Origin: Streptomyces sp. AJS327
Lineage (GTDB): Bacteria > Actinomycetota > Actinomycetes > Streptomycetales > Streptomycetaceae
Direction: 5' to 3'
NCBI RefSeq assembly: GCF_013450295.1
Contig: NZ_SKBR01000004.1
Coordinates: 62,001 to 126,000 of the forward strand
Length of the DNA stretch: 64,000 nt
The position numbers and the translations under genes were made by a program. Under the pieces are notes generated by a model that saw only the letters and a program-made list of their open reading frames with translations, searched no databases and was not told the DNA's origin. Positions 1-64,000 of the stretch are shown piece after piece. The stretch's first letter is position 1. Each line of letters starts with the position of its first letter.

Positions 1-122
1 TCGATCTCGACGACCTCCTCGCGGCACCGGGTCTCCTTGCGGTACCGGACCCCGGGGATACGCGGCTGGTCGAAGTCCTCGGCCTGGTTCGCTGAGGCCG
101 CGCCGCTGCCGGACTGCGTCAT
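1..122 (-). CDS. Partial hypothetical protein of the element (N-terminal part)
   Basis: Reading leftwards from an ATG at 120-122 gives about 40 codons (starting MTQSGSGAASANQAEDF) that stay open to the window edge. The segment is hydrophilic, with basic and acidic residues near the end (RYRKETRCREEVVEI). There is no clear Shine-Dalgarno sequence just upstream. Direction agrees with the leftward operon. I do not recognise a family. It could be the start of the next operon gene or a chance frame. Confidence 0.35.
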   Translation of the reverse strand, partial: MTQSGSGAASANQAEDFDQPRIPGVRYRKETRCREEVVEI

Positions 123-342
123 CGGGGACCACCGCCGAAGCGGGGCGACTGCGAGGTGCCGGCGCCCGCGGTGTCCGCGTCGACCGCCGACGACGCCGGT
201 TTTAGATCAGTAGAGTGACCCATGCGTGAGGGCTCCCTGTGAGGCAGGTCTCTGACGTCCCCGGCTCTCCCGTGTGCGACTACGAGGTGACCGGGGGGTG
301 CGGCGGCCCGGAGTGCGACTTCCGAGCCGCCGCTGTCCGTTG

Positions 343-376
343 CCCCTGCTGTCGTATGCGACTACGACGGCAGGGG
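343..376. repeat. Inverted repeat, 14-bp arms with a 6-nt loop
   Basis: CCCCTGCTGTCGTA is followed after TGCGAC by TACGACGGCAGGGG. The arms are complementary except for one T/G pair. No T-run follows on either strand. It may be a terminator, an RNA element or a protein binding site. Confidence 0.6.
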
Positions 377-400
377 CGCAGGTGTAGCGATCGGAAGGCT

Positions 401-429
401 ACCTGTTTTCGCCAGTTGCGCAAACAGGT
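401..429. repeat. Imperfect palindrome just upstream of the HTH gene
   Basis: ACCTGTTT and AAACAGGT flank an inner CGC/GCG pair around the loop CAGTT. It ends 17 bp before the start codon of the small DNA-binding protein at 447, which makes an operator for that gene plausible. Confidence 0.5.
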
Positions 430-446
430 TGTGAGAGGACGGCGGT

Positions 447-743
447 ATGCCCGGCTCCCCCAGAGGGGTTCGGAAGGCTCACGGCCAGGAGCGGCCGGTG
501 ATCTGCTCCATCCCGGAGATGCCCGACCTTCTCCAGGCGGCTGGGCTGCCACGTCTGACCACTGCTCGAATCCGGCAGATCGTCAAGAACGACAGCGACT
601 TTCCCCCGACGATCTGGGAGCGCGGCCGGGTGCGGCTATGGCTGTGGACTGAAGTCGAGCGGTACTTCCGAAAGCGGAAGTTGAGCCCGGGTGCCCGGAC
701 CGACCTTCAGCACGAGCACCAGAACGACGCCGCGCAGGGGTGA
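447..743 (+). CDS. Small winged-helix/AlpA-like DNA-binding protein
   Basis: A 98-residue protein transcribed against the flanking leftward genes. The central part (MPDLLQAAGLPRLTTARIRQ, then IVKNDSDFPPTIWERGRVRLWLWTE) has the layout of an AlpA/excisionase-type helix-turn-helix: a recognition helix after LTTARIRQI, a FPP turn, then a strand and a final W-x-x-x-EVERYF helix. Such proteins in integrated elements act as excisionases or small regulators; which applies here is inferred. The ATG at 447 has GAGAGGAC about 6 nt upstream. An internal ATG at 519 is an alternative start. The last 37 bp overlap the converging gene ending at 707. Confidence 0.6.
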   Translation: MPGSPRGVRKAHGQERPVICSIPEMPDLLQAAGLPRLTTARIRQIVKNDSDFPPTIWERGRVRLWLWTEVERYFRKRKLSPGARTDLQHEHQNDAAQG

Positions 744-1291
744 ACCGGCGGTCCGCTGGCCTCGGTGGACAGCACGAAGTGCACGTCGGGGTCGACGTCG
801 TGCGGGTTCGGGATCGGCGGCGGAGTGGGCCAGGCGTAGCGTCCACGGGACGCATGGGCGGACCCGCCGGCGAGCACGTCCTGGCCCTCGATGGCCAGGG
901 GCCAGCCCTCCAGCGGCATCGGCCGCCACTCGACGACGAGGCTGTACACCCAGGTGCCGGGCGCCGCCCACGACCACAGATCGACGCTGGCCCCGGTCGC
1001 GCGGTGCTGCCACAACCGCTCGACCCCGGCCTCCGCTTCGGGAAACGCCACCGACTCGTCGGACAGCGCGAATCCGACCAGCGGCGGCACGTTCCGGCCG
1101 CGGGGAGCGGTGAGCGTCCCGAAGGGCGGCAGGCTGGCCCGATGCGCGTACACCAGCGTCACCGGCTGCGGGAACCACGTCGTGCATGCCTGCCGATGAT
1201 CCGGCTCGCCCTCGCGGTACGGCGTGATGCGGACGACGTCGCACAGGCTGAGGGTCGGCCGGGCGGCGACCGTGTCATCGTCGTCGGGCAC
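707..1291 (-). CDS. Hypothetical phage protein, 194 aa
   Basis: The GTG at 1289-1291 is preferred because GGAAGGGA lies just upstream and it overlaps the preceding gene by only 17 bp. The longer frame upstream has no ribosome binding site. The protein starts VPDDDDTVAARPTLSLCDVV and has a mixed, globular-looking composition (WSWAAPGTWVYSLVVEWRPM, then PLEGWPLAIEGQD). No transmembrane segment or known motif is recognised. It is the last gene of the leftward run before the converging gene at 447. Confidence 0.6.
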   Translation of the reverse strand: MPDDDDTVAARPTLSLCDVVRITPYREGEPDHRQACTTWFPQPVTLVYAHRASLPPFGTLTAPRGRNVPPLVGFALSDESVAFPEAEAGVERLWQHRATGASVDLWSWAAPGTWVYSLVVEWRPMPLEGWPLAIEGQDVLAGGSAHASRGRYAWPTPPPIPNPHDVDPDVHFVLSTEASGPPVHPCAASFWCSC

Positions 1292-1721
1292 GCGGTCCCT
1301 TCCTGCCAGCGGGACCAGGGCGTCGCCCCGGAGATGCACCGTGTCGTGCACTCGGGGCGTACGGCACCGCTCGGGAACCGGGTGGCCCGTACGGCGACTG
1401 CCAAGCCGGCCGGTCGCGGCGGGCGGCGGCCGGGCCGGGGCGCGCGGAGCGCAGGTACTCGGCGAACTGCCGCAGGATCGGCCCGGCCGCCGCAACGGCC
1501 TGGGCGAGCTGCCGGGCCATGGCCTCAACCAGCGGGCGGAAGGCAGCGGCCATCTCGCCGAGGGCGGCGCGGCACTCGGCGCGCACCAGCTCCGTGTACG
1601 GGCCGGACTCGCTGCGGAGGACCTGGCCGACGGCGGTGAGCGCCTGCTGCAGCGTCAGGCCGTTCCGCTGGACGAGGCGGTGGGCAAGCAACAGAGCAGC
1701 GCGGGCTGTGTCAGGGGGCAT
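1275..1721 (-). CDS. Hypothetical phage protein, helical with basic tail
   Basis: A 148-residue protein from an ATG preceded by GGAGGAG at 8 nt, one of the clearest ribosome binding sites in the operon. Residues 1-95 look alpha-helical (ARAALLLAHRLVQRNGLTLQ, later FRPLVEAMARQLAQAVAAAG). The last 50 residues are Arg/Pro/Gly-rich and strongly basic, suggesting nucleic-acid contact. It overlaps the start of the gene ending at 707. I do not recognise the family. Confidence 0.65.
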   Translation of the reverse strand: MPPDTARAALLLAHRLVQRNGLTLQQALTAVGQVLRSESGPYTELVRAECRAALGEMAAAFRPLVEAMARQLAQAVAAAGPILRQFAEYLRSARPGPAAARRDRPAWQSPYGPPGSRAVPYAPSARHGASPGRRPGPAGRKGPRARRR

Positions 1722-2106
1722 CAGCGGGACTCCTCCGGGGGGTGGTCCGGGCCGAGGGGATGTCGAAGGCGTCGTTGATCGCGTCCCGTACCTGGGCGCG
1801 GCGGACACCGCCCGGACGCGCTGCCCGGGCGGTGTCGTCGCTGGCGGCGTCGGCCGTGTCCGGCGGTTCTCCGGCGTTATCCGGGACCTGTCCGGCCGTG
1901 TCCGAGCGGGTGGCTTGCCCGATCGCCGCGAGCGCTTCGGCGAAGGCGGCGCCGACGAGGTGCCGGGGTACGCGTGCCCGGTACTCGACCCGGACACCGT
2001 CCGGGCGCTCAATCGGGCTTGTCCGGGCGGCGTCCGATCTGCCCGGAGTGCTGTCCGGCGGTACGGCTCTGTCCTGCTGGCTGTCCGGGCGGTGCCGTCG
2101 GCTCAC
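1711..2106 (-). CDS. Hypothetical protein with Pro/Asp-rich linker
   Basis: A 131-residue protein whose GTG start overlaps the upstream stop as GTGA, typical of translational coupling. It has a hydrophilic N-terminal tract rich in PDS/PDT, a short folded-looking segment (RVEYRARVPRHLVGAAFAEA), a second linker and a C-terminal helix (RAQVRDAINDAFDIP). The linkers coincide with the TGTCCGG motif cluster described separately, so part of the protein composition may be dictated by DNA-level signals. Function unknown. Confidence 0.6.
   Translation of the reverse strand: MSRRHRPDSQQDRAVPPDSTPGRSDAARTSPIERPDGVRVEYRARVPRHLVGAAFAEALAAIGQATRSDTAGQVPDNAGEPPDTADAASDDTARAARPGGVRRAQVRDAINDAFDIPSARTTPRRSPADAP
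1857..2088 (+). repeat. Cluster of oriented TGTCCGG motifs (left cluster)
   Basis: TGTCCGG occurs at 1857, 1889, 2020, 2052 and 2082 on the plus strand, with a near match TGTCCGA at 1898. There is one inverted copy at 1990-1996 that forms CCGGAC-ACC-GTCCGG. Relative to the overlapping gene the copies fall in all three codon phases, which argues for selection on DNA rather than on peptide. A second cluster lies at 6186-6327. Confidence 0.6.
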
Positions 2107-2648
2107 TGGTCGACGAACCCCGCCTGCTGGACGGTCGGCCCGGTCGGCTCGGGCGTGGCCGGGACCGTCTGCTTCAGCCCTGCGGGCGTGGGCGGCGGGG
2201 TGGGCTGTTCGGCGGGCAGCGGACCGGTGTGCTCGAACACCGTCGCCCACATCGGGTGGTCGGCTCGGAGGAGGACGTGTGCGACGCCCAGCAGCCGCTC
2301 GGCGGTGTACGTCGCCGCCGGCTGATTCACCGGGTACGGCGCGCACTCCTGGAGGGCGCGGGCGACGTTCTCCACCGTGGCGGGGTGGATGCCCTCGGCC
2401 GGAACCAGAGCCTCGTCCCACGAGTAGTCACAGCGCTGGCAGGCCCGCTCCAGCCGCTCGGGCAGTGGACCGCGCTGCTGCATCCGCCCGTTGCGGTCGT
2501 GCATCGCGCGCGGGCAGGCGGGCCGGTAGTACGTGAACGCCTCGTTGTGCGAGCACTTCACGCACACGGTCAGCTCGCCCGAGTACGGAGGCAGCGGCGG
2601 CATGAACTCGCCGCTCTCGTCGGGGTGTTCGTTCGTCCTGTCGTGCAT
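2103..2648 (-). CDS. Zinc-ribbon-like phage protein, 181 aa
   Basis: Starts at the ATG at 2646-2648, preceded by GGGAC; an upstream in-frame GTG at 2690 lacks a clear site. An N-terminal Asp/Glu-rich segment is followed by a CVKC knuckle and a CQRC knuckle about 45 residues later, the pattern of a four-cysteine zinc ribbon. The second half (ATVENVARALQECAPYPVNQ, then TYTAERLLGVAHVLLR) looks helical. It probably binds metal and may bind nucleic acid, by analogy only. It ends in a GTGA junction with the next gene. Confidence 0.65.
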   Translation of the reverse strand: MHDRTNEHPDESGEFMPPLPPYSGELTVCVKCSHNEAFTYYRPACPRAMHDRNGRMQQRGPLPERLERACQRCDYSWDEALVPAEGIHPATVENVARALQECAPYPVNQPAATYTAERLLGVAHVLLRADHPMWATVFEHTGPLPAEQPTPPPTPAGLKQTVPATPEPTGPTVQQAGFVDQ

Positions 2649-2728
2649 GTCTGTCCCATCGGGTCGGGAGTTCCACGACCGCCTGAGCACGCATCGTGCT
2701 CACGCGGTGACGGAGGATGGTCGGTCCT

Positions 2729-2999
2729 TCACGGACCTGGTGTTCCGCGCTGCTTCCAGCTGGGGAGCGGGGTCGTCACGGTGTCCTCGGCGCGGTATGC
2801 GCGGCGGTTCGCGGTACGCCGGGGGTGGAGCAGCCAGGCGACGGCGGGAGCGGCGAGGAGGACGGCCGCGGCGGCGAGGAAACGCCAGTGCCACACGGGC
2901 AGACTGGCCGCTGCCGCGTCGGCCCAGGCGACAAGCCGGCGCCCGGCTCGCGCGCTCCAGTGCCTCGACGACGTCGAGCCGGTAGTCCTGCTCGTTCAT
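2729..2999 (-). pseudogene. Small membrane protein gene, apparently frameshifted
   Basis: The ATG at 2997-2999 overlaps the upstream stop (ATGA) and reads MNEQDYRLDVVEALERASRA. Codon use then becomes poor (APACRLGRRGSGQ, runs of Arg) in that frame. The +1 frame reads on as RLVAWADAAAASLPVWHWRF, then LAAAAVLLAAPAVAWLLHP, an obvious membrane helix with normal G/C third positions, and stops at 2729. Removing one base near 2937-2942 joins them into a protein of about 89 residues with one membrane segment. If no shift exists, the open frame runs instead from 2999 to 2700 (99 aa). This may be a real mutation or a sequencing error. Confidence 0.5.
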
Positions 3000-3220
3000 G
3001 CCGTGATCTCCAGCTCTCCGAGCGGCAGCCCGGCGTCGATGTGGGTGTGCAGCTCGCGCAGCCGAGCCAGTGCTCGGACGCGGTCGCCGCGTGCGGTGAG
3101 GGCACGGCGCGCGGCGGGCGGAAGCTGCTCCCAGCAGTTGCCGCACAGGTAGAGCCGGGACGGCTTCGGTGTCCGGCACGCGCGGCAAGGGGTCGCGGTG
3201 TACGCGCCTCGGGGACTCAC
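2996..3220 (-). CDS. Small zinc-finger-like protein, 74 aa
   Basis: The GTG at 3220 has GGGAGGAGAC immediately upstream. The N-terminal half carries CRAC and CGNC separated by about 13 residues (TPCRACRTPKPSRLYLCGNC), a compact four-cysteine metal-binding knuckle. The C-terminal half is helical (ARGDRVRALARLRELHTHID). Proteins of this kind are common and uncharacterised in actinophages. It is joined by ATGA to the following gene. Confidence 0.7.
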   Translation of the reverse strand: MSPRGAYTATPCRACRTPKPSRLYLCGNCWEQLPPAARRALTARGDRVRALARLRELHTHIDAGLPLGELEITA

Positions 3221-3251
3221 GTCTCCTCCCGACGACGGCCTTGGTGGGCGG

Positions 3252-3534
3252 TCATCTCCTCGTAGGCGTTGAACAGTGCGCGACGGCGAGGCGCACGCCG
3301 ATGTGCCGGTGTCCGACGGCGGCGAGCCATCCGGCGCACGCTTCCTCAGCGCCCCCGTCGGTCTTGTGGCAGGCGAACAGCGGTGCGCTCAGGCCGGGTT
3401 CTATGCCGTGGGGCTGCTCGCTGGTGCACTTCAGGGCCTCGTACCGCTCGGCGCTGAACTCGCCGGGGGGTGTCGCGCTTCCACGGGCAGCGTGCGCACG
3501 GGAACCGGCGGTGCGGCACGGTGTCGTTCGTCAT
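3252..3534 (-). pseudogene. DUF6283-like cysteine protein, frameshifted at a C6 run
   Basis: From the ATG at 3532-3534 the frame reads MTNDTVPHRRFPCARCPWKR and then derails at a run of six C at 3467-3472. In the shifted frame it continues GEFSAERYEALKCTSEQPHG, then LFACHKTDGGAEEACAGWLA and AVGHRHIGVRLAVAHC, stopping at 3252. The joined product (PCxxCPW, FxCHK, CAGWLA) is what I recall of the DUF6283 family of small actinobacterial Cys/His proteins, function unknown. One C fewer in the run restores the frame. A homopolymer sequencing error, a true mutation or slippage are all possible. Confidence 0.6.
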
Positions 3535-3977
3535 CGGGTGGTTTCTCCTTCGGGGTGGGGTTTCCGGGCGGTCTGCCCGGGGCGTGGTTTCGAGGGGTGG
3601 CGGGTGCCGATGGCGAGCGCGCGGGCGACGGCCTGCGCCCCGTAGCGGGCTGCGGCTGCCTCGTGGCCGTCGTCGGCGACAGCGCGCAGGACTTCGCCCA
3701 ACTCGACCCCTTCGGGCAGCGTCCTGGCCGGCCGCCGGTTCGCCGTACCGCACAGCAGGCAGCCGTTGTCGGCCGTCGGGTCGATGGGGCCGCCCGGGTG
3801 CCGCGAGCAGCGGTTCGCTGGCGTGGTCTTGCCCTGCGCGGACCGCACCAGGTGCACCGCGCGTTCCAGCTCCTCGGCCAGCTCGGCGAGCGTCTGGTCC
3901 GTGACCTCGCCGCGATGGGCGTACGCGGCGATGTCGCGCACCGCGCGGCCGATCTCAGGCAGGAAGTCAGGGTTCAC
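3531..3977 (-). CDS. Hypothetical phage protein, 148 aa
   Basis: The GTG at 3975-3977 overlaps the initiator stop (GTGA). Residues 1-45 are helical and acidic (NPDFLPEIGRAVRDIAAYAH, then LAELAEELERAVHLVRSAQG). Then come RCSRHPGGPID and CLLCG, possibly one metal knuckle, and a helical segment (VELGEVLRAVADDGHEAAAA). The last 25 residues are basic. Position directly after the initiator suggests a replication accessory role, but no motif supports a specific function. Confidence 0.6.
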   Translation of the reverse strand: MNPDFLPEIGRAVRDIAAYAHRGEVTDQTLAELAEELERAVHLVRSAQGKTTPANRCSRHPGGPIDPTADNGCLLCGTANRRPARTLPEGVELGEVLRAVADDGHEAAAARYGAQAVARALAIGTRHPSKPRPGQTARKPHPEGETTR

Positions 3978-4960
3978 CCGTGCTTCACCGCCTCCAGCTC
4001 CCGCCGTTCCTCTTCGGCGGTGACCAGGCACGTCGGGCACCGGTCGGAGGTCCGCAGCCGGTACTCGCGCCCGCAGCCGCACGTTCGTCGCGGGGCGGCC
4101 GGGTCTTCCTGGGGCCAGGGCACGCGCTCCGGGCGTTTGCGGGCAGCGTCCTGGCCTCCGCCGGTCAGCGGCACCAGGAACGCGCCCTGTACGCCCGTCT
4201 GCGCGTTTCGGAGGCAGCCGCCGCAGCGGTCGCGGTCCGGGCGGACGATGCGGCCCGTCGTGCAGACCGGGCACGACCGTGCTTCGGGCTCGTCCGGCTG
4301 GCTGGAACCGTCTGGATCTCGCGCGCCCGCGCGTTCGTCTGGTTGCGGTACTACATCAGCCATGTCTTGGGTTCTGTCGTGGGTAACCCCTGGGTTGTTC
4401 GTGCCTCTGTGGCCCGAACCGTTCGTGCCTCTGTGGTCTGAACCCGTTCGTGCCTCTGTGGCCCGAACCTCTTCGCCGTCGGTTCGTGCCTCTGTGGCCC
4501 GAACTTCGTCTCCTTCGGAGTTCGAGCCTTTGTGGCCCGAACTTCCGTCGTCCTCTTCGGTCTTCCGGGGACGGGCGGTGGTCTTCAGGTAGTCGGCCGC
4601 GCTCGCCCAGTCCGGCCAGGGGCAGTTCAGCAGCCGGTAGACCGTCGGGCGGCCACGGCGGCGCTCTCCGACGGTCATGACGACACCGGCGCGGATCGCG
4701 GCGTCCAGGTAGCGGCGGGCGTCCTGCTCGCGGCATCCGGCGGCCTTGGCGATGTCCTGGATGCGGATGGGCTTGCCGTCGCCGGAGAACCGCGTCTCAC
4801 CGCTGACCGTGACCATCGCCCGGAGCGCGTAGAGCATCGTCAGGAAGCCGCCCTTCAGCGTGCGCGGGATCTCCCTCGACCACCGCCAGACCAGGACGTT
4901 GCCGAACTCGTGCGGCGGGCAGCCGGGTTTGCGCTCCGGCTGCTGCTGCTCGTGGTTCAC
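3974..4960 (-). CDS. Phage-type replication initiator with winged helix and zinc ribbons
   Basis: A 328-residue protein. Residues 15-112 form a winged-helix-like domain (EIPRTLKGGFLTMLYALRAM, IRIQDIAKAAGCREQDARRY, GRPTVYRLL), the type used by phage replication initiators such as lambda O. Residues 135-190 are a hydrophilic linker encoded by the iterons (HRGTN and RATEART repeats). The C-terminus carries two zinc-ribbon pairs (C230xxC233/C246xxC249 and C294xC296/C308xxC311). In lambda the origin iterons lie inside the O gene in the same way, so an origin-binding role is inferred from architecture. GTG start with a GAGAGAG site upstream. I see no DnaB/DnaC-like helicase or loader nearby. A regulator is the main alternative. 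Confidence 0.65.
   Translation of the reverse strand: MNHEQQQPERKPGCPPHEFGNVLVWRWSREIPRTLKGGFLTMLYALRAMVTVSGETRFSGDGKPIRIQDIAKAAGCREQDARRYLDAAIRAGVVMTVGERRRGRPTVYRLLNCPWPDWASAADYLKTTARPRKTEEDDGSSGHKGSNSEGDEVRATEARTDGEEVRATEARTGSDHRGTNGSGHRGTNNPGVTHDRTQDMADVVPQPDERAGARDPDGSSQPDEPEARSCPVCTTGRIVRPDRDRCGGCLRNAQTGVQGAFLVPLTGGGQDAARKRPERVPWPQEDPAAPRRTCGCGREYRLRTSDRCPTCLVTAEEERRELEAVKHG
4397..4542. other. Putative replication origin: five 23-bp iterons inside the initiator gene
   Basis: Five copies of GTTCGTGCCTCTGTGGCCCG followed by AAC start at 4397, 4421, 4446, 4482 and 4520. Copies 1, 3 and 4 are identical; copy 2 has GTCTGAAC at its end; copy 5 has GAGCCTTTG in the middle. Each unit has inverted ends GTTCG/CGAAC. 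The copies are translated in two different frames (RATEART and HRGTN), so the DNA is conserved rather than the peptide. The flank at about 4340-4396 is AT-richer than its surroundings and could be the unwinding element. Confidence 0.7.
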
Positions 4961-5088
4961 GGCGGGCTCTCTCTCGGGTGGTGAGGGCGCTGCCCGGTCA
5001 GGGCAGAGCAGAAGGGGATGCGGCCTTGGTCAAGGGCGGGGCGGGGACGAAACGGGGCCGGCTGGGGCGGCGAGGTGCGACCAGGCGC

Positions 5089-5385
5089 TCAGGGGCGAGC
5101 GCGGCGCCGGTACGCCGACATGTCCGCGACGCCGGGCGGCAAGACCGCCGGGCGTCGCTGCCGTCGCTGCACCTGCGCCTCGCAGGTCGCGACGTGCGGC
5201 ATGTACAGCTTCTCCCAGCGCGCCACGGGCAGTTCGTCCGTCGGGCGCCGCGACCGCCACGTTCCCGTGCCGTCCCGGTATGCGGCGGTGTTCCCGTCGT
5301 CGTCCGGCTCCTTGTTGACCGCCAGGCGCCGCCCGGCGTCCGTCACGGTCCACACCACCGGCTCCCCGCACTGCGGACACCGCAT
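5089..5385 (-). CDS. Small Cys/His protein, 98 aa
   Basis: ATG at 5383-5385 with a purine-rich GGAGAGGAGAGAGG site. The protein starts MRCPQCGEPVVWTVTDAGRR, giving one CxxC knuckle at residues 3-6, and has MPHVATCEAQ near residue 65, likely the partner His/Cys ligands. It is a one-finger fold common in actinophage early regions, with a basic tail. About 130 bp without a gene separate it from the initiator. Function unknown. Confidence 0.7.
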   Translation of the reverse strand: MRCPQCGEPVVWTVTDAGRRLAVNKEPDDDGNTAAYRDGTGTWRSRRPTDELPVARWEKLYMPHVATCEAQVQRRQRRPAVLPPGVADMSAYRRRARP

Positions 5386-5465
5386 GGCCTCTCTCCTCTC
5401 CCTACCGGCGGAGGCCGCGGGGCCGCGCCGTCTCGCAGCGGCGGGCGACGGCGCGGCCCCGCGCG

Positions 5466-5717
5466 TCACCCGCGCCCCTTCCGCTGCCCGCTGCGCCCGC
5501 GCAGCGTCACCTTGGCCTCGACGAGGAGGTGCCGGGTCAGCCCGTACGACAGGCTGTGCTCGGACGCCAGGGTGCGGATCGACGCGCCCGCGCCGTACTT
5601 CTTCGCGAGCGTCCTGCGCATCTCCTCGCGCTCGTCGCCGCGCAGCCGGGGCCGGTACTCGCTGCCCCGCCGCGAACCGATCCGGGACTTCACCGTCGTG
5701 CCGGTGGTCTCGCTCAT
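5466..5717 (-). CDS. Small helix-turn-helix protein, 83 aa
   Basis: The ATG at 5715-5717 has GAGAGGAACAG upstream; a longer upstream frame is disfavoured. The core (RGDEREEMRRTLAKKYGAGA, SIRTLASEHSLSYGLTRHLL, VEAKVTLRGR) is a helix-turn-helix of a kind widespread in Streptomyces chromosomes and phages, where S-I-R-x-L-A begins the motif and a basic RGR tail follows. It is expected to bind DNA. It lies between the WhiB-like gene and a Cys/His protein. Confidence 0.75.
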   Translation of the reverse strand: MSETTGTTVKSRIGSRRGSEYRPRLRGDEREEMRRTLAKKYGAGASIRTLASEHSLSYGLTRHLLVEAKVTLRGRSGQRKGRG

Positions 5718-5803
5718 GGATCTGTTCCTCTCGTTCTCCGAATGCGGCCCGGGCGTCGAGCCCGGCCGCGGGGTGCCAGCGGCCCGATCCGAGCCGGGCG
5801 GGC

Positions 5804-6148
5804 TCACGCGGCCGTGGCGGCATCGGCCTTCTCCTTCGCGCGCTCCCGGCGGCGCTGGTTCTCCGCCTCGCGCCGTGCCCGGCGCAGCAGTTCGGCGCGT
5901 TCGTGCTCGTCAAGGCCGCCCCACACCCCGTAGTCCTCGCGGAACGTCAGCGCGTGGGTGAGGCACTGAGACTTGACCGGGCAGCCCGCGCAGACCCTCT
6001 TGGCGTACTCGGCGTCGATCGACGCGGGGACGCCGCCCGCGCCGGCGGGGAAGAACGCCGCGGTGGGGACGCCCTGGCAGGCAGCGTCGTCCATCCAGTG
6101 GTGCGGCCGGGGAAGGGTGTCCGGCGCGTAGCGGGACGGTCGTGCCAT
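5804..6148 (-). CDS. Element-encoded WhiB-family iron-sulfur regulator
   Basis: A 114-residue protein with all Wbl hallmarks: C24, then C53xxC56 and C62 (RVCAGCPVKSQC) to hold a [4Fe-4S] cluster, the G[V/I]WGG turn (GVWGG, residues 74-78) and a basic C-terminal helix (RAELLRRARREAENQRRRER). WhiB-like proteins bind sigma factor region 4 and modulate promoters. Phage-encoded copies are known (WhiB of mycobacteriophage TM4 inhibits host WhiB2). ATG start with GAGGAGC upstream. The chromosomal wblA lies 15 kb to the right. It overlaps a long open frame in another phase (see 5910-6455). Confidence 0.9.
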   Translation of the reverse strand: MARPSRYAPDTLPRPHHWMDDAACQGVPTAAFFPAGAGGVPASIDAEYAKRVCAGCPVKSQCLTHALTFREDYGVWGGLDEHERAELLRRARREAENQRRRERAKEKADAATAA

Positions 6149-6455
6149 GAGTCAGCTCCTCGGTGCATTTCGTGTCGCCCGGACATGTCCGCCCCCTCGG
6201 CCCGGACGTGTCCGGGCCTGTGTCCGCGCAGGTCACCCCCCTCGCGGGTGTCTCCCGTACGGGTAAGTCCGGCTCGGTGTCCGGAGGCTGTCCGGCAGAT
6301 GTCCGAGGACGTCGGTGCCGTGTCCGGCGCGGAGCGCGGTGCAGCCCCCACCCGGCCGAGGCGAGCCCGAGGACGATGGGCGCCCACACGTCCCGCGACT
6401 CCACGACCGTGTTCACGGCGCTGCCGTACGCAAGGAACAGCTCGACCCAGATCAC
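5910..6455 (-). CDS. Membrane-anchored ORF running into the WhiB gene; 3' end uncertain
   Basis: The GTG at 6453-6455 overlaps the preceding stop (GTGA), supporting a real start. The N-terminus is hydrophobic (VIWVELFLAYGSAVNTVVES, then VWAPIVLGLASAGWGL), giving one or two membrane segments. A Pro/Asp/Thr-rich tract then coincides with the second TGTCCGG cluster and includes a TTA leucine codon, rare in this GC-rich window. The frame does not stop before the WhiB gene and would overlap nearly all of it, which is unlikely. The true end may be displaced by a frameshift in 6160-6330. The N-terminal third is the reliable part. Confidence 0.4.
   Translation of the reverse strand: MIWVELFLAYGSAVNTVVESRDVWAPIVLGLASAGWGLHRAPRRTRHRRPRTSAGQPPDTEPDLPVRETPARGVTCADTGPDTSGPRGRTCPGDTKCTEELTHGTTVPLRAGHPSPAAPLDGRRCLPGRPHRGVLPRRRGRRPRVDRRRVRQEGLRGLPGQVSVPHPRADVPRGLRGVGRP
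6186..6327 (+). repeat. Cluster of oriented TGTCCGG motifs (right cluster)
   Basis: TGTCCGG occurs at 6209, 6278, 6289 and 6321, with TGTCCGC or TGTCCGA variants at 6186, 6221 and 6300, all on the plus strand. The 6209 copy is part of the near palindrome CCCGGACGTGTCCGGG. The copies occupy all three codon phases of the overlapping frame. Same motif and orientation as at 1857-2088. Confidence 0.6.
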
Positions 6456-6691
6456 CCGGCATCACCGCCCTCCGGCAGGGCGTCGGCGTCGCGCCACCGC
6501 GTGACGGTCCGCTGGGCGACGCCCAGCCGCTCGGCGATGAACGCCGCCGAGAAGCCCTCGTCGGTCATCTCCCGGCACGCGTACCGCTGTTCCTCCTCGG
6601 TGAGGACCGGCGGGTCACCCCGGCCCGACTTGGCACGCTCGACCGCAATCAGGTCGATGCCGCGGTGCCACGTCGAGCCGGGGAACGTCAC
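6452..6691 (-). CDS. Small helix-turn-helix protein, 79 aa
   Basis: GTG at 6689-6691 overlapping the preceding stop. The C-terminal half is a clear helix-turn-helix (ACREMTDEGFSAAFIAERLG, VAQRTVTRWRDAD), resembling the sequence-reading part of transposase or terminase small-subunit helices. The N-terminus (HRGIDLIAVERAKSGRGDPP) probably packs against it. It is expected to bind DNA; target unknown. GTGA coupling to both neighbours shows it is part of the operon. Confidence 0.65.
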   Translation of the reverse strand: MTFPGSTWHRGIDLIAVERAKSGRGDPPVLTEEEQRYACREMTDEGFSAAFIAERLGVAQRTVTRWRDADALPEGGDAG

Positions 6692-6963
6692 GCGCTGCTC
6701 CTCTCGCGCAGCACCCGGTCGTGCAGGTGCGGGCCGGCCACGCAGGCGGGGAAGCCGCAGGAGGGCCGGACGTTGCCCTCGGGCTCACGGCCGTGGTGCC
6801 AGGCGAAGGACAGCCGGTACGCGGTGTGCACCTGGTTGGCCATGGCCAAGACCGGGGTACCGCGGGTGTTGGTGGTACCGGTCCAGTGCAGGTGCCCGCC
6901 GTCCAGGGCGACGGTCCGCTCGGCGAACGCGGCGCGCCATACGGCGTCGTCCGGGGCGCTCAC
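6688..6963 (-). CDS. HNH-like small phage protein, 91 aa
   Basis: The GTG at 6961-6963 overlaps the stop of the RuvC-like gene. The protein has LDGGHLHWTGTTNTRGTPVL, then a His-rich segment (SFAWHHGREPEG) and a C-terminal CGFPACVAGPHLHD. This order (WxG, R..FAWHHG, CG.PxCVxPxHL) is like the HNH endonuclease-related proteins of actinophages, in which the CxxxC..HL part holds zinc. Several catalytic residues cannot be assigned, so nuclease activity is only suggested. Confidence 0.55.
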   Translation of the reverse strand: MSAPDDAVWRAAFAERTVALDGGHLHWTGTTNTRGTPVLAMANQVHTAYRLSFAWHHGREPEGNVRPSCGFPACVAGPHLHDRVLRERSSA

Positions 6964-7529
6964 CGCTCGACCTCCGGCCAGCACACTTTCGCCAGGCGGT
7001 CGCGCTGCGCCTTCGGCAGCTCGATCGGCGGGATGCCGAGGTGATCACGCCCCGCGCACCACAGCCACCAGGCGTCGCAGCAGTTGTCGTCGGAGAACTC
7101 CAGCCCGGCGCGCTTGTACGCGGCCATCACCATCGCCGTCTTATCGCCGGAGCCCTTGCCGGTGGCGTACGCCTTCAGCGTCGCCGCCGTGATCAGCGCG
7201 TACGGCACTCCGGCCTCGATGAGCACCGACCGGACGACGCCGTGCACCATGGCGATGGCCTTCGCGGCGTGGCTGTTGCGGGGGATGTCCTCCAGCACCG
7301 CGAGCACCGGCGGGTGGCCGAGCCCGATGTGGTGGCCGCCGACCGCGAGCCGCGCGGCCTCGGCGATCTGGAGCAGACGGCGGTCACCGTCCGCGGTGCG
7401 GGTCTTCACCGTGGCGGTCGAACCGTCCCGGTAGCAGATGCCCGTCGCGGCCACGGACAAGTCGAAGGCGACGACCGCCAGCGGCGGTCCGGCGTCGAAC
7501 AGGGTCGGCTCGGGGGTGGGCAGCGTCAT
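6960..7529 (-). CDS. RuvC-fold nuclease (Holliday-junction resolvase-like)
   Basis: A 189-residue protein from an ATG that overlaps the upstream stop (ATGA). Strand 1 carries the first acidic residue (VVAFDLSVAATGICYRDG, D23), then LEDIP (E80) and a C-terminal SDDNCCDAWWLW (D148/D152). These four acidic positions match the RNase H/RuvC active site. GSGDKTAMVMAAYKRAG before the last motif is also RuvC-like. In phages such enzymes resolve branched DNA before packaging. With RecT and the YqaJ nuclease it completes a recombination module. Sequence specificity is unknown. Confidence 0.7.
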   Translation of the reverse strand: MTLPTPEPTLFDAGPPLAVVAFDLSVAATGICYRDGSTATVKTRTADGDRRLLQIAEAARLAVGGHHIGLGHPPVLAVLEDIPRNSHAAKAIAMVHGVVRSVLIEAGVPYALITAATLKAYATGKGSGDKTAMVMAAYKRAGLEFSDDNCCDAWWLWCAGRDHLGIPPIELPKAQRDRLAKVCWPEVER

Positions 7530-7750
7530 CGGCGTGCCCCCTGACCGGAGACGTGCAGCAGGAGCGCCGCGAGCACGGTGGCCGGCCACCACACCACGAG
7601 GAGCGCGCAGTACAGGCCGACGGCGACCGGACGGATGTGGAAGGCCATGCTCAGCCAGGGGTCCTGGCGGGCCTGCACGACGGTGGCAGCGGCTCCGAGC
7701 GGGATACCGACCGCCCACACGACCAGCACGATGACGGCGAGGGCGTTCAC
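7526..7750 (-). CDS. Small membrane protein with two predicted helices
   Basis: A 74-residue protein, GTG at 7748-7750 with GTGA overlap. Residues 3-27 (ALAVIVLVVWAVGIPLGAAA) and 41-67 (VAVGLYCALLVVWWPATVLA, then ALLLH) are strongly hydrophobic, with RQDPW between them. No holin-specific feature can be identified. It may be a membrane component of superinfection exclusion or just an uncharacterised early protein. Confidence 0.6.
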   Translation of the reverse strand: MNALAVIVLVVWAVGIPLGAAATVVQARQDPWLSMAFHIRPVAVGLYCALLVVWWPATVLAALLLHVSGQGARR

Positions 7751-8427
7751 TGCGACTCACCGTCCATCCAGCCCTTCGGGGGGCTCGGCGTGAGGGAGAA
7801 CCCGGTGAGCACCAGCCGGTCGGCGTCGGGTGCGTGGCAGTTCGCTTCGGCGGCCAGCCACTCGGGCAGCTCGTCGGCCGAGCGGCCGGTGTCGCTGGTG
7901 ACCTGGTCGAGGAGGACGGTCACCGGCTCCTCCGGCCGCCACGCGGCGACTTCGACCCGGGCCGTGCGCGCCTTCTTGTCGACGTCGACGACCCGGACCC
8001 CTGCGGTGGCGCGGTCGTCGTCCCGCGCGGCGAGGTACGTGCGGCCCAAGTCGGTGATGACCGGCCGCAGGTCGACCGTCAGCGTCGCCAGGCCCCGCAC
8101 CTTCAACTGGGCGAACAGATCGCTCGCGTCGATGTCCTGACCGCTTGCGAGGGCGGACAGCAGCGCCTCGGCCTCCAGGCCGATCGGCAGCTCGCGGGCG
8201 AGGCGCGTCACCCGCACCTGCCCGGCTCGCCAGGCCGCGGTGTGCCGGGTCGTCGCCGCCGAGCACGGGCAGCCATACACCGTGTCCTTGTGCTCGGCGG
8301 CCGTCAGGCCGACGCACTCCAGGAGGCTGGTGCGCCCGCGCTCGCACAGGTCGACCGTGCAGCACGCGCAGTCCGGGCAGTCCTTCTGCGGCGGCCGGAC
8401 GTACTCCGGCCCGAAGGGCTCATCCAT
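7747..8427 (-). CDS. Cys-rich hypothetical phage protein, 226 aa
   Basis: ATG at 8425-8427. The N-terminus is packed with cysteines (DCPDCACCTVDLCERG, later YGCPCSAATTRHTAAW), suggesting one or two zinc sites. The middle is mixed alpha/beta (LPIGLEAEALLSALASGQDI, RVVDVDKKARTARVEVAAW). The C-terminus has EWLAAEANCHAPDADRLVLT. Neighbours are DNA-metabolism genes, but I recognise no enzyme motif. Confidence 0.65.
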   Translation of the reverse strand: MDEPFGPEYVRPPQKDCPDCACCTVDLCERGRTSLLECVGLTAAEHKDTVYGCPCSAATTRHTAAWRAGQVRVTRLARELPIGLEAEALLSALASGQDIDASDLFAQLKVRGLATLTVDLRPVITDLGRTYLAARDDDRATAGVRVVDVDKKARTARVEVAAWRPEEPVTVLLDQVTSDTGRSADELPEWLAAEANCHAPDADRLVLTGFSLTPSPPKGWMDGESQ

Positions 8428-8674
8428 CGTCGATATCCCCTGCTGTCGTGGTGGTCTTGCACACCAGGCAGCGGCGCCGTCCGGCGTCGAGGGTGTGCGG
8501 GGTGTCCCGGCCCTCGGCCGGGCAGTACGCGCGCGGAGCCCCGGTGTGGAACCGAGCCGTCGGCGGGCCGACGCGGTGACGGCCCGGCGGCTTGCGCCAG
8601 GACCGGACGGCGGCCGTGACGGTCCCGCCGCCGACGGCGACGGCCAGCAGGCCCAGCAGGACGGGTTCGTTCAT
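8420..8674 (-). CDS. Membrane-anchored small zinc-motif protein, 84 aa
   Basis: ATG at 8672-8674 overlapping the DnaQ-like gene stop. Residues 4-22 (PVLLGLLAVAVGGGTVTAAV) form a signal-anchor-like helix. The rest is cytosolic in character with YCPAEGRDTPHT and RRCLVCK, which could form one metal site. It overlaps the next gene by 8 bp. Function unknown. Confidence 0.6.
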   Translation of the reverse strand: MNEPVLLGLLAVAVGGGTVTAAVRSWRKPPGRHRVGPPTARFHTGAPRAYCPAEGRDTPHTLDAGRRRCLVCKTTTTAGDIDDG

Positions 8675-9399
8675 GCCGGCCACACCTCCGGGCGCATCGC
8701 CGGGATCAGCGGCCAGCCGACGCGCACCGTGCGGGCGCGGTGCTCCTTGCCCGGGGTCGTGGCGAAGTGTTCGCGCAGGCTCTCCTGCTGCTCCACCGCC
8801 CACCGGGCCTGCTGCTCGTGCAGCTCGCTCAGCGACAGCCGCGCCAGTTCGTAGGTCCGGGAGACCACCGCGCGGGTGACCTGGCAGGCGGCGACCGCGT
8901 CAGCCGCGGAGTCGTGCGCGTCATCGAGCTGCACGCCGTAGTGCCGGGCGAGGGCGTCCAGCCGCCGCGCCCCGGGCCGGTACCGGTCGACGTGCTTGTC
9001 CAGCACTATCGGGTCCAGCACGACCGGCACCTGGCGGGCGAACAGCCCGCGCAGACCGTGCCGTTCGGCCTCGGCCTCCAGCATCGTGAGGTCGTACGGC
9101 GCGTTCATCACGACCAGCGGCCTCCCGGCCGCGACCAGGTCGGCGAGAACGTCGAGCACTTCGCTCACGACCAGGTGGGCGGGGCGGCCCGCTTCGCGGG
9201 CCGCCTCCGTGGTGAAGCCGTGCACGGCCGTCGCGCCGGGCGAGATCGGAATGTCCGGGTCGGCGATCCACTGCCGCACTGCGCCGGGCCGGCCGCCGCC
9301 GTCGGTGACGACGGCGGCCGTGACGATGCGGTCGTGCTCCGGGTCCGTGCCGGTGGTCTCGACATCGAACCCGCAGAACCCCTGCTCGTGCCAGGACAT
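8671..9399 (-). CDS. DnaQ-like 3'-5' exonuclease
   Basis: A 242-residue DEDDh-family nuclease. Exo I is FDVETTGTDPEHDRIVTAAV (D12, E14), Exo II is PLVVMNAPYDLTML (D103), and Exo III is LDDAHDSAADAVAA (H162, D167). This matches the proofreading epsilon subunit family. Phage copies trim 3' ends in replication or recombination. The start and the RecT stop overlap by one base (TGATG), so it is probably cotranslated with the recombinase. About 70 residues after Exo III are helical and not recognised. Confidence 0.88.
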   Translation of the reverse strand: MSWHEQGFCGFDVETTGTDPEHDRIVTAAVVTDGGGRPGAVRQWIADPDIPISPGATAVHGFTTEAAREAGRPAHLVVSEVLDVLADLVAAGRPLVVMNAPYDLTMLEAEAERHGLRGLFARQVPVVLDPIVLDKHVDRYRPGARRLDALARHYGVQLDDAHDSAADAVAACQVTRAVVSRTYELARLSLSELHEQQARWAVEQQESLREHFATTPGKEHRARTVRVGWPLIPAMRPEVWPA

Positions 9400-10394
9400 C
9401 AGCGGCGCCCCCGACCCTTACGACGGCGGGTCTTTCGGCTCGCGGGCCGCTTCGGCTGCGCTCGCTTCTTCGGCTGGGCTGCCCGTACGGGCTCCTGCGA
9501 GCCCTCGGCCGCCGCGTGGGCCGCGGTGGCGTCCGCGAGGGCCTGCGCGTCCTCGTCCGGGGCGTGGACGACCTGCACCTTCCCGGCGTCGCCTGCGTCG
9601 TCGGCCTTGGCGAGCTGCACCAGCTCCGTCGACATCGGCACGACCTTGTGCAGCCGCCGCAGCGCCGACTTCGCCCACATCGCGTCGAAGTCGGTGTGCC
9701 AGAAGGAGTCGCACCTGCCGGACTCCACGGCCCGCCGGTACGCCTGGCTGTACTCGTCGCGGATCTCCTCGGCGTCCTCCCGCGTGAGGATCACCACCTG
9801 GGAGCGGGCGCCCCCGGCGAGCCAGCAGAACGCGTACGCCAGGATCGGCTTGCCGCGCTGCTCCCGGGTGAGGGTCAGGCCCGGCTTGTGCGTGAAGTCG
9901 AGCGGCGGCGGCGCGCTCGGCTCGTAGTTCCACTCGTCCCCGGCGTGGATCATCCCGACGTGCACGGAACCGACCCGGCCGGACCGGTACATCAAGTCCA
10001 CGTAGCCCTGGTACATCGGCACGAAGCTGGCGAGCCTGCCCTCGCGCTTGATGACGGCGTGACGGCCGTCCGGCATCAGCCCGAACCGCGCGCACGCGAG
10101 GAGGGCTTGCAGCAGCGAGGCGGGGGTGCACGGCGCGAGGTCCGGCAGGGCCGACCGTACGGCCGCGAGGAACGCGCCCCGGTCGACGTGGCTGGGCAGG
10201 GCCTTGGTGAAGTGCTCGCCGTACCGCTCCAGCCAGGCCAGCACGGCGTCGGTCGTCGCACCGCCCTCGGCACGCTCAGCGGCGTGCAGCTCCTCCTCCG
10301 TGCCGTCCTCGACCGCGGCGGCCGGACGTACCTCCGTCCGCTTAGGCTCGTCGCTCGTCGCGGCGCGGACGCGGTCCTTCAGGGTGTTCGCCAC
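9399..10394 (-). CDS. recT: RecT-family single-strand annealing protein
   Basis: A 331-residue protein. The RecT core is clear: the N-terminal helix (LAWLERYGEHFTKALPSHVD), LLQALLACARFGLMPDGRHA, VPMYQGYVDLMYRSGRV, the strand-rich centre (GDEWNYEPSAPPPLDFTHKP) and the C-terminal DFDAMWAKSALRRLHKVVPM. RecT coats single-stranded DNA and anneals complementary strands after a partner exonuclease resects ends. The YqaJ gene directly upstream is that partner. The tail is Lys/Arg/Ala-rich. GTG start 1 bp after the upstream stop codon. Confidence 0.93.
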   Translation of the reverse strand: MANTLKDRVRAATSDEPKRTEVRPAAAVEDGTEEELHAAERAEGGATTDAVLAWLERYGEHFTKALPSHVDRGAFLAAVRSALPDLAPCTPASLLQALLACARFGLMPDGRHAVIKREGRLASFVPMYQGYVDLMYRSGRVGSVHVGMIHAGDEWNYEPSAPPPLDFTHKPGLTLTREQRGKPILAYAFCWLAGGARSQVVILTREDAEEIRDEYSQAYRRAVESGRCDSFWHTDFDAMWAKSALRRLHKVVPMSTELVQLAKADDAGDAGKVQVVHAPDEDAQALADATAAHAAAEGSQEPVRAAQPKKRAQPKRPASRKTRRRKGRGRR

Positions 10395-10395
10395 G

Positions 10396-11433
10396 TCACA
10401 CCCCCTTCGCGGGCACGTTGAGTACCCGGGCACGGAACTGGGCGAAGATCTCCGGCTTCTCGTCCTTCAGCCGGTCGGTGTCGATGGCCTCGACCAGGTG
10501 CGTGTACTCGGCCGCCAGCTCGGGGAGTGCCTCGCGGAACTTCTTCGGCGCGAAGGCGCCGTTCTGCTTCCACGTCCACGCCGGCTGCCCGTCGGCCTTG
10601 GCGATCTCGGCCTCACCGGTCAGGCGGCGCATCTCGTTCTCAACGGTGCGCAGCTCGTCGGCGATCGTCTTGACCCGCGCCTTCAGGTCGAAGCGGCGGG
10701 CGCGCAGCTCCTTCGCGGTGGCGACGTCGACTTCGGTGACCGCCTCCGGCTTGACCGACCACAGCCTGGCCAGCAGCTCGGTGGTGGCCTCCAGTCCGTC
10801 GGCCTCCGGGGGCACGCCGTCGACGACGTGCCGCTGGTACCACCGGCCGATCTTGTCGACGAGCCAGCCGGTCATCTCCTCGTCGCGCTCGACGAGGTGC
10901 CAGCGCAGCTTGTTGCCGCCGACGAGGGCGGCGACCCATCCGACGTCCCAGCCGCCGACGGCCATGTACCAGTGGCACTGGAGCGCCGGAGCGTCCGGGA
11001 CGCCGTCCTCCCAATCGGCGAACTGGTACTCGCTGCGGTTCTTGCACTCCAGCGGACCGGCGACCGCGCCGGTCGCCGAGTCCCACAGGCAGTAGCGGTC
11101 GACGTTGGCGAGCATCCACGCGTGCTCGTGGTGTACGAGCGTCCCCGGCGGAGTCGCGATGTCCACGCCGGATTTCTTCGAGAACAGCCGGGCGATGAAG
11201 TCCTCGATCTCCCGGCCGATCTCGGCGGACTCACTGTCGACGAAGTCGGGCCGGCCGTGCTTGGCCTCGTACACGTGGCGCGGGCCGCGGTACTTGTCCA
11301 GGCCGAGGATCGCGGCGACGTCCGAGCCGCCGATTCCCGCCCGGCGGGTGGCGTGCCACTCGGCTTCGGGCGCGTCGGCGGGCAGCAGCAGCCGCGCGGT
11401 TGGCGCCCCCGAGGGCGCGGTCATCGTGGTCAC
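10396..11433 (-). CDS. YqaJ-like viral recombinase (alkaline exonuclease)
   Basis: A 345-residue protein of the YqaJ/lambda-exonuclease group of PD-(D/E)XK nucleases. Visible motifs are GIGGSDVAAILGLDKYRGPR (N-terminal helix with the family GGSD/S), EIGREIEDFIARLF, the acidic residue in LANVDRY (D112), and LECKNRSEYQF (E129-x-K131), followed by LQCHWYMAVGGWDVGWVAAL. It degrades one strand of double-stranded ends to feed RecT. The C-terminal 130 residues include a coiled-coil-like helix pair. GTG start (GTGA overlap) with GGAAGGA upstream; an ATG three codons on is an alternative. Confidence 0.9.
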   Translation of the reverse strand: MTTMTAPSGAPTARLLLPADAPEAEWHATRRAGIGGSDVAAILGLDKYRGPRHVYEAKHGRPDFVDSESAEIGREIEDFIARLFSKKSGVDIATPPGTLVHHEHAWMLANVDRYCLWDSATGAVAGPLECKNRSEYQFADWEDGVPDAPALQCHWYMAVGGWDVGWVAALVGGNKLRWHLVERDEEMTGWLVDKIGRWYQRHVVDGVPPEADGLEATTELLARLWSVKPEAVTEVDVATAKELRARRFDLKARVKTIADELRTVENEMRRLTGEAEIAKADGQPAWTWKQNGAFAPKKFREALPELAAEYTHLVEAIDTDRLKDEKPEIFAQFRARVLNVPAKGV

Positions 11434-11681
11434 TTCGGGTCCTTCCGGCAGGAGTTGAGGCGGCGTGCGGCGGCCAGGGCCTCGATCTCGGCGGCGGTCC
11501 GAACCGGGTCGTCGACCGTCCACGCCGCCGACGCGATGTCCGATCCGGCGGTGAGGGCGGCGCTCACGCGGCCCAGGACGGTCTGGAACTTCACCGGGTC
11601 GTCGCTCTCGGCGATGCGCATCCACGCCACCTCGGCGGGCGTGCGCAGGTCGCGGGGCAGGTCACGCACGGGGCACCACAT
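11430..11681 (-). CDS. Small hypothetical phage protein, 83 aa
   Basis: ATG at 11679-11681 inside the end of the preceding gene, followed by a GTGA junction into the YqaJ gene. The sequence (PRDLRTPAEVAWMRIAESDD, PVKFQTVLGRVSAALTAGSD, RTAAEIEALAAARRLN) is helical and acidic. No family is recognised. Tight coupling ahead of the exonuclease suggests a recombination accessory protein, but this is inference from position only. Confidence 0.6.
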   Translation of the reverse strand: MWCPVRDLPRDLRTPAEVAWMRIAESDDPVKFQTVLGRVSAALTAGSDIASAAWTVDDPVRTAAEIEALAAARRLNSCRKDPK

Positions 11682-12519
11682 CCCGGCGGCACCGGCCGCA
11701 GCGCAGGGACACGAACTCGCTATCCCGGGCCTGGTAGTTGATGCGCCCGCCGTCGCAGTCGGTGCACGAGGCGCGGGCGGCGGCCAGGCCGACGAGGAAC
11801 TGGGCGGCGTCCCGGGCGGACATGCGGCCCGAGGTCGAGGTGCGTTCCTCCTCGACGCGGCGCGCGGCCTCGTCGTGTCCGGCGACGGCGAGCAGCAGCG
11901 CGGACCGGCGGGCGGTCAGGAACCGCTGCTTCTTCTCCAGCGCGCGCAGCAGAGCGACGGCCGCACCGAACTCCTCGTTCTCGTCCGAGGCTTCGTCGTC
12001 GAGCGCGAGCGTGGCGTCAGCGACGAAGCGGGCCAGCTCGCGGCCCTCGGCGAGCACGGCGGCGTACATGTCGGTGTGGCCGCAGCCGTTCTTCCACTTG
12101 TCGGCGACGTACCACTCGCCGTCTTCGGGGAAGCGGTACGGGACCGCGCTGCCGCGGGGGCCGCCGCAGCGCGGGCAGTCCGGCGACACGGTCACTGCGA
12201 CGATGCGGACGCCTTCGTAGCTGCGGCTCGTGCCCCGGTCGCACACCCGGTAGGTGACGGCGGGCGGGCGGGGCGCGGGCTTGGGGAGGCCGGCCGTGTA
12301 GCGGACCCACACGGCGGTGCCGTCGTCGTGCCGGGCGTCGTACGCCTCGTACGTGCCCGGCGGGTGGTAGGCGGGCATCCGCTCCGCGCGGGGGATGCGG
12401 CGGGCGGCGGACTGCCCGCCGTCGGCCGCCGGGTACACGGCCGCGAGGACCCAGTTGCCGCGCGCTGCGCGGGCGCGCCGTGCGATCTCGCTGTGCCTCG
12501 GTGCGATGCGGGCGGCCAT
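11662..12519 (-). CDS. Zinc-finger hypothetical phage protein, 285 aa
   Basis: ATG at 12517-12519. After a basic N-terminus comes a strand-rich segment, then CPRCGG at about residue 117 with GCGH near 147, and a C-terminal CTDCDGG with LRCGRC. These look like two separate zinc ribbons flanking a long helical region (AAVALLRALEKKQRFLTARR, DEAARRVEEERTSTS). The DnaJ-like CxxCxG pattern at the end is notable but isolated. It is the largest unassigned gene of the operon. Confidence 0.7.
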   Translation of the reverse strand: MAARIAPRHSEIARRARAARGNWVLAAVYPAADGGQSAARRIPRAERMPAYHPPGTYEAYDARHDDGTAVWVRYTAGLPKPAPRPPAVTYRVCDRGTSRSYEGVRIVAVTVSPDCPRCGGPRGSAVPYRFPEDGEWYVADKWKNGCGHTDMYAAVLAEGRELARFVADATLALDDEASDENEEFGAAVALLRALEKKQRFLTARRSALLLAVAGHDEAARRVEEERTSTSGRMSARDAAQFLVGLAAARASCTDCDGGRINYQARDSEFVSLRCGRCRRDVVPRA

Positions 12520-12719
12520 CAGCGGTCACCACCCGTCAGCACGCGGGCGTGCTCGCCGTGGAGCGCCGTCAGGCCGAGCCGGACGGTGCCGGTGGTGCGC
12601 CAGCCGCAGGCGCACAGCGCGAGCAGGTCACCGGTGCCGGGGCAGGTGTCGGCCGGGCTGTGCCCGCACAGCGTGCCGTCGTCGTGGCGCGGGATGACCG
12701 CGAGCGGGTGCGGCTTCAC
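12519..12719 (-). CDS. Small Cys/His protein, 66 aa
   Basis: GTG at 12717-12719 in a GTGA junction. CGHSPADTCPG and LCACGW give four cysteines plus histidine spaced for one zinc site, followed by a helix (RLGLTALHGEHARVLT). It resembles other small zinc-binding proteins in this operon but no family can be named. Confidence 0.65.
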   Translation of the reverse strand: MKPHPLAVIPRHDDGTLCGHSPADTCPGTGDLLALCACGWRTTGTVRLGLTALHGEHARVLTGGDR

Positions 12720-12946
12720 GACGCACCTCCGTCCCGGTGGTCAGGCGCGCTGCGCTGCCGGGGAAGGCTGAACAGAGGGCTGTTCGCGTGGAGTTGGGAC
12801 GGGTGCCGCATGGAGGCGCACCGAGCGCAGGTGCGGGGGTTGTGCGGCGCGTCCTTCGGGGGTGCCATCGAGGCGCGGCGAACGAGGATGATCGCCGGGA
12901 TCAGTACGGCTGCCGCGATCACGGCGGCGAGAACGAGCGGGTTCAT
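12716..12946 (-). CDS. Membrane-anchored small protein with CxxC, 76 aa
   Basis: The ATG at 12944-12946 has GGGAGG upstream, so the longer upstream frame is not used. Residues 2-25 (NPLVLAAVIAAAVLIPAIIL) form a membrane helix; the rest is soluble with RTCARCASMRHPS, a possible half zinc site. It is the second gene of the leftward operon, 167 bp after the XRE/excisionase gene, so a further promoter could lie in that gap. Confidence 0.6.
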   Translation of the reverse strand: MNPLVLAAVIAAAVLIPAIILVRRASMAPPKDAPHNPRTCARCASMRHPSQLHANSPLFSLPRQRSAPDHRDGGAS

Positions 12947-13113
12947 CGGTCGGTACCTCCCGTCGTGGGGAGTGCAGCGGCCGGGGCGGTCTTGTGGTCG
13001 CGGATACAGTGGTTGGAAGCCAAGGTGACCTCTGTCTCTCGTCTGTGAGGTGTGCTTGGTGACAGGGGCTGTCTGGACCACGCCCGGTCCGGGCGGCCCC
13101 TCTTGATGTGCTG

Positions 13114-13605
13114 TCAGCCGCTACGGCGCTGAGCCGTCTCGGCGAGCGGGCGCACCGCGGTCATCTCGCTGATCTCGCGGATGTCGCGCCCGGTGAACGT
13201 GACCCTGGCGCCGCCCTCGTTGTGCGGGATCTGACGCGCGTACGCCCGGCGCTTGAGCTGGAGCGCGGACCAGGGGAGGAAGCGCGCGGCCTCCTCCGGC
13301 GTGTAGTGGAACCACTCGCCGTCCGGGCTGCCCGGGTACGGCACGTCCCGGGCGGGCGTCGCCTTCTTGGCCTTCGCGGGTGCTTCCTTCGTGGTGGACG
13401 CCATGTCCCCTCCCAGAGTGATGTCGCTCACGGGAACGTCGAGCGTCCCGGCCAGGCGGCAGATCACTTCCTGGCCCGCCCCGGCCTTGCCCGTCTCGAC
13501 CCGTGAGAGCTGGCTCGGGGAGATCCCCGCGAGCCTGGCGAGCCTCCGCAGGCTCAGATCCTGAACCTGACGGAGAGCCCGAATTGCCGTTCCGTTCGGT
13601 GTCAC
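13114..13605 (-). CDS. XRE repressor-type domain fused to an excisionase-like domain
   Basis: A 163-residue protein. Residues 5-58 are a Cro/CI-type helix-turn-helix (AIRALRQVQDLSLRRLARLA, GISPSQLSRVETGKAGAGQE). After a Lys/Ala linker, residues 90-150 (GEWFHYTPEEAARFLPWSAL, QLKRRAYARQIPHNEGGARV, TFTGRDIREISEM) match excisionase/MerR-like winged helices with their YxPEEAA..IPH...F...DI pattern. The GTG start follows a good promoter by only about 6 nt, so the mRNA may be leaderless. An internal ATG (13402-13404) has a near-perfect GGGAGGGG site and could yield the C-terminal domain alone. It probably heads the leftward operon and links its control to excision. Confidence 0.8.
   Translation of the reverse strand: MTPNGTAIRALRQVQDLSLRRLARLAGISPSQLSRVETGKAGAGQEVICRLAGTLDVPVSDITLGGDMASTTKEAPAKAKKATPARDVPYPGSPDGEWFHYTPEEAARFLPWSALQLKRRAYARQIPHNEGGARVTFTGRDIREISEMTAVRPLAETAQRRSG
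13402..13417 (-). promoter_or_regulatory. Strong internal ribosome binding site in the XRE/excisionase gene
   Basis: Reading leftwards, GGGAGGGGAC lies directly before an in-frame ATG (codon 68). Translation from here gives a 96-residue protein holding only the linker and the excisionase-like domain. This site is far stronger than anything at the annotated GTG. Confidence 0.5.
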
Positions 13606-13611
13606 GTTCAG

Positions 13612-13640
13612 AGACTAGACATAAAGGGATACGGGTGCAA
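13612..13640 (-). promoter_or_regulatory. Promoter of the leftward operon
   Basis: On the minus strand TTGCAC (13635-13640) and TAGTCT (13612-13617) are 17 bp apart. The -10 box ends 6 nt before the GTG of the XRE/excisionase gene, so transcription would begin at or next to the start codon. Confidence 0.5.
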
Positions 13641-13654
13641 GACGTGTCGGATAC

Positions 13655-13668
13655 TTCTGGGTACAGAA
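13655..13668. promoter_or_regulatory. Candidate operator in the divergent control region
   Basis: TTCTG-GGTA-CAGAA is a perfect 5-bp-arm palindrome 15 bp upstream of the -35 box of the leftward promoter. A related half site (ACTTCTGTG) occurs at about 13708. Either XRE protein could bind here; this is inferred from position. Confidence 0.4.
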
Positions 13669-13797
13669 ACTGAACATCCCCCTGGTCGGGGGGTGTGACG
13701 TGCCATACACTTCTGTGCCTCGATGTGCAACAAATGCGCCTAAGTGCGCTGGGTGTGAACCCTTGCTGTTGCATGCGCGTACGGCATGATGGAAGGC

Positions 13798-14292
13798 ATG
13801 ACGAGAGACTGGGCGCGCCTTGGCCAGAGACTGAAGGCTGCGCGTGCTGCACGCGAGATTCCGCAGCAGGATCTCGCCGAGACCATCGGCGTGAAGCGGG
13901 GCGCGCTCCACAACATCGAGAGGGGCGAGTTCCGCAAGGTGACGCCGACGGTCATCGCATATGCCAGGGAAGTCGGTTGGGCCGAGGGGTCGATCGAACG
14001 CGTCCTTGACGGGGGTGACCCTGTCGAACGGGAGATCAGTCCGGTTGGGAACGAACCCACCGAACACGCAGGCGAATCGGCGGGAGAGCGGGAAGCGCCG
14101 TCCGACCTCTCGCTTCTGGTGCAGCAGTCATTGAAGGAAGGGCCGTTGGTGGACGCCCGCGTGGCCGAAGTGACCACGTCAGCCGGGCGATTGAAGGCCA
14201 CCATCGTGATCCGGGGCGAGGAGGGGGCGCCCATGGATGAACTGCTGGCAGCCCTGCGAAAACTCAAGATCGACGTCGAAGTTGATGAGTAA
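13798..14292 (+). CDS. XRE-family regulator, probable element repressor
   Basis: A 164-residue protein divergent from the leftward operon. Residues 4-58 are a helix-turn-helix (RLGQRLKAARAAREIPQQDL, AETIGVKRGALHNIERGEFR). Then come an acidic linker and a C-terminal region (DLSLLVQQSLKEGPLVDARV, RLKATIVIRGEEGAPMDELL) that may mediate dimerisation. There is no LexA-like peptidase dyad, so it is not a self-cleaving repressor. Position between operator region and integrase suits a lysogeny repressor. An ATG at 13786 gives four extra residues; both starts lack a good ribosome binding site and may be leaderless. Confidence 0.75.
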   Translation: MTRDWARLGQRLKAARAAREIPQQDLAETIGVKRGALHNIERGEFRKVTPTVIAYAREVGWAEGSIERVLDGGDPVEREISPVGNEPTEHAGESAGEREAPSDLSLLVQQSLKEGPLVDARVAEVTTSAGRLKATIVIRGEEGAPMDELLAALRKLKIDVEVDE

Positions 14293-14319
14293 TCACACGA
14301 TTAGCCCTTTCGCGTTATT

Positions 14320-14348
14320 TTGACCCACTTTTGCATCACTCTTTACGC
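14320..14348 (+). promoter_or_regulatory. Weak candidate promoter for the small ORF and integrase
   Basis: TTGACC (14320-14325) is followed after 17 bp by TTACGC in an AT-richer gap of 124 bp between the repressor gene and the small ORF at 14417. The -35 box is good and the -10 is poor. Confidence 0.3.
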
Positions 14349-14416
14349 CTTCTGCGTCATCCCAGGTACACCAGTAGGCACATTGGGGGGTCATTTGCCG
14401 CGAAAGGGGGTCGTGA

Positions 14417-14629
14417 ATGGCGTCCGGATATTGCCGCCGAGCGAAGCGAGTCTCAGGTGCACCCCGACAGGTCGTCGCTTGGATCGACCAGGAACTGCAC
14501 GAGGATGTTCTCTTCCTGAACGCTGACCTCTACACGGCGGCCCAAGAGGCCGCAATCACCGCCGCGTTGCAGCGGGCGAGGCTCCCTACCTCCCAGGTGA
14601 TCGCCGCCTTCGTAACGACAGGAGGATGA
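14417..14629 (+). CDS. Small protein preceding the integrase, 70 aa
   Basis: ATG with GGGGGTCGTGA upstream; ends 6 bp before the integrase GTG, so probably cotranscribed. The sequence starts MASGYCRRAKRVSGAPRQVV and continues AWIDQELHEDVLFLNADLYT as one or two amphipathic helices. Position between repressor and integrase resembles that of directionality or mobilisation factors, but no helix-turn-helix is visible and I do not recognise it. Confidence 0.55.
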   Translation: MASGYCRRAKRVSGAPRQVVAWIDQELHEDVLFLNADLYTAAQEAAITAALQRARLPTSQVIAAFVTTGG

Positions 14630-14635
14630 GCCGCC

Positions 14636-16189
14636 GTGGCATACGCGGAGAAACGAACCGCCCGAGGGAAGGTGTACTTCCGAGCCCTCTACCAGAGACC
14701 AGACCGCAAGGCGCAGGGGGTCGTGGTCGACGAGGACGGCCGGGCCGTCCGCTTCCCCACTCAGACCACCGCGAAGAAGGCAGCAGAGAAGGCAGAGGTT
14801 GACGCCTATGCCGAGGCCAAGAAGGGCCGCTGGATACCCCCCGAGCAGGAGGCAGCGGCTGGCCGGGTCACCTTCCGCGAATTCGCCACGGAGTGGATGA
14901 AGGAGCAGAGCCTCGCGGACTCGACCATGCAGAACTACCCGCGCTCGCTGGCCCACTTGCTGCCGACGTTCGGCGACAAGGCCATACGCGACATCACGCC
15001 CCCGATGGTCGCGGCCTGGGAGAAGGCACAGCAGAAGGAGTTCGCGGCCAGCAGCGTCCGGACGTACCGCTCGCTGTTGCACCTGATCCTTGCCGATGCC
15101 GTCGACGCTGACCATGCTGACAAGAACGCTGCGGAGCGTCGACGCGGCCGAGGGCGCCGCCACGGGCGACGTCAGAAGCGCGGAGCCGAGAAGCAGATCA
15201 CGTCCATGCTCGGAGCCCTGCTCGTGGCCGAGCGAGCGTCCCTTCTGTCCGGACGCGACGACGAGTTCGTGGCCACCATCCACAAGAGCTACACCGGCCA
15301 GCGCTGGGGTGAACTCGTGGGCCTGGAGACGCAGTTCGCCCGACCCGAGTCGCACGCCTTCCAGATCGAATGGCAGCTCTACGAACTCGACACGGGCGAG
15401 CTGGTGCAGTGCCCGCCCAAGGACGACTCGTACCGGTCGATCGACTCGCCGACCTTCCTCTCCCGGCTCGTAGGAGACCACATCGCCCGCACCCAGCCGC
15501 AGCCATGCCCGTGCCACGGCCTCACGTACGTGTACAGCGGCCGGGGTGTTGGCGGTAAGCGCCAGGCCGGCCCGACGCTCCGCCAAGTCGCCGAGTTGGC
15601 CGGGGTGTCCACCGGCACCGTCTCCAACGTCCTCAACCGGCCGGAGATGGTCGCGGAGAAGACCCGCGCGAAGGTCGAGAAGGCCATCGCCGAAGTCGGC
15701 TTTGTCCGCCAGGTTGGCCCGTCCCGGGAGGCGGCCCACTGGCGGCGCTCCGGACACGCGACATGGATCTTCACCCCGGCAGCGACCGGCTGGTACCCGA
15801 AGAAGGCACCGCAGGAAGCCCACCCGGTACCGGTGTCGGCCGGACCGTGGCCCGGCGTGCCCGTGCGGGGCCGCGGGGCGTCTGGCCGCGCCGAGGCGTG
15901 CTGGCTCCCGATCAAGGACCGGCTCACCCGTCACGGACTTCGGCACGGTCATCGCACGGTGATGGAGGAGCTAGGCACCCCCCAGGTCCTCGTGGACGAC
16001 CGGATGGGGCACGAGGACGGGTCGGTCAGTGCGCGCTACGCACACGTCACCGACTCGATGCGGGCGCTGCTCATGGAGCAGTTGACCGAGCTGTGGTTCG
16101 AGTCACTCGACGAGCGGTTGGCGCTCGCACCCCGTTCCGCCGTGCCGGTCCTGGACCGGCTGTTGCAGGAGCGGGCCAAGGCGGCGTGA
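14636..16189 (+). CDS. int: Tyrosine integrase with an inserted LacI-type helix-turn-helix
   Basis: A 517-residue site-specific recombinase. N-terminal arm-binding and SAM-like domains (residues 1-165, e.g. FREFATEWMKEQSLADSTMQ) precede the catalytic domain. Catalytic residues can be placed: R223 (TGQRWGELVGLE), the K262 region (PPKDDSYRSID), H433 and R436 (HGLRH), H459 (MGHEDGS) and Y468 (ARYAHV). Between the beta-strand lysine and the H-x-x-R box lies a segment at residues 313-357 (TLRQVAELAGVSTGTVSNVL, NRPEMVAEKTRAKVEKAIAE) that is a canonical LacI DNA-binding head. This lengthens the protein beyond a typical 380-450 residues. GTG start with GGAGGATGAG upstream. It drives integration into the adjacent tRNA-Pro. 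Confidence 0.93.
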   Translation: MAYAEKRTARGKVYFRALYQRPDRKAQGVVVDEDGRAVRFPTQTTAKKAAEKAEVDAYAEAKKGRWIPPEQEAAAGRVTFREFATEWMKEQSLADSTMQNYPRSLAHLLPTFGDKAIRDITPPMVAAWEKAQQKEFAASSVRTYRSLLHLILADAVDADHADKNAAERRRGRGRRHGRRQKRGAEKQITSMLGALLVAERASLLSGRDDEFVATIHKSYTGQRWGELVGLETQFARPESHAFQIEWQLYELDTGELVQCPPKDDSYRSIDSPTFLSRLVGDHIARTQPQPCPCHGLTYVYSGRGVGGKRQAGPTLRQVAELAGVSTGTVSNVLNRPEMVAEKTRAKVEKAIAEVGFVRQVGPSREAAHWRRSGHATWIFTPAATGWYPKKAPQEAHPVPVSAGPWPGVPVRGRGASGRAEACWLPIKDRLTRHGLRHGHRTVMEELGTPQVLVDDRMGHEDGSVSARYAHVTDSMRALLMEQLTELWFESLDERLALAPRSAVPVLDRLLQERAKAA

Positions 16190-16244
16190 GACGCCGTTTC
16201 AAGATCACACCCAGTTGACACCCAAAGGGCTCCCAGAACGCAAT

Positions 16245-16278
16245 CAGGCCCGGTTTCCGTTTCCGGAAACCGGGCCTG
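16245..16278. terminator. Strong bidirectional terminator hairpin
   Basis: A perfect 15-bp stem (CAGGCCCGGTTTCCG / CGGAAACCGGGCCTG) with loop TTTC. It sits between the integrase stop and the 3' end of the tRNA gene and can end transcripts from both sides. There is no long T-run, as is usual in Streptomyces. Confidence 0.8.
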
Positions 16279-16294
16279 ACCTGCTACTTCTCTG

Positions 16295-16340
16295 TCGGGG
16301 TGGCGGGATTTGAACCCACGACCTCTTCGTCCCGAACGAA
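16295..16340. other. Inferred attachment site (right junction) in the tRNA 3' half
   Basis: The integrase gene ends about 100 bp away, and tyrosine integrases of actinobacterial elements commonly recombine in the anticodon-to-T-arm half of tRNA genes, restoring it on integration. The matching core repeat should occur at the other end of the element, outside this window, so the exact core cannot be drawn. Confidence 0.5.
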
Positions 16341-16368
16341 GCGCGCTGCCAAGCTGCGCCACACCCCG
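16295..16368 (-). tRNA. tRNA-Pro (anticodon CGG)
   Basis: Reading leftwards the gene begins CGGGGTGTGGCGCAGCTTGG and ends with the T-arm GGTTCAAATCC, acceptor CACCCCG and discriminator A at 16295. The anticodon stem CTTCG/CGAAG encloses TTCGGGA, so the anticodon is CGG. The CCA end is not encoded. The 3' end faces the integrated element. Confidence 0.95.
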
Positions 16369-16535
16369 AAGCAACGAGGAACACTTTAGCCCAGGTGCCC
16401 GCTGAGGCGAAATCCGGTTTCGGCTGCTCCTCCGGGGTGGCGGGCGCCGGTGTCGGACCGCGTCCCGGGCTGGTCGGCGACCGCTCGCGGGCCGTTCGGC
16501 CGTCGTCCGCGGACGGGGCGAGCCGGGCACACCGT

Positions 16536-16559
16536 GGTGCCGGTGCCGGTGCCGGTGCC
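16536..16559. repeat. Tandem GGTGCC x4
   Basis: Four uninterrupted copies of GGTGCC in the noncoding gap between the tRNA and the metallophosphoesterase gene. The rest of this 265-bp gap shows no gene. Confidence 0.7.
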
Positions 16560-16634
16560 GGGGGCGTCGGACCGGAGGCGCCGCCGGTCTCGGGACTGGA
16601 CGGGACCGGCGGCGGATGGGGCGCGGTTAGGTGG

Positions 16635-17579
16635 TCAGTCGTCGGGGGCGGTGAGGGTGAGGAGGGTCGCCTCGGGCGGGCAGGCGAAGCGCAGCGGCGT
16701 GTAGCGGTTGGTGCCGCAGCCCGCGGAGACGTGCAGGTAGGAGCGGTGACCGGCGGCGCGGTGGGTGGACAGCCCCTTGACGCGCTCGGTGTCGAGATCG
16801 CAGTTGGTGACCAGGGCGCCGTAGAAGGGGACGCAGAGCTGCCCCCCGTGGGTGTGACCGGCCAGGATCAGCGGGTAGCGGTCGGCGGCGAAGGCGTCGA
16901 GAACGCGCAGGTAGGGCGCGTGGACGACGGCGAGGGCCAGGTCGGCGTCGGTCTCGGCGCGTCCCGCGACCTCGCTGTACCGGTCGCGTTTGATGTGCGG
17001 ATCGTCGAGCCCGGTGAGGGCGATCTCCTGGCCGCTGTCCAGCTTGAGGCGGCCGCGACTGTTGCTGAGGCCGATCCAGCCCGCCGCGTCGAAGGCGTCG
17101 CGGAGCCCCTCCCAGGGGTTGTGGATGGCGCCGACGGCGGGTGGGTTGCCGTTCAGCCCGTGCCGTCCGCTGGCCTTTTCGAGCAGGTACTTCGCGGGGT
17201 TGCGCAGCTTGGGGCCGTAGTAGTCGTTGGAGCCGAAGACGTAGGCGCCGGGGAACTCCATGAGCGGCCCGAGCGCGTCCAGGACCTCGGGGACGCCCTC
17301 GGGGTCCGAGAGGTTGTCACCCGTGTTGATGACGAAGTCGGGGCGGAGCCCGGCGAGCGACTGGAGCCAGCGCTGCTTCTTGCGCTGGCCGCTCACCATG
17401 TGGATGTCCGAGATCTGGAGCACGCGCAGCGGGTGCGCGCCCCTGGGGAGCACCGGCACCGTGACGCGCCGGAGTCGGAAGGAGCGCACCTCGATCCCGG
17501 CCGCGTAGGCCACGCAGGCCGCGCCGAGTGCCGTGGTGCCGAGGGTTGCCGCCAGGGGGATCCGGTATCGCGCGCGCAT
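16635..17579 (-). CDS. Membrane-anchored metallophosphoesterase
   Basis: A 314-residue calcineurin-like phosphoesterase. A signal-anchor helix (IPLAATLGTTALGAACVAYA, residues 6-26) is followed by the metal motifs LQISDIHM (D-x-H), NTGDNLSD, FGSNDYYG (the usual GNHE, here GSND), HAPY and GHTHGGQL. This matches the YkuE/YaeI-like group of membrane phosphodiesterases; substrate unknown. The ATG at 17577-17579 gives the expected short cytoplasmic tail. It is monocistronic, the first chromosomal gene after the tRNA. Confidence 0.88.
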   Translation of the reverse strand: MRARYRIPLAATLGTTALGAACVAYAAGIEVRSFRLRRVTVPVLPRGAHPLRVLQISDIHMVSGQRKKQRWLQSLAGLRPDFVINTGDNLSDPEGVPEVLDALGPLMEFPGAYVFGSNDYYGPKLRNPAKYLLEKASGRHGLNGNPPAVGAIHNPWEGLRDAFDAAGWIGLSNSRGRLKLDSGQEIALTGLDDPHIKRDRYSEVAGRAETDADLALAVVHAPYLRVLDAFAADRYPLILAGHTHGGQLCVPFYGALVTNCDLDTERVKGLSTHRAAGHRSYLHVSAGCGTNRYTPLRFACPPEATLLTLTAPDD

Positions 17580-18061
17580 GCGCCCATCGTCGCAGACACC
17601 CGGCGTCGCGGGCACCGGGAGCGGTCGGTGACCGCACGGGTCCGGCCGCCGGAGGCTGGTGTCAACTGGACTACGGGGAACGGGTGTTGGGGTGCGTGCA
17701 GAGCGTCGAGCCGTCCCGTCGGGAGGTACGCCGGTGCCGGGCCGCCACGGCGGGCGGCGGGACGACGGAGGGAGCGGGCCTGGGGTGCCGGGCAGGCCGG
17801 TGCTTCAGCGACGGTGAGCGGTGTGAAGCGGTGTGACGGTCGGCTTCACCGGGGTTCTCGTACGTCCGCCGCGCGGGGTGCGGGGTCCGGGGACCGCGCG
17901 GCCCGGCTCCTGGCGGCTCTCCCGGCTTTCGGGCCCTTGAGCCTGGCCCCTGATCCCTGGATGGCGCCGGTACGGGTGGAGGGCGCTGAGGTGGGAGGGC
18001 GCGCGGCATGGGGCGGTTAAGGGGGCGCGATGCCGGGGCGCGGGCTGGCATGCTGTTCGGC
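17580..18061. other. Noncoding gap between divergent genes
   Basis: About 480 bp. Open frames here are Arg/Pro/Gly-rich with no supported start. The promoter of the phosphoesterase and that of the YqeY-like gene must lie in it, but I see no convincing -10/-35 pair. Confidence 0.5.
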
Positions 18062-18526
18062 ATGACCACGCTCAAGTCCGCCCTTCAGGACGATCTGACC
18101 GCCGCGATCAAGGCACGGGACGAGCTGCGCTCGGCCACGCTCCGGATGACGCTCACCGCGATCACGAAGGAAGAGGTCTCGGGCACCTCGGCGCGCGAAC
18201 TCTCCGATGACGAGGTGCTCAAGGTGATCACCCGGGAGGCCAAGAAGCGCCGGGAGGCCGCGGAAGCCTTCGACGAGGGCGGCCGGAGTGAGCAGGCGAA
18301 GCGGGAGCGAGCCGAGGGCGAGATCCTGGCCGCGTACCTGCCCCAGCAGCTGAGCGATGAGGAACTGGACGCGATCGTCGGGGAGGCGGTCGAGGAGGCT
18401 CGGGCGAACGGCGCCGAGGGGCCGAAGGCCATGGGGGCCGTGATGAAGCTCGCCGGTCCGAAGGTGGCTGGCCGGGCGGAGGGTGGCCGGGTGGCCGCCG
18501 CCGTCAAGAAGCGCCTGACGTCCTGA
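18062..18526 (+). CDS. GatB/YqeY-domain protein
   Basis: A 154-residue YqeY family protein (TTLKSALQDDLTAAIKARDE, RSATLRMTLTAITKEEV, EAAEAFDEGGRSEQAKRERA, EGEILAAYLPQQLSDEELDA, GPKAMGAVMKLAGPKVAGRA). The fold resembles the tail domain of the GatB amidotransferase subunit and is thought to contact tRNA, but the cellular role is unknown. Full family length. ATG start seven bases after CTGTTCGGC; no strong ribosome binding site. Confidence 0.92.
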   Translation: MTTLKSALQDDLTAAIKARDELRSATLRMTLTAITKEEVSGTSARELSDDEVLKVITREAKKRREAAEAFDEGGRSEQAKRERAEGEILAAYLPQQLSDEELDAIVGEAVEEARANGAEGPKAMGAVMKLAGPKVAGRAEGGRVAAAVKKRLTS

Positions 18527-18539
18527 CGCGTCCTCGGTC

Positions 18540-18566
18540 TGACCGAACTGACCGAACTGACCGAAC
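18540..18566. repeat. Tandem TGACCGAAC x3
   Basis: Three perfect 9-bp copies just after the YqeY-like stop codon. TGACCG half-copies continue at wider spacing to about 18640. The 268-bp gap to the penicillin-binding protein gene has no gene. Confidence 0.7.
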
Positions 18567-18794
18567 CAGATGTTCCCTGATCGGGACAGGTGTGTCCTGA
18601 CCGTGGCGGGTGTGTGGTGACCGACGCGGGTGCGGCCTGACCGACGTCCGTCGTGGCCTACGGGGCTGAGGCCGGTAGTCGTGGCCGAGTGACCGCGAGT
18701 TACCCGGCGCGCGTGGGTGTGCGCAGGGGGTGTTCGAGGCCGAGGTCCGGTGGGGGCGCGCGGTGTCGCGTCCCCACCGGACCGGGTGCAGCCG

Positions 18795-21074
18795 TCAGTC
18801 GGCTCGACGGGGTTCGGGCCAGCCGCCGGTTCCGCCGCCCCAGCCGCCACCGCCGCTGTCCCAGCCGCCGCCGGGGCCGCCGTCCGCGCCGCCGTTGTCT
18901 CCGCCCCCGACGACCTCGGGCCACTCCGGCGGCTTGGGAATCTCCGGCGGCTTGGGCAGCTTCGGCGGCTTCGGGCGCTTCGGGGGCCGGGGCTTCTTGT
19001 CGTCCTTGTCCGGCTTCTTCTTGTCCTTGATCGGGATGGTGGGCAGCTTGGGCGCGGGCTTGCCGTTCAGCGCGCCCGACATCGCGTCGCGCCAGATGGG
19101 TCCGGGCACCGAGCCGCCGAAGACCTTGTCGTGTGTCCGGCCGCCGATCGACACGTTGACCATGCGGGTCTTGTGGGCCGGGTCACCGACCCAGACCGCA
19201 CCGGACAGGTTCTTGGTGTAGCCGACGAACCAGGCCGCGTACCGGAAGTCCGTGGTACCGGTCTTGCCCGCGTTGTCCCGGCCCTTCAGCCCGGCCTCCT
19301 TGCCGGTGCCGTCCTCCACCACGCCGCGCAGCAGCGAGTTGATCGTCTTCGCGGTCTTCGACTGCATCGCGCGGTTGCAGCGGGTCTTCGGCACCGGGAG
19401 CTTCTTGCCCGCGGCGTCGGTGATCGACTCGATGGCGACCGGGGTGCAGTGCACGCCGTCGTTCGCGAAGGTCGCGTACGCCTCGGCCATCGAGAGCGGG
19501 GACATCTCCTGGCCACCGAGGGCCGTCGCGGGGACCTGCTGGAGCTTCCCGCCGTCCGCCCGCTCGACCCCCATCTTCTTGGCCATCTCGTTGACCGGGC
19601 AGATGCCGACGTCCGAGATCAGCGAGATGAAGTACGTGTTGACGGACTTGGCGGTGGCTTCCTTCATCCGGTACGGGCCGACCTCGGTGCGGTTCTCGTT
19701 CTCCACCGTCTTGCCGTCGTCGTTGCGCCACGGCCCGTCGCAGGTGCTGACGGGGGAGGGGTACCGCATCTTGTACGGGGAGTCGTACTCCTTGTACGGA
19801 CTGGTGCCCCGGTCCAGGGCCGCCGCCGCGACCACCGGCTTGAAGGTGGAGCCCGGCTGGTAGCCGTCGCCACCACCCATGTCGCGGTCGACAGAGAGGT
19901 TGATCTCCGTCTGGTTCTTGCCGTAGCCGTACGGCCGGGACTGGCCCATGCCGCGGATCTTGCCGGTGCCGGGTTCCACCAGGGAGACCGCGCTCGCCAC
20001 CGGGTCCGACTGGTAGACGTGCTGCTTGACCGACTTCTCGACCGAGTCCTGGGCCTGCGGGTCGAGCGTGGTGCGGATGGTCAGCCCGCCGCGGTTCCAG
20101 CGCTCGGCGCGCTTCTCCCGGGTCTTGCCGAACGCGGGGTCGGTCAGGAAGACCTTGCGGACGTAGTCACAGAAGAAGCCGGCGCCCTTGGCGGCGGTGA
20201 TGCAGCCGTTCTTCGGCTCGCTGACCTTCAGGCCGAGCGGCTGCTTCTTGGTCGCGGCCGCCTGCCGGGCGGTGATGTCCCCCTGCGCGACCATGCGGTT
20301 GAGCACCGTGTTGCGGCGCTTGACCGCCTCTTTCTCGTTGTTGACCGGGTCGTAGCGACTCGGGGACTGCACGAGTCCGGCCAGCAGGGCCGACTGCCGC
20401 AGGTCCAGATCCTTGGCGGGGGTGGAGAAGTAGCGCTGCGCGGCGGCCTCGATGCCGTACGCCTGCCGGCCGAAGAAGGTGATGTTGAGGTAGTTCTCCA
20501 GGATGCGCTTCTTGCCGAGTTCCTCCTCGGCCTTTATCGCGTACTTCAGCTCCTGCACCTTGCGGCCGATGCTCTGCTTCGTGGCCTGGCTGAACTTCTC
20601 CTCGTCGTTGCCCGCCTCCTCGACGAAGACGTTCTTGACGTACTGCTGGGTGAGGGTGGAGGCACCCTCCGCGACCTCGCCCTCCTGGGCGTTCCGGTTC
20701 AGGGCCCGGAGGACGCCCTTGAAGTCGATGGCCCCGTGCTCGTAGTACCGAGCGTCCTCGATGGCGACGATCGCCTTGCGCATGTGCGGCGATATCTGAT
20801 CGAGCCCGACCACGGTGCGGTCGCGTGAGTACACCTTGGCTATCTCGCCGCCGTTGGCGTCCAGGATGGTGGTGCGCTGGCTCAGCGGGGGGCGTTTGAG
20901 CTTGGCGGGTATCGTCTCGAAGCTCTCGACGGACCCCTTGGCCGCCAGGCCCAGCGCGCCGAAGGCGGGGAGCGCGAGTCCCGCCATCACCGCTCCGGCG
21001 AGCACACTCACGCCGACGAACTTGGCGGCTTGCTGGGGGCCGCTCACTCCGCCGCCCGGACGCTTCGTAGCCAT
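18795..21074 (-). CDS. Class A penicillin-binding protein (glycosyltransferase/transpeptidase)
   Basis: A 759-residue bifunctional murein synthase. It has an N-terminal membrane helix (VGVSVLAGAVMAGLALPAFG), a GT51 domain with the catalytic glutamate motif AIVAIEDARYYEHGAID (E106) and EGASTLTQQYVKN, and a transpeptidase domain with GSTFKPV (S409, K412), SVN (477-479) and KTGTT (604-606). The C-terminus is a Pro/Lys tail (KPPKLPKPPEIPKPPEWPE) ending in Gly-rich repeats, probably extending through the wall. It polymerises lipid II outside the membrane. It is divergent from wblA. Confidence 0.96.
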   Translation of the reverse strand: MATKRPGGGVSGPQQAAKFVGVSVLAGAVMAGLALPAFGALGLAAKGSVESFETIPAKLKRPPLSQRTTILDANGGEIAKVYSRDRTVVGLDQISPHMRKAIVAIEDARYYEHGAIDFKGVLRALNRNAQEGEVAEGASTLTQQYVKNVFVEEAGNDEEKFSQATKQSIGRKVQELKYAIKAEEELGKKRILENYLNITFFGRQAYGIEAAAQRYFSTPAKDLDLRQSALLAGLVQSPSRYDPVNNEKEAVKRRNTVLNRMVAQGDITARQAAATKKQPLGLKVSEPKNGCITAAKGAGFFCDYVRKVFLTDPAFGKTREKRAERWNRGGLTIRTTLDPQAQDSVEKSVKQHVYQSDPVASAVSLVEPGTGKIRGMGQSRPYGYGKNQTEINLSVDRDMGGGDGYQPGSTFKPVVAAAALDRGTSPYKEYDSPYKMRYPSPVSTCDGPWRNDDGKTVENENRTEVGPYRMKEATAKSVNTYFISLISDVGICPVNEMAKKMGVERADGGKLQQVPATALGGQEMSPLSMAEAYATFANDGVHCTPVAIESITDAAGKKLPVPKTRCNRAMQSKTAKTINSLLRGVVEDGTGKEAGLKGRDNAGKTGTTDFRYAAWFVGYTKNLSGAVWVGDPAHKTRMVNVSIGGRTHDKVFGGSVPGPIWRDAMSGALNGKPAPKLPTIPIKDKKKPDKDDKKPRPPKRPKPPKLPKPPEIPKPPEWPEVVGGGDNGGADGGPGGGWDSGGGGWGGGTGGWPEPRRAD

Positions 21075-21571
21075 GGGGAGAGCCTACGTTCCCAATCGCC
21101 GGACAGGGGACCACCTGTTCGCATACGCTGGCTGAGGTTCCTCTCCTCACATCTGTCACCTCGGCTCCCACCTCCTTTCCCGGTGGGGCTCGCCCCCGCT
21201 GTGTCGCGGTAACGCGCCGCTGTGACCGGTGAGTTGTGCCCGGACGCGGTGTCCGCTCCGGAGCGCCCCGAGCGGCTTTCCCCGGTCGCCTCCGGTCGCC
21301 CTCCGGTGCCCCGGACCCTCCGGGAGCTGTCCGGCGTGCGCCGACGGAGCGCGAGCGAAGAGCACCGCTGTGCCGGGAACGCCCCGGTTGTCCACCGCTC
21401 ACTCCGTTGGGTGATCTGCCGCATACACATAGTCCGTTCGGGCCATTCAAGATTGGGCCCGAAGGGGGTGTTGTGCTGTGTCTCGCTTCCGTAACGTCCT
21501 CAACTGGCAACGGTGAATATGCCGTTCGCCGCCGTGGGGGAGCCTCGATTCGGGAGAGGACGGCGCCGGCA
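21075..21571. other. Divergent promoter region of the PBP gene and wblA
   Basis: About 500 bp with no supported gene. It holds a hairpin at 21437-21463 (listed separately) ahead of wblA. Long untranslated leaders upstream of wblA are plausible but the start site cannot be read from sequence. Confidence 0.5.
21437..21463. repeat. Inverted repeat upstream of wblA
   Basis: TTCGGGCC and GGCCCGAA (8-bp arms) enclose ATTCAAGATTG, about 108 bp before the wblA start. It may be an operator or leader structure. Confidence 0.5.
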
Positions 21572-22015
21572 ATGAGCTGGGTAACCGACTGGAGTGCGCA
21601 GGCCGCCTGCCGCACTACCGATCCGGACGAACTGTTCGTGCAAGGCGCGGCACAGAACCGCGCGAAGGCCGTCTGCACCGGCTGCCCGGTGCGGACGGAG
21701 TGCCTGGCCGACGCCCTGGACAACCGCGTGGAGTTCGGTGTGTGGGGCGGGATGACCGAGCGGGAGAGGCGTGCGCTGCTACGCCGTCGGCCCACGGTCA
21801 GCTCGTGGCGCAGACTGCTGGAGACCGCGCGCACCGAGTACGAACGCGGCGGGCGCACCATGCTGCCCGTGGACCTCGACTCGGCCGAGCGGTACGAGGA
21901 GTACGCGAAGTACCCGGAGTACTCCGAGTACGGGGAGTACTCGGAGTACGACGGCTACGAGGAGTACCAGGACTACGAGAAGTACTCCGCGAAGGACTAC
22001 GCGGCGGCGGGCTGA
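21572..22015 (+). CDS. wblA: WblA, WhiB-like developmental regulator with Tyr-repeat tail
   Basis: A 147-residue Wbl protein. The first 90 residues (MSWVTDWSAQAACRTTDPDE, VCTGCPVRTECLADALD, FGVWGGMTERERRALLRRRP) look nearly identical to what I recall of S. coelicolor WblA. Cluster ligands are C13, C35, C38 and C44; GVWGG follows at 56-60. WblA promotes the switch to sporulation and represses antibiotic production. Unusually, residues 108-138 have tyrosine at every third position (RYEEYAKYPEYSEYGEYSEY), encoded by 9-bp-like repeats. It ends 19 bp inside the converging ATPase gene. Confidence 0.95.
   Translation: MSWVTDWSAQAACRTTDPDELFVQGAAQNRAKAVCTGCPVRTECLADALDNRVEFGVWGGMTERERRALLRRRPTVSSWRRLLETARTEYERGGRTMLPVDLDSAERYEEYAKYPEYSEYGEYSEYDGYEEYQDYEKYSAKDYAAAG
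21893..21985 (+). repeat. Imperfect 9-bp repeat tract in the wblA 3' end
   Basis: Eleven TAC codons spaced exactly three codons apart, mostly within TACTCGGAG or TACGAGGAG units. Such a tract can change length by slippage without breaking the frame. Confidence 0.75.
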
Positions 22016-23412
22016 CCCGCCAGCCGCGCACCGATCTCGCGCAGCCCCGCGAGGTCGTGCACGTCGCTGGGCAGGGCCGCGACCTCCGCCACCGGCACCT
22101 CGGGGTGCAGTGCGGTGAAGCGGTCGCGGGTGCGCCGTTCGCGGGCCAGCAGCCGCATGTGCGCGGCGTGCAGCCGCAGTAGCTGGGCGGCCAGCAGTTC
22201 GGCCGCCGCCTCGGCTTCCTCGGACTCCCCCGTCGCCGGCTTCGTGGCCGTCGCTGGGTTCGCGGGACTCGTGGGCTCGCCGGGGTACCGGCGGTCCCCC
22301 TCCGCGTGGTCCGCCTCCATACCGTCCGGCCGGTGCGGGCGGGCGCTCTCCTCCGCGCCCGGCTCCACGGCCCGGTTCGTACCCCCGGCCCCCGGTCGTC
22401 CCCCACTGGTTTCGCGCCCGCCGTTGTCCGCGCCGGGGGCTCCGTCCTCCGTGTCGAACGCGCCGTCCTCCAGCTGTTCCGCGGCGGCCAGCGCCCGTTC
22501 GGAGCTGAGCCAGTCGGCGGCGCTGCCGTGCACCCGGTTCAGCACCAGCCCCGCCAGCGGCATCCGCTCGGCGTCGAGACGCTCCACGAAGTACGCGGCC
22601 TCCCGCAGCGCGTCCCGCTCCGGTGCCGCCACCACCAGGAAGGCGGTTCCCGGCGCCTGAAGCAGCTGGTAGGTGGCGTCGGCGCGGGTGCGGAAGCCGC
22701 CGAACATGGTGTCCATCGCGGCGACGAAGGTCTGCACGTCCCGCAGCAGCCCACTGCCGAGCAGCTTGTTGATGGCTCCGGTGAAGACCGAGAGCCCCGC
22801 CATCCCCAGGTTGACGAACCGCATACCGGCCCGCCCCCCGGCCTTCGCCGGAGCCGTCAGCACCCGGATGAACGTGCCGTCCAGGAAGGAGCCGAGCCGC
22901 TTGGGGGCGTCCAGGAAGTCCAGCGCGGAGCGGGACGGCGGGGTGTCCACGATGATCAGGTCCCACTCCTCCCGGGCGCGGAGCTGCCCCAGCTTCTCCA
23001 TCGCCATGTACTCCTGGGTGCCCGCGAACCCGGCGGACAGCGACTGGTAGAAGGGGTTGTCCAGGATGGCCCGGGCCCGCGCCGGTTCCGCGTGCGCCTC
23101 GACGACCTCGTCGAACGTCCGCTTCATGTCGAGCATCATGGCGTGCAGTTCGCCACCGGCGGCCGGGTCGGTGCCGGGTACCCGGCGCGGGGTGTTGTCC
23201 AGCTCGCTGAGTCCCATGGACTGCGCCAGCCGCCGCGCCGGGTCGATGGTGAGCACCACCGCGCGCCGTCCGCGCTCCGCGGCGCGCAGCCCGAGCGCGG
23301 CGGCGGTCGTGGTCTTGCCGACGCCACCCGCGCCGCAGCACACGACGATCCGCGTGCCGGGGTCGTCGATCAGCGCGTCGAGGTCCAGTGGGGAGTCCGG
23401 ACCGAGTGTCAT
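21997..23412 (-). CDS. ArsA/GET3-like ATPase (second of a pair)
   Basis: A 471-residue SIMIBI-class ATPase. The Walker A is CCGAGGVGKTTTAAALGLRA, switch I/II regions are LTIDPARRLAQSMGL and DLIIVDTPPSRSALDFLDAP. A hydrophobic patch (FIRVLTAPAKAGGRAGMRFV) resembles the region that binds tail anchors or metalloid in relatives. Residues 325-405 are a hydrophilic Gly/Glu/Pro insertion, absent from typical ArsA. In Streptomyces this gene follows another ArsA-like gene; substrate unknown. ATG with AGGAGG at 12 nt. It lies downstream of the partner at 23522. Confidence 0.88.
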   Translation of the reverse strand: MTLGPDSPLDLDALIDDPGTRIVVCCGAGGVGKTTTAAALGLRAAERGRRAVVLTIDPARRLAQSMGLSELDNTPRRVPGTDPAAGGELHAMMLDMKRTFDEVVEAHAEPARARAILDNPFYQSLSAGFAGTQEYMAMEKLGQLRAREEWDLIIVDTPPSRSALDFLDAPKRLGSFLDGTFIRVLTAPAKAGGRAGMRFVNLGMAGLSVFTGAINKLLGSGLLRDVQTFVAAMDTMFGGFRTRADATYQLLQAPGTAFLVVAAPERDALREAAYFVERLDAERMPLAGLVLNRVHGSAADWLSSERALAAAEQLEDGAFDTEDGAPGADNGGRETSGGRPGAGGTNRAVEPGAEESARPHRPDGMEADHAEGDRRYPGEPTSPANPATATKPATGESEEAEAAAELLAAQLLRLHAAHMRLLARERRTRDRFTALHPEVPVAEVAALPSDVHDLAGLREIGARLAGQPAAA

Positions 23413-23521
23413 GCCGCTGCCGCCTCCTGCCGTCGGTTCCGTTCCTGCCGCCGTCGCGGCCGCTCCATACGGCCAGCGGCGCGCACGGCCGGGGCGCGTC
23501 CCGGCGCCGCGCGCTCGTCCA

Positions 23522-24589
23522 TCACGCCGGTGGTCCGGGGTGCTTCCACTGGGCGCGCAGCTGGTCGGCCAGCCGGTAGAGACCGGCCAGCTCGACGCCG
23601 TCGTCCAGCAGCCCCAGCTCGTGCAGCGGCATCCGCTGGGCGCCCAGCGCCTCCCGCTGCCCGTGCTCCAGCGCGGCCCGCTCCGCCTGCCGCCGCGCCA
23701 GCTCCAGCAGCGGGGGGACGAGCCGCGCGGCCCGGCCGCCGCGTCTCGCCCCACCCAGTCCGGCCCGGGCGAAGGCTGCCGCCAGTGCCGCGTTCCGGTC
23801 CGCCGTCCGGCCGTTGGCCGTCTGGCCGTTCGCCGCCTGGACCTTCGCCGCCTGGGCCACCGTCCGGGTCTCGGCCGTCCGGCCCGCGGCCACGTCCAGC
23901 GGCGGTTCGGGCGCCGTGTTCACCATGTTCATCACGATCGCGCCGGTGGGCAGCCCGGCCTCGCGCAGCTCGGCGACGCCGTCCAGCGTCTCCTGCACGG
24001 GCATCTCCTCCAGCAGCGTGACCAGGTGCACGGCGGTCTCCGGGGACCTCAGCACCCGCATCACGGCCTGCGCCTGATGGTGCACCGGCCCGACCCGGGC
24101 CAGCCCGGCCACCTCCGCGTTGACGCCGAGGAACCGGGTGATGCGCCCGGTGGGCGGCGCGTCCAGCACCACCGCGTCGTAGATCCGGCGCTCCTCGCGG
24201 TCCCGGCGGCGCACCGCCTCACAGACCTTGCCGGTCAGCAGGACGTCCCGCAGGCCGGGGGCGATCGTCGTCGCGAAGTCGACGGCGCCCAGCTTGCGCA
24301 GGGCCCGTCCGGCGCTGCCCAGTTTGTAGAACATCTGGAGGTACTCCAGCAGCGCCTTCTCCGCGTCGACGGCCAGGGCGAAGACCTCGCCACCGCCCCG
24401 GGAGACCGCGATCTTGCGCTCCTCGTACGGCAGCGGCTCGGTCTCGAAGAGCTGCGCGATGCCCTGCCGTCCCTCCACCTCGACGAGCAGGGTGCGTTGC
24501 CCCTCTCCCGCCAGGGCGAGCGCGAGTGCGGCGGCGACCGTGGTCTTTCCGGTCCCGCCCTTGCCGGTGACTACGTGGAGCCTGCTCAC
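23522..24589 (-). CDS. ArsA/GET3-like ATPase (first of a pair)
   Basis: A 355-residue ATPase with Walker A VVTGKGGTGKTTVAAALALA at the very N-terminus (GTG start), DAPPTGRITRFLGV as the switch II region and MNMVNTAP as the nucleotide-specificity strand. Its neighbour is a second ATPase of the same superfamily 110 bp on. ArsA/GET3 enzymes work as pseudosymmetric pairs, so the two may form a heterodimer (inference). Residues 250-280 hold an Ala/Asn/Gln/Thr low-complexity insert (AKVQAANGQTANGRTADRN). Confidence 0.88.
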   Translation of the reverse strand: MSRLHVVTGKGGTGKTTVAAALALALAGEGQRTLLVEVEGRQGIAQLFETEPLPYEERKIAVSRGGGEVFALAVDAEKALLEYLQMFYKLGSAGRALRKLGAVDFATTIAPGLRDVLLTGKVCEAVRRRDREERRIYDAVVLDAPPTGRITRFLGVNAEVAGLARVGPVHHQAQAVMRVLRSPETAVHLVTLLEEMPVQETLDGVAELREAGLPTGAIVMNMVNTAPEPPLDVAAGRTAETRTVAQAAKVQAANGQTANGRTADRNAALAAAFARAGLGGARRGGRAARLVPPLLELARRQAERAALEHGQREALGAQRMPLHELGLLDDGVELAGLYRLADQLRAQWKHPGPPA

Positions 24590-24857
24590 GGCTGGGAGCC
24601 TAACCAGCGCGCGCGGCGCTACGCCTGGCCCACCCCGCGCTCACGTGCCCCACCGCGCGCTCCGGTCGCGGTCCCGGTCTCCCGGTATCGGTCTGGGCGT
24701 CGGCCCGGGTGTCTGTCCCGTCACCCCGGGGGCGCACGGCGCGCGCCGGGGCTCGTGGGGCGCGCCGGGATCCGGCGCGGGCCGGTGCTTCGGGGGTGGG
24801 CGGCCGGATCCCGGCGGGCCCGCGCCGAACCGGATCATGTGGCCTAGGCTCGGCACC

Positions 24858-25025
24858 ATGACCAAGTGGGAATACGCGACCGTGCCGCTCCTTGTGCACG
24901 CGACGAAGCAGATTCTGGACACCTGGGGCGAGGACGGCTGGGAGCTGGTCCAGGTCGTCCCCGGCCCGAACAACCCGGAGCAGCTGGTGGCCTACCTGAA
25001 GCGGGAGAAGGGGACCGGCGAGTGA
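24858..25025 (+). CDS. DUF4177 protein, 55 aa
   Basis: MTKWEYATVPLLVHATKQIL, then DTWGEDGWELVQVVPG: the W-E-Y start and GWEL core define the DUF4177 family of tiny beta-rich proteins of unknown role. Its stop overlaps the start of the RidA-like gene (GTGA), so the two are translationally coupled. Confidence 0.88.
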   Translation: MTKWEYATVPLLVHATKQILDTWGEDGWELVQVVPGPNNPEQLVAYLKREKGTGE

Positions 25026-25486
25026 GCGCGACCGAGGACAGGCTCGCGGAGCTGGGGCTGGAGCTTCCCGAGGTTCCGGCGCCCGCCGGGGCGTACGTTC
25101 CGGCGCAGCGGTCCGGCCGGTACGTCCACACCGCCGGGCAGGTCCCGCTGGTGCGCGGGGCGTTGCCGGACAGCGGGAAGGTCGGCGCTGAGGTCACTCC
25201 GGAGCGCGCGAAGGAGCTGGCGCGGATCTGCGCGCTGAACGCGCTGGCCGCCGTCCGCGCGGTCGCGGGCGATCTGGACCGGGTCGAGCGGGTCGTGAAG
25301 GTGACCGGATTCGTCGCCTCCGCACCGGACTTCACCGGTCAGCCGGGCGTCATCAACGGCGCGAGCGAGCTGCTGGCCGAGGTGCTCGGCGAGCGCGGGG
25401 TGCACGCCCGGAGCGCGGTGGGCGTCGCGGTGCTGCCGCTGGACGCGCCCGTCGAGGTGGAGATCCAGGTCGAGCTGGCCGACTGA
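25022..25486 (+). CDS. RidA/YjgF-family protein
   Basis: A 154-residue Rid-family protein (PAGAYVPAQRSGRYVHTAGQ, VPLVRGALP, ICALNALAAVRAVAGDLDRV, VKVTGFVASAPDFTGQPGVI, RSAVGVAVLPLDAPVEVEIQ). The usual catalytic arginine of RidA (in the strand R-x-x-V/A) has its counterpart in HARSAVGVAVLPL. RidA enzymes hydrolyse reactive enamine/imine intermediates. This one belongs to a longer subgroup (the YjgH/TdcF-like side), so substrate is uncertain. GTG start inside the DUF4177 stop. Confidence 0.88.
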   Translation: MSATEDRLAELGLELPEVPAPAGAYVPAQRSGRYVHTAGQVPLVRGALPDSGKVGAEVTPERAKELARICALNALAAVRAVAGDLDRVERVVKVTGFVASAPDFTGQPGVINGASELLAEVLGERGVHARSAVGVAVLPLDAPVEVEIQVELAD

Positions 25487-25494
25487 GGCCCCGC

Positions 25495-25516
25495 GGCGGC
25501 GCCGTCGGGCGCCGCC
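25495..25516. terminator. Hairpin terminator after the RidA-like gene
   Basis: GGCGGCGCC and GGCGCCGCC with a 4-nt loop start 9 bp after the stop codon. Stem is fully GC, with no T-run. The following 217 bp up to the Nudix gene contain nothing else I can assign. Confidence 0.6.
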
Positions 25517-25733
25517 ACCCGGTGCGCGGCGGCCGCGTCGCCATCGGAGGGAACGAGCCGTGCCGCCGGGCCGTCGGGCGCTCGGGACGCGCCCCGAACC
25601 GGGGGGTTGGCGTTCCGGTCGTCTGGCTGGCGCGGTCCGGCGCGTGGAGTGCCGGGGTGGCCCGGGCCGGGCTGTGATCCATCGGCCCTGGCCACCCCTC
25701 GAACATCAGCGCGGAGCCCCGTAGCATCCGCTC

Positions 25734-26609
25734 ATGGCGTCCTCGCAGAACGGCCCGGCGTTCCCCCCGGAGTGGCGGGAGCGGGTTCGGGCCCTCGCCT
25801 CCGGCGACCTCACCCCCGTGACCCCGCGTCGCGCCGCCACCGTGCTGCTGCTGCGCGGCACCCCGGACGGCCCCGCCGTCCACATGCTGCGCCGCCGCGC
25901 CTCGATGGAGTTCGCCGGTGGCGCCTACGCCTATCCGGGCGGCGGCGTCGACCCCCGGGACGAGCGGGAGACCGGCTGGTCCGGGCCGTCCCGCGCCTGG
26001 TGGGCTGGGCGTCTGGGGGTGGACGAGGCGGGCGCGCAGGCCATCGTCTGCGCCGCCGTGCGGGAGACCTTCGAGGAGGCGGGCGTCCTCCTCGCCGGGC
26101 CGGACGAGCGGACGGTCGTCGCGGACACCACCGGTGCCGACTGGGAGGCGGACCGGGTGGCCCTGGTCCAGCGCGAACTCTCCTTCGCGGACTTCCTGGC
26201 CCGGCGTGAACTGCTGCTCCGCAGCGATCTGCTGGGCGCCTGGGCGCGCTGGATCACCCCGGAGTTCGAGACCCGGCGCTACGACACCTGGTTCTTCGTC
26301 GCCACCCTCCCCGAGGGGCAGCGCACCCGGAACGCCTCGACGGAGGCGGACCGCACGGTGTGGACGCGCCCCGTCGAGGCGGCGGCGGGCTACGACCGGG
26401 GCGAGTTGACGATGCTGCCGCCCACCATCACCACCCTGCGTGAACTGCTGCCCTACGGGACGCCCGAGGAGGCGCTGGCCGCGGCGGGTGAGCGGGACCT
26501 CACGCCGGTCCTCGCGCGGGCCGTCCTCCGGGACGGCGAACTCGTGCTCAGCTGGCCGGGGATGGAGCGCGTGGTGGGCGGACCGACGGAGAGGACGGAG
26601 CGCTCATGA
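25734..26609 (+). CDS. Nudix hydrolase (NUDT19-like acyl-CoA/nucleotide diphosphatase)
   Basis: A 291-residue Nudix protein. RRAATVLLLRGTPDGPAVHM, LRRRASMEFAGGAYAYPGGG and AVRETFEEAGVLLAGP give the Nudix box with a long insertion between the GGGVD part and the RExxEE part, typical of the NUDT19/YP_-type acyl-CoA hydrolases. The C-terminal half (ARWITPEFETRRYDTWFFVA) is also characteristic. Substrate cannot be fixed by sequence. It overlaps the next gene by 4 bp (ATGA). Confidence 0.88.
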   Translation: MASSQNGPAFPPEWRERVRALASGDLTPVTPRRAATVLLLRGTPDGPAVHMLRRRASMEFAGGAYAYPGGGVDPRDERETGWSGPSRAWWAGRLGVDEAGAQAIVCAAVRETFEEAGVLLAGPDERTVVADTTGADWEADRVALVQRELSFADFLARRELLLRSDLLGAWARWITPEFETRRYDTWFFVATLPEGQRTRNASTEADRTVWTRPVEAAAGYDRGELTMLPPTITTLRELLPYGTPEEALAAAGERDLTPVLARAVLRDGELVLSWPGMERVVGGPTERTERS

Positions 26610-27430
26610 CGGACGCCGCACCCCTGCCGGGGCGGCCGCGGGACGGGGAGATCGGCGGGCAGGCCACCGCCCGGGCGCGGTGTGTGCTGGCCCCCAACCC
26701 CTCGGCCATGACGCTGGACGGCACCAACACCTGGATCATCGCCGAGCCGGACGCCGCCGAGGCGGTCGTCGTCGACCCGGGGCCGCTCCACGAGGGCCAT
26801 CTGCGCGAGGTGATCGAGACCGTCGAGCGGGCGGGACGGCGGGTGGGGCTGACGCTGCTCACCCACGGCCACCCGGATCACGCCGAGGGCGCGGCCCGGT
26901 TCGCGGAGCTGACCGGTACCGCCGTCCGGGCCCTCGACCCAGCGCTGCGGCTGGGCGGGGAAGGGCTGGCGGCCGGGGACGTGATCACGACGGGCGGGGT
27001 GGAGCTGCGGGTGGTCGCGGCGCCCGGGCACACCTCGGACTCACTCTGTTTCCACCTTCCAGCGGATGGTGCCCTGCTCACCGGGGACACGATCCTGGGC
27101 CGCGGTACGACGATGGTGGCCCACCCGGACGGGCGGCTGGGCGACTACCTCGACTCGCTGCGCGGACTGCGTTCGCTGACGCTGGACGGCGGCGTGCGCA
27201 CCGTGCTCCCAGGCCACGGCCCGGTGCTGGACGACGCGCAGGGTGCCGTGGAGTACTACCTCGCGCACCGCGCCGGCCGCCTCGCGCAGGTGGAGGACGC
27301 GGTCGAGGCGGGCTTCCGTACCCCGTCCGAGGTGGTCGCCCGGGTCTACGAGGGGGTGGACCGCTCGCTGTGGCCCGCGGCCGAACTGTCCGTCCGCGCG
27401 CAGCTGGAGTACCTGGACGAACGCGGCTAA
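26606..27430 (+). CDS. Metallo-beta-lactamase fold hydrolase (LACTB2-like)
   Basis: A 274-residue MBL-fold enzyme with APNPSAMTLDGTNTWII, VVVDPGPLHEGH, the metal motif LTHGHPDHAEGA (HxHxDH), APGHTSDSLCF, LLTGDTILGRG and VLPGHGPVLDD. The C-terminal helical domain (RTPSEVVARVYEGVDRSLWP) is that of LACTB2, an endoribonuclease-like group. Coupled to the Nudix gene upstream, it may act with it in turnover of nucleotides or acyl-CoAs; this is inference. Confidence 0.9.
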   Translation: MTDAAPLPGRPRDGEIGGQATARARCVLAPNPSAMTLDGTNTWIIAEPDAAEAVVVDPGPLHEGHLREVIETVERAGRRVGLTLLTHGHPDHAEGAARFAELTGTAVRALDPALRLGGEGLAAGDVITTGGVELRVVAAPGHTSDSLCFHLPADGALLTGDTILGRGTTMVAHPDGRLGDYLDSLRGLRSLTLDGGVRTVLPGHGPVLDDAQGAVEYYLAHRAGRLAQVEDAVEAGFRTPSEVVARVYEGVDRSLWPAAELSVRAQLEYLDERG

Positions 27431-27787
27431 CGGCCCGGCTGCCGGACCGCGGCGGTGACAGGGCCCGGCCGAGGCGTACGGGCGGGCCCGCCGTATGGCG
27501 CGCACGGGACGCGGAGCGGGGCGGAGCACAGGGGGCGGTCGCGGGGCGCGGCGGCGAAGGGCCGAGGGCGCGGCGCGGACCTGGCCGGAGACCCGGCGGG
27601 CGGGGAGGGATCGGCGCGGGCGCGGCGGAGCGGCGGCCGGCGGTGAGGCCGGGCGGCGGGCTCGTGGGGCCGGGGCGCGAGACGGGATCGGCGGGCCGGA
27701 GCCCGGATCCGGGGAGTGGAAGGGACTGACCGGGGTGGCGAACCGTCCGGCGGCGACGTTGGCGCCGGGGGTCGCGTCAGCCGGTGG
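27431..27787. other. Noncoding gap between converging genes
   Basis: About 357 bp, extremely GC-rich with short GGCGGG runs. It separates the converging MBL and crp genes. A termination role is expected but no single hairpin stands out. Confidence 0.5.
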
Positions 27788-28462
27788 TCAGCGGGAGCGC
27801 TTGGCCAGCCGCTCGATGTCCAGCAGGATCACGGCACGGGCCTCCAGCCGCAGCCAGCCACGGCCCGCGAAGTCGGCGAGGGCCTTGTTGACGGTCTCCC
27901 GGGAGGCGCCGACCAGTTGGGCCAGCTCCTCCTGGGTGAGGTCGTGCACCACGTGGATGCCCTCCTCGGACTGCACGCCGAAACGGCGGGACAGGTCGAG
28001 GAGCTGCTTGGCGACCCGGCCGGGCACGTCCGAGAAGACCAGGTCCGACATGGAGTCGTTGGTACGGCGCAGCCGTCGGGCGATGGCGCGCAGCAGGGCC
28101 GTGGCCACCTCGGGGCGGGCGTTCAGCCAGGGCTGGAGGTCGCCGTGGCCGAGGCCGAGCAGTTTGATCTCGGTCAGCGCGGAGGCGGTGGCCGTGCGCG
28201 GGCCGGGGTCGAAGAGGGAGAGTTCCCCGATCAGCTCGCCGGGGCCGAGCACCGCCAGCATGTTCTCCCGGCCGTCCGGGGAGGTGCGGTGCAGCTTGAC
28301 CTTGCCCTCACTCACGACGTACAGCCGGTCCCCCGGGTCGCCCTCGTGGAACAGGGCCTCACCCCGGGCGAGCGTCGTCTCGGTCATGGAGGCACGCAGC
28401 TCAGCGGCCTGCTCCTCATCGAGCGCCGCGAAGAGCGGGGCGCGCCGCAGAACGTCGTCCAC
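27788..28462 (-). CDS. crp: Crp-type cAMP receptor transcription factor
   Basis: A 224-residue CRP/FNR regulator. The cyclic-nucleotide domain includes GEALFHEGDPGDRLYVVSEG and PGELIGELSLFDPGPRTATA (the phosphate-binding cassette). The C-terminal winged helix reads LTQEELAQLVGASRETVNKA. Length and sequence match Streptomyces Crp, which controls germination and is a broad regulator of antibiotic production. The GTG at 28460-28462 is chosen because GGAGAGAAC precedes it and it gives the expected N-terminus VDDVLRRAPLFAAL; an upstream ATG extension is not supported. Confidence 0.95.
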   Translation of the reverse strand: MDDVLRRAPLFAALDEEQAAELRASMTETTLARGEALFHEGDPGDRLYVVSEGKVKLHRTSPDGRENMLAVLGPGELIGELSLFDPGPRTATASALTEIKLLGLGHGDLQPWLNARPEVATALLRAIARRLRRTNDSMSDLVFSDVPGRVAKQLLDLSRRFGVQSEEGIHVVHDLTQEELAQLVGASRETVNKALADFAGRGWLRLEARAVILLDIERLAKRSR

Positions 28463-28699
28463 GAGTTCTCTCCTTGTCGAGCTGCCCATGGGTCGCGTGG
28501 CTCCCATGATGCCGGACGGTGAAACAGTGCGATCAGTCACGAGTTTGACGCACGCGTCACGCGCTCCGTACGTCAGGGGCCCGATCGGGCTGGGAATCAG
28601 CTCCGTGCGGGTCGAATGTGGCCGCTCGCCCTTAGTCTGGCCGAGTGTTCAGCGGCCCGGCGAGCGATCCGGGGAAAGACGAGGAAGGGGGCCGGGCGA

Positions 28700-29605
28700 G
28701 TGACCGGGACCGGTGATTCTGCTGTCGGCGAACAGGGGTCCGACCCCGCGGGGACGGAGGCTGGCCGGGCGGAGCGCACGGGCCGGAAGGAGCCCGCGCG
28801 GAAGGCCCCGGCCGGGCCGCCGAAGCGTGGCGCGAAGCCGGAGACCCGGCTCGGCATGGTGCGGCGGGCCCGGCGGATCAACCGCGAACTGGCCGAGGTC
28901 TACTACTACGCGCACCCCGAGCTGGACTTCGAGAACTCCTTCGAGCTGCTGGTCGCCACGGTGCTCTCCGCGCAGACGACCGACCTGCGGGTCAACCAGA
29001 CGACCCCCGCGCTGTTCGCCGCGTACCCCACCCCGGAGGCGATGGCGGCCGCGGACCCGGAGCGGCTGGAGGCGCTGATCCGGCCCACCGGCTTCTTCCG
29101 GAACAAGGCGAAGTCGCTGCTCGGCCTCTCCGCGGCGCTGCGGGACTCGTTCGGTGGCGAGGTTCCCGGCACGCTGGAGGAGTTGGTGCGCCTGCCCGGG
29201 GTGGGCCGCAAGACCGCCTTCGTCGTCCTCGGGAACGCCCTGGGCGTGCCGGGCCTCACCGTCGACACCCACTTCGGGCGGCTGGTGCGGCGCTGGAAGC
29301 TGACCGAACGCACCGACCCGGACCGGGTCGAGGCGGAGATCGCGGAGATCATTCCGAAGAGCGAGTGGACGATGTTCTCGCACCGGACGATCTTCCACGG
29401 CCGCCGTGTCTGCCACTCCCGCAAACCCGCCTGTGGCGCCTGCCCGATCGCGCACCTCTGCCCCTCCTACGGCGAGGGCGAGACGGACCCGGAGAAGGCG
29501 CGGAAGCTGCTGAAGTACGAGATGGGCGGACAGCCGGGTCAGCGGCTCAAGCCACCGCCCGACTACCCGGGCCAGCCCGCTCCGCCGCTGAGGGAGGCCG
29601 GATGA
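28700..29605 (+). CDS. nth: Endonuclease III (base-excision DNA glycosylase/AP lyase)
   Basis: A 301-residue protein; a charged N-terminal extension of about 45 residues precedes the domain. Key motifs are [20 protein letters not shown], the helix-hairpin-helix [20 protein letters not shown] with the catalytic lysine, [13 protein letters not shown] with the catalytic aspartate, and the [4Fe-4S] loop [17 protein letters not shown] (C-x6-C-x2-C-x5-C). It removes oxidised pyrimidines. GTG start with GGAAGGGGG upstream. It is the first gene of an apparent operon with the Nudix gene and the membrane protease. Confidence 0.96.
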
Positions 29606-30333
29606 GCGGGGTGCGGCGCGCCGAGCCGGGCGGGGCCGGTTCCTCGGAGGCGGCGGGGCACGGCGGCTCCGTAGAGGTCAGCGACCGGGGGCTGCCCGTC
29701 TGGCTGGAGCCGGTCGCGCGGGCGGCGCGCGAGGTGGAGCCGCGGCAGCTGAGCCGTTTCCTCCCGCCCGAGGACGGCGGGGGGCGGCCGTCCGCCGTGC
29801 TGATCCTGTTCGGCGAGGGGAGCCGTGGGCCGGAGTTGCTGCTGATGGAGCGCGCCTCCAGCCTCCGTTCGCACGCTGGCCAGCCGTCCTTCCCCGGCGG
29901 CGCGATCGACCCGGAGGACGGTGACCCGCTGGCCGAGGGGCCGCTGCGGGCGGCACTGCGGGAGGCGGAGGAGGAGACCGGTCTGGATCCGGCGGGCGTC
30001 CGGCTGTTCGGGGTGCTGCCCCGGCTGTACATCCCGGTGAGCGAGTTCGTGGTGACTCCGGTGCTGGGCTGGTGGCGGAACCCGAGTCCGGTCGCCCCGG
30101 TCGACGCGGCCGAGACGGCCCGGGTCTTCACCGTGCCGGTGAGCGAGCTGACCGATCCGGCCAACCGCGCGACGGCGGTGCACCCCTCGGGGTACACCGG
30201 CCCGGCCTTCACCGTCGGTTCGGCGCTGGTCTGGGGGTTCACCGCCGGGGTGATCGACCGCGTGCTGTATTACGCGGGTTGGGAGCGGCCCTGGGACCGT
30301 GACCGTCGCGTCCCGCTCGACTGGCACGCGTGA
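29602..30333 (+). CDS. Nudix hydrolase, CoA-pyrophosphatase type
   Basis: A 243-residue protein overlapping nth by 4 bp (ATGA, with GGGAGG upstream). [31 protein letters not shown] and [17 protein letters not shown] give the NuCoA-type signature (SLRxHxGQxxFPGG) with a full Nudix box. [20 protein letters not shown] is typical of the CoA diphosphohydrolase subgroup. It likely hydrolyses CoA or acyl-CoA to phosphopantetheine and adenosine phosphates. Confidence 0.9.
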
Positions 30334-30411
30334 GACGGTGGCTCGCGGTAAACGGCGGCTCTCCCCGGTTCCGGGAGGGGTGCTCACCCACGTCGAGGCG
30401 AGGCTGATGCG

Positions 30412-31611
30412 GTGAACGTGCTGGACCTCCTGCTGGTGCTCGCCGCGGTGTGGTTCGCGGTCGTCGGGTACCGGCAGGGTTTCGTCGTCGGGATTCTCTC
30501 GGTGATCGGTTTCCTCGGCGGCGGGCTCGTCGCGGTGCTGGTACTCCCCCTGCTGTGGAACGAGTTCACCGACGGCGCCACGCCGGGGACCCTGGGCGCG
30601 GTGGCCGCCGTCGTCGTCGTGATCGTCTGCGCCTCGGTCGGCCAGGCGGGCACCACCCACCTCGGCAACCAGCTGCGTCAGCACATCACCTGGTCACCGG
30701 CGCGCGCGGTGGACGCCACGGGCGGCGCCGTGGTGAACGTGCTGGCCATGCTGCTGGTGGCCTGGTTGATCGGTTCGGCGCTGGCGGTGACCTCCCTGCC
30801 GACGCTGGGCCGGGAGGTGCGGGACTCGAAGGTGCTGCTCGGGGTCGCCCGGGTGATGCCCGAGCAGGCGAACGGCTGGTTCGCGGACTTCTCCTCCGTC
30901 CTCGCCCGGAACGGCTATCCGCAGGCGTTCTCCCCGTTCTCCAGTGAGCCGATCACCTCGGTGCCGCCGCCCGACCCGGCGCTCGCCCGTGATCCGGCGG
31001 CCGTGCGGGCCAAGCGGAGCATCGTCAAGGTGCTGGGCACGGCGGAGAGTTGCGGGAAGACGCTGGAGGGCACCGGTTTCGTCTTCGCCGACGGCAAGGT
31101 GATGACCAACGCGCACGTCGTCGGCGGCGTTGACCGGCCCACCGTGCAGGTGGGCGGTGAGGGCGAGCGGCGCGCCGGGAGGGTGGTCGACTACGACTGG
31201 CGGCGGGACGTCGCCGTGCTCGACGTGCCCGGTCTGAAGGCGCCCGCGCTCCGGTTCGCTGAGGACGCGCCCTCCAGCGGGGACGGCGCCATCGTCGCGG
31301 GCTTCCCCGAGAACGGCGCCTACGACGTGCGCGCCGCCCGCGTCCGCGGCAGCGTCCAGGCCAACGGGCCGGACATCTACCACCGTTCGACGGTCAGCCG
31401 GGACGTCCACTCGCTCTACACGACCATCCGGCAGGGCAACTCCGGCGGCCCGCTCCTCACCCCGGACGGCCGGGTGTACGGCGTCATCTTCGCCAAGTCG
31501 CTGGACGACGCCGACACCGGCTACGCGCTGAGCGTCGACGAGGTGCGGGAGAACATCACGCGCGGCCGCGCGGCGGAGCGCCCCGTCGACACGGAGGGAT
31601 GCGCGATGTGA
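30412..31611 (+). CDS. MarP-like membrane serine protease (CvpA + trypsin domains)
   Basis: A 399-residue protein. Residues 1-130 have four membrane helices of the CvpA/colicin V family (LDLLLVLAAVWFAVVGYRQG, LGAVAAVVVVIVCASV, VNVLAMLLVAWLIGSALAV). A periplasmic chymotrypsin-fold domain follows with H235 (TNAHVV), D266 (RRDVAVLD) and S344 (QGNSGGPL). M. tuberculosis MarP (Rv3671c) has the same layout and a regulatory disulfide; C214 and C397 here sit at equivalent places. The nth-Nudix-marP order also matches mycobacteria. Role: acid and oxidative stress resistance through cleavage of wall enzymes, by homology. Confidence 0.92.
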   Translation: MNVLDLLLVLAAVWFAVVGYRQGFVVGILSVIGFLGGGLVAVLVLPLLWNEFTDGATPGTLGAVAAVVVVIVCASVGQAGTTHLGNQLRQHITWSPARAVDATGGAVVNVLAMLLVAWLIGSALAVTSLPTLGREVRDSKVLLGVARVMPEQANGWFADFSSVLARNGYPQAFSPFSSEPITSVPPPDPALARDPAAVRAKRSIVKVLGTAESCGKTLEGTGFVFADGKVMTNAHVVGGVDRPTVQVGGEGERRAGRVVDYDWRRDVAVLDVPGLKAPALRFAEDAPSSGDGAIVAGFPENGAYDVRAARVRGSVQANGPDIYHRSTVSRDVHSLYTTIRQGNSGGPLLTPDGRVYGVIFAKSLDDADTGYALSVDEVRENITRGRAAERPVDTEGCAM

Positions 31612-32305
31612 GCGGCGGCCCCGGCGCGGTCCACGCCGAGGCGGCGCCCACGAGGGGCCGCCCGCCGGAGTGGGAGCGCGGGGTGGGTACGGAGTGCGCC
31701 GGGGTGGCCACCGCCGGATCGGCCGGGTGGGCTCGTCACCCTCTGACATGGCGCAGGCGTGCGCTCACCCAGCGTGCGCGTCGGCCCAGCAGCCGGGGAA
31801 TGCCGCCGTCGGGTCGCGGCGGACGGAGCGGAGCCGCGCCGTATCCGGAGGAGATCCCCCGCCGCGGGGCGCCGCGCTTACGTGCCAGGTCACGGTTGTC
31901 GTGCGTCCAGCCCATACCCCGGTCCCTGCCCCCGGGCCAAGGTCAGTAACCGCTCTCCGACGACCCAGTTGGCCTATGCGAGGGGCACGTGTGCGGTTAC
32001 TGAGCGGTCACCCCAGGAGCGGGCCAACGATCACGGACGGTGAGCGACATCCCCGCGACGAGCGGCGTTTGTGGGGCGGACCGGGCTGACCGGGTCGGCG
32101 GGGGCTGGCGGGGCTGGCGGGGCTGGCGGGGTTGGCGGCACACGGTGCGCGGGCGACGAGCCCGCCGCCGGTGCCTGGTTCCGGCACCGCGAACACGGCG
32201 CCCCACGGCGCCGCGGAGCTGGCGGCGGGAACGGGCCGAGGAGTCGGCCGTGGGGGAACCCGGCGCCGGCGTGTGGTCCGGTACGGCGGAAGGTGACGAT
32301 CCGGC
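31612..32305. other. Noncoding gap between converging genes
   Basis: About 690 bp without a supported gene. It contains a 36-bp minisatellite (listed) and a moderately lower-GC part at 31880-32030 that could carry a small RNA or promoter. Open frames here have no ribosome binding site and poor codon bias. Confidence 0.45.
32101..32136. repeat. Minisatellite, 9-bp unit x4
   Basis: GGGGCTGGC repeated three times followed by GGGGTTGGC, in noncoding DNA downstream of the hydrolase gene. Confidence 0.75.
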
Positions 32306-33295
32306 TCAGCGGTCCGGTTCCGGATCGCTCAGCCAGTGCGTCAACTCCGCGGTGAACGCCCCCGGGTCCTCCTCGTGCGGCCAGTGGCCCAGCCCGTCGA
32401 ACAGCCGCCAGCGGTACGGCGCTTCGACGTACTCCCCCGAGCCCGCTGCGCTCCGCACCCGCACCGCCCGATCGAGCGAGCCGTGGACATGCAGCGTCGG
32501 GACCCGCACCGGCCGCTTCATCCGTCGGTTGAACTGGATGCCGTCCGGCCGGGCCAGCGAACGCACCATCCAGCGGTACGGCTCGATCGAGCAGTGCGCG
32601 GTCGACGGCACGCACATCGCCCTGCGGTACGTCGCCACCGCGCCGTCCGCGTCGGCGTCCGGCAGTTTCGGCCCCGCCCACTCCCGGATCAACTTCCCCA
32701 CCAGCGCACCCTCGTCGGCCACGAGTTGCCGCTCCGGCAGCCACGGCCGCTGGAAACCCCAGATGTACGAACTGGCGGCCGTCTGCCGGGCGTCGCCCAG
32801 CATCGCCGCGCGCCAGCGCCGAGGGTGCGGCATCGACGACACCGCGAGCCGACGGATCAGCTTGGGGCGCATCACGGCCGCCGTCCACGCCAGGTAGCCG
32901 CCGAGCCCGTGTCCCACCAGCGCCGCGTCCGGCTCGCCGAGCGAGCGGATCACCCCGGTGACGTCCAGCGCGAGATTGGCGGGGTCGTAGCCGCGCGGGG
33001 TGCGGTCGCTGCCACCCACGCCGCGCAGATCCATCGCGACGGCGCGGTATCCGGCGTCCGCCAGGGCCGGAAGCTGGTGCCGCCAGGCCCACCAGAACTG
33101 CGGGAAGCTGTGCAGCAGCAGTACCAACGGGCCGTCGCCCATCTCCGCGATGTGGAACCGTGCGCCGTTGGCGGCCACGTCCCGATGGGTCCAGGGCCCA
33201 TCCGGCCGGATCACCGCGTCCGCGCTCTCCGGCCGGTCCAGCCGATCGGACCGATACGGGCGGTCAGAGCGAGAGGACCGGTCAGGAAGCGTCAT
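32306..33295 (-). CDS. Alpha/beta hydrolase (epoxide hydrolase-like) lacking a visible nucleophile
   Basis: A 329-residue protein starting at an ATG with AAGGAGA nine bases upstream. After a Ser/Arg/Asp-rich leader, GPLVLLLHSFPQFWWAWRHQ is the oxyanion-hole segment, DLRGVGGSDRTP the next conserved strand, LVGHGLGGYLAW the nucleophile elbow, VHGSLDRAVR the acid region and GLGHWPHEE the catalytic histidine. Epoxide hydrolases have D, and lipases S, at the centre of GHxxGG; here it is G (GGG codon). Activity may be lost or altered. Otherwise the protein is intact and full length. Confidence 0.88.
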   Translation of the reverse strand: MTLPDRSSRSDRPYRSDRLDRPESADAVIRPDGPWTHRDVAANGARFHIAEMGDGPLVLLLHSFPQFWWAWRHQLPALADAGYRAVAMDLRGVGGSDRTPRGYDPANLALDVTGVIRSLGEPDAALVGHGLGGYLAWTAAVMRPKLIRRLAVSSMPHPRRWRAAMLGDARQTAASSYIWGFQRPWLPERQLVADEGALVGKLIREWAGPKLPDADADGAVATYRRAMCVPSTAHCSIEPYRWMVRSLARPDGIQFNRRMKRPVRVPTLHVHGSLDRAVRVRSAAGSGEYVEAPYRWRLFDGLGHWPHEEDPGAFTAELTHWLSDPEPDR

Positions 33296-33398
33296 GGGGA
33301 GATCTCCTTGAGGCCGGGGCCGCGAGCCGGACGGCCGGGGCTGGGAGCGCGGCGCCCGGCGGGGCCGCCGCCCCGAGACCGCCCCGAGCCGGTTTGCG

Positions 33399-33872
33399 TC
33401 ATCTTCCGGACGATTCGAGCACAGGCTCCGCCGACTCGTGCGGCTCCTCGCCGTAGGTGGCGCCACGCGGGTGCGGTTTGACGCGGGAGAGCAGGGCGGC
33501 CGACTCCTTGGCCGAGGCGATGGAACGCTGTGGCCCACCACTCTTCTTGATCTTGCGGAACTTCAGCGCCGCGAGCATCAGCAGGAGCAGCGCCAGCACG
33601 ATGTAGGCGCCCGCGACGATCAGGAACGACCACGCCAGACCCAGCCCCAGATTGTGGATCCCGTACGCCGCGGCGAAACTCAGCACCGGAAGGGAGAAGA
33701 GGAGCAGCACACCCGCCGCGATCGCGGCGCCTCCGCCGAGGATCCCCCGTTTCACCTCCTGCCGGAGCTCCGCCTTGGCCAGCGCGATCTCCTCGTGCAC
33801 CAGGCCGGACAGTTCGGCGGTGGCCGAGGCGACCAACTGGCCCAGGCTGCGGCCGTCATCGGCTGCGCTCAT
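33399..33872 (-). CDS. Phage-holin-superfamily (Holin-X) membrane protein
   Basis: A 157-residue protein with a helical N-terminus (QLVASATAELSGLVHEEIAL, AKAELRQEVKRGILGGGAAI) and two membrane helices (AAGVLLLFSLPVLSFAAAYG; LAWSFLIVAGAYIVLALLLL). This is the actinobacterial Holin-X / PF07332 pattern, a chromosomal family of unknown function despite the name. The tail is basic then acidic. ATG with AGAGGGAGAG upstream. It precedes the hydrolase gene by 103 bp and may be cotranscribed. Confidence 0.88.
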   Translation of the reverse strand: MSAADDGRSLGQLVASATAELSGLVHEEIALAKAELRQEVKRGILGGGAAIAAGVLLLFSLPVLSFAAAYGIHNLGLGLAWSFLIVAGAYIVLALLLLMLAALKFRKIKKSGGPQRSIASAKESAALLSRVKPHPRGATYGEEPHESAEPVLESSGR

Positions 33873-34592
33873 CGCTCTCTCCCTCTGCTCTTGATAGCCG
33901 TGCTCCGGGTCCGCGCGGAGCGGGGCGTGGCGTCCACGGGAGCCGGGTTGCTGCCGTGCCGCACGGGACCCGTGCGTCTGCGGGTACCCCGTGGGAGAAC
34001 CCAGCATGCCGCACCATCCTCCGCTGCCCGCTCGCCCGCCGCCACTTCGGCCCGCGCCGCACACCGACCCGGTCCCGGGGAACGAGCCACCGCCACCCCA
34101 CGTGCCCCGATCCGTCGGCCACGGTCCGCCCGCCCCGCTGACCCCGTTCAGCCCAACCCGGGCCCCTCCGGCCCCACTCCGCGACCGGCGGGCCCGCCGC
34201 CCGCCTCGCGCCTCCAGGACGACAACACCCGGTTCCCGAGCGCGGCCTCGGACCCAGGTCCAGACCCAGATTCGGCCCGGGCCCGGGCCGAAGGACGTCA
34301 ACAGCCGCCCGTCGACGGCTGGACGGCGATGGCTGGGTGGCGGCACCGGAGGGCGATGGCTGGACGGCGGTGACGGGGTCCGGAGGGACAGGCAACCGTA
34401 GACACAGGAGGGGGCGCCCGCATCTGAGGCGGGCGCCCCCTCATCCTTCCGGGCGTGCCCTCATCCGTGATCGCCGCGTCGGCGCCGCGATCGGACACCG
34501 CACGAACGGGTGTCGTGGTTCCGGTCGTTCCGGCGTCTCCGGGCGTTTGGCCATCCCGGGTGTCCGTGGCTAGGGACGCCGGCCGACCGTGG
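33873..34592. other. Noncoding gap downstream of acs
   Basis: About 720 bp with no credible gene; open frames are Arg/Pro-rich. It contains the acs terminator at 34408-34442 and must hold the promoter for the holin-like gene. Confidence 0.5.
34408..34442. terminator. Terminator downstream of acs
   Basis: A perfect 14-bp stem, GAGGGGGCGCCCGC / GCGGGCGCCCCCTC, with loop ATCTGAG. It sits 150 bp past the acs stop codon and is symmetric, so it could act in both directions. Confidence 0.75.
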
Positions 34593-36560
34593 TCAGTCCT
34601 CGCTGGGTGCGCTGGGCAACCGGGACTGGATCAGGTCCATCACCGACGAGTCGGTGAGCGTGCTGACATCCCCGAGCGCCCGGTTCTCCGCCACGTCACG
34701 CAGCAGACGCCGCATGATCTTGCCGGAGCGGGTCTTCGGCAGCTCGGCCACCGGCAGCACCCGCTTGGGCTTGGCGATCGGCCCCAACTGCTGTGCCACA
34801 TGGGCGCGCAGCTCCTCGACCAGACCCTCCGCCTCCTGGCCGTCCCCGCGCAGGATGACGAACGCGCAGATCGCCTGGGTGGTCTGCGGGTCGGTCGCCC
34901 CCACCACGGCGGCCTCCGCCACCTTCGGGTGGGCCACCAGCGAGGACTCGACCTCGGTCGTCGAGATGTTGTGGCCGGAGACCAGCATCACGTCGTCCAC
35001 CCGGCCGAGCAGCCAGATGTCCCCGTCCGCGTCCCGCTTGGCGCCGTCGCCCGCGAAGTACTTGCCCTCGAAGCGGGACCAGTAGGTGTCGATGAATCGC
35101 TGGTCGTCGCCCCAGATCGTACGGAGCATCGCCGGCCAGGGCTCCGTGAGCGTGAGGTAGCCACCGCCACCGGGCGCGACCTCGTTGCCCTCGTCGTCCA
35201 CCACGGTGGCGTTGATGCCCGGCAGCGGGGTCTGGGCCGACCCCGGCTTGGCGTCCGTTACGCCGGGCAGAGGGCTGATCATCATGCCCCCGGTCTCGGT
35301 CTGCCACCAGGTGTCCACGACAGGGGTGCGGCCCGCGCCGATGTGCTCGCGGTACCAGACCCACGCCTCGGGGTTGATCGGCTCACCCACCGAGCCGAGG
35401 ATCCGCAGCGAGGACAGGTCGAACTTCGCCGGGATGTCGTCGCCCCACTTCATGCTGGCGCGGATCGCCGTCGGCGCGGTGTACAGCAGCGTGACACCGT
35501 ACTTCTGCACGATCTCCCACCAGCGGCCCTTGTGCGGGGAGTCGGGGGTGCCCTCGTACAGCACCTGGGTCGCCCCGTTGGCCAGCGGGCCGTACACGAT
35601 GTACGAGTGCCCGGTCACCCAGCCGACGTCGGCGGTGCACCAGAACACGTCGCTCTCCGGCTTGAGATCGAAGACGGCGTGGTGGGTGTAGGCCGTCTGC
35701 GTCAGATAGCCGCCGGACGTGTGCAGGATGCCCTTCGGCTTCCCGGTCGTTCCCGAGGTGTACAGGATGAACAGCGGGTGCTCGGCGTCGAAGCTCTCGG
35801 GGCTGTGCTCGGCCGACTGCCGGTCGACGAACTCGTGCCACCACACGTCCCGGCCCTCGGTCCAGCCGATGTCGTCCTGCCCGGTGCGCCGCACCACCAG
35901 GACGCTGCGGACGCTGTCGGTGCCGGGCTTGGTCAGCGCGTCGTCGACCGCGGGCTTGAGCGCGGAGGGTGCCCCCTTGCGGTACCCGCCGTCCGCGGTG
36001 ATGACCACCCGGGCCTCCGCGTCGGCGATCCGGGTCGCCAGAGCGTCGGCGGAGAACCCGCCGAAGACCACCGAGTGCGGAGCGCCGATCCGGGCACAGG
36101 CCAGCATCGCGATGACCGTCTCCGGGATCATCGGCATGTAGATGGCGACCCGTTCGCCGCTCTCGACTCCCAGCTCGATCAGCGCGTTGGCCGCCTTGCT
36201 GACCTCGGCCTGGAGTTCCGCGTAGGTGATGGTCCGGCTGTCTCCCGGCTCACCCTCGAAGTTGATCGCCGTGCGGTCCCCGTGGCCCGCCTCGACGTGT
36301 CGGTCGACGCAGTTGTAGGCGACGTTGAGCTTGCCGTCGGCGAACCACGTGGCGAACGGCGGGTTCGACCAGTCGAGCGTCTGGGTCGGTGCTGTCGTCC
36401 AGGTGAGCCGCTGTGCCTGCTCGGCCCAGAAGGCGAGCCGGTCGGCCTTGGCCTGGTCGTAGGCGGAGGCCTTCACATTGGCGTGCGCGGCCAGCTCGGC
36501 GGGGGGCGGGAAGCGCCGCTCCTCCTTGAGCATGTTGGAGATCGAACCACTCTCGTTCAT
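34593..36560 (-). CDS. acs: Acetyl-CoA synthetase
   Basis: A 655-residue AMP-forming ligase converting acetate, ATP and CoA to acetyl-CoA in the cytosol. The adenylation signature is [39 protein letters not shown] and [31 protein letters not shown] give the acyl-adenylate motifs. The C-terminal [10 protein letters not shown] contains the lysine whose acetylation inactivates the enzyme. Full family length. ATG with CAGGGAG upstream. Monocistronic, with its own terminator. Confidence 0.97.
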
Positions 36561-37049
36561 ACCGCGACTCCCTGCAACATGCGTCCCCCAAGACGTGTGG
36601 TGTAGACCATTTTCACCTGGTGATCCTCTGCCCTCGGACTCGAAGGGGTCAACCCTCCTGATCCTGTCACCGTCCACCCGGCCGGGCATAGGGGAAGCGG
36701 CGGTCGCGCGAGGCGACCCACAGGTAACCCTCTCGATCTCCCAGCTCTCCATCCCCGCCCGCGCACCCCGTCACGCCCACCCGCCCGGCCTCCCCTCGCA
36801 CGGCCTGGGCACCCCTCCGGCACCACCTCCGGCCGTCCACCGTCCCGCACCCATCCGGGCCCGAGCCCGACGCCCGGACCGCGCCCGGAACCGGGGTCGC
36901 GCCGGGAACCCGAAGCCCAAGGCCCGACTCCGGAGCCCGGGAGTGTGCCGACGCTCCCGAGCTTCGCCCACTTCGGTGAGCCTCGGACTCACCCGCCCGG
37001 CCGCCGCAGACCCTTCCGGGCACGACGGTGACCGGGCGCCGCCGTCCTG
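36561..37049. other. Intergenic region upstream of acs
   Basis: About 490 bp. The first 60 bp hold the acs leader and an AT-richer patch (GTAGACCATTTTCACC), a likely promoter. The rest is Pro/Arg-coding GC-rich sequence without a supported gene. Confidence 0.45.
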
Positions 37050-39725
37050 CTAGGAGGTAGCGGAGCTGACGAGCGGTTCCTCCCGTACCGCGGCGAACAC
37101 CGGTGGTGCCTGGCCCGCACTGTCCGGGTCCACCAGATCCATGACGTACGCCTGGGCCTCCCCCACGTGGAAGTACATGCCGTGTAGCTCCAGCGCCCCC
37201 TCGCGCATGCGGCGTGCCACGCACTCATGGGTCGTCAGGTGTTCCAACTGCTGGACCACGTTGGCCAGGCACAGCGTCTCGCACTCGTCCGCCGTCTCCC
37301 GGTCCGCGAGACGAGGCCCGGACGCCCCCTGTGCGGAGAGCCGTTCCAGGCTGGGATAGCCGTGCCGAAGCCAACGGTGCAGCGAGGACTCGACGCTGCT
37401 GTTCCTCGCCGAGTGGAGAGCGAGCATCGCCCCGCACCCGGAGTGCCCGCACACCGTGATGGACTCGACGCCCAGTACGTCCACCGCGTACTCGATCGCC
37501 GCCGCCACGGACTCGTCTCCCGGGGCCTCCCGTCCCGAACACCCCGATGTGGGTACCAGGTTGCCCACGTTCCGGACGGTGAACAGGTCGCCGGGGCCAC
37601 TTGAGGTGATCATGCTGGGCACCATCCGGGAATCGGCGCAGGTGATGAAGAGGTGCGACGGTTCTTGCCCCTCCTGGGCCAGACGGGCCAGCTCGTCCCG
37701 CACCAGAGGTGCGGTACGGCTCTGGAAGTACCGGACGCCGCCGAGCAGTTGGTGCCGACGCGCACTGGGGTGGCCGAACCGCTGGGGAGCGGGCGCCTCG
37801 ACGTACCCGCGTTTGCGCCAGGGTGTCCACGGTGAGCAGTGCGGGGCCGCGGGCTTCGTTCCGATGACGGCGCCGATCACCCTCGCGGTACCGCCCTGCG
37901 CGGAGTGCGCGGTGCGCCAGTCCTCCAGGGTTTCGTAGGCGGCGTGGTCCATGAACGAGCCGTCCAGCTCCACCACCGCCCGGGTGCCCTCCGGGACCTG
38001 CGCCAGTACGCGGCTCAGCCGAGGCACCGCGAGGAAGGTCAGCTGTCCCCGCACCCGCACCCGGTAGGTGGTCTCCGCGTCCTCAAGATCGGCGCGGATG
38101 TCGGCGCCCGCCCGTTCCTCGCCGTCCGGCGACCGCCTCTCGCCCGGGTGCGCCGCTCCACCTGCCGGCCCGTCGGCGGAAGGCCCCGGCCGACCGCCGA
38201 GATGATCCGTGCCGTCCCCTTCCCTGGCTCCGACTCCGCTGGGTTCTCCCCCACTTGAGGTGCGCTCGGACGAGTCGGCGAAGCGGCCCACCGCGCCGGC
38301 GGACGACCGGACGCCGCCCAGTTCATGGCGCGGAGTCGGACCGCCCTCACCGGTGGACCGCCCTCGGACGGAGTCCAGGGTGATGCGCGTGCGTGCCAGA
38401 CGTTGCAGGGCGACCCCCACGGCGACGGCGATGCCCAGAGCCACCCCCTCCAGAACCCCGAACAGCACCACACCGACGCCGGTCGCCAGATAGACCAGCA
38501 CTTCGCGATGCCGGGTCACGCTGCGGACGTGCGTCAGGTTCACCATCTGCACCCCCACCACCATCACCAGCGCCCCGAGCGCGGCCAGCGGGATCAACTC
38601 CAGCATGCCGACGAGGAGTCCGGCGGCGAGCAGCACCCACAGCCCGTGCAGGATGGCTGAGCGCCGACTGACCGCCCCCGCGGATACGTTCGCCGCGCTG
38701 CGCACCGCGACGCCGGTGACCGGCAGGCCGCCGAGTGCGCCGGAGACCACGTTGGAGGCCCCCTGGCCACGCAGTTCGCGGTCGAGGTCGGCACGGGGAA
38801 CGCGCTGCCCAGCGGGGCGCTTGGCCGTGAGCTTGTCAACGGCCACGGCGGAGAGCAGTGACTCCACGCTCGCGACGAGCGTCACCGTCAACACCGCGGC
38901 CATCAGCCCGAGAACGGGACCCTCCGGGAGGGACGGAAGGGCGTGGCTCCGCCAGGACGGCAGATCGACGCGGGGTAGCCGCATCCCGGACAGGCTGGCC
39001 AACAGGGTGGCCAGGGCAACGGCGACCAGTGCCGCGGGGGCGTACCGGGCCAGCCGGCCCAGCAGGTCCTGCCTGCCGCGGAGCAACGGCCATCCGAGGA
39101 GCACGGCCACCGTGAGCGCGCTGACCGAGAGCGCGAACGGATGGGGGTCAGCCAGTTGTGCTGGCAGCGCGAGGATGTTGGCGATCGCGGAGCTCTCGGG
39201 GTCTCCGCCGAGCACGATGTGCAGCTGGGCCAGCGCGATGGTGACGCCGATGCCGCCCAGCATCCCGTGGACGATCGCGGGGCTGACGACGAGGGCGGAG
39301 CGGGCCACCCGGAAGCAGGACAGCGTGAGTTGGGTGAGTCCCGCGAGCACGGTGATGGCACAGGTGGTGCGCCATCCGTAGGTCTGGATCAGCTCGGCCG
39401 TGATGACCGTCAACCCGGCCGCCGGGCCGCTGACTTGAAGGGGCGCTCCGCCGAGACGGCCTCCGATCACGCCTCCGACGGCGGCCGCCACCAAGCCCGC
39501 CTGGAGGGGCGCTCCGGTGGCCAGCGCGATACCGAGGGAGAGCGGTAGCGCGATCAGGAAGACGGTGATCGAGGCGGAGAGGTCGGCAGCCCAGCGGGAG
39601 CGTTCCCCGGGCAAGGGATCTGGAGACTCCGGGTCGGGGGAGGGGGCGGCGCTGCCCGGGGGTGGGGATTTGCCGCCGCTGGTGGGGGTGATCTCGACCG
39701 GTCGGACTGGGGGGCAGGCGGACAT
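37050..39725 (-). CDS. SulP anion transporter fused to beta-carbonic anhydrase
   Basis: An 891-residue fusion. Residues about 45-450 are a SulP/SLC26 transporter (DLSASITVFLIALPLSLGIA, GAPLQVSGPAAGLTVITAEL, GALGGLPVTGVAVRSAANVS). A hydrophilic linker follows, then a STAS-like domain (VRGQLTFLAVPRLSRVLAQV, VVELDGSFMDHAAYETLEDW). The last 230 residues are a beta-carbonic anhydrase with Zn ligands in FITCADSRMVPS and TVCGHSGCGAMLAL. The layout suggests bicarbonate uptake coupled to CO2/HCO3- interconversion. ATG with GGAGGAG upstream. Confidence 0.93.
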   Translation of the reverse strand: MSACPPVRPVEITPTSGGKSPPPGSAAPSPDPESPDPLPGERSRWAADLSASITVFLIALPLSLGIALATGAPLQAGLVAAAVGGVIGGRLGGAPLQVSGPAAGLTVITAELIQTYGWRTTCAITVLAGLTQLTLSCFRVARSALVVSPAIVHGMLGGIGVTIALAQLHIVLGGDPESSAIANILALPAQLADPHPFALSVSALTVAVLLGWPLLRGRQDLLGRLARYAPAALVAVALATLLASLSGMRLPRVDLPSWRSHALPSLPEGPVLGLMAAVLTVTLVASVESLLSAVAVDKLTAKRPAGQRVPRADLDRELRGQGASNVVSGALGGLPVTGVAVRSAANVSAGAVSRRSAILHGLWVLLAAGLLVGMLELIPLAALGALVMVVGVQMVNLTHVRSVTRHREVLVYLATGVGVVLFGVLEGVALGIAVAVGVALQRLARTRITLDSVRGRSTGEGGPTPRHELGGVRSSAGAVGRFADSSERTSSGGEPSGVGAREGDGTDHLGGRPGPSADGPAGGAAHPGERRSPDGEERAGADIRADLEDAETTYRVRVRGQLTFLAVPRLSRVLAQVPEGTRAVVELDGSFMDHAAYETLEDWRTAHSAQGGTARVIGAVIGTKPAAPHCSPWTPWRKRGYVEAPAPQRFGHPSARRHQLLGGVRYFQSRTAPLVRDELARLAQEGQEPSHLFITCADSRMVPSMITSSGPGDLFTVRNVGNLVPTSGCSGREAPGDESVAAAIEYAVDVLGVESITVCGHSGCGAMLALHSARNSSVESSLHRWLRHGYPSLERLSAQGASGPRLADRETADECETLCLANVVQQLEHLTTHECVARRMREGALELHGMYFHVGEAQAYVMDLVDPDSAGQAPPVFAAVREEPLVSSATS

Positions 39726-40015
39726 CGTGTCTCCTCCGCTGGATGGCACGGTGTGTGGCCAGATGCCTACTTCAAGCTCTGGTAAATGAAGCGTAATGCC
39801 AGGTAAAGAACTGGCGGAGCGGTCGCGGTCGATCTGCGGGTGACTTCCGTCTATCGAGTGAATAAATCATTGGAACCGCTTGTCGTACTTGTTCCTCCTG
39901 TAGGGCGTGCAAGTTTGGACCGGCAGCAGCTGGCCCTGATCAGCGCGTGCGCGAAGACCGCGCGCGGGGAGAAGCACGGAAGAGGTAGGCGGATGACAGC
40001 CACGCGAGGTCGCCG

Positions 40016-41260
40016 ATGACCACGGCGCGAGGATCGCGAGGTTCGCGAAAGTGGGGGACGCCGACAGTGGGGTTGACGGTGCTTGCCGTGTTGGCGAGCG
40101 GTTGCAGCCTCGGTTCCGGCGGATCTTCGGGGGGTGGGGGTGGTGACTCCTCTCAGGAGAAGAAGCCCGTCCGGCAGGCCCGGCCCATCGGGGATGGTTC
40201 GACCGCCTACACCGGGCGGCAGCCGAACCAGCCCACCCCCAGCAGGCTCAGATCCGGGGAGAAACCACCACAGTTCGTGATCTTCTCGTGGGACGGTGCG
40301 GGTGAGGACAGCAAGAAACTCTTCTCCCGGTTCCGGGCCGCGGGCAAAAAGTACGGAGCCGCACAGACGTACTTCCTCAGCGGTATCTACACACTTCCGG
40401 AATCAGAGGCGAAACGTTACGCCCCACCCGGGCACAGCCGGGGCGCCTCCGATATCGGTTACCTGAAGGACGAGAACATCAGGGCCACGCTGAAGCAGGT
40501 GCGTGGGGCCTGGCTGGAGGGTAGCGAGATCGGCACCCACTTCAACGGGCACTTCTGCGGCCCGACCGGAGTGGACACGTGGACCGTGGCGGAGTGGAAG
40601 AGCGAGATACGGCAGTCCAAGTGGTTCGTGCAGAACTGGAAGACCACCACGGGCTGGAAGAAGAGCGCTCCGCTTCCCTTCGACTACAACAAGGAACTCA
40701 TCGGCGGCCGTACGCCCTGCCTGGAAGGGCAGCCCAACCTGCTGCGGGCCGCGAGCCAGATGGGCTTCCGCTACGACTCCAGCGGCAACGGAACCCAGGT
40801 GTGGCCGGGGAAGAAGCAAGGTCTGTGGGACGTGCCCCTGCAGATGGTCCCGATGCCGGGCCGGGACTTCGAGACACTCTCGATGGACTACAACTTCCTG
40901 GCCAACCAGTCCAAGACCGTCGACGGGCCGCCCGAGAAGCGTCCCGCGTACAAGCGCCAGATGCGGGACGGACTGCTCCAGGGGTTCGAGCGCGCCTACA
41001 CCTCGAACCGGGCGCCACTCGTGATCGGTAATCACTTCGAGAGGTGGAACGGCGGCATCTACATGGACGCTGTCGAGGAGGTGATGAAGACCGTCTGCGT
41101 GAAGAAGGACGTCCGCTGTGTGTCCTTCCGGCAGTTGGTGGACTGGCTGGACGCCCAGGAACCCAGCACGCTCGACAAGCTGCGCACTCTGGGGGTCGGT
41201 GAGAGCCCGGCTGGCGGCTGGCGTTCCTTCCTGGCCTCGGAGAAGTCCACGAAACCGTAG
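40016..41260 (+). CDS. Secreted lipoprotein with polysaccharide-deacetylase-like fold
   Basis: A 414-residue protein with a lipobox (LTVLAVLASGC) and Gly/Ser-rich spacer. The mature part has FVIFSWDGAGEDSKKLFSRF, YFLSGIYTLPESEAKRY, GSEIGTHFNGHFCGPTGVDT and IGNHFERWNGGIYMDA. FSWDG and GTHFNGH parallel the TFDDG and HTxxH metal motifs of NodB-like deacetylases, with changed spacing. It probably acts on envelope glycans; substrate unknown. ATG start; an upstream ATG at 39990 closes after eight codons. Confidence 0.8.
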   Translation: MTTARGSRGSRKWGTPTVGLTVLAVLASGCSLGSGGSSGGGGGDSSQEKKPVRQARPIGDGSTAYTGRQPNQPTPSRLRSGEKPPQFVIFSWDGAGEDSKKLFSRFRAAGKKYGAAQTYFLSGIYTLPESEAKRYAPPGHSRGASDIGYLKDENIRATLKQVRGAWLEGSEIGTHFNGHFCGPTGVDTWTVAEWKSEIRQSKWFVQNWKTTTGWKKSAPLPFDYNKELIGGRTPCLEGQPNLLRAASQMGFRYDSSGNGTQVWPGKKQGLWDVPLQMVPMPGRDFETLSMDYNFLANQSKTVDGPPEKRPAYKRQMRDGLLQGFERAYTSNRAPLVIGNHFERWNGGIYMDAVEEVMKTVCVKKDVRCVSFRQLVDWLDAQEPSTLDKLRTLGVGESPAGGWRSFLASEKSTKP

Positions 41261-41268
41261 GCCGAGAT

Positions 41269-41300
41269 CCCGCGCGGTCCGCTACTCGGGGTCGCGCGGG
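41269..41300. terminator. Terminator of the deacetylase-like gene
   Basis: CCCGCGCG / CGCGCGGG arms around a 16-nt loop, 8 bp after the stop codon. Confidence 0.55.
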
Positions 41301-41337
41301 CGCCGGACGAGGAAGAGCGCGACGGCTCCGCGTGCGT

Positions 41338-41361
41338 TGCCGCTCCCGCCGGGGAGCGGCA
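41338..41361. terminator. Terminator of the MinD/CooC-like ATPase gene
   Basis: Perfect 10-bp stem TGCCGCTCCC / GGGAGCGGCA with loop GCCG, 16 bp past the end of the leftward ATPase gene. It lies between converging genes. Confidence 0.7.
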
Positions 41362-41377
41362 CGGCGCGGGCCGCCGG

Positions 41378-42361
41378 TCAGACCGGCTGTGCCTGTGGGG
41401 TTTCCCGCAGCACGAAGTCCGGGTCGACCTGGGCGGCGAGATCGGCTCCCACCCTCTCGCTCGCCCAGCTCTCGGCGTTCCGCAGATGGAAGTGGACCAT
41501 CTGCTGGGTGTACCGCTCCCAGTCCCGGTGGGCGTACGTGCCGTCCGCGGCGCTGTGCAGGCGGCGCAGGGCCTCCGCGTTCTCCGGCTCCAACTCCGTG
41601 AGGGCTCCGGGGCGTCCCTTCTCCATGGCGCGGACCCAGTCCGAGTGGCCCACCGTCACCAGCAGGTCGGGGCCGGTCTCGGCGCGGAGGAAGTCCCGGT
41701 CGTCCTCGTTCTGCACCTTGTTGCCCACCACGCGGAGGGGCACCCCGAAGTCCCGGGCGTACTCCTTGTACTGGCGGTACACCGCGGTGCCCTTCTTCGT
41801 CGGCTCGACGACCAGGAACGTCATGTCGAACCGGGTGAACATGCCGGAGGCGAAGGAGTCGCTGCCGGCCGTCATGTCGACGACGACGTACTCCTCCCGG
41901 CCGTCGACGAGGTGGTTGAGGAACAGCTCGACCGCGCCGGTCTTCGAGTGGTAGCAGGACACACCCAGGTCGGACTCGGTGAAGGGACCGGTGGCGAGCA
42001 GCCGCACCGATCCGTCCTCCAGTGACAACGGGCGTGCGCAGGCGTCGAAGACCGGGTTGTCCTCGGTGACGCGGATCAGCCGGGATCCCGTGCCGGGCGG
42101 GGTCGTTTTGATCATCAGGTCCGCTGAGGGGACGCGGGGGTTGGTGCCGCGCAGGTAGTCCTTGATCAGCGGAAGCTCGGCACCCATCGCGGGCATGGCG
42201 GCGGCCTCGGCTTCGTCCATTCCCAGCGCGGCACCCAGGTGCTGGTTGATGTCGGCGTCCACCGCGATGGTGGGGACACGGGCGGCGGCGAGGTGACGGA
42301 CGAAAAGGCCGGACAGTGTGGTCTTTCCGCTGCCACCCTTGCCTACGAAAGCGATCTTCAT
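41378..42361 (-). CDS. MinD/CooC-like P-loop ATPase
   Basis: A 327-residue SIMIBI ATPase beginning MKIAFVGKGGSGKTTLSGLF (Walker A KGGSGKTT), with DADINQHLGAALGM (switch I), YVVVDMTAGSDSFASG (switch II) and VGNKVQNEDD. The start and DADxNQ segment are those of the CooC group, which includes nickel-insertion ATPases, but no nickel enzyme gene is nearby. A TACCCT box 7 nt before the ATG suggests a leaderless transcript. It diverges from the Fic-like gene. Confidence 0.85.
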   Translation of the reverse strand: MKIAFVGKGGSGKTTLSGLFVRHLAAARVPTIAVDADINQHLGAALGMDEAEAAAMPAMGAELPLIKDYLRGTNPRVPSADLMIKTTPPGTGSRLIRVTEDNPVFDACARPLSLEDGSVRLLATGPFTESDLGVSCYHSKTGAVELFLNHLVDGREEYVVVDMTAGSDSFASGMFTRFDMTFLVVEPTKKGTAVYRQYKEYARDFGVPLRVVGNKVQNEDDRDFLRAETGPDLLVTVGHSDWVRAMEKGRPGALTELEPENAEALRRLHSAADGTYAHRDWERYTQQMVHFHLRNAESWASERVGADLAAQVDPDFVLRETPQAQPV

Positions 42362-42466
42362 GTTCAACAGGGTACGGAGCGGTGTACCTGGTTGGCGGGG
42401 AGTGAGTGAAGAAGACCACTCGAACGTGGGGCGTGTGGTCACCGGCAGGTGCGTAGGGTCGGACAC

Positions 42467-43297
42467 ATGAGCAACCCCGTCGACTCTCCCGATCCGCTGG
42501 CCCCGCTCGCCGAACTGCCGGGTGTCTCCGAGGCGGTGGCCGCCGTGCGGAAGGCCGTGGACAGGGTCTACGGGCACCGCGTCATGCGTCGGCGCAGCAG
42601 CGAGGTCAGCGCGGAGGCGGCGCTGCGGGGAGCGCGTGGCTCCGCCGCGCTGGCCGGCGCCGACTGGGCGCTCGAAGAGCTCCGCAGGCGCAGCGACTTC
42701 GGGCCGGAGGGCGAGCCGCGGACGGTTGGTGCCGCGTTGCGGGTCACCGCCGAAGCGAGTCAACTGCTGGACGTCTGGCCGCAGTCGCCCCTCCGTGTGT
42801 TGGCCCGCCTCCATCTGGTGGCGGTCGGCGGAGTCGCCGAGGACGACACGGTGGGGCGTCCGCGGCGAGCGGGGGAGTCGGCGGTGGACGCACCCTCGGG
42901 GCTGGAGGTGCCGGGGGCCGACGCCGTGGCCGTGCGGCTCGACGATCTGGCGGGGTTGGTGGTGCGCGGCTCCACGGCGCCCGCGCTGGTCAGGGCCGCG
43001 GTGGTGCACGGGGAGCTGCTCAGCCTCGCCCCGTTCGTCTCCCGGAACGGGTTGGTCGCGCGGGCTGCGGAGCGGATCGTGCTGGTGGGTAGTGGTCTGG
43101 ACCCGAAGTCGATCTGTCCGGCCGAGGTGGGGCACATGGAACAGGGCCTCTCCGGCTACGCCGACGCGTTGCGCGGTTACGCCTCGGGTACTCCGGAGGG
43201 GGTCGCGGAGTGGATCGCCTTCTGCGGGCGGTCCGTGGAGCTGGGTGCCCGGGAGAGCGCCGCCGTCTGCGAGGCCATGCAGCGCGGCGCCGCGTGA
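42467..43297 (+). CDS. Fic-like helical protein with degenerate motif
   Basis: A 276-residue mostly helical protein. The core RAAVVHGELLSLAPFVSRNG-LVARAAERIVLVGSGLDP lines up with the Fic fold (aHxxl..IHPFxDGNGRxxR), but the catalytic HPFxxGNGR is APFVSRNGL, lacking histidine and the second glycine-arginine. The N-terminal EVSAEAALRGARGSAALAG resembles the Fic inhibitory/N-terminal helices. AMPylation is therefore unlikely. In older Streptomyces annotations the equivalent gene was called an oxidoreductase, without motif support here. ATG start at 42467. Confidence 0.75.
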   Translation: MSNPVDSPDPLAPLAELPGVSEAVAAVRKAVDRVYGHRVMRRRSSEVSAEAALRGARGSAALAGADWALEELRRRSDFGPEGEPRTVGAALRVTAEASQLLDVWPQSPLRVLARLHLVAVGGVAEDDTVGRPRRAGESAVDAPSGLEVPGADAVAVRLDDLAGLVVRGSTAPALVRAAVVHGELLSLAPFVSRNGLVARAAERIVLVGSGLDPKSICPAEVGHMEQGLSGYADALRGYASGTPEGVAEWIAFCGRSVELGARESAAVCEAMQRGAA

Positions 43298-43729
43298 GCG
43301 GACGCTGGGCCAGGGTGTCGCGCGCCTGAAACCGGTGTGCGTGGTTCCGAGGGTGCCGGTCCGTACGGCTCGGCGCTGGCACGCGCTGCTCCCGGGCGGA
43401 AGAGTCGCGTCGGCGGAGACAGGTCGACGGGACGGAGGTGTGGCGGCATCCCCTTGAGGGGACGCCGCCACTGACATGTCCACCGGGGTACCAGTGCGTG
43501 CTTCCTGTTATGTCCATCAGGTTGGGCCGTTGCCTGACCTGATGCGACCGGCCCGTTCCGCGGGCTAGGTGTCGCGTGGGTTCCCGGTTTTCATGTGGGG
43601 CGGTCCGTGGGGCCGTGATCTTAACGGGAATCCTCTGTCGGACTGCCGTTGGTCTCACGGGCCGTCGATTCCTTTGTACCTCTTCAGTGGGGCCAGCGGA
43701 ACCCTTCGGCTCATATCTTTACTTTTTTC
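43298..43729. other. Gap between converging genes with lower GC and a T-rich end
   Basis: About 430 bp. The right part (about 43560-43729) is less GC-rich than the surroundings and ends in a small imperfect hairpin (AGCGGAA-CCC-TTCGGCT, 43695-43711) followed by TTTACTTTTTT, a classic rho-independent layout for rightward transcripts. A small RNA could end here; otherwise it terminates the Fic-like gene. Confidence 0.4.
43695..43729 (+). terminator. Candidate rho-independent terminator
   Basis: Short hairpin with one mismatch followed by a T-rich run that is rare in this genome. Confidence 0.4.
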
Positions 43730-44569
43730 TCAGAGTTGCCGATATCGGGCGCGGTGTCGACTGCCGTACCAGACGAGTCCCGCGGTCACGGCGGCCGCGC
43801 CCACCGCCGCCGCCGTGACGGTGAGGGCGGAGCGGGAGGGGAGGGAGAGGCTGGGGACGCGCTTCTTGAGCCGGACCGGACGGGAGAAGGAGACGAGTGG
43901 CCAGCCGCGTGAGGTCGCCTCCTTGCGCAGGCCGCGATCAGCGTTGACGGCGCAGGGGTGGCCGACCGTCTCCAGCATCGGAACGTCGGTGACGGAGTCG
44001 CTGTAGGCGTAGCAGCGGTCCAGGTCGTACCCTTCGCTCTCGGCGAGTGCCCGGATCGCGTCGGCCTTGGTCTGGCCGTAGGCGTAGTACTCGATCTCCC
44101 CGGTGAAGCAGCCGTCCTCCACCACCATCCGCGTGGCGATCACGCGGTCGGCGCCGATCATCCGGCCGATGGGCTCCACGACCTCGGCGCCCGAGGTGGA
44201 GACGATGACCACGTCCCGGCCCGCGAGATGGTGCTCCTCGATGAGGGAGGCCGCCTCGTCGTAGATCAGGGGGTCGATCAGCTCGTGGATCGTCTCCGCG
44301 ACGATCTCTCTGACCTGCTGGACGTTCCACCCCCGGCAGAGCGCCGAGAGATACTCGCGCATCCTCTCCATCTGGTCGTGATCCGCTCCGCCGGCGAGAT
44401 ATACGAACTGCGCGTAGGCGGTGCGGAGTACGGCACGGCGATTGATCAGGCCACCCTGGTAGAAGGACTTGCCGAACGTGAGGGTGCTCGACTTCGCAAT
44501 GACCGTCTTGTCCAGATCGAAGAAGGCGGCGGCGCGGGGCATCGCATGGTTTTCCACGAGGGCGAGCAT
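43730..44569 (-). CDS. HAD-superfamily phosphatase (SerB-like), C-terminal membrane anchor
   Basis: A 279-residue HAD-IB hydrolase. Motif I is AAFFDLDKTVIAKSST, motif II VVIVSTSGAEVVEPIG, and motifs III/IV are CYAYSDSVTDVPMLETVGHP. A basic stretch and a final hydrophobic helix (ALTVTAAAVGAAAVTAGLVW) anchor it. Streptomyces homologues are annotated as morphological differentiation-associated. The ATG at 44567-44569 is chosen (MLALVENHAMPRAA); an internal ATG nine codons on is possible. It lies left of the ssd-tad cluster, divergent from it. Confidence 0.9.
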   Translation of the reverse strand: MLALVENHAMPRAAAFFDLDKTVIAKSSTLTFGKSFYQGGLINRRAVLRTAYAQFVYLAGGADHDQMERMREYLSALCRGWNVQQVREIVAETIHELIDPLIYDEAASLIEEHHLAGRDVVIVSTSGAEVVEPIGRMIGADRVIATRMVVEDGCFTGEIEYYAYGQTKADAIRALAESEGYDLDRCYAYSDSVTDVPMLETVGHPCAVNADRGLRKEATSRGWPLVSFSRPVRLKKRVPSLSLPSRSALTVTAAAVGAAAVTAGLVWYGSRHRARYRQL

Positions 44570-45018
44570 AGGCGCCAACCATTCGGCGTAAGGTGGGGCG
44601 CGTGGGTTTGCCTGAGAAGGCTCTCGGGTACACCATGGAAGTCACGGATCGTTCGCGACCGTGCTAACCCGGTCCGACTCCTCCCCCCCCGAGTCGGCCG
44701 TGGAGACGACCCCCGCTCTCCCCCCCGGCGGGGGTCGTCGCATGTCCGAGGGCATGTGCCGCGCGACAGGTGGCGCGGCGGCCCGTGAGGGGCTCTCGGT
44801 TGGCATGATCCACAAGCCTCAGTTTTAGTCACTCAGAGTAGCCAAATCGCTGCTCTCTGGGAGTCGCTGGTTTGGGTGACTGAGTTATTCACAGGCGCCG
44901 AGTTGTCCACAGTATTCGCCCATGATCCCTGCGTTATTCCGGTTCGCCGCACTCTGATTCCGAGCGATGTCCGCGGGAGTTGCGGACGCGAGGACTCACG
45001 GGTGAGGAAACCGGGATC
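44570..45018. other. Divergent region upstream of ssd
   Basis: About 450 bp with no supported gene. It holds two consecutive hairpins (44674-44739) and, at 44820-44960, a lower-GC stretch that probably carries the ssd-tad promoter. Confidence 0.5.
44674..44739. repeat. Two consecutive stem-loops with C-rich loops
   Basis: CCGACTC/GAGTCGG encloses CTCCCCCCCC; GACGACCCCCGC/GCGGGGGTCGTC encloses TCTCCCCCCCG. Eight base pairs separate the hairpins. On a rightward RNA both loops expose CUCCCCC. Confidence 0.7.
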
Positions 45019-46143
45019 TTGGCCGAAAACATTCTGATTGTCACGGAGGACGAGGAACTCCTCGACGACCTCCTGCGGTTGTCCGCCGCGGCGGGGGCCG
45101 AAGCGGAAGTGGTGCACGGTGCTCCGGTTAGCCGGATGAGCTGGGCGGGCTGGCCTGGCGCGACCTCTTGGGAGAGGGCGCCACTGGTGCTGGTGGGCGA
45201 CGACTGCGCGGGAGCCGTCGGGTTCGACGCCCTGGCCGGTGCCGAGACGCTCGGCACCGTGCGCAGGAGGGGCGTGCTGCTGGTGGGCCGCGACCTCGAC
45301 GACTCCGGCGTCTGGGAGCGCGGAGCACGCATCGGTGCCGAAGGCGTCGTCGTGCTGCCCGACGCGGAGAGCTGGCTGGCCGGACGCATCGCCGACGCCG
45401 CCGAGGGCGTGGGCCGCCCCGCCATGACCGTCGGCGTGATCGGGGGGCGGGGAGGTGCGGGGGCCTCCACCCTGGCCTGCGCCCTCTCCGTCACCGCCGC
45501 CCGCACGGGCCGCCACAGCCTGCTGATCGACGGCGACCCCCTCGGGGGCGGGCTGGACGTCCTCTTCGGCGGCGAACAGGCCGAGGGCCTGCGGTGGCCG
45601 TCCTTCGCGGACGCCCGGGGGCGGGTCGGTGGAGCCGCGCTCACCGAGGCGCTGCCCCGGCTGCATGACGTCAGCGTCCTCAGCTGGGATCGCGGCGACT
45701 CCGTGCTCGTACCGCCCGAAGCGATGAAGTCGGTGCTCTGCGCGGCGCGACGACACGGCGGGATCGTCGTGGTCGACCTGCCCCGCCGGGTTGATGAGAC
45801 GGTCGCTGAGGCGCTGGTGCAGCTGGATCTCGGGCTCGTCGTCGTCCCCGCCGAACTGCGGGCGGTCGCGGCGGCGCAGCGGGTGTCCTCCTGGTCCCGG
45901 CTGGTGCTGCGTGACCTGCGGGCCGTGGTGCGCTCGCCCGGCCGTGGCCATGGCCCCACGCTCAGCGGGGAGGAGGTCGCCCAGTACCTCGGTATTCCGC
46001 TCGCCGGTGAACTCCCTTGGGAACGCGGGTTGGTGGAGGGACTTGAGCGTTCCGAACCACCCGGCCACGCGGAGAACGGCGCACTGGCTCGGTTCGGCAG
46101 GGAGTTCTGGGCCCAAGTGCTCGCCGGAGAGGGGGCCGCGTGA
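45019..46143 (+). CDS. ssd: Ssd, septum-site/Tad-associated ParA-like ATPase
   Basis: An N-terminal receiver-like domain (AENILIVTEDEELLDDLLRL, SAAAGAEAEVVHGAP) is followed by a MinD/CpaE-like domain with a deviant P-loop (GVIGGRGGAGASTLACALSV, lysine replaced by alanine), LLIDGDPLGGGLDVLFGG and GIVVVDLPRRVDE. M. tuberculosis Ssd (Rv3660c) has the same deviation and the same tad neighbours, and alters septation when over-produced. Start is uncertain: the TTG at 45019 has GAGGA 10 nt upstream; a TTG at 44980 would add 13 residues. It overlaps tadA by 4 bp (GTGA). Confidence 0.9.
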   Translation: MAENILIVTEDEELLDDLLRLSAAAGAEAEVVHGAPVSRMSWAGWPGATSWERAPLVLVGDDCAGAVGFDALAGAETLGTVRRRGVLLVGRDLDDSGVWERGARIGAEGVVVLPDAESWLAGRIADAAEGVGRPAMTVGVIGGRGGAGASTLACALSVTAARTGRHSLLIDGDPLGGGLDVLFGGEQAEGLRWPSFADARGRVGGAALTEALPRLHDVSVLSWDRGDSVLVPPEAMKSVLCAARRHGGIVVVDLPRRVDETVAEALVQLDLGLVVVPAELRAVAAAQRVSSWSRLVLRDLRAVVRSPGRGHGPTLSGEEVAQYLGIPLAGELPWERGLVEGLERSEPPGHAENGALARFGREFWAQVLAGEGAA

Positions 46144-47600
46144 ACGGCGCCGAGCGGCCGGTCACGTCCGTCGACCCCCGTGCGGACGGAGCCGGGGGGA
46201 CGGGGGGCACGCCCCTCGCGGCGCCCTGGGCACGGTCGTCCGAGGGGACTGACGGCGAGGGCGAGCCGGGCGTGGAGCAGTCCGGACTGCCCGAACAGGG
46301 GTGCTCGCCGGGGCAACCGCTCCTGGAGGCGGTGCGGCAACGCCTCGCGGAGACCGGTGCCGAGCCGACCCCGGCCCGGGTCGCCGCGGCCCTGCGAGCC
46401 CAGGGGCGGCTGCTCGGAGACCGGGCGGTGCTCGGTGTCGTACGGGCGTTGCGCTCCGAGATGGTGGGGACGGGGCCGCTGGAGCCGCTGCTCGCCCGGC
46501 CCGACGTCACGGATGTGCTCGTCACCCGGCCCGACGAGGTGTGGGTGGACCGGGGGCGTGGGCTGGAGCGCACCGAGGTGCGGTTCCCCGACGCGACAGC
46601 GGTCCGCCGACTCGCGCAGCGTCTCGCCACCACCGCCGGACGCCGCCTGGACGACGCGCGGCCCTGGGTGGACGCCCGGCTTCCCGACGGCACCCGGCTG
46701 CACGCCGTGCTGCCGCCGGTGGCGGTGGACTGCACCTGTCTCTCCCTGCGGGTGATCCGGCCGAAGGCGTTCGCGCTGGAGGAGCTGACCGCGGTCGGCA
46801 CCATTCCGCGGGGCGGTGAGACGCTGCTCCGCGCCGTGCTGGAGGCCCGGCTGTCGTTCCTGATCAGCGGAGGGACGGGCAGTGGGAAGACAACCCTGCT
46901 GTCGACCCTCCTCGGGCTGGTCGGTCCCCGGGAGCGGGTCGTGCTGGCGGAGGATTCCGCGGAACTGCGCCCCGACCACCCGCATGTGGTGCGGTTGGAG
47001 TCCCGTCCCGCGAACCAGGAGGGCGTCGGCCGGGTCGACCTGCGCGACCTGGTGCGGCAGGCGCTGCGAATGCGCCCGGACCGGCTGGTGGTGGGCGAGG
47101 TGCGCGGCCCCGAGGTCACGGACCTCCTCGCCGCGCTCAACACGGGTCACGAGGGCGGCTGCGGAACTCTGCACGCCAACGCCGCGGCGGACGTTCCCGC
47201 CCGGCTGGAGGCTCTGGGAACCACGGCGGGTCTGGACCGGGCCGCGCTGCACAGTCAGTTGGCGGCGGCGCTGGACGCGGTCATCCACCTGACGCGCCTC
47301 CGTTCGGGAGAACGCCGCGTCGAGGAGATCCACGTCCTCGAACAGGACGCCGCCGGTCTGGTGGTGACGACACCGGCGGTGGTGTGGGGCCGGACGGGCT
47401 TTGAGCGGCGACGTGGCTGGCCCCGCCTCCGTCAGCTCTGCGCGCGCGGCATGGCGGATCCGGTGCTCGCCGCGTCCGCGCCCTCCGTCCAGTGTGCTGA
47501 GCGGCCAGTGCGCGGCGGGGCACCCCCGGGCGGGGACCCGGCGGTCAGTCGGCCCCGATCGTGCGGTTGCGCGACGGGTGAGGAGAGGGGGCGGCGATGA
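46140..47600 (+). CDS. tadA: TadA/CpaF-family pilus assembly ATPase
   Basis: A 486-residue secretion ATPase (VirB11 family). RSEMVGTGPLEPLLARPDVT is the N-terminal domain; LSFLISGGTGSGKTTLLSTL is the Walker A (residues 244-251); VVLAEDSAELRPDHPHVVRL the Asp box; LRMRPDRLVVGEVRGPEVTD Walker B; GHEGGCGTLHANAA the His box. It powers assembly of the Flp-type pilus together with TadB/TadC. The N-terminal 60 and C-terminal 60 residues are low-complexity. GTG start coupled to ssd. Confidence 0.95.
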   Translation: MNGAERPVTSVDPRADGAGGTGGTPLAAPWARSSEGTDGEGEPGVEQSGLPEQGCSPGQPLLEAVRQRLAETGAEPTPARVAAALRAQGRLLGDRAVLGVVRALRSEMVGTGPLEPLLARPDVTDVLVTRPDEVWVDRGRGLERTEVRFPDATAVRRLAQRLATTAGRRLDDARPWVDARLPDGTRLHAVLPPVAVDCTCLSLRVIRPKAFALEELTAVGTIPRGGETLLRAVLEARLSFLISGGTGSGKTTLLSTLLGLVGPRERVVLAEDSAELRPDHPHVVRLESRPANQEGVGRVDLRDLVRQALRMRPDRLVVGEVRGPEVTDLLAALNTGHEGGCGTLHANAAADVPARLEALGTTAGLDRAALHSQLAAALDAVIHLTRLRSGERRVEEIHVLEQDAAGLVVTTPAVVWGRTGFERRRGWPRLRQLCARGMADPVLAASAPSVQCAERPVRGGAPPGGDPAVSRPRSCGCATGEERGRR

Positions 47601-48625
47601 GCGCGGATGCCGAAACGTTGGCTACCGGGACCGGGGCGGCACCGTTGCTCGGGGTGGTGCTCTGCGCGAGCGCGGCGGCCTGGCTGATGGTGGGGCCGGG
47701 CGGTGATCCGCGACGTGTCCGGTTGCTGCTCGCCGGAGGCGCGAAGCCGCGCGAGCCGGGGCTGGGCGGGTCCGGTGGCCGGTCGCGGGGGTGGAGACCG
47801 CAGGAGAGGACACGGCGCCGTCTGAAGGGGGCGATCGTCCTGGGCGGACCGGGGGGCCGGGGCTGGTGGTGCCTTCCGGTGGGCTGCCTGGTGGCGCTGC
47901 TCGGGGAGTCCCCGCTGCCCGTTCTCGTGGGGGCGGTGGCCGTGCCGGTGGCCGGGCGGTCGCTGACGGCCCGGCGGGCGCGGGGCGCCGCCCAGCGTCG
48001 CGAGGAGGCCGTCATCGAGCTGTGCGCGGCGCTCTCCGGCGAGTTGCGTGCCGGCCGGACGCCAGATCTCGCTCTGCTGGCGGTGGATGACGCCGTCATC
48101 GAGGGGTTGGGGGAGGGCGGGGCCGCCCTGCGGGCCGCGGCCCGGTTCGCTGGTGATGTGCCCGGCGCGCTCCGCGCCGCCGCCCACCAACCGGGCCTTG
48201 ACGGCCTGCGTGGGGTGGCCGCCTGCTGGCGGGTCGCTGTCGAGGGCGGCGCGGGACTGGCCCCGGCGCTCGACCGGGTGGCCGGTGCGCTGCGTTCCGA
48301 ACGCGATCAACGGGAGGAGCTGCGGGCGCAGTTGGCGGGGCCTCGGGCCACCGCGCTGATACTGGCCCTGCTGCCGGTGTTCGGTCTGTTGCTGGGCGGC
48401 GCGATGGGAGCGAAGCCGCTGGACGTTCTGCTGCACAGTCCGGCTGGCCTGCTCTGCCTGATCGGTGGGGCCCTCCTCGAATGGGCCGGACTGGCGTGGG
48501 TGGCCCGGCTCGTCAGAACCGCCGAGGGCACCGGGGGTTCGTGGCGGCTCTCCCGGGAGGGCCCGAGCGGTCCCCGCCCGCGGGAGCAGGGCGGGCTACC
48601 GTCCGGGAAGCGGGTGGCGTCATGA
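47597..48625 (+). CDS. tadB: TadB-like pilus assembly membrane protein
   Basis: A 342-residue type II secretion F-domain protein. Two N-terminal hydrophobic stretches (PLLGVVLCASAAAWLMVG; WWCLPVGCLVALLGESPLPV) lead to the cytosolic GspF helices (AVIELCAALSGELRAGRTPD, ACWRVAVEGGAGLAPALDRV) and two C-terminal membrane helices (ATALILALLPVFGLLLGGAM; LLCLIGGALLEWAGLAWVA). ATGA coupling to tadA and tadC. Confidence 0.9.
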   Translation: MSADAETLATGTGAAPLLGVVLCASAAAWLMVGPGGDPRRVRLLLAGGAKPREPGLGGSGGRSRGWRPQERTRRRLKGAIVLGGPGGRGWWCLPVGCLVALLGESPLPVLVGAVAVPVAGRSLTARRARGAAQRREEAVIELCAALSGELRAGRTPDLALLAVDDAVIEGLGEGGAALRAAARFAGDVPGALRAAAHQPGLDGLRGVAACWRVAVEGGAGLAPALDRVAGALRSERDQREELRAQLAGPRATALILALLPVFGLLLGGAMGAKPLDVLLHSPAGLLCLIGGALLEWAGLAWVARLVRTAEGTGGSWRLSREGPSGPRPREQGGLPSGKRVAS

Positions 48626-49491
48626 ACGGACCGGGAATCGCCGTCGGCGTGGTCGGGCCGGACGCCCTCCACGGGCTGTGGACAACTCTGTCGCTGCTGG
48701 CGGCGGCGGGCTGGGCGGCTGGTGCGCTGACGCGCCGACGGCGTGAGCGTCGCACCCGCCTCCGGACGCGGTCCGTTCTCGACCCGTCCGTCGTGCCGGG
48801 ACGTCGGGAGCGCTGGCCCAGGCGCCGGGTGACCCACCACCTGGAGCACGGTGTGCTGGCCCGGCTGGCGGTGGACCGGCGGGATGTGCCGTGGCGGGAG
48901 GTGACGGCCTCGCTGGGTGCCGGGCTGGCGCTGCTGACGCTGATCGACGGGGCGGTGGGCTGGTTGCTCGGTGCGGGAGCCGGCTGCGGTGTCTGGTGGT
49001 GGCTGCGGCGCCGTGGCGGCATCGCCGGTGACGGCGGGGCGACGCCGGAGTCCCGGGCGGCCACCGCGCAGCTTCCGCTGATCGCTGACCTGCTGGCGGC
49101 CTGCCTGGCCGCGGGCGCCCGGCCACCGCAGGCGGCCGAGGCGGTGGGCCGTTCCCTCGGCGGCCCGCTCGGCCATCGGCTGGCGCAGTGCGCGGAGGAA
49201 CTCCGGCTGGGTGGTGAACCGGCCGTCGTCTGGGGACGTTTCGGTGAGCTTCCCGGTGCCGCGGGGCTGGCCCGGCACCTGGAGCGCGCGGAGGGAACCG
49301 GAGTGCCGGCGGTGGAGGCGGTCAGCCGGTACGCGACGGAACTCCGCGCCCGTCGGACACGCGAGACGAACGGCCGCGCCCGGCGTGTGGGGGTGCTGGT
49401 GGCGGGCCCACTGGGGCTCTGCTTCCTCCCCGCCTTCCTGGTGGTGGGGGTGGCACCGGTGGTGCTCGGTCTGGCCGGTTCCCTCCGGTGA
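48622..49491 (+). CDS. tadC: TadC-like pilus assembly membrane protein
   Basis: A 289-residue F-domain protein. The core LPLIADLLAACLAAGARPPQ, then HRLAQCAEELRLGGEPAVVW and LERAEGTGVPAVEAVSRYAT, is the GspF/TadC signature. It ends with a membrane helix pair (VLVAGPLGLCFLPAFLVVGV). ATG overlaps the tadB stop. With TadB it forms the inner-membrane platform for the pilin. Confidence 0.92.
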   Translation: MNGPGIAVGVVGPDALHGLWTTLSLLAAAGWAAGALTRRRRERRTRLRTRSVLDPSVVPGRRERWPRRRVTHHLEHGVLARLAVDRRDVPWREVTASLGAGLALLTLIDGAVGWLLGAGAGCGVWWWLRRRGGIAGDGGATPESRAATAQLPLIADLLAACLAAGARPPQAAEAVGRSLGGPLGHRLAQCAEELRLGGEPAVVWGRFGELPGAAGLARHLERAEGTGVPAVEAVSRYATELRARRTRETNGRARRVGVLVAGPLGLCFLPAFLVVGVAPVVLGLAGSLR

Positions 49492-49618
49492 GTGGTGTGC
49501 GTGTCCCGCCACGCGGCGTGGGGCGATGGTGCGGAAGCGGGACGGGGAGAGGTGAGGTCCGTGCGTGCCGGAACGGGTGCGTACGGGGTCGGACATGGCT
49601 GGTGGATGGGGAGTTGGC

Positions 49619-49807
49619 ATGAGGAAGCGGTGTGTGCGGATCCTTCGGCGGCGGACGAGGGAGGTGGGCATGAGCACGGCCGAGTACGCCGTCGGCACGA
49701 TGGCCGCGTGCGGCTTCGCCGCGGTGCTGTACAAGATCGTCACAAGCGACGCGGTGAGCGGAGCGGTGCGGCAGCTCATCGAACGAGCACTGAACTCCGG
49801 CCTGTGA
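49619..49807 (+). CDS. Flp-type pilin (DUF4244)
   Basis: A 62-residue prepilin. A basic leader (MRKRCVRILRRRTREVG) ends in G, then MSTAEYAVGTMAACGFAAVL forms the hydrophobic N-terminal helix with glutamate at +5, as in Flp pilins. Prepilin peptidase would cut after G17. No prepilin peptidase gene is seen in the window, so it must be elsewhere. ATG with GGGGAG upstream. GTGA coupling to the next gene. Confidence 0.88.
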   Translation: MRKRCVRILRRRTREVGMSTAEYAVGTMAACGFAAVLYKIVTSDAVSGAVRQLIERALNSGL

Positions 49808-50343
49808 GGGGGCGATTCGCCGATCGTCTGGCCGCCGAGACGGTCGGAGCGCGCGGGCCACGTCCGGTGCCGCCGCCCCGGGCCGCCGATGGCGGCGCGA
49901 GACGGATTCGCGGGATACGGCGACGTGTTGGGCGCGCCCCTGGCGGGAGGCGGTTGGGGGAGCGCGGTTCGGTGACGGCGGAGAGCGCTGTGGTCATCCC
50001 GGCGCTGGTGCTGCTCGCCGCTCTGCTCCTGTGGGGTGTGCTGGCGGCGGTCGCCCAGGTGCGGTGCGCCGACGCGGCGCGGGCCGCGGCGCGGGCGGCG
50101 GCGCGCGGTGAACCTCCCGCGGTGGTGCGGGAGGCGGCCCGTGCGACGGGCCCCCGGGGTACGCGGGCCGAGGTCCGCAGGGAAGGCGAGTTGGTGCGCG
50201 TCCGGGTGCGGGCGAACGCGGCCGGGCCCGGCGTGCTGTCGGTGGGTCTGCGGGCGGAGGCGGTGGCGTGGGATGAGGGTGGTGGGGTCAGTGGTGGGCG
50301 ACAGCGTGACGAACCACCGGAGTTGGAGACGCTGGGGCGGTGA
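49804..50343 (+). CDS. TadE-like pseudopilin
   Basis: A 179-residue protein with a long basic leader (residues 1-55), then ERGSVTAESAVVIPALVLLA and ALLLWGVLAAVAQVRCADAA, the TadE signature: G before a hydrophobic helix with glutamate. The periplasmic part (GTRAEVRREGELVRVRVRAN) is small. It probably joins the pilus or its cap. GTG start overlapping the pilin stop. Confidence 0.85.
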   Translation: MRGRFADRLAAETVGARGPRPVPPPRAADGGARRIRGIRRRVGRAPGGRRLGERGSVTAESAVVIPALVLLAALLLWGVLAAVAQVRCADAARAAARAAARGEPPAVVREAARATGPRGTRAEVRREGELVRVRVRANAAGPGVLSVGLRAEAVAWDEGGGVSGGRQRDEPPELETLGR

Positions 50344-50872
50344 ACAGGGCTCGGCCACCGTCTGGGCGGCCTGGTGTGGGGCGGCGCTCTGCGCGGTGTT
50401 CGTCGTGGTGCTCGGGCTGAGCGAGGCGGTCGCCGCACGTCACCGGGCGGCCGCCGGGGCGGATATGGCGGCGCTCGCCGCCGCTGGACACGCTCCCGAA
50501 GGCAAGGCCGGGGCGTGTGCCTGGGCACACCGTGTCGCGCGGGCCCAGGGCGCGCGGGTGGTCCGTTGCGAAGTCCGTGGGGAGATCGTCGAGTTGGTGG
50601 CAGCGGCGCGCTGGGGGCCGTACGAGTCCCGCGTCCGTGCCCGCGCCGGGCCAACTGTCTCCGGGGCGCGCACCGGCGCCTCGGGCCCGTTCCGGAGCGG
50701 CGAGGTACCGGGACCGGGCCTGTCGTCGGGGCGTGCCGCGTGGGAGACCGGACAGTCGACCGGTCGCGGCGGCGCTCGGGCCCCGCCCTGCGCGTCCGGC
50801 GCGGGCCCGCCCGAGGCCGGTGCTGGACGGCGGGCGGCGCCGGTCAGTCGGCGTGCCGGAGCAGTTCGGTGA
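50273..50872 (+). CDS. Helicase-neighbourhood TadE/TadG-like protein
   Basis: A 199-residue protein. GGEQGSATVWAAWCGAALCA, VFVVVLGLSEAVAARHRAAA, GADMAALAAAGHAPEGKAGA is the pattern I know as the TIGR03816 helicase/secretion-neighbourhood TadE-like family (Rv3655c/3656c region). The last 80 residues are low-complexity Gly/Ala/Arg. The ATG at 50273 overlaps the previous gene by 71 bp; GTG codons at 50291 and later are alternatives. It overlaps the converging helicase gene by 29 bp. Confidence 0.7.
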   Translation: MRVVGSVVGDSVTNHRSWRRWGGEQGSATVWAAWCGAALCAVFVVVLGLSEAVAARHRAAAGADMAALAAAGHAPEGKAGACAWAHRVARAQGARVVRCEVRGEIVELVAAARWGPYESRVRARAGPTVSGARTGASGPFRSGEVPGPGLSSGRAAWETGQSTGRGGARAPPCASGAGPPEAGAGRRAAPVSRRAGAVR

Positions 50873-53318
50873 GAAGGCGGAGGGCGCCCCGCTTGTGCAG
50901 CGGCTCGTTGCCGTTCCCGCACTTGGGGGACTGGACGCAGGAGGGGCAACCGGCCTCGCACTCGCAGGCGGCGATGGCGTCGCGGGTGGCGGTGAGCCAG
51001 TCCTGGGCCCGGTGGAAGGCGCGCTCGGCGAAGCCCGCTCCGCCCGCGTGGCCGTCGTAGACGAACACGGTCGGAAGGAGGGTGTCCGGATGGAGGGAGA
51101 TGGAGACGCCGCCGATGTCCCAGCGGTCGCAGGTGGCGAAGAGCGGCAGCATCCCGATGGCGGCGTGCTCAGCGGCGTGCAGGGCTCCCGGAAGGATGTC
51201 CTCCCCCACACCGGCGGCGTCGAGTTGGTCCTCGCTCATGGTCCACCACACGGCGCGGGTGCGCAGCGTGCGGGGCGGCAGGTCGAGCTTCGTCTCGCCC
51301 ATCACCTGCCCGGTGACGAGGCGGCGGCGCAGATAGGAGACGACCTGGTGGGTGACCTCGACGGAGCCGAAGCAGAGCCGGGCTCCGCCCCAGGGGGTCT
51401 CGGCCTCCGTCTCCAGCACCGAGAGGGCGGTGGTGTCCCGCGCCATGGTCGTCCAGGGCGGGTTGGCCTCCTCGACGAGCGCCGCGTTGTCGTCAAGGTC
51501 GAGGTGGCGCACCACATAGGTGCGTCCCTGGTGGAGGTGGACGGCACCCTCGTGGACGGTGGCGTGCGCCGCCGCCGCGTCGACGGTGCCCAGCAACCGC
51601 CCGGTGTCCGCCTCGACGACCTGGACGGGGGTGCCACCGCCGCCCCGGATGTCGGTCAGGTCGGCCGCGCGTTCCCTGCGGGTCCAGTACCAGGCACCGC
51701 CGCGGCGCCGGAGCAGCTTCCGCTCTTCCAGGCGGCGTATCAGGCCGGTGGTCTCGGAGCCGAACAGGGCGACGTCGCCGTCGGTCAGCGGTAGTTCCGC
51801 CGCCGCCGCGCAGAGGTGCGGGGCGAGGACGTAGGGGTTGTACGGATCGAAGACGGTCGCCTCGACGGGCCGTTCGAAGATGGATTCGGGGTGGTGCACG
51901 AGGTAGGTGTCCAGCGGGTCGTCGCGGGCGATGAGGATCGCCAGCGCGCCCTGACCGTGCGGGGTCCCGGCGGAGACCCGTCCCGCCCGTCCCGCCTGCT
52001 GCCACAGGGAGGCGAGCGTGCCCGGGTAGCCGGTGATGAGGACGGCGTCCAGCCCGGACACGTCCACGCCCAGTTCGAGCGCGTTGGTCGCCGCGAGACC
52101 CAGCAACTCACCGGTGTGCAGCTGCCGTTCGAGAGCCCGGCGCTCCTCGGGCAGGTAGCCGCCCCGGTAGGCCGCGACGCGCGGCCCGCCGTGGGCCGTC
52201 GCGTCCCCGGTGGGCTCGGTCGCGCGGGGAGCGGACGACCGGTGGGCGGCGGTCATCCGGTCCTGCGCGATGAGGGAGATGAGTTCGGCGCCGCGTCGGG
52301 AGCGGACGAAGGCCACCGTGCGTACCTCGCGCAGCGCGAGGTCGGTCAGCAGCTCCGCGGCTTCGGCGGTGGCGCTGCGCCGTACCGGGGCACCGCGTTC
52401 CCCGGTGGTCTCGGTGAGGGGAGGCTCCCAGAGCGCGAAGACGAGTTCGCCGCGTGGCGAGGTGTCCTCGGTGATCTCGGCGGTCGGCAGCCCGGTGAGC
52501 CGCTGGGCGGTCTCGCCGGGCTCGGCAGCGGTGGCGGAGGCGAGGAGGAAGACGGGGTCGGCGCCGTAGCGGGCGCAGATCCGCCGGAGCCGTCTGAGGA
52601 CCTGGGCGACGTGTGAGCCGAACACGCCCCGGTAGGTGTGGCATTCGTCGATGACGACGTAGCGCAGGGAGCGCAGGAAGGAGGACCAGCGCTGGTGCTG
52701 TGGCAACAGCGCGCGGTGGAGCATGTCCGGGTTGGTGAGGACGTAGTTGGCGAAGCGCCGGGTCCAGTCGCGTTCCTCGGGTGGTGTGTCGCCGTCGTAG
52801 ACGGCGGCGCGGACGGAGTCGCCCAGCGGGGCGGCCAGTTCCCGTACGGCACGGCGCTGGTCGGCTGCGAGGGCCTTGGTGGGGGTGAGGTAGAGAGCGG
52901 TCGTTCCCCGCCCGTTGGGCGCCTCGGAGCCGTCGAGCAGGGTGCTGAGCACCGGCGTCAGGTACGCGAGGGACTTTCCGGACGCCGTGCCGGTGGCGAT
53001 GATCACGGACTCGCCGCGCACCGCGTGCTCGATCGTGCGTGCCTGGTGCTCCCAGGGGCGCGTCACGCCCGTCGTCTGGATGGCTTCGACCACCTCTGGG
53101 CGGATTGGATCAGGCCAATCCGCATGGCGGCCCGCCCGAGGGGGCAAGTGCTCCGTATGGGTGCGGCGGTCCGCGCGGTCGGCGCCGGTGGTGAGCCGGT
53201 CGAGCACCGCGGCGGGATCGGGTCGGATCTCCGCGCGACGGGAATCGGCGGGCGCGGGTGTGCCTGGCGGCTCGTCTCCGTCTACGCTCGCGGACCGTGG
53301 GTGCTGTTCTCTGGCCAT
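50844..53318 (-). CDS. MrfA/Hrq1-type DEAD-box DNA helicase
   Basis: An 824-residue SF2 helicase. Motif I is IIATGTASGKSLAYLTPVLS, motif II YVVIDECHTYRG (DECH), motif III LLASATAAEP, motif V ATNALELGVDVSGLDAVLIT, motif VI QQAGRAGR. The C-terminal DUF1998-like domain has the four-cysteine cluster CECEAGCPSCVQSPKCGN. Relatives (B. subtilis MrfA, yeast Hrq1, Rv3649) act in repair of mitomycin or crosslink damage. The ATG at 53316-53318 is used; no strong ribosome binding site is seen. Confidence 0.93.
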   Translation of the reverse strand: MAREQHPRSASVDGDEPPGTPAPADSRRAEIRPDPAAVLDRLTTGADRADRRTHTEHLPPRAGRHADWPDPIRPEVVEAIQTTGVTRPWEHQARTIEHAVRGESVIIATGTASGKSLAYLTPVLSTLLDGSEAPNGRGTTALYLTPTKALAADQRRAVRELAAPLGDSVRAAVYDGDTPPEERDWTRRFANYVLTNPDMLHRALLPQHQRWSSFLRSLRYVVIDECHTYRGVFGSHVAQVLRRLRRICARYGADPVFLLASATAAEPGETAQRLTGLPTAEITEDTSPRGELVFALWEPPLTETTGERGAPVRRSATAEAAELLTDLALREVRTVAFVRSRRGAELISLIAQDRMTAAHRSSAPRATEPTGDATAHGGPRVAAYRGGYLPEERRALERQLHTGELLGLAATNALELGVDVSGLDAVLITGYPGTLASLWQQAGRAGRVSAGTPHGQGALAILIARDDPLDTYLVHHPESIFERPVEATVFDPYNPYVLAPHLCAAAAELPLTDGDVALFGSETTGLIRRLEERKLLRRRGGAWYWTRRERAADLTDIRGGGGTPVQVVEADTGRLLGTVDAAAAHATVHEGAVHLHQGRTYVVRHLDLDDNAALVEEANPPWTTMARDTTALSVLETEAETPWGGARLCFGSVEVTHQVVSYLRRRLVTGQVMGETKLDLPPRTLRTRAVWWTMSEDQLDAAGVGEDILPGALHAAEHAAIGMLPLFATCDRWDIGGVSISLHPDTLLPTVFVYDGHAGGAGFAERAFHRAQDWLTATRDAIAACECEAGCPSCVQSPKCGNGNEPLHKRGALRLLTELLRHAD

Positions 53319-53504
53319 TGGCACCGAGTGTGTCACCGGCGTGACGGACAATGCCTGCAAGGCGTCGTACTCGCCTGCTGGTAAGTGATTGAATGCCCCT
53401 GCGGCTGCCGATCCGTCCCGTGCGGCGCCCGGGCCCGACCGGGCCGGGGCCTCGGTGGGAGACGCCAGGGGCGGACCGCTCGATAGCAAGGTGCTGGAGG
53501 ATCC

Positions 53505-53846
53505 GTGGACCTGTCCCTGTCGACTCGTACTGTCGGCGATCGCACAATCGTCGAGGTCGGTGGCGAGATTGATGTATACACCGCGCCCAAGCTGCGGGAG
53601 CAGCTGGTGGAGTTGGTGAACGACGGCAGTTACCACCTCGTCGTGGACATGGAGGGGGTTGACTTCCTCGACTCCACCGGGCTCGGCGTGCTCGTCGGCG
53701 GACTCAAGCGGGTGCGTGCCCACGAGGGCTCACTGCGGCTGGTGTGCAACCAGGAGCGCATTCTGAAGATCTTCCGTATCACGGGCCTCACGAAGGTGTT
53801 CCCGATCCACGGGTCGGTTGACGAGGCCGTCGCGGCCACCGACTGA
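53505..53846 (+). CDS. bldG: BldG, anti-sigma factor antagonist
   Basis: A 113-residue STAS protein ([80 protein letters not shown]). S57 in DSTGLG is the phosphorylation site. BldG is needed for aerial growth and antibiotic production in Streptomyces and binds several anti-sigma factors. GTG start with GGAGG upstream (CTGGAGGATCCGTG). The anti-sigma-like partner follows 103 bp on. Confidence 0.96.
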
Positions 53847-53949
53847 GGCCCCGGCCGCCAGGTCGCGGCCGGACACTGGCAGCAGGGGTGCCGGGCCCGT
53901 GGGCCCGGCACTCGCGCACAGGCACACCGCAGTACCCGAGGGGGATGGC

Positions 53950-54435
53950 ATGGCCACCGTGGAACTCCGCTTCAGCGCGCTGCCGGAGCACGTGCGGACA
54001 GCGCGTCTGGTAGCCGCGGCGGTGGCGCGCCGTGCCGGGGTGGACGAGGCCGTGCTGGACGAGGTGCGGTTGGCGGTGGGTGAGGCGTGTACCCGCGCGG
54101 TGGGCCTGCATGTGAGTGGTGGGGTCGAGGAGCCGGTCCGTGTGGCGTTGACGGAGGACGAGAAGAAGTTCTCCATCGAGGTGGGAGACAGCGTGCCCAC
54201 GGCCACCGGCACCGGTGGTCAGGGCAGTACCGCGCAGGGCATCGCCCCCGGCCTGGGGGCGCGGCCGGACGCCCGGGACGGCGGGGCGTCGGAGCCCACC
54301 GAGGGCGACGAGGGCGAGGGCCAGATGGGCCTCGCGGTGATCAGTGGCCTGGTGGACGACGTGGAGGTCACCGCTGACGAGCACGGTGGCCTCATTCGAA
54401 TGAGCTGGCCGACGGCCCCCGAACTGCTCCCCTGA
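53950..54435 (+). CDS. Anti-sigma-factor-like ATPase-fold partner of BldG
   Basis: A 161-residue RsbW/SpoIIAB-like protein. LRFSALPEHVRTARLVAAAV begins the GHKL fold; DEVRLAVGEACTRAVGLHVS covers the N box, where the Mg-binding asparagine of SpoIIAB is replaced by arginine; EDEKKFSIEVGDSVP contains the aspartate of the G1 box, and GQMGLAVISGLVDDVEVTAD is the glycine loop. A Gly/Ala/Glu linker of about 45 residues separates them. The Streptomyces equivalent interacts with BldG. Kinase activity is doubtful. ATG with GAGGGGGATGG. Confidence 0.88.
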   Translation: MATVELRFSALPEHVRTARLVAAAVARRAGVDEAVLDEVRLAVGEACTRAVGLHVSGGVEEPVRVALTEDEKKFSIEVGDSVPTATGTGGQGSTAQGIAPGLGARPDARDGGASEPTEGDEGEGQMGLAVISGLVDDVEVTADEHGGLIRMSWPTAPELLP

Positions 54436-55515
54436 ACCCTCTCCGCCGGAACCGTCTCCGGGCCGTCCCCGAGCCCGTGCCGCCGGTCCGCGCCCACGGA
54501 ACAGGTGAGGGGTAACTCCCGCTTCGCGCGGTCGAGTTGTGCGGTCCTTCCCGCCCCCTTCCCTCTCTCTCCTTCGTTCCGCTCGTTTCGTTCCGGGCTT
54601 CGCCGGTTCCCGCTTCCCCCTCCGGGGCGTTCGCTTCCTGCTTCCGGGGCTCGCTCGTGTGTGCCCGTGAACACTTCGGTGGCCCGTACGTTCGGCGGCC
54701 CGCTTCCGTCTCCGGGCGCTGCCGTACCACGTACCCCCTTCAGCGCGGGCGGTTCTCCTTCCGTGCTGTGACAGGGGTTGGGGCCCGCCCCGGTGGGACG
54801 GCCCGTCGACGGCGGTGTGCCTGGCGACAGCGAGCCCGGGAGGCGGTGCCCAGGGAGCACATCCGAGGCGAGGTGTCCCGGTGGGCGCCCTTCGCGGCGG
54901 GGGGCCAACGGAATTGTCCAATCGGGGGGGCCAAGACGAGTGTGGGGCGGGGGAGTTCGGAAGCCGTCCGGGCCGTCGGTCGCTTGTCCGGGCCGGAACG
55001 CCAGCCGCTCCCCGGTCGTTCGTGAGCGTCCGGGCCATGGGATGGCCGGGCTGCTGGCCGGGGAGAGCAACGGTGGTGGTCCGCCGGGCTCCTGGTGCGG
55101 GGGTGGCCTTTCCTGTCGCGGGTCACTTCAAACGGGTCTCTCTCCAGCCGCTTCCGTAGCCGCCCCCGATGCCTCCGAAGCTCGGGCGCGCGCGGGCGTA
55201 CAAGAGGAAGCGGAACCTGGCAACACCCGCGCACCGTAAAGGAGTTGCGCCCCTGTGGGCGATCTCACCAGCGAATCTACGTATTTTCTTGATCGCCAAA
55301 TAGATCATTTTCTTGACAGTCAGCGGAAAGTGTCCATTCCGTCGAACGAGCGAATTCATGGCCCAGGGTGAGGCTGATCTTCGCTGGTGACGGCGAATAG
55401 CCGCGTGAGCACACTGTTTTGATCGGTTGCTGATCTCTACAATCCGCCACATCTTTGCAGCAGGACGCCTGAGCGTGCTTGCGCGCGCCCATGTGCCAAA
55501 CGTCAAGGAGGACGA
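54436..55515. other. Long noncoding region upstream of hppA
   Basis: About 1.08 kb without a supported gene. The left part (54540-54680) is a pyrimidine-rich tract. The right part (55260-55450) is the most AT-rich DNA in this half of the window, with TTGACA at 55313 and TACAAT at 55438, and probably contains the hppA promoter and a long leader. A small RNA is possible. Confidence 0.5.
55438..55443 (+). promoter_or_regulatory. Candidate -10 box of hppA
   Basis: TACAAT matches the actinobacterial TAnnnT consensus well, 72 bp before the start codon. No good -35 lies at 16-18 bp. Confidence 0.3.
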
Positions 55516-57930
55516 ATGGCGGGGCAACTCAGCCCACTTCACAGCTCCCAGCATCTCGCCGAGGCCGCCGTGCTGACGGACGCCAACCGTGGCCTGGTCA
55601 TAGTGATCGCCGTGGTGGCGCTGGCGGCACTCGGCGTCGCCGTGATGCTGGTACGTCAAGTGCTCGCCGTCGGCGAGGGCACCGAGAACATGAAGAAGAT
55701 CGCGGCGGCCGTGCAGGAGGGCGCGAACGCCTATCTGGCACGGCAGTTGCGCACCCTGGGCGTATTCGCCGTGGTGGTCTTCTTCCTGCTCATGCTGCTC
55801 CCTGCCGACGATATGAACCAACGGATCGGCCGATCGTTGTTCTTCCTGGTGGGCGCGGGGTTCTCGGCGGCGACCGGGTATATCGGGATGTGGCTGGCGG
55901 TGCGCAGTAACGTGCGTGTGGCCGCCGCGGCGCGAGCGGCGAGTGAGTCGCCGGTCGAGTCGGGAAATGTGAACGGCGGGAAAAAGGATCTCACCGCCGT
56001 CTCCCATCAGGCGACGAAGATCGCTTTCCGTACGGGCGGCGTCGTCGGAATGTTCACCGTCGGGTTGGGTCTTCTCGGTGCCGCCTGTGTGGTGCTGGTC
56101 TACGCCGCGGACGCCCCCAAGGTGCTGGAAGGGTTCGGCCTCGGCGCCGCGTTGATCGCGATGTTCATGCGGGTCGGCGGCGGCATCTTCACCAAGGCGG
56201 CGGACGTCGGGGCTGATCTGGTCGGAAAGGTCGAGCAGGGCATTCCCGAGGACGACCCGCGGAACGCCGCGACCATCGCGGACAACGTCGGTGACAACGT
56301 GGGCGACTGTGCGGGAATGGCGGCCGATCTCTTCGAGTCGTACGCGGTGACACTGGTCGCGGCACTCATTCTGGGCACCGTCGCCTTCGGGGACGCCGGG
56401 CTCGGCTTCCCGTTGCTGGTTCCCGCGATCGGTGTGATCACCGCGATGGTCGGGATTTTCGTGGTGGCACCCCGCCGTTCGGACCGAAGCGGAATGACGG
56501 CGATCAACCGTGGCTTCTTCGTCTCCGCCGCGATCTCGGTCGTGCTGGTCGTCGTCGCGGTGTTCACCTATCTCCCGTCCAGCTACGCGGAGTTGGACGG
56601 CGCCTCGGCGGCGGTGCAGGGCCATGACGGCAACCCGCAGGTGCTGGCGCTGGTCGCGGTCGGCATCGGCATCCTGCTGGCCGCGCTGATCCAGCAGCTG
56701 ACCGGCTACTTCACCGAGACCACCCGCCGCCCGGTACGGGACGTGGGCAAGACCTCGCTCACCGGCCCGGCCACCGTCGTCCTCTCCGGGTTCTCGCTCG
56801 GTCTGGAGTCGGCGGTCTACTCGGCCGCGCTGATCGGACTCAGCGTCTACGGCGCCTTCCTGCTGGGCGGTACCTCGGTGACGCTCGCGCTGTTCGCCGT
56901 CGCGCTGGCCGGTACCGGACTGCTGACCACCGTCGGCGTGATCGTGGCGATGGACACCTTCGGTCCGGTGGCGGACAACGCGCAGGGCATCGCGGAGATG
57001 TCCGGGGACGTCGAGGGCGACGGCGCCCAGGTGCTGACCGACCTCGACGCGGTGGGCAACACCACCAAGGCGATCACCAAGGGCATCGCCATCGCCACGG
57101 CGGTACTGGCCGCGGCGGCGCTGTTCGGCTCGTACAGCAGAGAGGTCGCGGAGGCCGTCCGGAAGTACAACGCGGCGGCGGACGAGATGGGCCTCAACAT
57201 GGCGATCACCCTGCCGAACAACCTGGTGGGCCTGATCCTCGGGGCGGCGGTCGTCTTCCTCTTCTCGGGGCTGGCGATCAACGCCGTCTCCCGCTCGGCC
57301 GGGGCCGTGGTCTTCGAGGTGCGCCGTCAGTTCCGGGAGCGGCCGGGCATCATGGACCGCACCGAGCAGCCGGAGTACGGCCGGGTGGTCGACATCTGCA
57401 CCAAGGACGCGCTGCGTGAGCTGACCACCCCGGGGCTGCTGGCCGTGATGGCGCCGATCTTCGTCGGCTTCACGCTGGGTGTGGGCGCGCTCGCCTCGTT
57501 CCTCGCCGGTTCGATCTGCACCGGCGTCCTGATGGCCGTCTTCCTCGCCAACTCCGGTGGCGCGTGGGACAACGCGAAGAAGATGGTGGAGGACGGGCAC
57601 CACGGCGGCAAGGGCAGTGAGGCGCACGCCGCGACGGTCATCGGCGACACCATCGGTGACCCGTTCAAGGACACCGCCGGTCCCGCGATCAACCCGCTGC
57701 TGAAGGTGATGAACCTGGTGGCGTTGCTGATCGCACCGGCCGTCGTGATGTTCAGCTACGGCGACCAGTCCAACACCGCCGCGCGGGTACTGATCGCGAC
57801 GGCCGCGCTGGCCGTGATCGCCGCTTCGGTCTACCTGTCGAAGCGGCGCGGGATCGTGGTGGGTGACGAAGGTAACGGGGAGCCGGTCTCCGAGTCCCCC
57901 GATCCGGTCGCGGCGTCCCGGTCGGTGTAG
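55516..57930 (+). CDS. hppA: Proton-pumping membrane pyrophosphatase
   Basis: An 804-residue polytopic pump with about 16 membrane helices that couples pyrophosphate hydrolysis to proton export. Substrate loops are visible: GGGIFTKAADVGADLVGKVE, DDPRNAATIADNVGDNVGDC, and near the end GGAWDNAKKMVEDG, GDTIGDPFKDTAGPAINPLL. GNTTKAITKG carries lysine where potassium-dependent forms have alanine, so this is the K+-independent type. ATG with AAGGAGG upstream, an excellent ribosome binding site. Confidence 0.97.
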   Translation: MAGQLSPLHSSQHLAEAAVLTDANRGLVIVIAVVALAALGVAVMLVRQVLAVGEGTENMKKIAAAVQEGANAYLARQLRTLGVFAVVVFFLLMLLPADDMNQRIGRSLFFLVGAGFSAATGYIGMWLAVRSNVRVAAAARAASESPVESGNVNGGKKDLTAVSHQATKIAFRTGGVVGMFTVGLGLLGAACVVLVYAADAPKVLEGFGLGAALIAMFMRVGGGIFTKAADVGADLVGKVEQGIPEDDPRNAATIADNVGDNVGDCAGMAADLFESYAVTLVAALILGTVAFGDAGLGFPLLVPAIGVITAMVGIFVVAPRRSDRSGMTAINRGFFVSAAISVVLVVVAVFTYLPSSYAELDGASAAVQGHDGNPQVLALVAVGIGILLAALIQQLTGYFTETTRRPVRDVGKTSLTGPATVVLSGFSLGLESAVYSAALIGLSVYGAFLLGGTSVTLALFAVALAGTGLLTTVGVIVAMDTFGPVADNAQGIAEMSGDVEGDGAQVLTDLDAVGNTTKAITKGIAIATAVLAAAALFGSYSREVAEAVRKYNAAADEMGLNMAITLPNNLVGLILGAAVVFLFSGLAINAVSRSAGAVVFEVRRQFRERPGIMDRTEQPEYGRVVDICTKDALRELTTPGLLAVMAPIFVGFTLGVGALASFLAGSICTGVLMAVFLANSGGAWDNAKKMVEDGHHGGKGSEAHAATVIGDTIGDPFKDTAGPAINPLLKVMNLVALLIAPAVVMFSYGDQSNTAARVLIATAALAVIAASVYLSKRRGIVVGDEGNGEPVSESPDPVAASRSV

Positions 57931-57965
57931 CAGGATCCAGCCTGGAGGTCCTGGCGGACCAACGC

Positions 57966-58003
57966 ACGGGCGGGCGAGGCGCGTTGGCGCTCCGCCCGCC
58001 CGT
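57966..58003. terminator. Terminator of hppA
   Basis: ACGGGCGGGCG / CGCCCGCCCGT arms of 11 bp around a 16-nt loop, 36 bp after the stop codon. Confidence 0.7.
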
Positions 58004-58179
58004 CGTGCGTGCCACCCGCCGTGCGCGGGCCCGGTCCTCGCGGGCGGGTCGCAGTGGGCTTCGCCATGTACTTATGGTGCGAATGGCTATAACAGAGGGC
58101 GAAAGAGGCGTCCGACTCGCCGTGGATGCCCTCTTGGCGTGTATGTTCCGGCCGAATAGCCATGGAAGGGACCGATCCG

Positions 58180-58782
58180 GTGAACAAGAAGCTCGCGGCC
58201 GCGCTGTCTGGCAGCGCGGCACTCGTACTCGCGCTGACCGGGTGCAGCGAAGAGAGCGACAAGGAGAAGGACGCCTGGGCCAAGAAGGTCTGTGACAAGG
58301 TCAAGCCCCAGGTCACGAAGATCCAGGAGGCCAACGTCTCGATCGACGAGGTCTCCCGCAAGAAGCCGAAGTCCGACTCGGAGAAGGCCGCCCGCGCGGT
58401 CTCCGAGCAGGTGAAGAAGACCGACTCGGCCGCCTTCCACAAGATCTCCCGCGCTTACGGCTCCCTCGCGACGGCGGTCGACGACGCGGGCGCCCCACCG
58501 GTCGACGACGGCGCCACGCTGAAGAAGGACGCGGTCGCGGAGCTGAAGACGCTGTCCAGGAAGTACGCCGGGCTGAAGCGGACGGTGGACAAGCTGGACA
58601 CCGAGGACCAGGGCGAGTTCGGCCGCGGCCTCAAAGGCGTGGCGAACGAGCTGAAGCAGCTCGGCGAGAGCGGGGACCAGGCGCTCTCCAAGCTCCAGTC
58701 CGGCGACCTCGGCGAGGCCATGGCCAAGCAGAAGGGCTGCAAGAAGCCCGGCAAGGCGACGAACGCCCCCGACGGTTCGTAG
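58180..58782 (+). CDS. Small lipoprotein, 200 aa
   Basis: A GTG preceded by GGAAGGGACC opens VNKKLAAALSGSAALVLALTGC, a signal peptide with lipobox LALTGC. The mature protein is Lys/Glu/Asp-rich and helical (KVCDKVKPQVTKIQEANVSI, AVAELKTLSRKYAGLKRTVD, GVANELKQLGESGDQALSKL) with one disulfide candidate (C near 44 and a C-terminal GCKK). Similar small lipoproteins occur in many Streptomyces, function unknown. Independent promoter likely in the gap after hppA. Confidence 0.85.
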   Translation: MNKKLAAALSGSAALVLALTGCSEESDKEKDAWAKKVCDKVKPQVTKIQEANVSIDEVSRKKPKSDSEKAARAVSEQVKKTDSAAFHKISRAYGSLATAVDDAGAPPVDDGATLKKDAVAELKTLSRKYAGLKRTVDKLDTEDQGEFGRGLKGVANELKQLGESGDQALSKLQSGDLGEAMAKQKGCKKPGKATNAPDGS

Positions 58783-58858
58783 CCGCCACCGCACCCCGCC
58801 CCGGCCGCCGCCCGCGCGGGAGGGGCGGGGCGGCGGCGGGGCGGGCGACAATGGGGGC

Positions 58859-60370
58859 GTGAGTATCCAGGACCTGCCCGACCCCGCCCCCCGTACCGTG
58901 GACCGGCTCCGCGAGTCCCTGCGCGCCGCCGGCTTCACCGCTGACGGACTGCTGGAACTGCTCGGCGGTCCCGCGTACGCCGCGCTCGCCCGCGGCGAGA
59001 CGGTCCCCGCGCTGCGCGCCACCCATGGTGACGGCCCGTTGGACACCCTCGTCCGGCTGTTCCTGCTGCGGAGGCCGGTCGACGCGAAACGCGCGGCGGC
59101 GGCGCTCCCCATGGAGGAGTGCGTGGAATCCGGCTGGCTGGCCCCGGTGGACGGGGAGTTGCGGGCCACCGTCGACATCCGCCCCTACGGCGGCCCCGAG
59201 GGCCAGGACTGGTGGATCGTCTCGGACCTCGGCTGCGCCGTCGGCGGAGCCCAGGGGGCGCTCGACGGCCGGGAGGACGTCGTCCTCGGTGTCGGAGGGG
59301 CGTCCACCACGCTCGCCGGGCTCACCGTGCGCGAACCGGTCGGCAACGCCCTGGATCTGGGCGCCGGTTGCGGAATCCAGGCGCTGCACGCCGCCCAGCA
59401 CGCCCGCACCGTCACGGCGACCGACGTGAACCCGCGCGCGCTGCGTGTCACCCAACTCACCCTGGCGCTCTCCGGCGCGCCCGAACCCGAGCTGCGGCAG
59501 GGCTCGCTGTTCGAACCGGTCGCGCACGAGGGGCCGTTCGACCTCATCGTCTCCAACCCGCCGTTCGTCATCTCACCCGCCGCCCGGCTCACCTACCGCG
59601 ACGGTGGGCTGGCCGGGGACGACCTCTGCCGCCACCTCGTCGAGCGGTCGGCGGACCACCTCGCGGACGGCGGCTACTGCCAGCTGCTCGCCAACTGGGA
59701 GCACCGGGACGGGCAGGACTGGCGGGAGCGGGTCGCCGCCTGGGTGCCGGAGGGCTGCGACGCGTGGATCGTGGAGCGCGAGGTCCAGGACGTCACCGAG
59801 TACGCCGAGTTGTGGCTGCGGGACGCGGGGGACCACCGGGGCGACCCGGCGCGCTACGCGGCCCGGTACGACGACTGGCTGGACGAGTTCGCCTCCCGCG
59901 GTACCCGGGCGGTGGGCTTCGGCTGGATCACCCTGCGCAAGACGGGCGCGGCCCGGGGCGCCGCCGCTTCCGTCCGGCTGGAGGAGTGGCCGCACCCGGT
60001 GGAGCAGCCGCTGGGCGACGCGGTCCGCGAGCACTTCGAGCGGCAGGACTTCCTGCGCCGCACCGATGACGCGGCGCTGCTGGACCGGCACTTCACGCTC
60101 GCGGACGGGGTGGTGCAGGAGCAGGTGGGCCCGCCCGGAGCGGAGGACCCGGAGCACGTGGTGCTGCGTCAGCAGCGTGGGCTGCGCCGGGCGGTCGCGG
60201 TGGACACCGTCGGCGCCGGGTTCGCCGGGGTCTGTGAGGGCTCGCTGCCGGCGGGGCGGATTCTGGACGCCATCGCCCAACTGCTCGGTGAGGACCCGGT
60301 GGTGCTCCGGGACCGCACCCCGCGCACCATCCGGCACCTGGTGGAGCAGGGCTTCCTGCTGCCGGTCTGA
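58859..60370 (+). CDS. SAM-dependent methyltransferase, 503 aa
   Basis: An N-terminal winged-helix-like domain (VDRLRESLRAAGFTADGLLE, PLDTLVRLFLLRRPVDAKRA) precedes a Rossmann methyltransferase: GNALDLGAGCGIQALHAAQH (SAM loop), TVTATDVNPRALRVTQLTLA and LIVSNPPFVISP. NPPF points to N- or rRNA-base methylation of the RsmC/PrmC kind. A C-terminal domain of about 150 residues resembles an accessory substrate-binding domain. GTG start next to GGGGGC. Substrate not identifiable. Confidence 0.9.
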   Translation: MSIQDLPDPAPRTVDRLRESLRAAGFTADGLLELLGGPAYAALARGETVPALRATHGDGPLDTLVRLFLLRRPVDAKRAAAALPMEECVESGWLAPVDGELRATVDIRPYGGPEGQDWWIVSDLGCAVGGAQGALDGREDVVLGVGGASTTLAGLTVREPVGNALDLGAGCGIQALHAAQHARTVTATDVNPRALRVTQLTLALSGAPEPELRQGSLFEPVAHEGPFDLIVSNPPFVISPAARLTYRDGGLAGDDLCRHLVERSADHLADGGYCQLLANWEHRDGQDWRERVAAWVPEGCDAWIVEREVQDVTEYAELWLRDAGDHRGDPARYAARYDDWLDEFASRGTRAVGFGWITLRKTGAARGAAASVRLEEWPHPVEQPLGDAVREHFERQDFLRRTDDAALLDRHFTLADGVVQEQVGPPGAEDPEHVVLRQQRGLRRAVAVDTVGAGFAGVCEGSLPAGRILDAIAQLLGEDPVVLRDRTPRTIRHLVEQGFLLPV

Positions 60371-60603
60371 GCGACGTCCCGGGTCGTGCGAAATCGTGTT
60401 CGATAACGGTACGGTGGTGCGGCCGGGGCTCGGTGTACGTTCCCCGCCGCCCGCGCGGTACCGCTGTGTCCGCGTGAGTACTGTGCTGGTCTGTGCTGGT
60501 CTGTGTGGTTCAGTACGGAGCTGTTCTGTGTGGTGGTGCGCCGGCCCGTGCGGGTCCGTTGTCCGCCAGCGCTGTTCGACGCAACCGTGCCAGGGAGTCG
60601 ATG

Positions 60604-60951
60604 ATGGCCGTTCGCCGTGTGATGCCCACCTTCCACTCGCCCGCCGTGGAGGAGAGCCGCGCGTTCTACGGGCTGCTGGGCTTCGAGGAGGTTATGAACC
60701 TCGGCTGGATCGCGACGTTCGCCTCCCCGTCCCAACCGGCCGCGCAGATCAGCGTTCTGACGCACGACGAGACCGCTCCGGTCGTCCCGGACGTGAGCGT
60801 GGAGGTCGACGACGTGGACGCGGTCCACGCGGCGGTACGGGAGAGCGGCGCGGAGATCGTCCACCCGCTGCGGGACGAGGAGTGGGGCGTGCGGCGGTTC
60901 TTCGTCCGCGACCCCAACGGCCGCGTGATCAACGTGCTCAGCCACCGCTGA
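60604..60951 (+). CDS. VOC-superfamily (glyoxalase-like) protein
   Basis: A 115-residue single-module VOC protein: RVMPTFHSPAVEESRAFYGL, LGFEEVMNLGWIATFASPSQ, VSVEVDDVDAVHAAVRESGA, WGVRRFFVRDPNGRVINVLS. Metal ligands in this fold would be in the first strand and the last RDPNGRVIN strand; the usual glutamate is replaced, so it may be a binding rather than a catalytic protein. Two adjacent ATGs; the second has better spacing to GGGAG. Confidence 0.88.
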   Translation: MAVRRVMPTFHSPAVEESRAFYGLLGFEEVMNLGWIATFASPSQPAAQISVLTHDETAPVVPDVSVEVDDVDAVHAAVRESGAEIVHPLRDEEWGVRRFFVRDPNGRVINVLSHR

Positions 60952-61233
60952 GCCCGGCGCGCTCCACCGGTACGGCCCGGCGGCGGTGCGCGGCCCGGCG
61001 AGGACCTACCTCGCCGGACACCCCGTCTGAACAGCGTGCCCCACCACTCGGGCCGGAACGCACGGTCCCCCGTCGGCCAACTCGCCCTGAGGGCTGACCG
61101 TTCGCGGCCGGGGACGCGCGACGGCCCACGGACGGCGTCGAACCGGACGCCGCGCGTGGGCCGTTGGTGCTTCTCTCGGGGCCGGTCCGCGAGCCGGGTC
61201 CGGGCTGCGGTCCGGGTTTGGCCGGGGGCCGGG

Positions 61234-61467
61234 TCAGAGTTCCACTTCGGCCAGTCGCCAGCCGTGCAGCGCCTTGTCCCGTACCGCCTCGGCAACCGCC
61301 TCGCCGACGGACTGGAGGCTCTCGCTCGTCTCCACCCGCAGCCGCACTCTGTCCGTGGCGACCTCGGTGTGGCAGGTGAACCGCTCCGGGAGGAGGGCCA
61401 GCAGACGGATGGCGGTGAGTGCCGCGGGGGCGGCGGCCGGGTCGCGGGAGACGATGTCGAGCTTCAC
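61234..61467 (-). CDS. Small hypothetical protein, 77 aa
   Basis: GTG start; strong G/C third-position bias and no rare codons. Sequence: VKLDIVSRDPAAAPAALTAI, RLLALLPERFTCHTEVATDR, then VRLRVETSESLQSVGEAVAE. Predicted beta-alpha-beta with one long helix, reminiscent of a small ACT-like or ferredoxin-like fold. No family recognised. It stands alone, 183 bp to the right of the end of the ABC transporter gene. Confidence 0.6.
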   Translation of the reverse strand: MKLDIVSRDPAAAPAALTAIRLLALLPERFTCHTEVATDRVRLRVETSESLQSVGEAVAEAVRDKALHGWRLAEVEL

Positions 61468-61650
61468 GGGGTCGGTCCAATTCCGCTGTCGTGACGGGGT
61501 GTAGGGATCAATGGTGCCCGGCAGCGAGCGGGGTGCCGATCACCGGAGGGGAAATCCTGGGGAGTGGCCGGGGTATGGCGACGGGGCGGGGGACACGAGC
61601 TGTCCCCCGCCCCGTCATCAACCGCTCAGGCCGAGTTGGTCGCGAGCCGC

Positions 61651-63756
61651 TCAGACCGAGCTGGTCTCGTGGCTCTCCTGGCGCCCGTCCCGGCCGACCC
61701 GGATGGTCACCGTGGACTCGGACACGGCCGCCGAGCGGGGGATGAACTCCCCGAACGGGACCGGCGCGGGGCCGAAGGAGCCGGTGGCCGACTGGCCGGG
61801 CTGCGGGGCGTACCCGGCGGGCTGCGGCTGGGCGTACGGGTTGTGCTGCTGCGCGTACGGGTTCGGCTGGGCGTAACCGGTGGGCTGCGCGTAGGGGTTG
61901 GGCTGCGCGTAGCCGTAGTACTCGTCCTGCCGGGGCATCGGGATGACCGGCTCACCGATCAGGCCCGACTCGCTGTGCAGCTGCGAGCCCGCCAGCCGGG
62001 CGTACAGCTCGTCGTGCTCCATCAGGTCCTGGTGGACACCGGTCGCGCGGACCTTGCCGTCCTCCATGACCACGATCTTGTCGGCGTCCACCACGGTGGA
62101 GATCCGGTGGGCGATCGCGACGACCGCGCAGCGCTCCGACACCCGCTTGATGACCTCGCGGAACTCCTCCTCCGTCTTGGTGTCCAGGTTGGAGGTGGCC
62201 TCGTCGAGCAGCATCACCGCGGGCTTCTGGAGCAGGGTGCGGGCGATGCAGAGCCGCTGGCGCTGACCGCCGGACATCCCGGCGCCGTTGTCGCCCAGCT
62301 CGGTGTCCAGACCGTTCGGCAGCGCGGCTACCACGTCCCGCAGCCCGGCCATCTCGACCGCGTCCAGGATGTCGGCCTCACCGGCGTACGGGTTGGCGTA
62401 GGTCAGGTTCTCGCGGATGGTGCCGCGCATCGCGGCGCTGTCCTGCTGGACGTAGCCGACCAGACCGCGGACCGTGTCCAGCGGCAGGGCCTCGATGTTC
62501 TGGCCGCCGAGCAGGATGCTGCCGCCGTCCAGCTTGTACAGCCGCTCGATCAGGTTGAACAGGGTGGACTTGCCCGCCCCGGAGGGGCCGACGACGGCGG
62601 TCAGACCGCGGGTCGGAACCCGGAAGGAAACCCCGGAGAGCGCCTCCTGCTTCTCGCCGACCTCGGCCGCGTAGCCGAAGCGCACCTGGTGGAACTCGAC
62701 CGCGCCCTTGCCCTGGGCCAGCGAACCGACCAGCGCGGGCTGCTTGGCGCCGGTGCCGTCCTGCTCCTCCTGCGGGAGGTTGGTCAGCTCGTCGACGCGC
62801 TCCATCGCGGCGCGGCCCTGCACGAACTCACCGATCGCCATGAACAGCATCGCCAGCGGCGACACCAGCTGGAACAGGTACATGATGAAGGCGGTCAGAT
62901 CGGCCATGTCCATCGTGCCGTTCGCGACCCGGGTCATCCCGACACCGACGACGACGGCGAGCGACGCCTGGGTACCGACGTTCACGGCCGGGGTCAGCAG
63001 CGCGTTGAAGGCGTTGACGCGGACGCCGGAGGCACGGGCCCGCTCGGCGAGCGTGCCGATGCGGAACATCTCGCGGTTCTCGGCGCGGGACGCCTTGACG
63101 GTCGGCAGCGCGCCCAGGACCCGCTGCATGTCGGCGCCGAACTCGCCGGTGTCCTCGCGGTTCTGGTACGAGGCGGTGCGCAGCTTGCGGGCGAAGCCGA
63201 CCGAGACCAGGCAGGCGGTACCGAGCACCGCGCAGGTGATCAGCATCATCTTCCAGTCCAGGTAGAACATCAGGCCGATACCGCCGACGACGGTGGCCGA
63301 GTTCAGGACCAGCTGCGCCATCGCCTGGGACAGCGCGATCTTCACCAGCGAGGTGTCGGTCACCGCGCGGGTGAGCAGGTCACCCTGCGAGTGCTTCTGG
63401 TAGGCGGCGAGGTCCGAGCGGAGCAGCCGCCCGGTCAGCAACTGCCGTACGTCGAAGACGATGTCCTCACCGGCCTTGCCGATGACGAACGCCTGCACCG
63501 ACTGGAGGGCGGCGCCCGCCAGGAACAGCGCGACCAGCTGCGTGATCGGCTTGCTGAGCGACTCCTCCTTGGACGCCGCGGTGATCATCTGGCCGATGGC
63601 CCAGGGCTGCGCCAGCGAGGCGACGACGCCCCCGAGCCCGAGCACCACACCCAGGATCAGCAGACCGCGGTGGCGCTTGGCGACCCCCACGATCGTCTCC
63701 GAGTCGTTCCGGCTGGGATATCCCTGGTTGTTCTGCGTGGTCGGCGTGGTAGTCAT
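61651..63756 (-). CDS. ABC exporter (membrane + ATPase) with Tyr/Gln/Pro repeat tail
   Basis: A 701-residue half-transporter. Six membrane helices (GLLILGVVLGLGGVVASLAQ; TQLVALFLAGAALQSVQAFV; LVLNSATVVGGIGLMFYLDW and others) precede a nucleotide-binding domain with GPSGAGKSTLFNLIERLYKL (Walker A), NGAGMSGGQRQRLCIARTLL (signature) and KPAVMLLDEATSNLD (Walker B), and AHRISTVVDADKIVVMEDG. After residue 600 a low-complexity tail repeats YAQPNPYAQPTGYAQPNPYA. Dimer export of lipid, peptide or drug is expected. ATG with GGGGGGAGCGGCG. Confidence 0.93.
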   Translation of the reverse strand: MTTTPTTQNNQGYPSRNDSETIVGVAKRHRGLLILGVVLGLGGVVASLAQPWAIGQMITAASKEESLSKPITQLVALFLAGAALQSVQAFVIGKAGEDIVFDVRQLLTGRLLRSDLAAYQKHSQGDLLTRAVTDTSLVKIALSQAMAQLVLNSATVVGGIGLMFYLDWKMMLITCAVLGTACLVSVGFARKLRTASYQNREDTGEFGADMQRVLGALPTVKASRAENREMFRIGTLAERARASGVRVNAFNALLTPAVNVGTQASLAVVVGVGMTRVANGTMDMADLTAFIMYLFQLVSPLAMLFMAIGEFVQGRAAMERVDELTNLPQEEQDGTGAKQPALVGSLAQGKGAVEFHQVRFGYAAEVGEKQEALSGVSFRVPTRGLTAVVGPSGAGKSTLFNLIERLYKLDGGSILLGGQNIEALPLDTVRGLVGYVQQDSAAMRGTIRENLTYANPYAGEADILDAVEMAGLRDVVAALPNGLDTELGDNGAGMSGGQRQRLCIARTLLQKPAVMLLDEATSNLDTKTEEEFREVIKRVSERCAVVAIAHRISTVVDADKIVVMEDGKVRATGVHQDLMEHDELYARLAGSQLHSESGLIGEPVIPMPRQDEYYGYAQPNPYAQPTGYAQPNPYAQQHNPYAQPQPAGYAPQPGQSATGSFGPAPVPFGEFIPRSAAVSESTVTIRVGRDGRQESHETSSV

Positions 63757-63843
63757 CGCCGCTCCCCCCTCTTCGGTGCGTGCGTGCTGCCGCACTGGGC
63801 GCGGCACGTGGTCTGGCTGGTCATGGGGCCCTCCCGGGGCTCG

Positions 63844-64000
63844 TCAGCTCGCCTCGGCGGGCTGGTCGGCCCTCGCGGGAGCGGTGGCCGGTGTCGCCTG
63901 TGGGGTGTGCTCGGCCGCCATCGGCGTGTAGGGCGACACGAAGACGATCTCCGGCTCGGTGGTCTCGTCGTAGCCGGTGGTGCGGGCCAGCGTGAACTGG
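63844..64000 (-). CDS. Partial protein, C-terminal end only
   Basis: Entering from the right edge, the frame reads QFTLARTTGYDETTEPEIVF, VSPYTPMAAEHTPQATPATA and ends in PARADQPAEAS with a TGA at 63844. Only about 51 residues are seen. It lies 87 bp upstream of the ABC gene on the same strand and may be the first gene of its operon. The Pro/Thr/Ala tail is low-complexity. Family not recognisable from this fragment. Confidence 0.6.
   Translation of the reverse strand, partial: QFTLARTTGYDETTEPEIVFVSPYTPMAAEHTPQATPATAPARADQPAEAS

Follow-up and report, generated by a model that had tools for sequence, protein, structure and literature searches.

A candidate replication origin of lambda-type iteron layout inside the putative initiator gene of a Streptomyces prophage

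A prophage of Streptomyces sp. AJS327 carries, in the middle of one of its early genes, an array of five 23-bp imperfect palindromes that most probably (we would put it at roughly 85%) is the replication origin of the prophage, with the iterons embedded in the gene of their own initiator as in phage lambda. The array is part of a 64,000-nt stretch of DNA (assembly GCF_013450295.1, contig NZ_SKBR01000004.1, positions 62,001 to 126,000), called the window here, to which all coordinates refer; the features are compiled in Table 1. A preliminary description of this DNA had proposed an iteron origin inside a phage-type initiator gene, and this reading is supported by most of the sequence comparisons reported here. 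Binding of the N-terminal domain (N-domain) of the gene product to the array is strongly supported by comparison of related genes; from the arrangement as a whole we infer origin activity.

Table 1 Features of the candidate origin, its putative initiator gene and the integration site in the window.
Feature	Position	Strand	Remarks
Candidate initiator gene	3974..4960	-	GTG start, 328 aa; predicted winged-helix N-domain, predicted disordered iteron-encoded linker, two Cys ribbons; from ORF list, AlphaFold2 and homologues
Predicted winged-helix DNA-binding domain, residues 15-112	4625..4918	-	AlphaFold2, Foldseek and VIA matches
Codon of R77, directly before predicted recognition helix 78-91	4730..4732	-	Covaries with iteron bases 8, 9 and 16
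First Cys ribbon (C230, C233, C246, C249)	4214..4273	-	Alignments; positions hand-counted from the translation
Second Cys ribbon (C294, C296, C308, C311)	4028..4081	-	Alignment; positions hand-counted from the translation
Iteron unit 1 (first in coding order)	4520..4542	-	
Iteron unit 2	4482..4504	-	
Iteron unit 3	4446..4468	-	
Iteron unit 4	4421..4443	-	25 bp from unit 3; same spacing in 63/63 arrays
Iteron unit 5	4397..4419	-	24 bp from unit 4; adjoins the AT-richer flank
AT-richer flank, candidate unwinding element	4322..4396	-	Begins AACCCAGG; low-coordinate side of the array, downstream in the gene
Integrase gene	14636-16189		Adjoins tRNA-Pro
tRNA-Pro (cgg) gene	16294-16368		Likely attachment site

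The five units were found exactly where the preliminary description had placed them, and each copy has at most two mismatches to the coding-strand unit GTTCGGGCCACAGAGGCACGAAC. The inverted ends GTTCG/CGAAC described before are present, but the dyad is longer than these, with nine-base arms that contain one mismatch. In the 6.74-Mb host genome the exact degenerate pattern matched these five copies only, and the reversed control pattern gave 0 matches; with up to six mismatches allowed, the window again contained these five only and the 40 kb to its left one more, at six mismatches. Synonymous shuffling of the window gene gave five units within four mismatches in 2 of 2000 cases. When 56 array-bearing genes were shuffled 20 times each, a cluster of more than two units was seen in 0 of 1120 codon-order shuffles, and the largest cluster comprised four or more units in 512 of 1120 synonymous shuffles; for the family, the latter is a weak null model, since the peptide that it retains itself mirrors the repeats. 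Translation of the window units uses two frames (1,0,0,1,1; locus L033), as had been described.

The gene is located in the early region of an integrated prophage, which also encodes two repressor-like proteins, RecE, RecT, an exonuclease, a RuvC-like resolvase, an HNH protein, a WhiB protein and further DNA-binding proteins; it shares the strand and the early region with the genes for RecE, RecT, the RuvC-like protein and the exonuclease. Terminase genes are present within 40 kb to the left of the window. No 14-base copy of the tRNA-Pro region was found in these 40 kb or in positions 1-16000 of the window and, therefore, the left end of the prophage is not fixed. Two ParB-like proteins are encoded left of the window (L059:6422-7597 and L058:14731-15873), approximately 16 and 28 kb away; one of their genes adjoins the terminase genes. 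A perfect 17-nt inverted repeat with a 14-nt loop (5416-5463), perhaps a terminator, lies directly downstream of a gene for an HTH_58 protein (5466-5807), which has a below-cut-off NCBIfam match to the CRISPR repeat-binding protein Cbp1 (E 8.9e-8; 32 of the 140 bits needed).

Homologues of the gene are carried by the Streptomyces phages Chymera and OnionKnight, where they are annotated as 'hypothetical protein'; both phages, like the window element, have an integrase. Further homologues were found in viral contigs (25 loci in one scan and 38 in another, overlapping one; all 37 contigs of a further viral scan were already among the 38) and in 13 genome contigs, 12 of which are named Streptomyces and one Actinacidiphila. 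In surveys of genomes, matches were obtained in at least 11 of 293 genomes at the order level and at least 3 of 296 at the class level, all in one genus, and in at least 22 of 392 at the genus level; these are lower bounds because few candidates per genome were scored. One locus of the genus-level survey (L124) lacked a tblastn match and was dropped. The family set comprised 67 distinct genes, including that of the window. Since many of them are closely related, family counts are not independent, and the tree used in the covariation analysis serves as correction. Four genes were left out of the array counts: two fragments (L096 and L127), one gene with no fixed register (L040) and one without an array (L043). 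The latter encodes a distant homologue of 126 aa with a winged-helix-like N-domain and is possibly an array-less regulator or a remnant. L040 is homologous in the C-terminal half, which follows five copies of a clearly dissimilar unit (spacings 24, 45, 23 and 24), possibly a further specificity group.

An array of four to seven units in the linker after the N-domain was present in the remaining 63 of the 67 distinct genes. At least four clustered GTTCG-type units were found in 56 genes, and seven more contain a divergent unit in like geometry, the registers of these seven arrays being set by hand; L042 and L126, whose dyad register is ambiguous, were kept with the left arm aligned. Outside the genes, 322,745 bases contained 214 single matches under loose scanning and, therefore, only clusters of at least four units were counted. 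Sixty-one arrays end with spacings of 25 and 24 bp and the other two with 25 and 23 bp; elsewhere in the arrays, spacings group around 36 and 46. A helical phase of approximately 0.4 turn at 10.5 bp is common to most gaps (resultant 0.925, 262 gaps), a value that owes much to a few spacings that recur and to inheritance. The preliminary description had named, as evidence against an origin, repeats that are not conserved beside a conserved peptide; what was found is that number and spacing are conserved and that the sequence of the unit varies in step with the protein.

Of the 63 arrays, 47 are translated in all three reading frames and 16 in two. The unit sequence differs between phages and is uniform within each phage regardless of frame. 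For unit positions 7-17, units of the same locus read in different frames had an identity of 0.910, compared to a mean of 0.666 when units were dealt among loci, and 0 of 500 shuffles reached the observed value (49 loci, 257 units; this analysis and those of dyad pairing and flank GC were done before later loci were fetched). Therefore, it is the DNA and not the peptide that is kept uniform, as had been argued from the window alone. In the last units, positions 3/21 and 5/19 are complementary in 49/49 loci, positions 8/16 in 41/49 (GC 22, CG 16, TA 3) and positions 9/15 in 32/49, with G-G in 16/49; positions 10/14 are not complementary in 43/49. Taken over all 257 units, the outer arms are less strictly paired (1/23 complementary in 174, 3/21 in 201). 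In four loci (L017, L019, L020 and L022) the right half is constant, GCGACCC, and the left half varies. The units are thus largely symmetric sites whose inner 8/16 pair changes on both sides, as expected for DNA bound by a dimer.

The encoded protein was modelled with AlphaFold2. In the full model, residues 21-130 form a winged helix with block-mean pLDDT values of 81-97, the helices of the N-domain being predicted at 15-30, 38-49, 67-74 and 78-91 and its strands at 94-97 and 107-110, and the array-encoded linker is of low confidence (pLDDT < 50 for residues 143-181). Modelled alone, the N-domain had much the same elements with a mean pLDDT of 76.7, below that of the same residues in the full model. 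This agrees with the earlier proposal of a winged helix before the repeats, and the zinc ribbons proposed after them were recovered as Cys patterns in the alignments, the second one in 10 of the 29 proteins aligned there. Foldseek and VIA matched the N-domain to winged-helix proteins including 4pt7, 4pql and 5kbj, which we take to be N-domains of RepA_N-type plasmid initiators; MarR, Fur and CRP domains matched the fold equally well as initiators, and absence of a named family from these lists is no evidence. The predicted fold of the N-domain is that of a generic winged helix.

A curated family match above the cut-off was obtained for the window protein neither in Pfam nor in NCBIfam, and no NCBIfam model matched any of five family members scanned. 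With Pfam at E 0.01, 37 members gave only FaeA (weak, in 6/37), HTH_29, HTH_36 and Zn_ribbon_SprT, which are weak winged-helix or ribbon matches. FaeA was rejected as family name for the window protein: its match (E 0.01) was below the cut-off and that of a winged helix merely. Among the PHROGs, 391 ('replication initiation O-like') matched 5/37 members weakly (best E 3.5e-4; the window protein was without match), 270 ('replication initiation protein') matched 3/37, likewise weakly, and 2030 ('transcriptional regulator') matched 5/37 weakly. The best reading of these searches is an unnamed family of winged-helix initiators that no curated family tested here covers, in line with the preliminary description, in which the initiator could not be placed in a named family.

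Evidence that this protein reads the repeats of its own gene comes from residue 77, which directly precedes helix 78-91 and is Asp in 33, Arg in 18, Ser in 10 and Asn in 2 of 63 loci. Scored with the majority base per locus, Arg goes with CC..GG in 18/18, Asp with GG in the left arm in 33/33 and Ser/Asn with ..GA in 11/12; at position 16, G is found with Arg in 18/18, C with Asp in 31/33 and A with Ser/Asn in 11/12. The window protein belongs to the Arg type, that of OnionKnight to the Asp type and that of L013 to the Ser type. Arg-G, Asp-C and Asn-A are usual residue-base preferences. The exceptions to this code are L121 (Ser with CC..GG) and L039 and L052 (Asp with GG..GA). The normalised mutual information of residue 77 with iteron positions 8, 9 and 16 amounted to 0.63, 0.63 and 0.68, compared to 0.18, 0.16 and 0.26 for the next-best of 119 variable columns before the array, which have the same history. 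By parsimony, nine changes of residue group were found, 9/9 on branches with a change at position 8 and 7/9 on branches with a change at position 16; three changes at position 16 occurred without a residue change. Random placement gave a mean of 1.0 coincidences with position 16 and reached 7 in 0 of 5000 trials, and the best other column reached 4. The tree, built without residues 75-79, is poorly supported at some branches (0.47 at one) and allows more than one set of ancestral states. In sum, the covariation is strong evidence that the N-domain encoded by the gene reads the repeats.

The DNA adjoining the last unit is biased in composition and codon use. The 75 nt after the array have a GC content of 0.613, compared to 0.706 for the genes, and rank low in GC inside every gene (median rank 0.066, maximum 0.192; 49 loci); the flank is AT-richer (61% GC), not AT-rich. 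In 63 loci, GC3 was 0.553 in the flank, 0.909 in the N-domain, 0.717 in the array and 0.855 after the flank. The first Pro codon of the flank is CCA in 59 of the 61 genes in which the motif was found; in the N-domains, CCA makes up 14 of 547 Pro codons. In the window, the flank seen in the preliminary description was recovered by nearest-neighbour energy, 4336-4397 being in the weakest 0.8% of the 60-bp windows of 1-14000, where weaker stretches exist (e.g. 13615-13674). Part of the flank signal could come from the protein because the flank peptide is also conserved; the rare codons argue for a role of the DNA. CCCA motifs were seen by eye in the window flank (4364-4396) at 0, 11 and 23 bp; all three at exact 12-base steps were found in 0/61 family genes.

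A search for replication proteins with DnaB_C, DNA_pol_A and D5_N, which covered related records only, gave 0 matches in 22 of them. No record among the 22 reaches the class of 90% completeness or more, and some are perhaps fragments; in 14 control genomes the three models were positive in 14, 10 and 3, respectively. The annotations of Chymera and OnionKnight list no helicase, primase or polymerase. Since none of the three families was found, the phages probably depend on the host replisome, and the gene at 3974-4960 is the best candidate for an initiator that was found by these sequence searches. No helicase loader was recognised among 59 downstream neighbours in a crude comparison of the longest nearby ORF, partly in wrong frames, and loaders are hard to recognise by sequence; the neighbours fell into 10 groups of 2-8 and 20 singletons, that of the window being in a group of 8. 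Cumulative GC skew of Chymera and OnionKnight did not clearly mark the array as origin. One-mismatch matches to the commonly used DnaA box consensus number 7 in the window, compared to 6.12 expected. The first of them is at 21388 and none is near the array, which gives no support to a DnaA-dependent origin. In the open-access PMC literature, no description of this origin was found.

Binding by the protein's own N-domain, the best-supported step, would also fit if the units were operators and the protein regulated early transcription from within its own gene, by repression or looping, without a part in starting replication. The winged helix matches MarR and other regulators equally well as initiators, and weak matches to PHROG 2030 (5/37) and FaeA (6/37) fit a regulator too, the window protein being generically winged-helix-like. 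Operators, however, rarely occur in such numbers deep in a coding region, at near-fixed spacing and beside a conserved low-GC3 flank; the sites in the window are intragenic. Moreover, exact units in the host genome are confined to this gene, further unit matches number 0 in OnionKnight (up to 5 mismatches) and 1 in Chymera (6 mismatches), and a mere regulator would leave the phages without any recognised replication initiator. We therefore regard operators as unlikely.

Iterated sites bound by a winged helix are also found at partition centromeres, where TubR-type systems use a winged-helix adaptor, and the array could serve an extrachromosomal phage in this way; a TubR fragment (6tey) appears at Foldseek rank 34, and the two ParB-like proteins are encoded left in the prophage region. 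However, an integrase is encoded by the window element as well as by Chymera and OnionKnight, none of 27 proteins matched ParA or TubZ in a non-exhaustive scan against PHROGs, and the ParB-like genes are some 16 and 28 kb away, which makes a centromere still less probable than operators. Conservation of the repeats for RNA hairpins or for a repetitive linker peptide, and not for protein-binding DNA, is hardly credible: each unit is a dyad able to form a hairpin and synonymous shuffles retain part of the signal, the peptide reflecting the repeats, but units of one locus are alike across frames (0.910 vs 0.666), pairing is poor at 9/15 (G-G in 16/49) and 10/14 (non-complementary in 43/49 last units), and RNA gives no reason for covariation with a residue beside the recognition helix.

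An iteron origin has its closest counterpart in the O-ori region of lambda and Stx phages. There, iterons lie in the middle of the initiator gene as imperfect inverted repeats of 19 bp (4 units in lambda, 6 in Stx phages), an AT-rich tract adjoins the array, the initiator is dimeric and additional iterons lengthen the protein (PMC7466680). Likewise, palindromic iterons are found here inside the putative initiator gene, in 63/67 distinct genes. The iteron origin of lambda-like layout that the preliminary description had suggested for this actinobacterial element fits the conserved array geometry, the selection on DNA rather than peptide, the conserved AT-richer flank, the residue-base covariation and the lack of matches to three replication-protein families in 22 related records. 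In contrast to lambda, the units have 23 bp, are GC-rich and follow a residue-base code, the flank is AT-richer only, the C-terminus carries Cys ribbons, no equivalent of gene P was recognised and the hosts are Streptomyces. The Pfam lambda O family was not matched by any of the 37 members at E 0.01, and the O-like PHROG matched weakly in 5/37; two proteins named lambda O were among weak BFVD fold matches (E 1.6e-3 and 2.0e-3). Thus, the layout resembles lambda O-ori and membership in the family is not seen at the sequence level; distant kinship with lambda O may exist, given the weak PHROG and fold matches.

RepA_N-type plasmid initiators, which have the origin inside the rep gene, have a winged-helix N-domain, as is predicted here: Foldseek placed 4pt7, 4pql and 5kbj among its first matches (E 1.6e-3 to 5.3e-3; for 4pt7 E 1.6e-3, Z 7.9 and rmsd 4.2 over 98 residues), and no solved fold ranked above 4pt7 and 4pql. 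Identity of these chains to the N-domain is 8-10%, the Z-scores of 4pt7 and 4pql (7.8-7.9 over 97-98 residues) are tied with those of Fur-like and CRP domains and, unlike in RepA_N proteins, there was no RepA_N Pfam match at E 0.01 in 37 members. The replisome organisers of phages of Gram-positive bacteria (SPP1 G38P, A118 gp49, TP901-1 and Tuc2009 Rep) likewise are initiators with the origin in their own gene, but none of their families was among the Pfam or PHROG matches of 37 members or the NCBIfam matches of five. RepA of mycobacterial prophages that are kept extrachromosomally is an actinobacterial phage initiator, as is proposed for the protein described here, and its origin was suggested, by analogy to lambda O, to be just upstream of or within repA; the authors report no repeated motifs in that region, unlike the iteron array found here (PMC7157519).

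If the array is an origin, dimers of the winged-helix N-domain would bind to each 23-bp palindrome, the step for which residue-base covariation provides strong support. Four to seven bound dimers at near-fixed spacing could then form a nucleoprotein complex that strains and opens the AT-richer 75 bp beside the last unit, as composition and codon use of the flank suggest. The C-terminal Cys-ribbon region, a candidate device for helicase recruitment, or another partner may bring in the host DnaB helicase and the replisome; the host helicase is proposed because the phages seem to encode none (three Pfam families searched). The linker peptide encoded by the repeats is predicted to be disordered and would tolerate any of the three frames.

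For a family of Streptomyces phages and prophages, the array and its gene are candidates for the origin and the initiator of replication, and residue-base covariation makes the specificity of initiator and origin readable from sequence. More tentatively, and with the odds somewhat against it, the origin may be re-addressable: a single residue where the recognition helix begins, be it Arg, Asp or Ser/Asn, would set the inner bases of the iterons, the iterons would switch along, and natural groups of mutually blind initiators and origins would result. If so, related phages could replicate in one cell without competing. If confirmed, the candidate origin would provide compatible replicons for Streptomyces and would show how an origin inside a gene changes its specificity while the gene is kept open.
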